Below, in pieces: positions 1 through 21,521 of a stretch of 21,521 bases of DNA; position 1 is the first letter of the stretch; the number at the start of each line of letters is the position of its first letter. The notes beneath the pieces are model-generated. The model was not told the origin of the DNA and made no database searches. It worked only from the letters and a program-made list of their open reading frames with translations. Source of the DNA: Thermoplasmata archaeon (GTDB lineage Archaea; Thermoplasmatota; Thermoplasmata; Thermoplasmatales; Thermoplasmataceae); NCBI GenBank assembly GCA_021797265.1, contig JAJZZZ010000007.1:1-21521 (forward strand). Reading direction: 5' to 3'. The position numbers were made by a program, and so were the translations under genes.

Positions 1-283
1 ATGCAGTTATATCCACATTCTGGTAGGCGTATGCTGTAACTGTCTGCGTGTAGGTCAGCGAATGCCCTTCATCGATATATGAGTCTCCCCCGCTTGTGTC
101 TGCCATTATGCCATGATGAGGGGGCGACAGGGGAGGGGCAATTTCCGGGTTCCAGTGGCTTAGTGCCTCGAATCCCATTACGCCGACACCGGCGAATATC
201 ATAACAGATACGAAAATCAGGGCGATTCCTGCCTTCCGGGAACGGTTCAGTCTTTCCTTTCCATCAGTCTTTGGAGCTTTCAA
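1..283 (-). CDS. Membrane-anchored secreted protein, N-terminal part only
   Basis: Open frame running off the window's left edge, about 94 residues visible. After a basic start (KERLNRSRK) there is one hydrophobic segment, about residues 18-38, containing GIALIFVSVMIFAGVGVMGF, then a polar Ser/Thr/Tyr-rich stretch. This looks like a signal anchor or class-I signal with an extracellular domain. A stop lies two codons upstream of TTG 283, so TTG is the likely start. A GGTGAT SD-like site lies a few bases before it. The start overlaps the end of the upstream small gene by 20 nt, so the two are probably translated together from the promoter near 472. No family recognised. Confidence 0.6.
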   Translation of the reverse strand, partial: MKAPKTDGKERLNRSRKAGIALIFVSVMIFAGVGVMGFEALSHWNPEIAPPLSPPHHGIMADTSGGDSYIDEGHSLTYTQTVTAYAYQNVDITA

Positions 284-428
284 AATCTATCACCATAAGT
301 GAGGGGCTGAGGCCGGATGAGGCCACCGATGGAGAAGCTCTCTCCTTATTCCCATATGAAAAGACCGCCTCCACTAAGGCAGGAGCACGGATAGAAAACT
401 GGATGGGGGAAAAGTATGCAAACTCCAT
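264..428 (-). CDS. Small hypothetical protein, 54 residues
   Basis: ATG 428 begins a 54-residue frame (MEFAYFSPIQFSIRAP...) ending at TGA 264. I prefer it to the plus-strand frame over the same bases. It carries the same TATA-N20-TGAGGAGTTGARGC leader used by two other genes here, with GGAG 13 nt before the ATG, and its end overlaps the next minus-strand gene. The protein has no recognised domain. It is Ser/Ala-rich and mildly amphipathic. It could be a real small protein or a leader peptide coupling translation to the membrane protein downstream. Confidence 0.45.
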   Translation of the reverse strand: MEFAYFSPIQFSIRAPALVEAVFSYGNKERASPSVASSGLSPSLMVIDFESSKD

Positions 429-468
429 TATACTGCCTCAACTCCTCAGCGGAAATAAGTAGTGAGGG

Positions 469-476
469 TATTTAAA
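469..476 (-). promoter_or_regulatory. TATA box for the 428-to-1 unit
   Basis: Minus-strand TTTAAATA, 20 nt upstream of TGAGGAGTTGAGGC (448-435), which holds the SD of the gene at 428. It lies just after the stop codon at 487, so this promoter separates the unit from the membrane-gene cluster upstream. Confidence 0.6.
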
Positions 477-486
477 TTTTAATCCA

Positions 487-1029
487 CTACGCTATGTCCG
501 TGATGAGCCTGATGACAAGGATGACTGCAACCGCTATTGCCAGCAGGAAAACAAGCGCCAAGATTGGGGCAAATGGCCCAAGCATTGGGCTCAGGGCAAA
601 GTCCACGATTGTTGTGATCAGAGATCCGATAAGTGTGGATATCTCTGCACCTAAAACCTGCACAACTGACAGGATGGCGGACAGCACCCCATTTATGGTC
701 GTTTCAACCACATTCAGCGCCACATTGCCAAAGAAGTTGCTTATGCTGCCCGTGATGTAATTGTATGTCCCGCCGATGCCTTTTGAGAGCCAGTAGGATG
801 CATCGGATCCAACTGATGTGAATGCACCCCATACATCTGTGAATGGCCTCTCCCACCACGGCTCTGAGGTGGTGTTTGAGGTGGTGTTGGTGTCCGCAAT
901 CACCATGGCGCCTAGGCCATGCCCTGATGCAGCCGGTGCCGCAGCAGGATGCAGAGGGATGGATGTTACAATAGCCAGAAAGGCAAACAGCCCTATTGCG
1001 GACAGTAGGATGAGCCTGCGGCTGTTCAT
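487..1029 (-). CDS. Secreted/membrane protein with C-terminal transmembrane helix
   Basis: 180 residues. A signal peptide at about 6-31 (LILLSAIGLFAFLAIVTSIP then AAAPAA) is followed by a short Asn/Thr segment with NTT/NTS sequons. A Gly/Ile/Val-rich amphipathic region spans about 85-145, and a long hydrophobic helix at about 152-178 has almost no tail after it. Starts by ATGA overlap with the gene upstream. Its C-terminal part (GPFAPILALVFLL) resembles the GxWAPxV end of the two preceding proteins, so it may be a diverged third family member. Likely an envelope or surface component; no named family recognised. Confidence 0.75.
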   Translation of the reverse strand: MNSRRLILLSAIGLFAFLAIVTSIPLHPAAAPAASGHGLGAMVIADTNTTSNTTSEPWWERPFTDVWGAFTSVGSDASYWLSKGIGGTYNYITGSISNFFGNVALNVVETTINGVLSAILSVVQVLGAEISTLIGSLITTIVDFALSPMLGPFAPILALVFLLAIAVAVILVIRLITDIA

Positions 1030-1295
1030 TCCATATCTCCTATGATTTTGCCAGCCTCAAGGACTGCGTATGCCAGTATTACCCCCACTGAAAGTGAAAT
1101 TATCATCACTATGGGTGCCCAGACGCCGAACCCTTCCAGATCAAGGGCGTACTTTGCAAAGACAGTGGTGAATGCATCGTCAATAAGGCCAAACATGCTG
1201 CTGAAGAAACCTGTGAAAACACTGTAAAGAAAATGACCGATATAAGAAAAAAGAGAAAAAACGTATGTAAAAATTGAGAGCCCCAAGGATACCAC
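1026..1295 (-). CDS. Small two-helix membrane protein
   Basis: 89 residues. An N-terminal hydrophobic aromatic-rich segment (IFTYVFSLFSYIGHFLYSVF) is followed by FFSSMFG, a short linker with acidic residues, then GVWAPIVMIISLSVGVILAYA as a C-terminal transmembrane helix. It is clearly related to the C-terminal half of the next upstream protein, which has SSMFG...GIWAPVV...ISLAGFIAYA. GTG 1295 lies 2 nt after the upstream stop; TTG four codons in, better spaced from GGTGG, is an alternative start. It lacks the signal peptide its neighbours have. Confidence 0.7.
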   Translation of the reverse strand: MVSLGLSIFTYVFSLFSYIGHFLYSVFTGFFSSMFGLIDDAFTTVFAKYALDLEGFGVWAPIVMIISLSVGVILAYAVLEAGKIIGDME

Positions 1296-1297
1296 CT

Positions 1298-1783
1298 TCA
1301 GGGCAGATCGTCTTCGTCTTCCATGGTATCCTTCTCAATGCCGAAGCCATCCATGAATGCATAGGCTATGAACCCTGCAAGCGATATGACAACGACAAAC
1401 ACAACAGGTGCCCATATTCCAGTGGAATAGAACGAGTTTGCCCAGATGCCGAACATGCTGCTGATGGAATTTCCGAAACCTGAGAATATGGTGCCTATCA
1501 GGTTTTCAAAGTCTGTGAGTATGGATTTTCCAAAACTCTGGGCAAGACCCCATATGCTGCTGAATATGCTGCTTGCGTTGATGCCAAGAGAAGAATAAAC
1601 CACAGGGGTGGTGGACGCCACCATTGCTGATGGTGCCGCTCCCGTGGCTGCTGCCTCTGTGGAATGGCCAGCCAGAAGTGAGGCTCCCGGAACTATGAGC
1701 ATAGCCAGAGTCAGGAGCACCATCACTGCAACGGTCCTCTTGCTCCTGCGAGCCCTAACCGGAAAGCTTATTCTGCCAAACAT
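1298..1783 (-). CDS. Secreted/membrane protein, paralog of the 1026-1295 product
   Basis: 161 residues. A basic N-terminus (RARRSKR) precedes a signal peptide at about 18-45. A Ser/Gly/Phe-rich amphipathic middle contains SSMFG, followed by a transmembrane helix at about 124-147 (GIWAPVVFVVVISLAGFIAY) and a short acidic tail (EKDTMEDEDDLP). Preceded by GAGGTAATGGC-ATG and separated by only a few bases from the 4-TM gene upstream, so co-transcribed. The shared SSMFG plus G-x-WAP-x-V pattern with the next gene indicates duplication. Function unknown; small envelope or pore-like protein is a guess. Confidence 0.75.
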   Translation of the reverse strand: MFGRISFPVRARRSKRTVAVMVLLTLAMLIVPGASLLAGHSTEAAATGAAPSAMVASTTPVVYSSLGINASSIFSSIWGLAQSFGKSILTDFENLIGTIFSGFGNSISSMFGIWANSFYSTGIWAPVVFVVVISLAGFIAYAFMDGFGIEKDTMEDEDDLP

Positions 1784-1787
1784 GCCA

Positions 1788-2339
1788 TTACCTCGGTGTT
1801 ACTGCCGCTCCAGCCCTTGTATTGGCTCTGAATCCTTTGTTGTGGGCCCACGCTGCATTTATCACCATGATGACGAATGCAATGTATATGGCTATGACCT
1901 CGAAGGTTGCAAGCATGTTCCCGTTGTACATAGGCACAAGGAGGTACTGCCCGAACATGAAGTAGTAGCCAAAGAACCCGCCAATGAAGAACCCAATGAT
2001 GAACGATCCAAAGAATCTCAGGAATATGTCAAGCCTGCGTCTCCTTGGAGGTGTCATCACTTCAACAACAGCCCACAGAAGTCCGCCAGTGACGCCTGCG
2101 AATGCCAGAATCCCATTGGTCACGCTGATGTACTTTCCACCCAGTGCAAATGAAATCACTGGCTTGGAGAACATAAGCGCAAGTTCAATGAAGATCACGG
2201 CAACCGCAAAGATCATGGCTACGATATCCCAGCTTGAACGTGCCATAGCATAGTACGACCTGCTCATCACCGCGGAGCTTGGAGCCCCCCTTGCGGCACT
2301 GGAACTGCGTGCTTTCTTTGCATTGCTTTTTTTTGCCAA
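1788..2339 (-). CDS. Four-helix integral membrane protein
   Basis: About 183 residues. A basic Lys/Ser/Ala-rich N-terminus precedes four hydrophobic segments: VAMIFAVAVIFIELALMF, ISVTNGILAFAGVTGGLLWA, FFGSFIIGFFIGGFFGYYF and FEVIAIYIAFVIMVINAA, with a PPRRRR loop between helices 2 and 3. The frame is open from GTG 2348, but GAGGTG overlaps that codon. TTG 2339 sits 6 nt after GAGGTG and is the better start. It follows a secreted spike-like protein and a tiny basic protein in one operon. That layout recalls the spike plus four-TM membrane protein pair of pleomorphic archaeal viruses, though no sequence family is recognised. Confidence 0.8.
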   Translation of the reverse strand: MAKKSNAKKARSSSAARGAPSSAVMSRSYYAMARSSWDIVAMIFAVAVIFIELALMFSKPVISFALGGKYISVTNGILAFAGVTGGLLWAVVEVMTPPRRRRLDIFLRFFGSFIIGFFIGGFFGYYFMFGQYLLVPMYNGNMLATFEVIAIYIAFVIMVINAAWAHNKGFRANTRAGAAVTPR

Positions 2340-2351
2340 CTGTTTCACCTC

Positions 2352-2453
2352 TTACTTCCTCTTGAACTGTCCATTCTTCTTTCTGGGGTGTGCTCTTGCG
2401 TTCCACTTTGACCCCTTCGGCTTCTTGTTCTTGTTCCTCTTTTTGCTAACCAA
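2352..2453 (-). CDS. Very basic 33-residue protein
   Basis: Frame from TTG 2453 to TAA 2352 encoding MVSKKRNKNKKPKG and continuing Lys/Arg-rich to QFKRK, with about half of all residues Lys or Arg and no acidic residue. TTG lies 2 nt after the upstream stop, with GGAGGGAG about 5-10 nt before it. The stop is followed at once by the GAGGTG site of the next gene. It therefore fits exactly between two operon genes. A nucleic-acid-binding or membrane-surface role is inferred from composition only. Confidence 0.55.
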   Translation of the reverse strand: MVSKKRNKNKKPKGSKWNARAHPRKKNGQFKRK

Positions 2454-2455
2454 CT

Positions 2456-3247
2456 TTATCTCCCTCCTTTCTTCTTTCCGGTCTTGGGCACTGTCATGGC
2501 TCCCATCTTGCTCTGCCTAACCTGCAAGTCGTAATACGGCATTGACAGGAATGCGAATACAAGGATGGATATACCTCCAATAACGTAACCCACATCCTCT
2601 CCAGTCTGGTATCCAAACAGGCCGGAGGCTACTCCATTAGCGTGCAGCCCAATCGTATATGACGCTGGGGTGCTCTTGTTCGACATTTCGAGTTCGATCA
2701 TCAGGTACATGCTCTGGTTTCCGGTTAGATAGGCCGGACTTATGGCATACCCGAAATCGGCGGTCTTGTTCTTAGCTGCTGTGAATGCGCTTGTGGCTAT
2801 TGGCACAAAGTTGCTGTATGATGACCCGTATCCAAGGATCGCAGTTGTGTTCACTGCGATGCTTGTGGATATGTTATACTTGCTCACCGAATGCAGATTC
2901 ATCTCGCCAATTGTCATATTGGTGAGAAGGTAGTCTGTAGTCGGCTCCACAGTATGGGTAGTCACCACACCTGTTGCATTCGTTGTCTGATAGCTGTACG
3001 TGTTTGTCACTGTCGTATTCCCGCTGGCGGTGGCCAGTGTGAGTGCGCTGTAGTTGTCTGTAGTCTTCACGTGAAGACCCCATGCATAGCTTACCACGTT
3101 GTCTGTGGAAAGAACAGTTGTGTGTGTCTGCAGCCCACTGGTAAACTGCGCAGCACCTGCGGCTGCCGCAGGCGCTATCAGTGCTACCAGAAAGACCAGC
3201 GTCGAAAAGAGAACAACTCGCTTCCCTTTACTTACTCTCGATTCCAT
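2456..3247 (-). CDS. Spike-like secreted protein with C-terminal membrane anchor
   Basis: 263 residues. Basic N-terminus (SKGKR), signal peptide at about 11-33 ending AAAAGAA, and a large ectodomain very rich in Thr, Ser, Asn and Tyr with many N-x-S/T sequons. One transmembrane helix lies at about 220-238 (VGYVIGGISILVFAFLSMPY), and a short basic tail ends KKKGGR. It has its own promoter (TATA near 3293) and SD (GGAG 13 nt before ATG). Topology suits a type-I surface or spike protein. No family recognised; an S-layer-like or adhesin-like cell-surface protein is also possible. Confidence 0.8.
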   Translation of the reverse strand: MESRVSKGKRVVLFSTLVFLVALIAPAAAAGAAQFTSGLQTHTTVLSTDNVVSYAWGLHVKTTDNYSALTLATASGNTTVTNTYSYQTTNATGVVTTHTVEPTTDYLLTNMTIGEMNLHSVSKYNISTSIAVNTTAILGYGSSYSNFVPIATSAFTAAKNKTADFGYAISPAYLTGNQSMYLMIELEMSNKSTPASYTIGLHANGVASGLFGYQTGEDVGYVIGGISILVFAFLSMPYYDLQVRQSKMGAMTVPKTGKKKGGR

Positions 3248-3255
3248 TTTGGAGC

Positions 3256-3267
3256 TTCAACTCCTCA
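3256..3267 (-). promoter_or_regulatory. Conserved SD leader TGAGGAGTTGAA
   Basis: Minus-strand TGAGGAGTTGAAGC, repeated before the genes at 428 and 3627, each time about 20 nt downstream of a TATA box. It should lie at the very 5' end of the mRNA and supplies GGAG to ATG 3247. Confidence 0.6.
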
Positions 3268-3288
3268 ACATAATATTAGCAATGGTGG

Positions 3289-3297
3289 TTATATAAG
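3289..3297 (-). promoter_or_regulatory. TATA box of the spike-like operon
   Basis: Minus-strand CTTATATAA. It overlaps the last codons of the gene ending at 3289 (CTT ATA TAA = Leu-Ile-stop), so the stop codon is part of the promoter. The conserved SD leader follows after 21 nt. Confidence 0.6.
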
Positions 3298-3627
3298 TTC
3301 GCCTGCTTTATGGCTCACGGCTATGGCTTCTGGCTTATGGCGGAAACCTGCTGGATTACTGTGTTTGCGATACCTTTTTCTGCGGCTGCTCTCCATATCG
3401 ACGCTGATAAGAAGACCTGCATTGTAAAGGCGCAGGATGGAGCAGGAAACCTTCTGGCCCGTAATGTCCTGCTCAGTGACGCCATAATCAGAGTAATCCA
3501 CCCTGCTGCGCATAACATTGGCAACCGCTCTGGTTGAAAAAACACCCGGCAGATAGTTCTCAATGGTCCAGTAAACCAGTGAATCAAAAACCGTAAAATC
3601 CTCTGAGTCATCTGCCTGCCATTTCAT
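3289..3627 (-). CDS. Putative winged-helix DNA-binding protein
   Basis: 112 residues. FDSLVYWTIENYLPG, FSTRAVANVMR, then ILRLYNAGLLISVD reads as helix / helix-turn-helix / recognition helix / wing (the RLYNAGLL pattern is typical of small winged-helix regulators), with a basic tail SSRRKRYRKH. This is pattern recognition only. ATG 3627 overlaps the stop of an 11-codon TTG frame beginning inside the conserved SD leader, and the SD is about 35 nt away, so the initiation mode is unclear. It could regulate the surface genes that follow. Confidence 0.6.
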   Translation of the reverse strand: MKWQADDSEDFTVFDSLVYWTIENYLPGVFSTRAVANVMRSRVDYSDYGVTEQDITGQKVSCSILRLYNAGLLISVDMESSRRKRYRKHSNPAGFRHKPEAIAVSHKAGELI

Positions 3628-3654
3628 AGTTTGATTGAAACCGGTGGTTGTGGC

Positions 3655-3666
3655 TTCAACTCCTCA
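3655..3666 (-). promoter_or_regulatory. Third copy of the TGAGGAGTTGAA leader
   Basis: Same motif and the same 20-nt distance from a TATA box, but here no start codon lies at the usual 13-nt spacing; the gene's ATG is much further downstream. Confidence 0.5.
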
Positions 3667-3686
3667 GAAATTAAAAAGATTGGATG

Positions 3687-3697
3687 TATTTAAAATT
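3687..3697 (-). promoter_or_regulatory. TATA box for the 3627 gene
   Basis: Minus-strand AATTTTAAATA just after the stop of the nuclease-like gene (3705), 20 nt upstream of the conserved SD leader. Confidence 0.55.
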
Positions 3698-3704
3698 TGA
3701 CCGT

Positions 3705-4268
3705 TTATGGCTGCTGGTACATGGTGGTGACCTCAACCCATACACCATGGCGCTTGCCGTTTTTCCTCACTGGATTGGCGAGCCCCATCCTCTGCCATAC
3801 CCGGAACCTGAACTCCTTGTGCCTGTGCTCACCGGGTCTGGAAACCCATTCTTTCCACACCTGCCACACCTGTATTCTCAGGTAGGGGAATGAGAACGGG
3901 AATGCCCGATCCACCTTATCCTTGGCATCGGCAATATGCCCGCTGCTCACTGTGCTGTCCGGCATCACCTTGACCTGTGCATAGATCATGTCCAGCGGGC
4001 CCTCAGCCTTGATGTCAAAACAGGTGTGGTAATCGTTGTCGCTGGAAACCTGCCGCGGGACGCCATCTATGTACAGGGTCCGGTATGTCCTTGGATGGAT
4101 CTCCACAACCCTGCCGTCCATGTCATGCAGGTAGGAGGCAACAAAAGCCTCACCATCATCACCGACTTTCCGGGTGTTGGCCCTGCTCTTTGGGGCTGCC
4201 AGTTCACTGGACTGCTGTAGCTTTAGTTCTTTCCTCAATCCATCTCCTCGTGTGCTGTATCTTCGCAT
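3705..4268 (-). CDS. PD-(D/E)XK-like nuclease
   Basis: 187 residues. GDDGEAFVASYLHDM (Glu40), TCFDIKAEG (Asp85) and YAQVKVM (Gln98-Lys100) follow the E...D...(E/Q)xK order of restriction-endonuclease-fold enzymes such as Holliday-junction resolvases or phage exonucleases. The later part is rich in Trp, Arg and Lys (WQVWKEWVSR). Gln in place of the usual Glu occurs in some families. No subfamily can be named. The frame overlaps the upstream zinc-finger gene by 65 nt. TTG 4238, with GGAG 5 nt before it, would shorten the overlap to 35 nt. Possible roles are genome processing or recombination. Confidence 0.6.
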   Translation of the reverse strand: MRRYSTRGDGLRKELKLQQSSELAAPKSRANTRKVGDDGEAFVASYLHDMDGRVVEIHPRTYRTLYIDGVPRQVSSDNDYHTCFDIKAEGPLDMIYAQVKVMPDSTVSSGHIADAKDKVDRAFPFSFPYLRIQVWQVWKEWVSRPGEHRHKEFRFRVWQRMGLANPVRKNGKRHGVWVEVTTMYQQP

Positions 4269-4503
4269 CTATCTCTTTCAGCTTCTCGTCCCTCTTCAGG
4301 ATCAGGTCATCAATCTCTTCCTGCTTGTGGATGATCTGGCTGTTCAGGCGCTCCACATCATCGTAGAGGTGCCCCACTGCGAATATGTCCATCTTGCTGC
4401 GGCGGCAGCTTCCCTCATGGGCATTCCTTGCCTGATAGGTGTGGAAACCCTTGCCGCAATGCCTGCACTTGTTCGGGCCCTCCACACGATATGCCTCTGT
4501 CAC
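4204..4503 (-). CDS. C2HC zinc-finger plus coiled-coil protein
   Basis: 99 residues. Cys13-x2-Cys16-x12-His29-x3-Cys33 forms a C2H2-type finger with a terminal Cys (CRHCGKGFHTYQARNAHEGSC region). A charged heptad-like helix covers about residues 48-92 (VERLNSQIIHKQEEIDDLIL... KLKEID). Starts by ATGA overlap with the membrane gene upstream and runs into the nuclease frame. Probably a DNA-binding dimer or adaptor; partner unknown. Confidence 0.75.
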   Translation of the reverse strand: MTEAYRVEGPNKCRHCGKGFHTYQARNAHEGSCRRSKMDIFAVGHLYDDVERLNSQIIHKQEEIDDLILKRDEKLKEIDAKIQHTRRWIEERTKATAVQ

Positions 4504-4799
4504 TCCTTATCCGCCTCCGCCTTGCGGTCTGCACGCCTTTTCAGCCACTGCAGGAACAGGGATATGATAATCAAGAGCATTGCCCACAGGACCAGTGCAT
4601 AAATGTCAATAAGTACACAAGCTAACAGAATGGCGATAAAGGTCAATGACCTATCTTGGTCATATAGCAATAATGACAAAATGACATCAAATGCCAGAAT
4701 GACCAGAAGTGCCTCAATGACCCCCCTGCGTGTCAAAAGACGGGCAAACATACCACGTGCCCCCATAAGAAAATCAACCACAGGGTTAATTGCAGCCAC
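4500..4799 (-). CDS. Small membrane protein, two to three helices
   Basis: 99 residues. An N-terminal short hydrophobic stretch is followed by RLLTRRG, then ALLVILAFDVILSLLLY and a long hydrophobic region FIAILLACVLIDIYALVLWA continuing to LFLQWLKRR, ending in a charged RKAEADKE tail. The start is GTG 4799, about 22 nt from the centre of a TATA box, so the mRNA is probably leaderless. No family recognised. Confidence 0.7.
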   Translation of the reverse strand: MAAINPVVDFLMGARGMFARLLTRRGVIEALLVILAFDVILSLLLYDQDRSLTFIAILLACVLIDIYALVLWAMLLIIISLFLQWLKRRADRKAEADKE

Positions 4800-4815
4800 T
4801 CCCCTGTATTAATTG

Positions 4816-4825
4816 TAATTTATAA
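4816..4825 (-). promoter_or_regulatory. TATA box for the 4799 gene
   Basis: Minus-strand ATTATAAATT about 22 nt before GTG 4799, giving a leaderless or nearly leaderless transcript for the 4799-3705 operon. The 4800-4886 stretch holds nothing else that I can identify. Confidence 0.55.
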
Positions 4826-4886
4826 TGCGTTAGTTTACAATTCATTTCAGGTATCTGGCATGGGGGTGATGCATAATTAGTGAACA

Positions 4887-5054
4887 TTACCTCTTTCCCC
4901 CCTCGGCTGCCGGGCATGTAAGACCACGCATAGGGTTTAGGTGACTATCGCCACCCTGACCTTCATCCCGATCCTTAGTGGCATGCCGGAGCCAGTCATG
5001 CATTTCTGACCTCCATTCAACCTCTTTTTCCGATCCTTTCTTTCCGATCCACAT
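4887..5054 (-). CDS. Small hypothetical protein, 55 residues
   Basis: Frame from ATG 5054 to TAA 4887, beginning MWIGKKGSEKEVEWRSEMHDWLRH, hydrophilic, with no recognised domain. The ATG lies 2 nt after the stop of the 5057-5569 gene, with GGGGTG about 9 nt upstream, which is good operon spacing. Without this gene the 4800-5056 stretch would be empty. Support is positional and from the frame only. Confidence 0.4.
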   Translation of the reverse strand: MWIGKKGSEKEVEWRSEMHDWLRHATKDRDEGQGGDSHLNPMRGLTCPAAEGGKR

Positions 5055-5056
5055 CT

Positions 5057-5569
5057 TTATTGCACCCCAAAATACTGCTTGGCAACGGCCATATAATCCT
5101 GCAGGCGGCTGTAGTCATCGGGATTGGTGTTCGGGTTCATGGCGCCCTTGACCAGTGCATTGAAGCGTTCCTTGACCTGCTGGAAATTCAACGGCCTTGT
5201 GTTGAACCCCATGAACACAGCCCACTTGGGGACTTCAATGAACTCCAGTGCCCTGAATCCCTGTATAAGCTGCCCGAAATCAAATACCCCTCTGTCAGCC
5301 AGCCTTGCGAGATCCACGATCCCATTGACCAGCACGACCATGACGTCCTTTGTCTGAGGCAGGTCCAGACCAAAGTAGGCTGCACGGCTCTTGCTGTACT
5401 CGAACCTGTAGCTGTTGCCCTTGTACGTGAATTTCACATAGGCATGGGAATCGTCCCTTGACTGGGTTGTGCCATAGTCAAAGTCCGTTGCCCCCAGCCG
5501 TGTAACCGCGTTAGCCAGCTTTTTGACTGCCGTGGCAGTGTCTGTTTTGAACGTCATTCTGGTCCCCAT
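5057..5569 (-). CDS. Hypothetical soluble protein, 170 residues
   Basis: A mixed alpha/beta protein without signal or membrane segment. The N-terminal half has alternating strands (AYVKFTYKGNSYRFEYSKSRAAYFG). The C-terminal half is helical, ending NPNTNPDDYSRLQDYMAVAKQYFG, which loosely resembles the end of a J domain. Preceded by GAGGAGAAAGAA-ATG. Upstream there is GCCGAAATGG, possibly a decayed form of the hairpin leader seen after 13200. No family recognised. Confidence 0.75.
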   Translation of the reverse strand: MGTRMTFKTDTATAVKKLANAVTRLGATDFDYGTTQSRDDSHAYVKFTYKGNSYRFEYSKSRAAYFGLDLPQTKDVMVVLVNGIVDLARLADRGVFDFGQLIQGFRALEFIEVPKWAVFMGFNTRPLNFQQVKERFNALVKGAMNPNTNPDDYSRLQDYMAVAKQYFGVQ

Positions 5570-5639
5570 TTCTTTCTCCTCATTCCATTTCGGCTTACGT
5601 TGCCATCATCAGACCCGACATACGGTTAGTCAGGTTATG

Positions 5640-5665
5640 GAAAAAATGGTCGGGATGTTAATCCC
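5640..5665 (-). terminator. Hairpin plus T-run after the secreted protein gene
   Basis: Downstream of the stop at 5674 the minus strand reads GGGAT-TAAC-ATCCC (5665-5652), then GACCA and a run of six T. This looks like an intrinsic terminator for the 5674-6417 gene. Confidence 0.5.
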
Positions 5666-5673
5666 TAAAGGTT

Positions 5674-6417
5674 TTACTGTGCCACCATTAGCGGTATGCT
5701 GAACGTCAGCGCCAGAGATGAACCCATAACGCTGTTGGAAGCATCTACGCCAAGACCCACATAGACACTGTAATAGAATGTCTGTCCGGGTGCAAGTGTT
5801 GGTGCAATGTGCTGCACACCGTTTGATCCATACGCGAAGTCCCATCCTGTGTTATACGGTGACTGGCTCATTGATGCTATAAATGTTGCCAGTGTTTCAG
5901 GCGGGGCAAACTCACTTATCGGCAGGTATGCAGGTGCAAGCTGGAACTGGTCGCTGCTCGCATTGAAGACATATGCCTGCTGTGATACCCCGCTGGACGA
6001 TGTTTCAGTCGCGTTTATGAAGAAGTTAACGCCTGTTTCATTCAGTGCAAGTGTGGTGTTTCCTGAATTTGTCAGTGCAACCACAAACTTGACATAATGA
6101 CCGGGTGTAAGTCCCGCTGCCGATACACTATACGTGGCATTTGTGGTTATGTATGACTGGCTGCTTATCGTATAGTTAGCCGTGCTGCTGGTGACAGTCG
6201 TCGATCCCACTGTGACTGGATTCACTGACAGTGCATTCGTGCCATTGAAGTACACGGTCTGGTTATATGCGCTTGTAGCTGCGGTTACGGTAATCTTCTC
6301 TGTACTCACGTGTTCCCATGCAACTAAACCACCAACTGCGCCACCCACCATGGCTATGACAACTAACACTGCCAGAGCCTTGTGGGCACCTATTGCTGCT
6401 CCTAATTTTCCAAACAT
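5674..6417 (-). CDS. Secreted TasA/camelysin-like surface protein
   Basis: 247 residues. The N-terminus MFGKLGAAIGAHKALAVLVV plus a Gly-rich hydrophobic segment to about residue 34 looks like a SipW-type or TasA-type signal. The rest is beta-rich, Ser/Thr/Asn-rich, with many N-x-S/T sequons. The LTPGHYVKFVVALTNSGNTT stretch resembles the PGD-x-V-x-F-x-V-x-x-x-N-x-G-x-x-x motif of TasA/camelysin fibre proteins and archaeal bundling pilins. Homology is suggested, not shown. Its own SD (AAGGAG, 9 nt before ATG) and terminator imply an independently and perhaps strongly expressed structural protein. Confidence 0.7.
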   Translation of the reverse strand: MFGKLGAAIGAHKALAVLVVIAMVGGAVGGLVAWEHVSTEKITVTAATSAYNQTVYFNGTNALSVNPVTVGSTTVTSSTANYTISSQSYITTNATYSVSAAGLTPGHYVKFVVALTNSGNTTLALNETGVNFFINATETSSSGVSQQAYVFNASSDQFQLAPAYLPISEFAPPETLATFIASMSQSPYNTGWDFAYGSNGVQHIAPTLAPGQTFYYSVYVGLGVDASNSVMGSSLALTFSIPLMVAQ

Positions 6418-6448
6418 TTTTGTTTTCTCCTTTTGGCTCTCCTGTTTC

Positions 6449-6458
6449 GCCTTATGGC
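6449..6458 (-). promoter_or_regulatory. Hairpin-like leader upstream of the secreted protein
   Basis: Minus-strand GCC-ATAA-GGC followed 6 nt later by AGGAG, then a second AAGGAG close to the ATG. It resembles the repeated hairpin-SD leaders after 13200, but the loop is ATAA and the GGAG is not adjacent, so kinship is uncertain. Confidence 0.3.
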
Positions 6459-6470
6459 AGGCTCATTCAG

Positions 6471-6491
6471 CCGGAGTACGCCACTCTCCGG
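6471..6491 (-). other. Inverted repeat CCGGAG-N9-CTCCGG
   Basis: Perfect 6-bp stem with a 9-nt loop in the 86-bp gap between the zinc-finger gene (stop 6504) and the secreted-protein gene. No T-run follows, so RNA processing or an operator is as likely as termination. Confidence 0.35.
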
Positions 6492-6503
6492 GACAGGATT
6501 GGA

Positions 6504-6755
6504 TCATTCAGGCTCGGTTTCCTCATCAAGCAATTTCCCTGCTGCCTCCGGGACTGAGGCATGGTGCAGCACCAGCCTGCCGACCACGCCATTCCTCTCA
6601 TTGAACAGCCTCTGGTGAACCGATACTATGTGCTTAACAAAGTCGGCCTCATTCAGGAAATGTAGCTGGATGTCAGGGCCAAATACCATGATGCAGTATT
6701 TGCAGGGCTCCCCTCTGTAGTATCGGATCAGCTTGAACATCTTTGTCTCCACCAT
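6504..6755 (-). CDS. C2H2-like zinc-finger protein
   Basis: 83 residues. Cys18-x2-Cys21-x20-His42-x4-His47 makes a stretched C2H2 finger (CKYC...FVKHIVSVH), followed by a helical Glu-rich tail. ATG 6755 has GGTGAG 8 nt upstream. The inner ATG at residue 6, with GGAG 6 nt before it, is also possible. The short gap upstream has GATAC-type repeats that could be an operator. Probably a small DNA-binding regulator. Confidence 0.7.
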   Translation of the reverse strand: MVETKMFKLIRYYRGEPCKYCIMVFGPDIQLHFLNEADFVKHIVSVHQRLFNERNGVVGRLVLHHASVPEAAGKLLDEETEPE

Positions 6756-6789
6756 GTTTAACTCACCTTTGCTAATAAATCTTTGCAGT

Positions 6790-6824
6790 GATACTCTAAA
6801 AACAAATTTCGATACATCAGTATC
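6790..6824. promoter_or_regulatory. GATAC half-site cluster, possible operator
   Basis: GATAC at 6790 and 6811 (21 bp apart, two helical turns) and its complement GTATC at 6820. The last two form the palindrome GATAC-ATCA-GTATC upstream of the 6755 gene. Confidence 0.35.
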
Positions 6825-6829
6825 ATAAT

Positions 6830-7117
6830 TTATTTCACCTCTGTTGCCCAGCCACGCTCTAACAGGATTTTCCCCAATTTCTCCGGAACCCTAATCCTCT
6901 CCCCCGCCATGAGCCAGTAATTCTGATCGAACCACGCAATACCAATGGTTTCACGTGCCATCATCGTGATAAGGTCAGGTTCGGGTGGTTTCTGGGAAAT
7001 CTGGGTCGTGGTGCTGAAATTCTTTTGCACATCAACCTGTGGCTGTGGCGTGTCCTGAATGAATGATTCGAGTGCAGGCTGTGCTGCGGGCTTGTGTGGC
7101 GCTGCATTCCGCCTCAT
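6830..7117 (-). CDS. Small protein with GINS-B-like C-terminal segment
   Basis: 95 residues. The first half is Pro/Gln-rich and disordered. The second half (IGIAWFDQNYWLMAGERIRVPEKLGKILLERGWATEV, about 57-94) matches the general shape of the small B domain of archaeal GINS: strands, then V-P-x-x-x-A/G-x-x-L-x-x-R-G-x-A. This is weak pattern matching. Starts by ATGA overlap with the 508-residue protein, with GGAGG 10 nt upstream, so the two are probably made together and may work together in replication. Confidence 0.65.
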   Translation of the reverse strand: MRRNAAPHKPAAQPALESFIQDTPQPQVDVQKNFSTTTQISQKPPEPDLITMMARETIGIAWFDQNYWLMAGERIRVPEKLGKILLERGWATEVK

Positions 7118-8640
7118 TTGCCCTCTACCTCCTCAAAGAACCCCAGCACGTCATTCATGTTTGTTATGCCGTACCTGTTCCTGTTCTTCTCAACCAGCCC
7201 CCTCTTGATCAGTGCGTTCATTGTCTTCAGGACATCAGCCTCTTTCCAGTCTATGTCAGGCGGCAGCATCTTCACAAGCTCGGTGATTGTCCTGTCCTTT
7301 GTTGTGGAATTAAAGGTGCAGTCCAGCAGGTGCTTGACCAGATTAAGCTCATTCAGCACGCCCCTGTCCTCGTGCACAGGCGCCTGAGCAGGTGATGGCT
7401 CTGGCTTTTTCTCAGGCTCAGGCTGCGCCAGTTCCTTCGGCGGCGGAGTAGGGGTGGCAGGCTGTGCAGGTGGTGGTGGCGGCACTGGCGGTGGAAGTGG
7501 CGGGCTTGGCGGCACCTGTGTGTTTCCTTTGCCTAACACGGTGCCCATGTGGTCAAGGTAGCTGTCATGGTCATAGATGTGCCCATCCTGCCCATCCATG
7601 TAGAACATTCCGCTGTCGGGGTCATCAATGGTGTCTGATGTGGCTGTCAGCTTGAGGGAAGTGATCTCAACAGGCCCGATGCTCTCTATCTCGGCAACGA
7701 ACTCTGTCTTAACTTTGTCAAGCTCAGGGAACTTCTCTTTCAGGGCAGCCCAGTTCATATGCCAGAATCTTACGCTAACGCCGTATTTCTTCTCCACCAT
7801 TGAGTTCTTGTTCAGAAGGTAGGGCTCAAAGAACTGCCGGAGAACCCTTGGCTTAAGGTCGAATTTGTTTCCCAGCGACTGATAGACCTTGGATGGGACT
7901 TTCAGGATACCGCCAGTGGGCGTGTCAACAAGCCAGAAGAGTGACACGGCCACGCTCTTCATCCGCATCATGTCCTCTTCTGTCGGGTTGTCCACCACTC
8001 TGGCCTCTGCGATCTTTGACACCAGTTCCTCAACCACAGGCGGGGATAGCGGGTCCTCTATGGCTGATTTCATCTCTGCCTGCTCAAGCCATGCCGAAAG
8101 GAGTGTTTCCCAGTCGGGTGTGCTGAGCCTGACAACTTTCCTGAATGACGTGGCGTACCATATCTCAAATGCCTTTGGATCCCTGAAATCGTCATCAGTC
8201 ATCCTGAACACATTCCCATTCAGGTAAAGGTCTGCGCCGCCTGTTGGCCCATACATGACCATCCTCTCGAACTGGAACATGATGTCCAGCAGGTTCACGC
8301 CCCCTTCCATCTCGGCGACCTTTGAGTCTATGGCAGCCTGTATGTCCACAAGGATGTCATCGACTATGATCTGGTTGGAATATTCCCTGTTCAGGAAAGC
8401 CACAAGTTCGATCATCTTTCCTATGTCAAGCTCCACAGGCACCTTGGTGTTGCTGCCCGGAACGAGATCAGTGAGCGGAAATGTCTTCAGTTCATTCGCC
8501 CTTGCATCTATCTGATTATTCTTCTCAACCAGATAATCTATGTACAGACTCTGTTCTTTCTGGGTTTTCCTGATTCTTCCCATGATGTGGAAGGTAGGTA
8601 TCGCATTTTTATAATTCACATAAAATGTTGTCGTGTTCAT
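7114..8640 (-). CDS. Proline-linker protein with C-terminal winged-helix-like end, candidate replication protein
   Basis: About 508 residues. The largely alpha/beta N-terminal region contains FRDPKAFEIWYATSFRKVVR...TPDWETLLSAWLEQAE, which resembles segments next to primase/helicase modules, but I see no Walker A or primase triad. A proline-rich linker covers about residues 376-417. The last 80 residues (LNLVKHLLDC...VLKTMNALIKRGLVEKNRNRYGIT) read as a winged helix. The longest frame starts at GTG 8649. ATG 8640 fits better because GGAG lies 10 nt before it. Its position beside the iteron cluster favours an origin-binding or initiator role; this is inference. Confidence 0.7.
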   Translation of the reverse strand: MNTTTFYVNYKNAIPTFHIMGRIRKTQKEQSLYIDYLVEKNNQIDARANELKTFPLTDLVPGSNTKVPVELDIGKMIELVAFLNREYSNQIIVDDILVDIQAAIDSKVAEMEGGVNLLDIMFQFERMVMYGPTGGADLYLNGNVFRMTDDDFRDPKAFEIWYATSFRKVVRLSTPDWETLLSAWLEQAEMKSAIEDPLSPPVVEELVSKIAEARVVDNPTEEDMMRMKSVAVSLFWLVDTPTGGILKVPSKVYQSLGNKFDLKPRVLRQFFEPYLLNKNSMVEKKYGVSVRFWHMNWAALKEKFPELDKVKTEFVAEIESIGPVEITSLKLTATSDTIDDPDSGMFYMDGQDGHIYDHDSYLDHMGTVLGKGNTQVPPSPPLPPPVPPPPPAQPATPTPPPKELAQPEPEKKPEPSPAQAPVHEDRGVLNELNLVKHLLDCTFNSTTKDRTITELVKMLPPDIDWKEADVLKTMNALIKRGLVEKNRNRYGITNMNDVLGFFEEVEGK

Positions 8641-8641
8641 T

Positions 8642-8818
8642 TCAATCACTCTCCCTCACGGTGAACCTGTAAAATATTGGTTCAACCATTATTTTCTCTT
8701 TAACTTTATTTAATACTGACATATTTAATTCCCCCGATAGCTGTTCTCCGAGTTCTCCATTTAATATTCCACCCCTGTAATATAACCCCTTATTTTTCTC
8801 TTGAACCCCTATACGCAT
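8642..8818 (-). CDS. Short hypothetical protein next to the origin
   Basis: From ATG 8818, 58 residues (MRIGVQEKNKGLYYRGG...), ending 1 nt before the next gene's ATG and containing that gene's SD. A longer frame reaches 9061, but it runs through the iterons, which read as VT-x-VT-x-VT, so the extension is probably not protein. A shorter start at the inner ATG (residue 33) is possible, with GGGGGA 7 nt before it. No domain recognised. Confidence 0.4.
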   Translation of the reverse strand: MRIGVQEKNKGLYYRGGILNGELGEQLSGELNMSVLNKVKEKIMVEPIFYRFTVRESD

Positions 8819-8936
8819 GCATGGGAAAAAACTCAAGGAGCTAAGGGTCGCACACGTACCCATGTTCGAGATCACTACTGTTACTACTTCTGTTACCTCT
8901 CTGGATACAGTAAAACACGTATTCTCACAGAGGTTG

Positions 8937-8959
8937 GTAACAGAGGTAACACGAGTAAC
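8937..8959 (+). repeat. Left iteron triplet, 9-bp period
   Basis: Plus strand: three GTAAC cores at 8937, 8946 and 8955, exactly 9 bp apart. The first unit is GGTAACAGA. The same triplet recurs inverted at 9107-9129. Confidence 0.75.
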
Positions 8960-9106
8960 ACCAATAAAAAAATCCTGTATGAAATTTTTTCTCGCGCATG
9001 CGTATGCAGGTTTGGGCGAAGGGTCCATGACGAAAATCGACATGCTAAAATTCATCAGCACTCCCTTTCCAAAAAATTCGTGAAAACAACTTTAGGTGAA
9101 GGTGCT

Positions 9107-9129
9107 GTTACTTGTGTTACTTCTGTTAC
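9107..9129 (-). repeat. Right iteron triplet, inverted
   Basis: GTTAC cores at 9107, 9116 and 9125. Read on the minus strand they give GGTAACAGA-x-GTAACAC-x-AGTAACA, matching the left triplet at nearly every position, while the flanks have diverged. Confidence 0.75.
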
Positions 9130-9298
9130 CGCTAACTTACAGAACCGCTCTATGCCTGATTGGGGCGTGGTAACAGACTTTTTTTGACTTCTGATACCAA
9201 CTGTTACTGGGGCAGGAGAAAGGAACGAATATGATTTCAGTTTGCAAAGAAATGTTTGCAGGTGATTTCGATATTCGTACCATGCATGTGCAATGATC

Positions 9299-11023
9299 TC
9301 AGAGTTCATAAACCCTCCTGTTGTCCAGACTCATGATTGTGAGTGTATCATGACTGCGAGTCATTCCTGTGAAAAATATCCGGTGCTCCTCAGATGGGTT
9401 TTCTTCAAGTTTTTTCATTCCGGAGCCAGACAGATCGGTCACCAGCGCAACATTCCTCACCTCAAGCCCCTTGGATGCATGGATCGTGTCCACACGCACA
9501 ACATCCGGCGGTGTTATTATCTTGCCCAGCCAAGGCTCCATGACTGTTTTCTTGTTGACTGACACCTCAAGCCCTCTGTAGAGATCCGCTGCAGTCATTG
9601 GCTTCTGCAGGATGTACTCTGTTGAGAACTGCCCGTAAAGACCTGTGGAATACTGCCTGATGACCTTATCCCCATTGCCGCTGGTGAGGTCTGACTTCAC
9701 GCCACGGGCAAAATAGTGCGTTGGCAGGTACTGGGCCAGAATGGTTAGGTCTCTGAGGTCATTGTGCGGATACCGGGCAAGCGCATTGTTGACGGCAATC
9801 AGGTCATTATCCCAAGGCGACAGCCACCTGTGCCTGTCATTGATGGGCAGGAACGGCACGCCAAGCGACATGAGTGTGGAGCCGATCCTTCTGGCCGTGA
9901 ATTTGGTGCGGCACAGTATCCATTTGGCACCCTCAAGCCTGAGAAACAGGTCGATGGGCTGCCTGAACACTTTCCCCTCTGTACCATTCCCGGTGTATTT
10001 CACGTTCTCATGCTTGTCAACCCTGCTGACAAGCATATCCGAGAGGCTCTTGATGGATTCAGGCAGCCGCCATGATTTTGTCAGGTGGAACACCCTGTAC
10101 CGATCTCTCCTAGCAAGAAGCTCCTCTACGCTGGCGCCCCTGAATGTGTAGATTGTCTGCATGTCATCCCCTGCCAGCACAAGGGAATCCGCAACCTCGG
10201 CAATCTTGTCCACTATCCGCCACATGAGCGGCGTCAGGTCCTGCGACTCATCCACTATGAGCAGGGGCACCGGGTGGAACTCAAGGTTGAGCCCCTCTGT
10301 GAGAATGTCTATGTAGTCATGCTTCCCGGTGCTCTCCTTCATCTTCTCATACTGCTCCGCAACATACCCGACGTCAAACTCTGATGTCTGGAATAATGCG
10401 TCAAGCGTTGCCTGCGGCACACCGCTCTTCAGAATGTAATAGGCTTCAAGGAACCGTGAGAAGTCATCCTCGCCGTCCTGTTCAGCGTCATAGGAGTTGG
10501 GGTCATCAGTGGTGCTGAACCCCATGGCTCTGGCAAACTCCTTGAGGTCTTTGCTGCCAAGGTAATCGCTGTGCTCATCCACCGGGGAATATTTCCATCC
10601 CAAGAATTTGGAAAGCACCGAGTGGAACGTTCCGACCATGGCTCCCTTGGGCAGGGCGAACCTGTTGCGTGCATCCTGAGCCATGCTCTTGCTGTACGTG
10701 AGGTACATTATCCGGTAAGGCGACCCGCCCTGCTCCAGATACTGCTTTATGAGTGAATTGATGGTGTAGGTCTTTCCAGTGCCGGGGCGCCCAAAGATGA
10801 TATTTCTCCGGTCAAGCTCAGCGAGATGGAGCACCCTCTGTATTTCAAGCGCTGCCGTCAGTAGCCACCGTTCCTCTGGTGTTTCCTCTGCAGGTCGGAG
10901 AAATAATCGGCGCGATGGTACTGCCTCATGTGCGCCTTTAGTTCCCTGCCTGAACTGAATGTCACCACACGCCCCAGCTTCATGCACTTGTTGCAGACGT
11001 GTGCAGGCCTCATTTCTTCGCAC
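9299..11023 (-). CDS. UvrD/Rep-type superfamily 1 DNA helicase
   Basis: Complete SF1A motif set (numbering from the longest frame): Walker A GRPGTGKT (78-85), then TFHS (motif Ic-like), LLIVDESQDLTPL (motif II), LAGDDMQTIYTFRGA (III), LTKSWRLPESI (IV), VDTIHASKGLE (V) and RIFFTGMTRSHDTL (VI). ATP-driven 3'-5' unwinding is expected for the family. The frame is drawn to GTG 11023, but its first 54 codons overlap a clear zinc-finger gene in another frame. The true start is probably CTG 10861 or GTG 10834, giving about 511-520 residues, short for UvrD (about 700). Last gene of the 12145 operon; likely the replication helicase of this element. Confidence 0.93.
   Translation of the reverse strand: MRRNEACTRLQQVHEAGACGDIQFRQGTKGAHEAVPSRRLFLRPAEETPEERWLLTAALEIQRVLHLAELDRRNIIFGRPGTGKTYTINSLIKQYLEQGGSPYRIMYLTYSKSMAQDARNRFALPKGAMVGTFHSVLSKFLGWKYSPVDEHSDYLGSKDLKEFARAMGFSTTDDPNSYDAEQDGEDDFSRFLEAYYILKSGVPQATLDALFQTSEFDVGYVAEQYEKMKESTGKHDYIDILTEGLNLEFHPVPLLIVDESQDLTPLMWRIVDKIAEVADSLVLAGDDMQTIYTFRGASVEELLARRDRYRVFHLTKSWRLPESIKSLSDMLVSRVDKHENVKYTGNGTEGKVFRQPIDLFLRLEGAKWILCRTKFTARRIGSTLMSLGVPFLPINDRHRWLSPWDNDLIAVNNALARYPHNDLRDLTILAQYLPTHYFARGVKSDLTSGNGDKVIRQYSTGLYGQFSTEYILQKPMTAADLYRGLEVSVNKKTVMEPWLGKIITPPDVVRVDTIHASKGLEVRNVALVTDLSGSGMKKLEENPSEEHRIFFTGMTRSHDTLTIMSLDNRRVYEL
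10858..11013 (-). CDS. C2H2 zinc-finger protein, 51 residues, overlapping the helicase frame
   Basis: Frame MRPAHVCNKCMKLGRV... with Cys7-x2-Cys10-x17-His28-x4-His33 (LKAHMRQYH), followed by a basic tail (LQRKHQRNGGY). ATG 11013 overlaps the upstream stop as ATGA, with GAGG 10 nt before it, the usual spacing here. The classical finger makes this frame more credible than the helicase frame over the same bases. Probably a DNA-binding accessory of the helicase operon. Confidence 0.65.
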   Translation of the reverse strand: MRPAHVCNKCMKLGRVVTFSSGRELKAHMRQYHRADYFSDLQRKHQRNGGY

Positions 11024-11177
11024 CCTCTTTTGGCCTCATTTTCATTCCGGGGAATAACGGTCCGAGACCAAGTGCTTCACTGAGATCCTTGCGCAGTTCC
11101 TCTACAGTTTCCTTCTGGATTGTAGTAATAAGGTTTTTAAAGTAATGTACCTTAGGTTTCTTGATGACTGGCTTCAT
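11010..11177 (-). CDS. Small hypothetical protein, 55 residues
   Basis: MKPVIKKPKVHYFKNLITTIQKE...: basic N-terminus, a central helix (KETVEELRKDLSEALG) and a basic end (KMRPKEGAKK). The frame is open to 11237, but ATG 11177 has GGGGGGAACCAT directly before it and leaves a 28-nt gap instead of a 32-nt overlap with the upstream gene, so I prefer it. Ends by ATGA overlap with the zinc-finger gene. Function unknown. Confidence 0.6.
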   Translation of the reverse strand: MKPVIKKPKVHYFKNLITTIQKETVEELRKDLSEALGLGPLFPGMKMRPKEGAKK

Positions 11178-11205
11178 ATGGTTCCCCCCGGTGCCGTTGT
11201 AGTAG

Positions 11206-11670
11206 TCATCTTTTATTTTCACCTTCCTTGGGAACAAAAGCCCTTATTTTGCTGTCATAATGGAACCCGGCAACCTTCATTGCGTCCCTGAGAACATTGA
11301 AGTTGCCCTCCTTCAGGTACTTCGTGGTTTCATAGCTGCTGCCTTTCCTCACCAGCCCGTACTTTTCAGTGAGCTTGTCCAGCAACTCCTTTCTTTTTGC
11401 TTCACTGAGTTCCACAGGCCCATCATCTGCCTTGGCATGCTGTGGTTCCCCGGTAGCTGACTGCACAACCTCGCCTGTGGTGCGGTTCTGTTTCCAGTAC
11501 ACAAAAGGCGATGTCATTTTCTCAAAGAATAACCTGAGCTTCTCGGCATTCACAGAACCATCCTTGATCTTCAGAAAATCATAGACCATGGCATAGTGCC
11601 GGTTCAGGTACTCCATATATTCCAACTCATCCTGCGGTATTCCGCTTATGCTTACCTCTGTCGCTATCAT
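11206..11670 (-). CDS. Hypothetical protein, 154 residues
   Basis: An acidic helical N-terminal part (DELEYMEYLNRHYAMVYDFLK) is followed by a polar linker at about 68-86, then a helical region (LSEAKRKELLDKLTEKYGLVRKG). The C-terminus FNVLRDAMKVAGFHYDSKIRAF resembles the small domain with L...G-x-x-Y/F-D-x-x-x-K/R-x-W/F found at the ends of some phage replication proteins (DUF5710-like). That resemblance is tentative. ATGA overlap with the zinc-finger gene before it. Confidence 0.65.
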   Translation of the reverse strand: MIATEVSISGIPQDELEYMEYLNRHYAMVYDFLKIKDGSVNAEKLRLFFEKMTSPFVYWKQNRTTGEVVQSATGEPQHAKADDGPVELSEAKRKELLDKLTEKYGLVRKGSSYETTKYLKEGNFNVLRDAMKVAGFHYDSKIRAFVPKEGENKR

Positions 11671-11972
11671 TGTTCTTCTCCCCCCATAAATTGCTCCGCC
11701 ATATCCTCTCGACCAATGGCTGTAAAATAATCCCTGCGGTGTGTGGCTATAAGATACCTCGCTGCCAGCGGGTTGGGCTTTATCCCGAACAACTCATAAT
11801 GAGCGCCCATCAGGTGCCCGACAAGTGTCCGTGGATCGTCAGTCCTGTAATGGCATCCTTTTATCTGGCAGTAGTACACAGGTGGAATTGAGTCAGCCAT
11901 TACCCGGTAATACTGCCATATGTCAGTTTTGTGCTCTTCTCTGGCACGCAGCGTGTCACCGGCAAAGATCAT
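11667..11972 (-). CDS. C2H2 zinc-finger protein, 101 residues
   Basis: Cys35-x4-Cys40-x12-His53-x4-His58 is a textbook C2H2 finger (CQIKGCHYRTDDPRTLVGH...). The helical tail contains LAARYLIATHRRDYF. Begins by ATGA overlap with the ribbon-helix-helix gene and ends by ATGA overlap with the next, so it is tightly coupled in the operon. An inner ATG at residue 25 is possible but would lose the overlap. Confidence 0.75.
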   Translation of the reverse strand: MIFAGDTLRAREEHKTDIWQYYRVMADSIPPVYYCQIKGCHYRTDDPRTLVGHLMGAHYELFGIKPNPLAARYLIATHRRDYFTAIGREDMAEQFMGGEEQ

Positions 11973-12145
11973 CTCTGCTGGCCCTCCTTGAGCCGCTCCA
12001 GTTCATCATGGTCATCCAAGAGTTGCTCCAAAAGCATCCCGAAGGTTTTCTTGTGCAACTCGTATCTCAGTACTTCTAATCTGTCATGCAGAGCCTTTGA
12101 AACTCTGATTGCAGTTACAGGTACAGCTTCGCCATCGGTCCTCAT
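11969..12145 (-). CDS. Ribbon-helix-helix DNA-binding protein
   Basis: 58 residues from ATG 12145. VPVTAIRVSKALHDRLEVLR forms strand plus helix A, and KKTFGMLLEQLLDDHDELERL forms helix B, typical of MetJ/Arc/CopG-type regulators (antitoxins, plasmid copy control). The TATA box centre is about 29 nt before ATG 12145, fitting a leaderless mRNA; ATG 12154 would be too close, and the longer frame to 12214 crosses the promoter. As first gene of the helicase operon it may autoregulate the operon or bind the iterons; both are inference. Confidence 0.75.
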   Translation of the reverse strand: MRTDGEAVPVTAIRVSKALHDRLEVLRYELHKKTFGMLLEQLLDDHDELERLKEGQQR

Positions 12146-12168
12146 TAATGACATTAACGACTTTGCCG

Positions 12169-12178
12169 GATATAAATT
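12169..12178 (-). promoter_or_regulatory. TATA box of the helicase operon
   Basis: Minus-strand AATTTATATC, about 27-29 nt from ATG 12145. It lies between the terminator of the preceding gene train and the first gene of the operon. Confidence 0.65.
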
Positions 12179-12253
12179 CTTTGATCGATACCCTGCATGG
12201 TCACATGATTGCATGACTGGTTCACAAGAAACACCGTGGTATGCCTGAAACGC

Positions 12254-12290
12254 AAAAAGGGGAAGCCCGCATATTGCGAACTTCCCCTTT
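12254..12290 (-). terminator. Terminator of the long small-gene train
   Basis: Minus strand AAAGGGGAAG (12290-12281) pairs with CTTCCCCTTT (12265-12256). Inside, CGCA-ATA-TGCG adds an inner stem. A T5 run follows. It lies about 40 nt after the last stop of the 21513-12332 train, with only the helicase-operon promoter beyond. The rest of 12291-12331 is A/T-rich without a gene. Confidence 0.75.
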
Positions 12291-12331
12291 CTATTTTCCT
12301 CTCCATTTTACCACAAAAAATTATTAAAAAT

Positions 12332-12781
12332 TTAACTGAACGTGTCCGGATCTATCGGCCCCCCCGGAGTCCAAATGCCCCTCGCTTCATTTATCTCATC
12401 AGTGATCTGGTTCCCCAATTCAACGATCATTCTCGCTATATCTTCTCTTGGGGACGCCAGTATCAGCTTTATGTTCTCACATTGTTCATTGAGGAGCAGT
12501 TTGAGGTCCTTAAGGCTGTTCCGGACACTCTGTTTCTTTGCTGTTTCAAGTGCTTGTGTGGCAAGACTGATCATCTTGCCGAAATATTCATCAATGTCCT
12601 TTTCTTCCACCCGGTCATATCCGGGCTTGTCGATATTTAGCTGGAACCATGTCCAAGCCAGAATCGACTTTATGTTGTTATATAGTTCCCTAAGTTCCTC
12701 GATTTTCGGGTCGACTGTCATCAGCCCGAAATTTGCTGCCACAGCCGTATCTTTTCCAGTTATCCTGTCAAAGAACTTCAT
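12332..12781 (-). CDS. Hypothetical helical protein, 149 residues
   Basis: Mostly long amphipathic helices (KIEELRELYNNIKSILAWTWFQ, MISLATQALETAKKQSVRNS, LKDLKLLLNEQCENIKLIL) with a short Gly/Pro tail (GIWTPGGPIDPDTF). No signal or membrane segment. The start overlaps the end of the preceding gene by 14 nt, the only gene in the train without a leader of its own apart from the two nearest the right edge. Function unknown. Confidence 0.7.
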   Translation of the reverse strand: MKFFDRITGKDTAVAANFGLMTVDPKIEELRELYNNIKSILAWTWFQLNIDKPGYDRVEEKDIDEYFGKMISLATQALETAKKQSVRNSLKDLKLLLNEQCENIKLILASPREDIARMIVELGNQITDEINEARGIWTPGGPIDPDTFS

Positions 12782-13211
12782 TCTGTGGCCTCCTGTATGC
12801 TAATGCAAAGAACTCGTCCTTAGTTATCCTCTCGTCAGGCGGTATTGCGTCCATTATGGGCGCAGGTCTTGCCCCCTGACTGAAGTAAAACTCTTTGCCA
12901 AAAACCTGTTTTACAATCAGGTTTGTAGTCCAGTCGGCATCCACAGTCACAAGCCCGGTTCCAAGCATCCCCTCAATTGACTTGGGGTTCCGCTTTACTG
13001 AAACCAGCGGGTAGTCACCAACCCATACCCTGATAAAGTCACCTTCCGACATCTCTCCGCTTTTATAAGCTTCCAGTGTCGCCTCAGCGCCTATCATGGA
13101 CATGGTTTCAAGCTCCATCCCGATCCTGTATTCCGCTGTCATTCCAGAGGATACAAGTGCTTCTGCTGTATTTCTGCCTCTTACAACTTCCATTCTGTCT
13201 ATTTTTAGCAA
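12768..13211 (-). CDS. Hypothetical protein, 147 residues
   Basis: Alpha/beta protein with helices early (YRIGMELETMSMIGAEATLEAYKSG) and a strand-rich centre (FIRVWVGDYPLVSVKR). TTG 13211 has GGAG 10 nt before it, matching the spacing of other genes in the train; ATG at residue 7 is the alternative. Its hairpin has a UACG loop instead of GNRA. No family recognised. Confidence 0.65.
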   Translation of the reverse strand: MLKIDRMEVVRGRNTAEALVSSGMTAEYRIGMELETMSMIGAEATLEAYKSGEMSEGDFIRVWVGDYPLVSVKRNPKSIEGMLGTGLVTVDADWTTNLIVKQVFGKEFYFSQGARPAPIMDAIPPDERITKDEFFALAYRRPQNEVL

Positions 13212-13225
13212 TCTTTTCTAACTCC

Positions 13226-13235
13226 TGCCGTAGCA
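13226..13235 (-). promoter_or_regulatory. Leader hairpin, UACG loop
   Basis: Minus strand TGC-TACG-GCA directly followed by GGAG. Stem 3 bp, UNCG-class loop. The TTTTGTAGCC box lies about 40 nt further upstream (near 13274-13283) rather than adjacent. Confidence 0.6.
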
Positions 13236-13283
13236 TTATTAGATACAGAATTGTGTATAAAATAATTGCCCGGCTACAAAAAA

Positions 13284-13631
13284 TTAATTCAGTATCTGGA
13301 GCCTCTCGGCATCCCTCTCACTGAACGCCACAACCTTTTCCTTATCCTTGCTGCCGTCTTTTTCCAGTGTGTAAATCAGCAAAGTGCGCTCACCGATGCC
13401 GTGAAACTCAAGCTTGACTGTCTCGTATTTCTGCCCGTCAAGCATCACGGTGACGGGTTTACCATCAACCGGGATCCATCTCAGGGTGTGAAATTTATCC
13501 ACAGTCTGCTTCAGTTCCTGCACATCGTTAAGCCGCTCTATGAAATTCTTTACACGCCGCTGCATTCTCATCATCCGTGCATCAAGTGCTGGCCGCTCCA
13601 GTGTTTTTCCGATATGTTCCTCTACTCTCAT
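13284..13631 (-). CDS. Hypothetical protein, 115 residues
   Basis: A basic helical N-terminal half (ARMMRMQRRVKNFIERLNDVQELKQTVDKF) precedes a beta-rich C-terminal half (VTVMLDGQKYETVKLEFHGIGERTLLIYTLEK). The frame opens at 13658, but those codons are the hairpin leader, so ATG 13631 after GGAG is the start. Function unknown. Confidence 0.7.
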   Translation of the reverse strand: MRVEEHIGKTLERPALDARMMRMQRRVKNFIERLNDVQELKQTVDKFHTLRWIPVDGKPVTVMLDGQKYETVKLEFHGIGERTLLIYTLEKDGSKDKEKVVAFSERDAERLQILN

Positions 13632-13641
13632 CTTCTCTCCT

Positions 13642-13653
13642 GCCCTTACGGGC
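13642..13653 (-). promoter_or_regulatory. Leader hairpin GCCC-GTAA-GGGC
   Basis: 4-bp stem, GNRA loop, preceded by TTTTGTGG and followed by AGGAG for ATG 13631. Same sequence as at 18340. Confidence 0.75.
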
Positions 13654-13667
13654 CACAAAATAAAAAT

Positions 13668-13997
13668 TTATCCGTAGACAAGCTCACCAAAGAGAGAATA
13701 CTGCACCAGTGCGTCAACGTCATTGGCATCCCAGTTCCCAAGGTCCATAAACCCTGTAAGGAGGTAATGCCCGGCAGCGATCTCTTTCATCATAATATCG
13801 TAGCCCTTCACCAGCATTTCCATATTCACGGTATGCTGCTTTATGTTCCCGATATCTGCGTATTCCTCAAAGATAAATTCGCATTTCCGGTAATTCCACC
13901 CTACACAGGTGAGCGATGGGGTTGAGGCCTCTGGATAATTCTCCATCAACTCGCTGACTATTCTCTCTTTCTCTTCTTTACTAAATTTTATTTCCAT
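13668..13997 (-). CDS. Hypothetical protein, 109 residues
   Basis: Charged helix at the start (KEEKERIVSELMENYP), then CVGWNYRKCEFIFEEYADIG and a C-terminal part with AAGHYLLTGFMDLGNWDANDVDALVQYSLFG. Two Cys (CVGWNYRKC) could be structural. GGAGGAG precedes ATG 13997. No family recognised. Confidence 0.7.
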   Translation of the reverse strand: MEIKFSKEEKERIVSELMENYPEASTPSLTCVGWNYRKCEFIFEEYADIGNIKQHTVNMEMLVKGYDIMMKEIAAGHYLLTGFMDLGNWDANDVDALVQYSLFGELVYG

Positions 13998-14007
13998 TTT
14001 TTCTCCT

Positions 14008-14017
14008 CCCTTTCGGG
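14008..14017 (-). promoter_or_regulatory. Leader hairpin CCC-GAAA-GGG
   Basis: 3-bp stem, GAAA loop, preceded by TTTTGTA and followed by AGGAG for ATG 13997. Confidence 0.7.
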
Positions 14018-14033
14018 TACAAAATATTAAAAA

Positions 14034-14330
14034 TTAGCAAATTTCTATCTGTTCCATTTCAGCCCCGGCATCCCATACGGGCCTGAGATGGTCATTGGTT
14101 CCCCTGTTTATAATGGTTCCAGCAAGGGAATGATATGTGTCGTCCTCTCTGTATAATGTCACACAAAATGACATTGGCGATACATATTCTGCTTCCCTGT
14201 TGATATCTATTGTCCTGCTGGTGCGCTCATCATAAAACTCAATCTCTGACCTGTCTCTGTAAGTCAGGGACCTGAGAATCTCATCCACCACCTCAAGCGG
14301 GTCATTGGCCGTTGCTTCAAAATAGTCCAA
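14034..14330 (-). CDS. Hypothetical protein, about 98 residues
   Basis: From TTG 14330: MDYFEATANDPLEVVDEIL..., a small acidic alpha/beta protein with strands RSEIEFYDERTSRTIDI and FCVTLYREDDTYHSLAG. The longer GTG 14342 start is excluded because that GTG is inside the GGAGTG SD itself. TTG lies 11 nt after GGAG. Function unknown. Confidence 0.65.
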   Translation of the reverse strand: MDYFEATANDPLEVVDEILRSLTYRDRSEIEFYDERTSRTIDINREAEYVSPMSFCVTLYREDDTYHSLAGTIINRGTNDHLRPVWDAGAEMEQIEIC

Positions 14331-14345
14331 TTTTCTTTTCACTCC

Positions 14346-14357
14346 TGCCTTCCGGCA
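14346..14357 (-). promoter_or_regulatory. Leader hairpin TGCC-GGAA-GGCA
   Basis: 4-bp stem, GGAA (GNRA) loop, directly followed by GGAG. The upstream box here reads TTTTATT. Confidence 0.75.
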
Positions 14358-14368
14358 ATAAAATATTT

Positions 14369-14560
14369 TTACTTTTTCAGTTTCTTGATCAATTCATCCA
14401 CTCTGCCGTTATCAAGGGACTTTAGCCAGTCAGACACGTTTCCGTGCCTTTCATTCATACGCGCCCCAAGCTCCTTGTAGGCGCTGTTCATGAACCGCGT
14501 ATCGTAGCCATTCCTTGATAACAGACTCAGCAGATAATTCACCTGTTTCTCTGTTGCCAT
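14369..14560 (-). CDS. Short ATEKQ-type protein, 63 residues
   Basis: MATEKQVNYLLSLLSRNGYDTRFMN... is of the A-T/S-x-K-Q-x-x-Y/L-L-x-x-L type seen in short phage and actinobacterial proteins and in small helical tails of DNA-related proteins; function unknown. The C-terminus is helical (VSDWLKSLDNGRVDELIKKLKK). The seven codons upstream of ATG 14560 are leader sequence. Confidence 0.7.
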   Translation of the reverse strand: MATEKQVNYLLSLLSRNGYDTRFMNSAYKELGARMNERHGNVSDWLKSLDNGRVDELIKKLKK

Positions 14561-14565
14561 TTTTT

Positions 14566-14576
14566 CACCCCTCGGC
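14566..14576 (-). promoter_or_regulatory. Degenerate leader hairpin
   Basis: Minus strand AGCCGAGGGGT: a weak stem with one G-G mismatch where others have a clean one, preceded by TTTTTGC and followed by GGGGTG instead of AGGAG. Confidence 0.4.
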
Positions 14577-14604
14577 TGCAAAAATTAGGGTATCCTCTGC
14601 CCCA

Positions 14605-14997
14605 TCACTCGGTTCCCATTTCGTACAGGTCATCCGGTGAATTGGGCAATATGTAAAGTGATAGATACCCTTCTTCTAACATTCCCTCATGCGCCCTTAC
14701 CGCTTCCTTGAGATCCCCGAATGTAACATGCAGGTGGCTCATCCAAGACAGATTCTGGTACTTTATGAGGAACCTTGAATCATCAATCGTGTCCCCTCTG
14801 ATAATAACCGCTGTTCCATTCCAAGGGATATCATCCTTTATTTTGAGAAATTCCTCATATGTGATGATCTCCCCCTCGCGGTATATCCTGCGGACCTCGG
14901 TGTAATCTGCAATTTCCTTTACCAGTTTCGCTGCCTCTTCATAGCTCACTCCCACTTTCATCGTAAGCTCTCCAGACAATAAGGTCTCACTGCTCAC
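14605..14997 (-). CDS. Hypothetical protein, about 130 residues
   Basis: Alpha/beta protein: YEEAAKLVKEIADYTEVRRIY, TAVIIRGDTIDDSRFLIKY and HLHVTFGDLKEAVRAHEGML. ATG 15006 abuts GGAG with no spacer, whereas GTG 14997 is 9 nt away, the normal spacing in this train, so I choose GTG. No family recognised. Confidence 0.65.
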   Translation of the reverse strand: MSSETLLSGELTMKVGVSYEEAAKLVKEIADYTEVRRIYREGEIITYEEFLKIKDDIPWNGTAVIIRGDTIDDSRFLIKYQNLSWMSHLHVTFGDLKEAVRAHEGMLEEGYLSLYILPNSPDDLYEMGTE

Positions 14998-15011
14998 TTT
15001 TTTCATCTCCT

Positions 15012-15021
15012 GCCTTTCGGC
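15012..15021 (-). promoter_or_regulatory. Leader hairpin GCC-GAAA-GGC
   Basis: 3-bp stem, GAAA loop, preceded by TTTTTGCA and followed by AGGAG. Same core as at 21003. Confidence 0.7.
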
Positions 15022-15029
15022 TGCAAAAA

Positions 15030-15338
15030 TTAGTTACGGTATGTCACTGGCTCCACGATCTCTATGTATTTCCTCTCCCAGATTGGTCTCTCTCTGGCAA
15101 TATCCCTGAACCATCCACTGAAATAGCCAGTGTAAAGGCCAACAAGCCTGCCTGCCCCATAGATATGCCCATGGTAGCTGGCAGCCCTCTGCCCATTCCT
15201 GTACTTTTCCAGCACATGGTGGTCATCCATAAATCTCTCAAATTCCGGTGAGTCGGCGTCCATAGTGATCCTGTAATACTCGGAGCCCTCAACATCCCTT
15301 GTTGTGGAAAAAACCCTCTCCACAATTGTCACTTTCAT
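15030..15338 (-). CDS. Hypothetical protein, paralog of the 15388-15708 product
   Basis: 102 residues: MKVTIVERVFSTTRDVEGSEYYRITMD..., then SPEFERFMDDHHVLEKYRNG and YFSGWFRDI. It aligns end to end with the neighbour (MRVEVCELHRNNTRDFEGYEY..., SPAFLKYLDDFHVKDKYLN, YFNGWVQIF). The frame continues to 15464, but its first 42 codons are the neighbour's 3' end and the leader. ATG 15338 follows the GGGG site. Function unknown. Confidence 0.7.
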   Translation of the reverse strand: MKVTIVERVFSTTRDVEGSEYYRITMDADSPEFERFMDDHHVLEKYRNGQRAASYHGHIYGAGRLVGLYTGYFSGWFRDIARERPIWERKYIEIVEPVTYRN

Positions 15339-15353
15339 TTTTCTCTTTTCCCC

Positions 15354-15365
15354 TGCCTTACGGCA
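15354..15365 (-). promoter_or_regulatory. Leader hairpin TGCC-GTAA-GGCA
   Basis: 4-bp stem, GTAA loop, preceded by TTTTGT. The SD here is GGGG rather than GGAG. Confidence 0.75.
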
Positions 15366-15387
15366 ACAAAATAAATTGAGAATGCTC

Positions 15388-15708
15388 TTAGAAATACTCA
15401 CTTTGCTTATCCTCGTCGATATATTCAATGACAATGGAGCACATCTCATTAGCCATGCTCCCATCGCCCTGAAATATCTGAACCCAGCCGTTAAAATAAT
15501 AATCGGCTTTTCCGATCACATTATCGTCGTGGTCCACTATCTGCCTTGTACTGGTGATCTTCCTGTTCAGGTATTTGTCCTTTACATGGAAATCATCCAG
15601 ATATTTCAGGAACGCGGGGCTGTCCAATACGAATCTTCTCCTGTCATATTCATACCCCTCAAAATCCCTAGTGTTATTCCTATGGAGTTCACATACTTCT
15701 ACTCTCAT
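15388..15708 (-). CDS. Hypothetical protein, tandem paralog
   Basis: 106 residues with the shared features T-R-D-x-E-G-x-E-Y, D-S-P-x-F-x-x-(F/Y)-(M/L)-D-D-x-H-V-x-x-K-Y and Y-F-x-G-W. It diverges at the C-terminus (acidic EYIDEDKQSEYF). A local duplication followed by divergence. GGAG lies 9 nt before ATG. Confidence 0.7.
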   Translation of the reverse strand: MRVEVCELHRNNTRDFEGYEYDRRRFVLDSPAFLKYLDDFHVKDKYLNRKITSTRQIVDHDDNVIGKADYYFNGWVQIFQGDGSMANEMCSIVIEYIDEDKQSEYF

Positions 15709-15721
15709 CTTAATTTTCTCC

Positions 15722-15732
15722 CCCTTTACGGG
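15722..15732 (-). promoter_or_regulatory. Leader hairpin CCC-GTAAA-GGG
   Basis: 3-bp stem with a five-base GTAAA loop, preceded by TTTTGTA and followed by GGAG for ATG 15708. Confidence 0.65.
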
Positions 15733-15746
15733 TACAAAATATTAGG

Positions 15747-16199
15747 TCACTGGGTCATTTTTTCCAGCGCCTTTGTCTTTGGGTTCCACCGTTCATTGCG
15801 CGGGACCATGAGGTCGGCATATTTGCCTTCCATAGGGTAAAGGGTATTCTGTACCAGTCCCCCGGTAAGGAAACTACGGCTCTCTTCTTCGCTCATTATA
15901 ATCATTGAGCTATAGATGTAATCGTCCACCTGCTTTAAAACCGACTCCTCTGTGAATACAGCTTCAAGGTCAAACTCGACTAACTGATTCAGGACGAGTG
16001 AGATCACCTTGACCTCCCCCGTTTCCGGTCTGAAGAACAGATTGAATATCACATCAAAAACCCCGATTTCTCTGTCTGCTTTCATGTAGTAGCAGTAGTC
16101 CTCTGTTTCGATATCCTCTAAATTTGTTGGTCCATAGCGGCTGTTCAGTGTCACCGTTATCCTTTCCTTAAATCTCTCAACGAATCTTTCAAAATCCAT
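15747..16199 (-). CDS. Hypothetical protein, 150 residues
   Basis: Acidic alpha/beta protein: FERFVERFKERITVTL, an aromatic stretch around DYCYYMKADREIGVFDVIFNLFF, then ESVLKQVDDYIYSSMIIMSEEE. The frame opens at 16232, but that ATG is inside the long leader hairpin (GCATAGG), so ATG 16199, 10 nt after GGAG, is the start. Function unknown. Confidence 0.7.
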   Translation of the reverse strand: MDFERFVERFKERITVTLNSRYGPTNLEDIETEDYCYYMKADREIGVFDVIFNLFFRPETGEVKVISLVLNQLVEFDLEAVFTEESVLKQVDDYIYSSMIIMSEEESRSFLTGGLVQNTLYPMEGKYADLMVPRNERWNPKTKALEKMTQ

Positions 16200-16215
16200 C
16201 TCTTCTTTTCTCCTG

Positions 16216-16235
16216 CCTATGCTCTCTTGCATAGG
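16216..16235 (-). promoter_or_regulatory. Long leader hairpin CCTATGC/GCATAGG
   Basis: 7-bp stem with hexaloop AAGAGA, preceded by TTTTGTAGT, followed by CAGGAG. Nearly identical to the leader at 20349. Confidence 0.8.
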
Positions 16236-16268
16236 ACTACAAAATATGGGTGTGGGGTGTCCCGTAAC

Positions 16269-16631
16269 TTAGAAATCAATGCCCCGTGGGTTCGTCAGTG
16301 ATTCACCCTGCCTCGCCAGTATCTTATCGAAGCGTTTATCCCAAGCTGCCATCATGAAGAATGCCTTCTCTTTCCTGTAGGAGGTCTGCCATAGCGGCAC
16401 ATACCTCTTATAGTAAGAATCGCCATTCGACTCACGCAGTTGTTTTGCAACAACTTCTAGGTCCACGTCATTCGTAATAATACTTGCGACCAGTTCAATG
16501 GTTTCTCTTATCTTTTGTTTGATTTCATCGACATCCCCCTCAATTTCGTCATCTCCCCATAGCTGATCTGTCTGAATGTCCAAGCGGACATCCATTACTG
16601 CTCTTCTTTCTATTATTTTGTCTACGTCCAT
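16269..16631 (-). CDS. Hypothetical protein, 120 residues
   Basis: Largely helical and acidic in the first half (DEIEGDVDEIKQKIRETIELVASI), basic and aromatic in the second (YYKRYVPLWQTSYRKEKAFFMMAAWDKRFDKIL). ATG 16631 lies 8 nt after GGAG. No family recognised. Confidence 0.7.
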   Translation of the reverse strand: MDVDKIIERRAVMDVRLDIQTDQLWGDDEIEGDVDEIKQKIRETIELVASIITNDVDLEVVAKQLRESNGDSYYKRYVPLWQTSYRKEKAFFMMAAWDKRFDKILARQGESLTNPRGIDF

Positions 16632-16643
16632 CTCATTTTCTCC

Positions 16644-16655
16644 TGCCTTACGGCA
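16644..16655 (-). promoter_or_regulatory. Leader hairpin TGCC-GTAA-GGCA
   Basis: 4-bp stem, GTAA loop, TTTTGT box upstream, AGGAG downstream. Confidence 0.75.
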
Positions 16656-16664
16656 ACAAAATTA

Positions 16665-16922
16665 TTAATAGGATTCGTAAAACCTGATCAGATCCTTATT
16701 TTCTTTCTCTAAACGTGATCCGGTATATGGTTTATACTGGTATGCCAATTTTCTCAGCCCACAGAAAACCATGATCTTTGCTAAGCCATATCCGTCTTCT
16801 GCGCCCTCCACATTGGCCATCCCAGAATTAATGACATCCTCGATATCCTCGTATAGAGCCTTCAGGAATTGTTCGTTGTTTACTATCTCCTTTATTTTGG
16901 ATCTCAGTTCTTCTTTTTCCAT
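16665..16922 (-). CDS. Hypothetical protein, 85 residues
   Basis: Helical, charged: MEKEELRSKIKEIVNNEQFL..., then IEDVINSGMANVEGAEDGYGLAKIM and a basic Tyr-rich end. ATG 16931 touches the GAGG site; ATG 16922 is 9 nt away and is preferred. Function unknown. Confidence 0.65.
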   Translation of the reverse strand: MEKEELRSKIKEIVNNEQFLKALYEDIEDVINSGMANVEGAEDGYGLAKIMVFCGLRKLAYQYKPYTGSRLEKENKDLIRFYESY

Positions 16923-16936
16923 ACCTATCATCCTCT

Positions 16937-16948
16937 GTCCTTTCGGAC
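16937..16948 (-). promoter_or_regulatory. Leader hairpin GTCC-GAAA-GGAC
   Basis: 4-bp stem, GAAA loop, TTTTTGTG box upstream; the SD is GAGG. Confidence 0.75.
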
Positions 16949-16956
16949 CACAAAAA

Positions 16957-17238
16957 TTATTCTGGGTACTCTATGCTGGAAAATTCTTCTCCACCATACA
17001 GGACGCAGGAACAGCTTTCACTTCTCCCATTCATAGCCTCATAATGGGTCACTCCGGTTCCCGTGCAGTAATAGCCGTCATGCTCAGCCACACCATATCC
17101 CTGTATAACCTCGCCTTTCTTGACCAGTTTCTGCACTGTGAGTTGTTCATCCCATCCTGCCCTCTCATTCTTTATGGGCTCTGCAATCGCTATCCTGTCC
17201 CCTATTTTCAGGTCCCTCCTCAATTTCATTTTTGCCAT
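16957..17238 (-). CDS. Hypothetical small beta-rich protein, 93 residues
   Basis: MAKMKLRRDLKIGDRIAIAEPI... with LKIGDRIAIAE (SH3- or OB-like opening), EVIQGYGVAEHDGYYCTGTG and a Ser/Cys pair SESCSCVLYGG. ATG 17238 is 10 nt after GGAG; the upstream ten codons are leader. The preceding gap (17270-17305) is unusually A/T-rich and might hold an extra promoter. Function unknown. Confidence 0.65.
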   Translation of the reverse strand: MAKMKLRRDLKIGDRIAIAEPIKNERAGWDEQLTVQKLVKKGEVIQGYGVAEHDGYYCTGTGVTHYEAMNGRSESCSCVLYGGEEFSSIEYPE

Positions 17239-17253
17239 CTGTTTCTTTCTCCT

Positions 17254-17265
17254 GTCCTTTCGGAC
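17254..17265 (-). promoter_or_regulatory. Leader hairpin GTCC-GAAA-GGAC
   Basis: 4-bp stem, GAAA loop, TTTTGTG box upstream, AGGAG downstream. Confidence 0.75.
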
Positions 17266-17305
17266 CACAAAATATTAAAAATTTAAAGTTTAATTAATTT
17301 TTTAC

Positions 17306-18325
17306 TTACTCTTCCATCCTCGGAGCCAGCAAGTATCTCACGTTAATGTTTTTCTCCCCGCCCCTGCTTGGCATAAGGTAGGATTCTATTATTGTCGGAT
17401 AGTCCTGTTTCAGACTTATCTTTATTTCATCGGCCTTTACTGTTTTCATAATCTTACTGAGGTACTCAGTCGGGTAGGCCGCCTTCCCCGGATTGATTAC
17501 CTTCAGTTCTTTCATTTCGTCTTTTGAAAATACTGTCTCCGCACTTCCATCATCCGATCCAGCGCGGACTGTCACTGCATCTCTGTCAAATTCAATTCTA
17601 ACGCTGTCTGTGATCAGCTCTGCTGTTCTCAGCACGTCTCTGAATTTCTTTGCTGGCAGCACCGCATAGTCTACTGTGCTTATCAGCGGTACTCTTGGAT
17701 CCCTGATGCTTTCCACACTCAGTGTATCCACCGCTGCCTTTATGCTGCCGTTATCTACTGTCAGTTTTCCTCTTGCTTCATTGTTGTATGTTTCAATGTG
17801 CAGGTCTATTACGTCGTCCTTGTTGTATGGCATAAGCTTCATAAGCCGCTCCACATCAAGGCCGACCTTTATCCTGTCAGCTTCTGTGTCATACCAGTAC
17901 TCAATTAGTGAGTTCTTTGGTATTTCTAAGTCCACCATCATTACACTGCCCGGATCGATTACAATAACCGATATGCCGTCTTTACTGAACTTGAACACTG
18001 CTTCAGTGTCCGCTGCCCTGACGACAGCAAACACTTCCTTCAGTGTTTTCCCTGTCAGGCTGACGTTTATTTTCCCCGGTCCATAACTGATGTCTTTCTT
18101 CTCTTTCTTCTCATCGACTTTCACAACGGGCTGGGCCTCCTGCGTTTGGGCAACGACCTTTTCCCTTCCAGTTGTGGTGTCATTCTCGCTCACATCAGAG
18201 TTATCCCCTGCGTCAACGATCTCAACAGCCATCTTCCTGTTATGGTACTCAGGCACAAAGCCCTCGTCGTATTTGGCTAGCTCGTTTTTTACAAATTCTG
18301 GTTTCGTTTCTTTTGTTTCTTCCAT
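17306..18325 (-). CDS. pcn: PCNA-type DNA sliding clamp with N-terminal tail
   Basis: 339 residues. About residues 86-337 form a PCNA: LTGKTLKEVFAVVRAADTEA, FKFSKDGISVIVIDPGSVMMVDLEI, VGLDVERLMKLMPYNKDD, TEYLSKIMKTVKADEIKIS, DYPTIIESYL and the C-terminal RYLLAPRMEE, which matches the archaeal YLLAPRIE ending. PCNA trimers encircle DNA and tether polymerase, ligase and nucleases. Normal archaeal clamps are about 245 residues; here an 85-residue, acidic then Lys/Glu-rich tail precedes the first domain. ATG 18325 is 9 nt after GGAG and no inner start precedes the core well, so the tail is probably real. Confidence 0.9.
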   Translation of the reverse strand: MEETKETKPEFVKNELAKYDEGFVPEYHNRKMAVEIVDAGDNSDVSENDTTTGREKVVAQTQEAQPVVKVDEKKEKKDISYGPGKINVSLTGKTLKEVFAVVRAADTEAVFKFSKDGISVIVIDPGSVMMVDLEIPKNSLIEYWYDTEADRIKVGLDVERLMKLMPYNKDDVIDLHIETYNNEARGKLTVDNGSIKAAVDTLSVESIRDPRVPLISTVDYAVLPAKKFRDVLRTAELITDSVRIEFDRDAVTVRAGSDDGSAETVFSKDEMKELKVINPGKAAYPTEYLSKIMKTVKADEIKISLKQDYPTIIESYLMPSRGGEKNINVRYLLAPRMEE

Positions 18326-18339
18326 ATTGTTTTTCTCCT

Positions 18340-18351
18340 GCCCTTACGGGC
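18340..18351 (-). promoter_or_regulatory. Leader hairpin GCCC-GTAA-GGGC
   Basis: 4-bp stem, GTAA loop, TTTTGTGG box upstream, AGGAG downstream; leader of the clamp gene. Confidence 0.75.
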
Positions 18352-18376
18352 CACAAAATAAAAAGAGAATTGAGAA

Positions 18377-19177
18377 TTAGTCGTCTTCATAGAACATGGC
18401 GTGTGTCGCTGAAAGTGCGAGATAATAATGTCCATTGCCGGTGTTTTTAAATTCCTCGGCATAGACTGCCTGATTATTTACAGGATCATACGTCAGGGAA
18501 ACATCATAACTGCTTCTCCCTGTCAGGGTTATCGCCTGCTTTTTTGCAATAGCCTCTTTCAACTGTGCAAGTTTACGCTGATTATCGTATCCAAAATTCA
18601 TTGCCTTGATCTTGAGCGGATATGAATATCTATAGACAATATCATTCAGGTACTCTTTGCCACTGCTCTTTATGCTGATCAACCTTGGATCGATTGCTCT
18701 TGCTCTTTCGATCTCTTGCTCTAACAGCACACTATTAGGTGTTCCGATAGGGTTATTTAAGGGTAGATCTACATCAAGTATTGAGTGTAAATTTTTGTAC
18801 CCAACTTGAAGTGCTATTTTCATCTCATTTTTCATATCAGTCCACAAGCCGCTCTCCTCAAGCATTGATATTGCCTTTGCCAGTTGCCTGCCCCATACCT
18901 TGTCAATAGGTACGGATGGCAACTCTACGACATCAGCGTACTCCTTGTAATTGATATCATGCCCCCTGTGTGTTGATCCCTTTATCATAATGATAAAATC
19001 ACCACTGGCTGTTTTCCCGATTCTTTCAACGCATTTTTCGCCGTTATTTTTGATGAAGCCAACTTTTCTCTGTCTTTTTTCATAAAGAACAGATAATTTC
19101 TCATAAATCCTCTGTTTATGTTCTTCCATCTCTTTCAGTTGTTCATCTACCAACTTATAAATACGTTCATTTTCCAA
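18377..19177 (-). CDS. Hypothetical protein, 266 residues
   Basis: An N-terminal coiled-coil-like helix (KLVDEQLKEMEEHKQRIYEKLSVLYEKRQRK) is followed by an alpha/beta body with FIIMIKGSTHRGHDINYKEY, LLEQEIERARAIDPRL and YRYSYPLKIKAMNFGYDNQR. It ends in a strand-rich acidic segment. No signal, membrane helix or catalytic motif seen. TTG 19177 lies 10 nt after GGAG. Sits between the clamp and the DUF932-like gene, so a replication-related role is conceivable but unsupported. Confidence 0.7.
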   Translation of the reverse strand: MENERIYKLVDEQLKEMEEHKQRIYEKLSVLYEKRQRKVGFIKNNGEKCVERIGKTASGDFIIMIKGSTHRGHDINYKEYADVVELPSVPIDKVWGRQLAKAISMLEESGLWTDMKNEMKIALQVGYKNLHSILDVDLPLNNPIGTPNSVLLEQEIERARAIDPRLISIKSSGKEYLNDIVYRYSYPLKIKAMNFGYDNQRKLAQLKEAIAKKQAITLTGRSSYDVSLTYDPVNNQAVYAEEFKNTGNGHYYLALSATHAMFYEDD

Positions 19178-19193
19178 TTTCTATTCTCTCCTG

Positions 19194-19211
19194 CCCATGC
19201 TGCCGCATGGG
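19194..19211 (-). promoter_or_regulatory. Long leader hairpin CCCATGC-GGCA-GCATGGG
   Basis: 7-bp stem. It differs from the 16216 and 20349 hairpins by a compensatory change at the third stem pair (T-A to C-G). TTTTGTAGT box upstream, AGGAG downstream. Confidence 0.8.
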
Positions 19212-19240
19212 ACTACAAAATATATTAAAAAATTAGGGAA

Positions 19241-20332
19241 TTAGTTCCCTTCCAGCATTTTCCAGATGTCCTTGTCTTCTATGATCTTGCCTGCGAGCCT
19301 CTGGAGTTCCGTTCCCTTTTCAGGGGTCGGGCTTGATTCCAGCAGCTTGTTGGCGTAGGATGTCATACTCTGGATCAGACTGTACGCGGTGTTTGATTCA
19401 AGGGCGCCCATGATGATTTTCATGTCGTTCTGGTTCACCTTGAACACTTCGGATGCCTTGACAAAACCAGTGGGATCCACATGGACCTCGTTAAGTTTAT
19501 CCAGCTTGCTAAGGTAGTCCTGAATGTTCTCCTTGTCCAGAGCGTAATTTACCATGTCAGTCACCTGACTGAGTACCAACTCCGACTCTATCACCTTGGT
19601 ACGGTCTGACCAGATGTCGCCCTCTTCGCCTCTGCTGCCAATGTGCCTTTTCCTGAGCGGGTTTTCCCGTATCATTCCATTGGTGCAGACCTGCCTCACT
19701 ATCAGAGGGGCCACCTCGAATGCCGTATATCCAACTTCGCTATTTTTCACGGACACTCCGAGCCAGTACTTATCCTTGGGGTTCGATGGCAGCGTAACCT
19801 CGCTGTTTTCGTCATACACCGTATAGCTCATGCTCTGCGGTGAGACGTAAGCGTGGGCCATTCTCATCTGGTGACCGGTCTCCTTGACCTTCTGCGCAAC
19901 GGCTTTAAGAAGACCCATTGCCACATCATAGTTGTCTATGACGCGGTACTTGTCAGATAACAGTCCAATCAGTTCATTGTTGAACTGCCTGACCAGCACC
20001 ACCTTGGGGTATTCGTGCAGCCAGTAATTGACGTTGGACCCATAGATGTCCGGTTTCCCGGCTATGGATGCCTCATCAAGTATCCTGTCGTAATACTCCT
20101 TGCGTATGCCTGTCTTCTCTGCTATCTGGCCGTGAGCCCATACTGTGGGCTTCAGGGTCCTTATGTCGCCGTTAGGGGATTGCACTTTCAGCATTCCCCT
20201 CTCCGCAGATATGTCTAAGGTCGAAACTCTCCAGTCCCAACCGTATGCCCTTCTGCTGTCTGCTGTCACTTTCAAACTCTCAAGGAAAGAAGTACTTTCT
20301 TTCCCGAAATATCCTGTCTCTATAGCTTGCAT
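19241..20332 (-). CDS. DUF932-like phage/plasmid protein
   Basis: 363 residues from ATG 20332, 10 nt after GGAG; the eleven codons upstream (from ATG 20365) fall in the leader hairpin. Features of the DUF932 phage/plasmid family: VLVRQFNNELIGLLSDKYRVIDNYDVAMGLL, a central VSVKNSEVGYTAFEVAPLI with IVRQVCTNGMI, then a helical C-terminal third. The biochemical role of this family is not established; it recurs on phages and plasmids. Largest protein of the small-gene train. Confidence 0.75.
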   Translation of the reverse strand: MQAIETGYFGKESTSFLESLKVTADSRRAYGWDWRVSTLDISAERGMLKVQSPNGDIRTLKPTVWAHGQIAEKTGIRKEYYDRILDEASIAGKPDIYGSNVNYWLHEYPKVVLVRQFNNELIGLLSDKYRVIDNYDVAMGLLKAVAQKVKETGHQMRMAHAYVSPQSMSYTVYDENSEVTLPSNPKDKYWLGVSVKNSEVGYTAFEVAPLIVRQVCTNGMIRENPLRKRHIGSRGEEGDIWSDRTKVIESELVLSQVTDMVNYALDKENIQDYLSKLDKLNEVHVDPTGFVKASEVFKVNQNDMKIIMGALESNTAYSLIQSMTSYANKLLESSPTPEKGTELQRLAGKIIEDKDIWKMLEGN

Positions 20333-20348
20333 TTCTTTTTTTCTCCTG

Positions 20349-20368
20349 CCTATGCCCTCTTGCATAGG
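20349..20368 (-). promoter_or_regulatory. Long leader hairpin CCTATGC/GCATAGG
   Basis: 7-bp stem with hexaloop AAGAGG, TTTTTGTAGT box upstream, AGGAG downstream. Confidence 0.8.
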
Positions 20369-20413
20369 ACTACAAAAATATCCCGGCGTGCCTCTTAAAG
20401 GCAGCGTCAGGCT

Positions 20414-20572
20414 TTACTTCTCAGGGGAATGCCTTGGCTGCATATCCACTGTATTCTTCGGGCATTCAGGGTTACCGTATTCATCCCTATAACTGAAGAA
20501 TCTTGTATCCCTGAAGCCCTCAATTCTCATGTATACCTTGCGGATCTTCTTACCGCAATATTTGCATTTCAT
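20414..20572 (-). CDS. Small Cys-containing zinc-binding-like protein, 52 residues
   Basis: MKCKYCGKKIRKVYMR...: Cys3-x2-Cys6 as a zinc knuckle (CKYCGK), with Cys37 and His48 as possible further ligands; basic. ATG 20581 is 1 nt from the SD, while ATG 20572 is 10 nt from GGAG, the normal spacing, so I choose it. It fills the gap between two longer genes and has its own hairpin leader. Confidence 0.65.
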   Translation of the reverse strand: MKCKYCGKKIRKVYMRIEGFRDTRFFSYRDEYGNPECPKNTVDMQPRHSPEK

Positions 20573-20587
20573 CTTATCCATTCTCCC

Positions 20588-20602
20588 CCCGGCAATGCCG
20601 GG
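20588..20602 (-). promoter_or_regulatory. Leader hairpin CCCGGC-ATT-GCCGGG
   Basis: 6-bp G/C-rich stem with a 3-nt loop, TTTTGTAG box upstream, GGGGGAG downstream. Confidence 0.75.
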
Positions 20603-20633
20603 CTACAAAATAAATTAAAGGTTTAGCATGACC

Positions 20634-20984
20634 TTATTCGTCATCCATTTCCTGTTCCAGTTTAGTCCCCATCAGGGTTTTCAGATCGCTGAATTTCTTC
20701 ATTTCCAGCAGATCAAGTGATCCTGCCCTGAGAATATGGTCCAGTGCAGCCTCTGGCGATATTATCTCGCCATGGTCACTCTCGCCTTCCCAGTTTGTGC
20801 CATGCACAAGGACATACTTTCCACTCTTCAGTTTTGTTAAACCCAAGTGGTGTCCTGCGCCCCCATTGGTCCAGTCATGACCATTCCACATGTCCAGATT
20901 CTCGGTGTAGTTCACCATTGCTATCACCCTCTCATTCTCGTCGTAGACCGGTACTTTCACCGGCGGATTCTTATTTTCTGTCAT
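20634..20984 (-). CDS. Hypothetical protein, 116 residues
   Basis: Beta-rich: VKVPVYDENERVIAMVNYTENLDMW, then DWTNGGAGHHLGLTKLKSGKYVLVHGTNWEGE, ending in helices (ISPEAALDHILRAG, SDLKTLMGTKLEQEMDDE). The conserved-looking W-x-G-x-x-W-T-N-G and HGTNWEGE stretches suggest a real family, but I cannot name it. GGAGGTG precedes ATG 20984. Confidence 0.7.
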   Translation of the reverse strand: MTENKNPPVKVPVYDENERVIAMVNYTENLDMWNGHDWTNGGAGHHLGLTKLKSGKYVLVHGTNWEGESDHGEIISPEAALDHILRAGSLDLLEMKKFSDLKTLMGTKLEQEMDDE

Positions 20985-21002
20985 ACTTTCTCACACCTCC
21001 TT

Positions 21003-21012
21003 GCCTTTCGGC
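21003..21012 (-). promoter_or_regulatory. Leader hairpin GCC-GAAA-GGC
   Basis: 3-bp stem, GAAA loop, TTTTTGTA box upstream, GGAGGTG a few bases downstream. First leader of the train in transcription order within this window. Confidence 0.7.
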
Positions 21013-21020
21013 TACAAAAA

Positions 21021-21269
21021 TTAATAGGATGGGAATACAAAAAGGGGATTCTGGTCCTCAGTCATTACCCCCTGCACCTCGGAATCCCCCAGTGTCTTCC
21101 ATCCATAAAAGTTTTGCCCACTTTCATTATCCACAGCACGGAAAACTATGATGCCGCTAATTGGATCGAGCAGCATCAGGTCAATATGCCCTTTCCTGTC
21201 CATCCATTTAACTCTTCTTTCATTTTCCAGTGCCATCTCTATGTCCAATTCATAAAAGTATCCATTCAT
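21021..21269 (-). CDS. Hypothetical protein, 82 residues
   Basis: MNGYFYELDIEMALENERRVKWMDRKG..., then LMLLDPISGIIVFRAVDNE and VMTEDQNPLFVFPSY: a small alpha/beta protein. There is no hairpin leader and no GGAG before ATG 21269, only an A/T-rich 13-nt gap after the upstream stop, so it may depend on coupled translation. Function unknown. Confidence 0.6.
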   Translation of the reverse strand: MNGYFYELDIEMALENERRVKWMDRKGHIDLMLLDPISGIIVFRAVDNESGQNFYGWKTLGDSEVQGVMTEDQNPLFVFPSY

Positions 21270-21282
21270 GGCAACTAAAAAT

Positions 21283-21513
21283 TTAGGCTTTTACAGACGG
21301 GATAATGCAACTGGCCATGGTATTGGCAATGAAGTCCTCAGCCTCATCGCTGTACAATGCTTCCATAGTCGCATTCCACTCGTCTGGATCTTCCTCAATG
21401 GCCCTGTTGAAATATTTTTTCAGAATGCCCGCGAGTTTCACAACATCGTCCGTTGTGTATTTTACATCCTTGACATTTATTTTTGGAAGCCACTCATCAG
21501 GATTCCAGCACAT
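21283..21513 (-). CDS. Hypothetical acidic protein, 76 residues
   Basis: MCWNPDEWLPKINVKDVKY..., then helical DDVVKLAGILKKYFNRAIEEDPDEWNATMEALYSDEAEDF. The real start may lie outside the window, because only 8 bases remain before the ATG. Function unknown. Confidence 0.55.
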   Translation of the reverse strand: MCWNPDEWLPKINVKDVKYTTDDVVKLAGILKKYFNRAIEEDPDEWNATMEALYSDEAEDFIANTMASCIIPSVKA

Positions 21514-21521
21514 AGACTCAA

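Follow-up and report, generated by a model that had tools for sequence, protein, structure and literature searches.

T4-type phages carry PeSLs, stem-loop cassettes that lie between small early genes and bring a promoter with them. These promoter early stem-loops are named in PMC3950731, a review that also relates, after Sencilo (2013), that a repeated motif with a reported inverted repeat precedes most ORFs on one side of the genome of halovirus HGTV-1. The SAS of cluster K mycobacteriophages is a 13-bp sequence (GGGATAGGAGCCC), about half of its copies having an upstream inverted repeat, and the ESAS is an imperfectly conserved 17-bp inverted repeat; SAS are described as confined to the non-structural-gene half and as having a putative function only (PMC3203893). 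In archaea, aCPSF1/FttA is linked to U-tract 3'-end formation and operon-internal termination (PMC8716108, PMC10450193).

SAS/ESAS, PeSL and the HGTV-1 motif are the nearest known kinds, and the leaders of the window (the whole 21,521-nt stretch analysed) failed a defining test of each. Like SAS and ESAS as described in PMC3203893, they are repeats at translation starts, but they vary in letters while keeping their pairing, are preceded by a U-run and have archaeal hosts. The SAS GGGATAGGAGCCC with up to two mismatches had no match in the window (0.56 expected), and ESAS, with its 17-bp inverted repeat of conserved sequence, was ruled out by archaeal stems of 3–9 bp with differing sequences. 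PeSLs are likewise stem-loop cassettes between genes but come with a promoter, whereas none was detected here: TATA-like words stand upstream at 1 of 86 leader sites against 4.3 in nearby controls, so the leaders are not ordinary promoters; no column upstream of -9 exceeds 0.14 bit across these 86 sites; and sigma-70-like sites in the train region of the window are at chance level (14 found, 15.6 expected). The HGTV-1 motif, as reviewed in PMC3950731, is also archaeal and ORF-preceding, and is reported to come with an inverted repeat. By eye, many of 43 selected HGTV-1 starts have CGAAA...CTTAAGTA approximately 25–30 nt before the ATG, an arrangement resembling a TATA promoter; TATA-like CTTAAGTA has 3 matches at up to one mismatch in the window versus 10.5 expected, and our leader model (R1) has none in the 75 kb searched of HGTV-1's 144 kb.

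The aCPSF1/FttA system resembles the leaders in having U-tracts between cistrons and an enzyme family that is present in the leader hosts, but the portions of PMC8716108 and PMC10450193 covered here do not speak of a hairpin and Shine–Dalgarno sequence (SD) following the U-tract, and the words 'hairpin' and 'stem-loop' are absent from PMC10450193. T4 RegB cleavage at GGAG and the gene 43 operator hairpin, as treated in PMC3014915, also show GGAG or hairpins at viral starts governing mRNA fate, but these are single operators or cleavage within the SD, whereas the archaeal leaders are serial with drifting stems. No Rfam family among 4227 matched the window at gathering score.

Leaders of the window

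Between 13226 and 21012 on the minus strand, 17 genes are preceded by a leader made up, in order, of A/T-rich sequence, TTTT, a GTRG-like element, a stem-loop and an SD. All 17 lie where the sequence-only reading had first placed them.

Leader 1, 20985..21020, minus strand: T-run, GCC-GAAA-GGC hairpin (21003–21012), AAGGAGG
Leader 2, 20582..20610, minus strand: CCCGGC-ATT-GCCGGG (20588–20602), GGGAG
Leader 3 (DUF932-like gene), 20333..20378, minus strand: CCTATGC-AAGAGG-GCATAGG (20349–20368), CAGGAG
Leader 4, 19178..19220, minus strand: CCCATGC-GGCA-GCATGGG (19194–19211), CAGGAG
Leader 5 (PCNA-like gene), 18326..18358, minus strand: GCCC-GTAA-GGGC (18340–18351), AGGAG
Leader 6, 17239..17272, minus strand: GTCC-GAAA-GGAC (17254–17265), AGGAG
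Leader 7, 16923..16956, minus strand: GTCC-GAAA-GGAC (16937–16948), AGAGG; alternative earlier ATG possible at 16931
Leader 8, 16632..16661, minus strand: TGCC-GTAA-GGCA (16644–16655), GGAG
Leader 9, 16200..16244, minus strand: CCTATGC-AAGAGA-GCATAGG (16216–16235), CAGGAG
Leader 10, 15709..15739, minus strand: CCC-GTAAA-GGG (15722–15732), GGAG
Leader 11, 15339..15371, minus strand: TGCC-GTAA-GGCA (15354–15365), GGGG
Leader 12, 15007..15029, minus strand: GCC-GAAA-GGC (15012–15021), AGGAG
Leader 13 (before 14560), 14561..14584, minus strand: weak; CC-GAG-GG (14569–14575), then GTG-AAAA in place of GGAG
Leader 14, 14331..14363, minus strand: TGCC-GGAA-GGCA (14346–14357), GGAG; ATTG after the U-run
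Leader 15, 13998..14024, minus strand: CCC-GAAA-GGG (14008–14017), AGGAG
Leader 16, 13632..13660, minus strand: GCCC-GTAA-GGGC (13642–13653), AGGAG
Leader 17 (before 13211), 13212..13283, minus strand: T-run, GTA, long hairpin GCCG...CGGC, AGGAG
Leaderless-type site, 21270..21281, minus strand: TTTTT-AGTTGCC abutting the ATG of gene 21021–21269
Terminator-like hairpin immediately beyond the train, 12252..12287, minus strand: GGGGAAG...CTTCCCC-TTTTTGC; related loci have similar ones
PCNA-like sliding clamp gene, 17306..18325, minus strand
DUF932-like gene, 19241..20332, minus strand: 17.6 bits, under the Pfam cut-off of 23

Sixteen of the 17 leaders contain a clear hairpin. In a correction to the earlier reading, perfect pairing in the leader before 14560 extends over just 2 bp, and no GGAG-type SD follows. 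The leader before 13211, previously read as TGC-UACG-GCA, instead folds as a long GCCG...CGGC hairpin connected to AGGAG (z -3.3, equalled by 2 of 200 shuffles). The earlier count of GAAA, GTAA or GGAA loops (10 of 17) was recovered.

Shuffling the 24 nt 5' of each SD gave single-site p values from 0.0005 to 0.66, which combine across the 17 window sites to a Fisher p of 1e-9. Stems of at least 3 bp also occur at 6 of 21 control starts, so that 3-bp stems alone are unremarkable. With stems not preselected, the folding of whole segments reaches p < 0.05 for 16 of 17 leaders in comparison with 300 mononucleotide shuffles, the segment for the gene at 15006 taking in coding sequence as the automatic start lay downstream. 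Inner triplets pair at every one of the 16 sites whose stem reaches 3 bp, compared with a mean of 3.9 and a maximum of 11 when 3' arms were swapped among sites (50,000 permutations), although these stems had been selected as paired; restricted to the five distinct triplet pairs, the test gave p = 0.009. TTTTG lies within 24 nt before the SD at one of 21 other window starts (12214, with a 2-bp stem), and TTTTG together with a 3-bp stem at none of these 21. Across the train region, SD-adjacent hairpins of at least 4 bp, at starts or elsewhere, number 26 against a mean of 10.3 and a maximum of 22 in 200 dinucleotide shuffles.

Spread and structural constraint

The sequence-only reading had proposed a covariance-model search, and this was carried out on the genomes of the order: well-scoring sites were found in 4 of 117, and the divergent leaders of one further genome were missed. 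Four Thermoplasmata genomes have trains with the same architecture, Thermoplasma sp. Kam2015 apparently being one of them, and a fifth has a lone site. Among the leader-bearing genes compared, the PCNA-like group is the only one found in all five elements, the window's included, and its five leaders are perfectly paired with different stems: GCCC/GGGC, CCCTTC/GAAGGG, CCGTA/TACGG, GTTCCCC/GGGGAAC and GTCCCT/AGGGAC. Such differing yet paired stems at orthologues bear out the earlier claim that selection acts on an RNA structure placed right beside the SD. That a covarying RNA element stands before most train genes and persists across elements with little else in common argues strongly for a shared expression mechanism.

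Over all elements, folding better than in the segment's own mononucleotide shuffles was seen at p < 0.05 for 59 of 70 leader segments (mean z -3.3), these 70 being the segments of 18–70 nt among the 86 sites, some of which include coding sequence since automatic starts lie downstream; 32-nt stretches of control host genes with an SD reached this level in 8 of 66 cases (mean z -0.35). The 69 hairpins, a catalogue selected for pairing, comprise 33 arm pairs and 34 loops with stems of 3–9 bp, and in the context -40 to +45 the leader hairpin reaches a pair probability of 0.5 or more at 54 of 66 sites. The constraint on the hairpin is thus on structure, not letters. All 86 retained sites have T at positions -4 to -1, and conservation of the T-run and G columns is partly due to the search patterns used. 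GNRA or UNCG loops do not hold as the general rule once supposed: GNRA closes 26 of the 43 stems that are no longer than 4 bp, against 4 of the 26 that are longer (Fisher p 4e-4), or 16 of 33 versus 4 of 22 among distinct hairpins (p 0.026).

Some genes retain the U-run and GTYGC with the ATG right after, lacking the hairpin and SD that their orthologues carry. The gene at 21269 has TTTTTAGTTGCC directly before its ATG, whereas its orthologue at Kam2015 L104 17318 (45%) has a hairpin-SD leader; likewise, leaderless-type G246 L107 7849 corresponds to the hairpin-bearing gene at window 16922 (26%, E 3e-7). Nine of the 86 starts were called leaderless, seven of them consisting of GTYGC or AGTTGC plus at most one further base before the ATG. 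The Haloferax study cited in PMC7531240 sets the leaderless limit at 5 nt, by which leaders of 5–7 nt are borderline.

Possible functions of the leader

From these sequence patterns, we suggest, at somewhat less than an even chance, that the leader is an intercistronic signal fixing the mRNA 5' end just after the U-run, possibly via the U-tract endonuclease aCPSF1/FttA; such signals may be the points at which a single long message is divided into many. We infer that these trains represent mobile elements and are transcribed in long units, and the leader would be a compact intercistronic RNA signal belonging to this mobile-element family of the Thermoplasmata, which are heat- and acid-loving archaea. 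Between cistrons of such polycistronic transcripts, a U-run of at least four U would be followed by G-U-(U/A/C/G)-G-C or a variant of it. Immediately after the U-run the RNA would gain a 5' end, most simply through the host aCPSF1/FttA, and each cistron would therefore have its own message, either nearly leaderless with the ATG 3–8 nt downstream, or starting with a short stable hairpin and an SD immediately after. The hairpin would protect the new 5' end, its letters drifting in pairs because only stability would matter, and the SD would recruit the ribosome. Among the three roles first suggested for the leader, transcript processing is in our view the best fit.

aCPSF1/FttA (TIGR03675) scores above cut-off in all four host genomes, so that an aCPSF1-dependent U-tract site has both its U4 or longer tract and its enzyme family. 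In Methanococcus, aCPSF1 binds U-tracts and cuts downstream of a U-rich motif, but efficient binding takes at least two U4 tracts and is ∼5-fold weaker with one (PMC8716108), compared with a single U-run in most leaders as listed. U-tract depletion was not found inside train genes, where T4+ then G occurs 43 times versus 29 expected from synonymous shuffling. RNase J family TIGR00649 is above cut-off in none of the four host genomes, and a hairpin-blocked exonuclease therefore has no named candidate. aCPSF1 is known for termination, so downstream genes would be silenced unless termination were partial. The single U-runs, the undepleted U-tracts, the lack of a named exonuclease, this role in termination, the borderline length of the shortest leaders and the L106 orthologue with no U-run (below) all count against this proposal.

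A serial 'dice and shield' code, in which a U-run-GTYGC tag would yield independent messages, leaderless or capped by hairpin and SD, so that few promoters served ∼20 mRNAs, is possible but doubtful. If true, archaeal elements would have a new way of expressing genes, one that combines leaderless and SD initiation under one tag. The leaders make it testable how archaeal elements obtain numerous proteins from long transcripts, whether endonucleases acting on U-tracts work in processing besides termination and what decides between leaderless and SD initiation; with the Kam2015 contig, there is a Thermoplasma genome available for examining them.

It is rather unlikely that the leader serves translation only, with the transcript staying polycistronic, each cistron initiated independently, and the hairpin insulating the SD from the upstream cistron, stopping trailing ribosomes or stacking on the SD:anti-SD helix; hairpin-less sites would then use re-initiation from a stop codon ∼12 nt upstream. 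At 57 of 69 sites, no more than 2 nt do separate the hairpin end from the SD (overlaps counted), the preceding stop codon mostly ends no more than 25 nt before the U-run end, and the anti-SD is present (GGATCACCTCC near the 16S rRNA 3' end in both genomes read). The L106 2189–2914 orthologue also carries a hairpin-SD, TGCC-CAAAA-GGCA-GGAG, with no preceding U-run, and the two parts are therefore separable in either direction. However, predicted SD accessibility is 0.47 with the native hairpin and 0.44 with a scrambled one, which is not a significant difference (57 sites, Wilcoxon p 0.11), and a translational role leaves U-run-GTYGC at hairpin-less, SD-less sites unexplained.

Leaders stand ahead of the majority of genes across complete trains and cluster at these loci, as might be expected if an element- or host-encoded leader-binding protein switched the entire train. 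We consider this improbable: the hairpins vary in stem length and loop while the U-run tag and SD are constant, so any binder would need to read the latter. The sequence-specific protein site earlier proposed at the hairpin is unsupported for the same variability of stems and loops, and a protein operator hairpin of the MS2/RegA/gp43 kind was rejected, as the leaders have no conserved loop or stem identity.

Exchange of genes as expression units through leaders acting as short shared joints, as proposed for T4 PeSLs, is very improbable. Three orthologues do occur in opposite order in Kam2015 (L104 19645, 15943 and 14067) and G001 (L106 1361, 2914 and 3962), with a hairpin-SD at each, but the stretch shared between leaders is only ∼10–14 nt, and stems mostly differ between orthologous leaders, with one pair having the same stem, which indicates no homogenisation of leaders between elements. 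Exchange alone also explains neither the pairing nor the SD placement. Least probable of all is that each leader is the promoter or initiator of its own transcript, which would likewise place a 5' end after the U-run and could draw on the TTTTATA embedded in leader 17, but is opposed by the lack of an upstream TATA signal (1 of 86 versus 4.3) and the chance-level sigma-70-like sites in the window train. An intrinsic terminator was also rejected: the T-run comes before the hairpin, the SD and A-rich bases come after it, and a terminator scan lists none of the 17 leaders. The DUF932-like gene (19241..20332) has a relative in L081 that is 67% identical.

A recurrent leader in the minus-strand gene train

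On its right side the window carries a minus-strand train of small genes, and 17 of the 18 genes with starts from 21269 to 13211 are preceded by a leader of fixed order: A/T-rich bases, at least TTTT, a G-T-(A/G/T)-G tag or close variant, a stem-loop, AGGAG or a similar sequence, and finally a spacer rich in A. These leaders are 23-46 nt long, with one exception of 72 nt, and the one before 14560 is weak. The eighteenth gene (start 21269) has TTTTTAGTTGCC immediately 5′ of its ATG. No leader precedes the next gene (12332-12781), which overlaps its upstream neighbour. To the left of 12.3 kb in the window, 19 starts were tested and all lack a leader. A hairpin is indeed present at the last site of the sequence-only reading, but the short stem read there gives way to a better fold, a long hairpin in which GTAGCC...GGCAGGAG is retained. 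Two adjacent paralogues (15030-15338 and 15388-15708, 37% identity) differ in leader stem (TGCC/GGCA versus CCC/GGG). From the ORF list, four small minus-strand ORFs of the window appear to have C2H2-zinc-finger-like spacing (4204-4503, 6504-6755, 10858-11013 and 11667-11972), and 10858-11013 overlaps the start of a UvrD-like helicase frame (9299-11023).

To catalogue sites across elements, 104 U-run anchors were collected, and 18 of them were removed manually, either because they fell within coding sequence or because they had no plausible gene. The 86 kept come from the window (19), Thermoplasma sp. Kam2015 (21) and the related genomes G246 (21), G129 (12), G001 (12) and G275 (1). One removed anchor took with it the leader before 485 at locus L081, and the anchors never included the site at 2189 of the G001 locus L106, which lacks a U-run. 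An automatic rule assigned 69 anchors to a hairpin form, 9 to a leaderless form and 8 to neither; these eight include two hairpins of the window, the weak one and the very long one.

Leader hairpins are structurally constrained

The leader is a real, structurally constrained class, found beyond the window as trains in four genomes and as a single site in a fifth. Shuffling the 24 nt 5′ of each SD at the 17 window sites gave per-site p values from 0.0005 to 0.66 and a combined p of 1e-9, and when 3′ arms were swapped among window sites, 3.9 of 16 paired on average and 11 at most, against 16 of 16 observed. Whole-segment folding, in which the stem was not preselected, reached p<0.05 at 16/17 window leaders, as it did in Kam2015 (19/20), G001 (9/11), G129 (7/9), G246 (7/12) and G275 (1/1). 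Altogether, 59 of 70 leader segments fold at this level (mean z -3.3), compared with 8 of 66 control host genes with an SD (mean z -0.35). A permutation on 55 catalogued hairpins was set aside as proof because their stems had been selected for pairing.

In an alignment of 12 sites with one stem length, all 48 cells are paired, double changes occur in two of four pairs and the covariation score is 0.235 versus 0.117 after shuffling, but further pair types stay at the shuffled level. GNRA loops cap 26 of 43 short stems and only 4 of 26 longer ones, as expected if minimum stability is what selection acts on. Fixed recognition of a GNRA loop was rejected, given the other loops in longer stems and in relatives.

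Orthologous leaders keep pairing while their sequence changes

A PCNA profile search of the order led to contig 20 of G160 (apparently Kam2015) and, in each of G246, G129 and G001, to a second PCNA copy inside a leader-bearing train; PCNA-like relatives were found in metagenomes and in Kam2015. All five elements (window, Kam2015, G246, G129 and G001) have a leader before the PCNA-like gene, with the stems GCCC/GGGC, CCCTTC/GAAGGG, CCGTA/TACGG, GTTCCCC/GGGGAAC and GTCCCT/AGGGAC, and a GGAG-type SD is absent from the leader of the G129 copy. Pairing is likewise kept with different letters in the DUF932-like gene and in the orthologue pairs L104 19677/L106 1393, L104 15984/L108 9579 and L107 14955/L108 13990 (L104, Kam2015; L107, G246; L108, a further locus). 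One pair (L108 7664 and L107 5895) shares an identical hairpin, GCTC-GAAA-GAGC, and one (L108 13118 and L107 14091) has no hairpin in either member.

A DUF932-like relative (67% identity) comes from Thermoplasmata MAG YP4.bin84, and the leaders next to it on its 3.2-kb contig use other letters: TTATTTTGCTACCC-GCCATG-TGTA-CATGGC-AGGAGG, CCC-AATA-GGG-GGAGG and ACCT-AAT-AGGT. Three orthologous genes, each with a hairpin and SD, stand in reversed order in Kam2015 (L104) and G001 (L106). A protein of about 240 aa (L104 15209-15943, L106 2189-2914 and L108 8834-9541) is 43-47% identical between elements, has no Pfam match in its L104 copy and is distantly related to proteins of two IMG/VR contigs (L144 and L145). 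The N-terminus of database protein P0132 resembles leader read-through (...VALSKEKWIGRRKKKM); judged from the protein only, it would be consistent with one more stem, CTATCC/GGATAG, 5′ of CAGGAG.

Leaders are concentrated in a few related trains

A covariance model (R1), for which the window, Kam2015 and G129 supplied 12 sites, was searched under strict filters against 117 genomes of the order. Twelve genomes had a match at E<=1, and well-scoring sites were confined to G160, G129, G246 and G275. Within trains, R1 matched 11 sites in G160 (within 9.3 kb), 4 in G129 (within 3.9 kb) and 1 in G246; the G275 match (E 1.5e-4) is the one leader of a 4-kb contig and may lie outside any element. The other eight genomes had one or two weak matches each (E 0.19-0.92), which were put down to chance after six matches had been inspected at the locus and two by gene list only. 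G001, whose train has differing leaders, gave no R1 match, so R1 misses divergent leaders and the true spread may be wider. Among 389 genomes sampled evenly from the phylum, a set that overlaps the 117, five matched at E<=0.05: the same four and a marginal G031. The leaderless pattern TRATTTTTTGTYGC-N0-4-ATG matched five times in the 117 genomes, four times in the G246 train and once in G114, where it looks like chance.

Megablast found no relative among phages, where a DUF932 protein search returned 226 records, all below 60% identity; a PCNA search of plasmids returned two haloarchaeal clamps. Viral contigs yielded no relative via DUF932, UvrD alone, PCNA or the sequence pattern, while genome contigs yielded one relative by DUF932 and none by PCNA. 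R1 matched none of 80 distant UvrD loci kept of at least 516. A Kam2015-type pattern gave nine single matches (R1 score <=26 bits), and two contigs with relatives of the 244-aa protein showed no R1 match at E<1 and no visible leader train.

A possible mRNA 5′ end behind the U-run

The U-run tag is followed in one of two ways: by a start codon within a few bases, which is nearly leaderless, or by a hairpin and SD. Several G246 genes read TAATTTTTTGTYGC-N-ATG with no SD, and for two hairpin-less genes, one in the window and one in G246, the orthologues do carry a hairpin and SD. Both kinds of start make sense if the RNA 5′ end forms just behind the U-run, which is the favoured reading. In that case the hairpin would open the new message, a position in which stability would count and sequence would not. 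Wide use of leaderless mRNAs has been claimed for Thermoplasma (PMC7531240), and in Methanococcus the endonuclease aCPSF1 is described as binding U-tracts and cleaving downstream of a U-rich motif (PMC8716108). The aCPSF1 family is present in all four hosts tested. Against this reading, two U4 tracts are described as wanted for efficient aCPSF1 binding (PMC8716108) and most leaders have one U-run. Three further points count against processing: U-tract avoidance inside genes, tested as support for cutting, was not found; no 5′-3′ exonuclease could be named that the hairpin would shield against; and the L106 2189 orthologue has a hairpin and SD without a U-run.

The main rival is that the leader's role is purely translational. 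Folding gave this no clear support: the idea that the hairpin opens the SD was rejected, as no significant effect was predicted. RNase J as an exonuclease blocked by the hairpin was also rejected, its family being below the cut-off in four hosts. A promoter is unlikely for want of a TATA signal: TATA-like words upstream of the 86 sites number 1, versus 4.3 in nearby coding sequence, and no positional signal above 0.14 bit lies 5′ of the U-run (before -9). An intrinsic terminator would have the reverse order, as here the T-run is 5′ of the hairpin.

Known elements and terminator-like hairpins

Repeated start-associated elements of viruses are a kind already known. The leader matches no Rfam family, and it differs from both the SAS of cluster K mycobacteriophages and the HGTV-1 motif. 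The open-licence listings, abstracts and passages searched contained no description of this leader, an archaeal form that combines a U-run tag, a hairpin of free sequence, an SD next to it and a leaderless alternative.

Several elements have large, terminator-like GC hairpins at the edges of their leader trains or at gaps in them, each with the ending CCC-TTTT(T)-GC(G/A)T:

Terminator-like hairpins
Window 12252-12287, minus strand: GGGGAAG...CTTCCCCTTTTTGCG, directly past the train
L104 8778-8787 and 8707-8715, minus strand: terminator-like hairpins
L105 794-802, minus strand: terminator-like hairpin
L107 15191-15200 and 5215-5224, minus strand: terminator-like hairpins
L108 14345-14354, 7063-7072 and 6994-7003, minus strand: terminator-like hairpins
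L109 840-848, plus strand: terminator-like hairpin

Their T-run-GC tail recalls the U-run-G tag of the leader.
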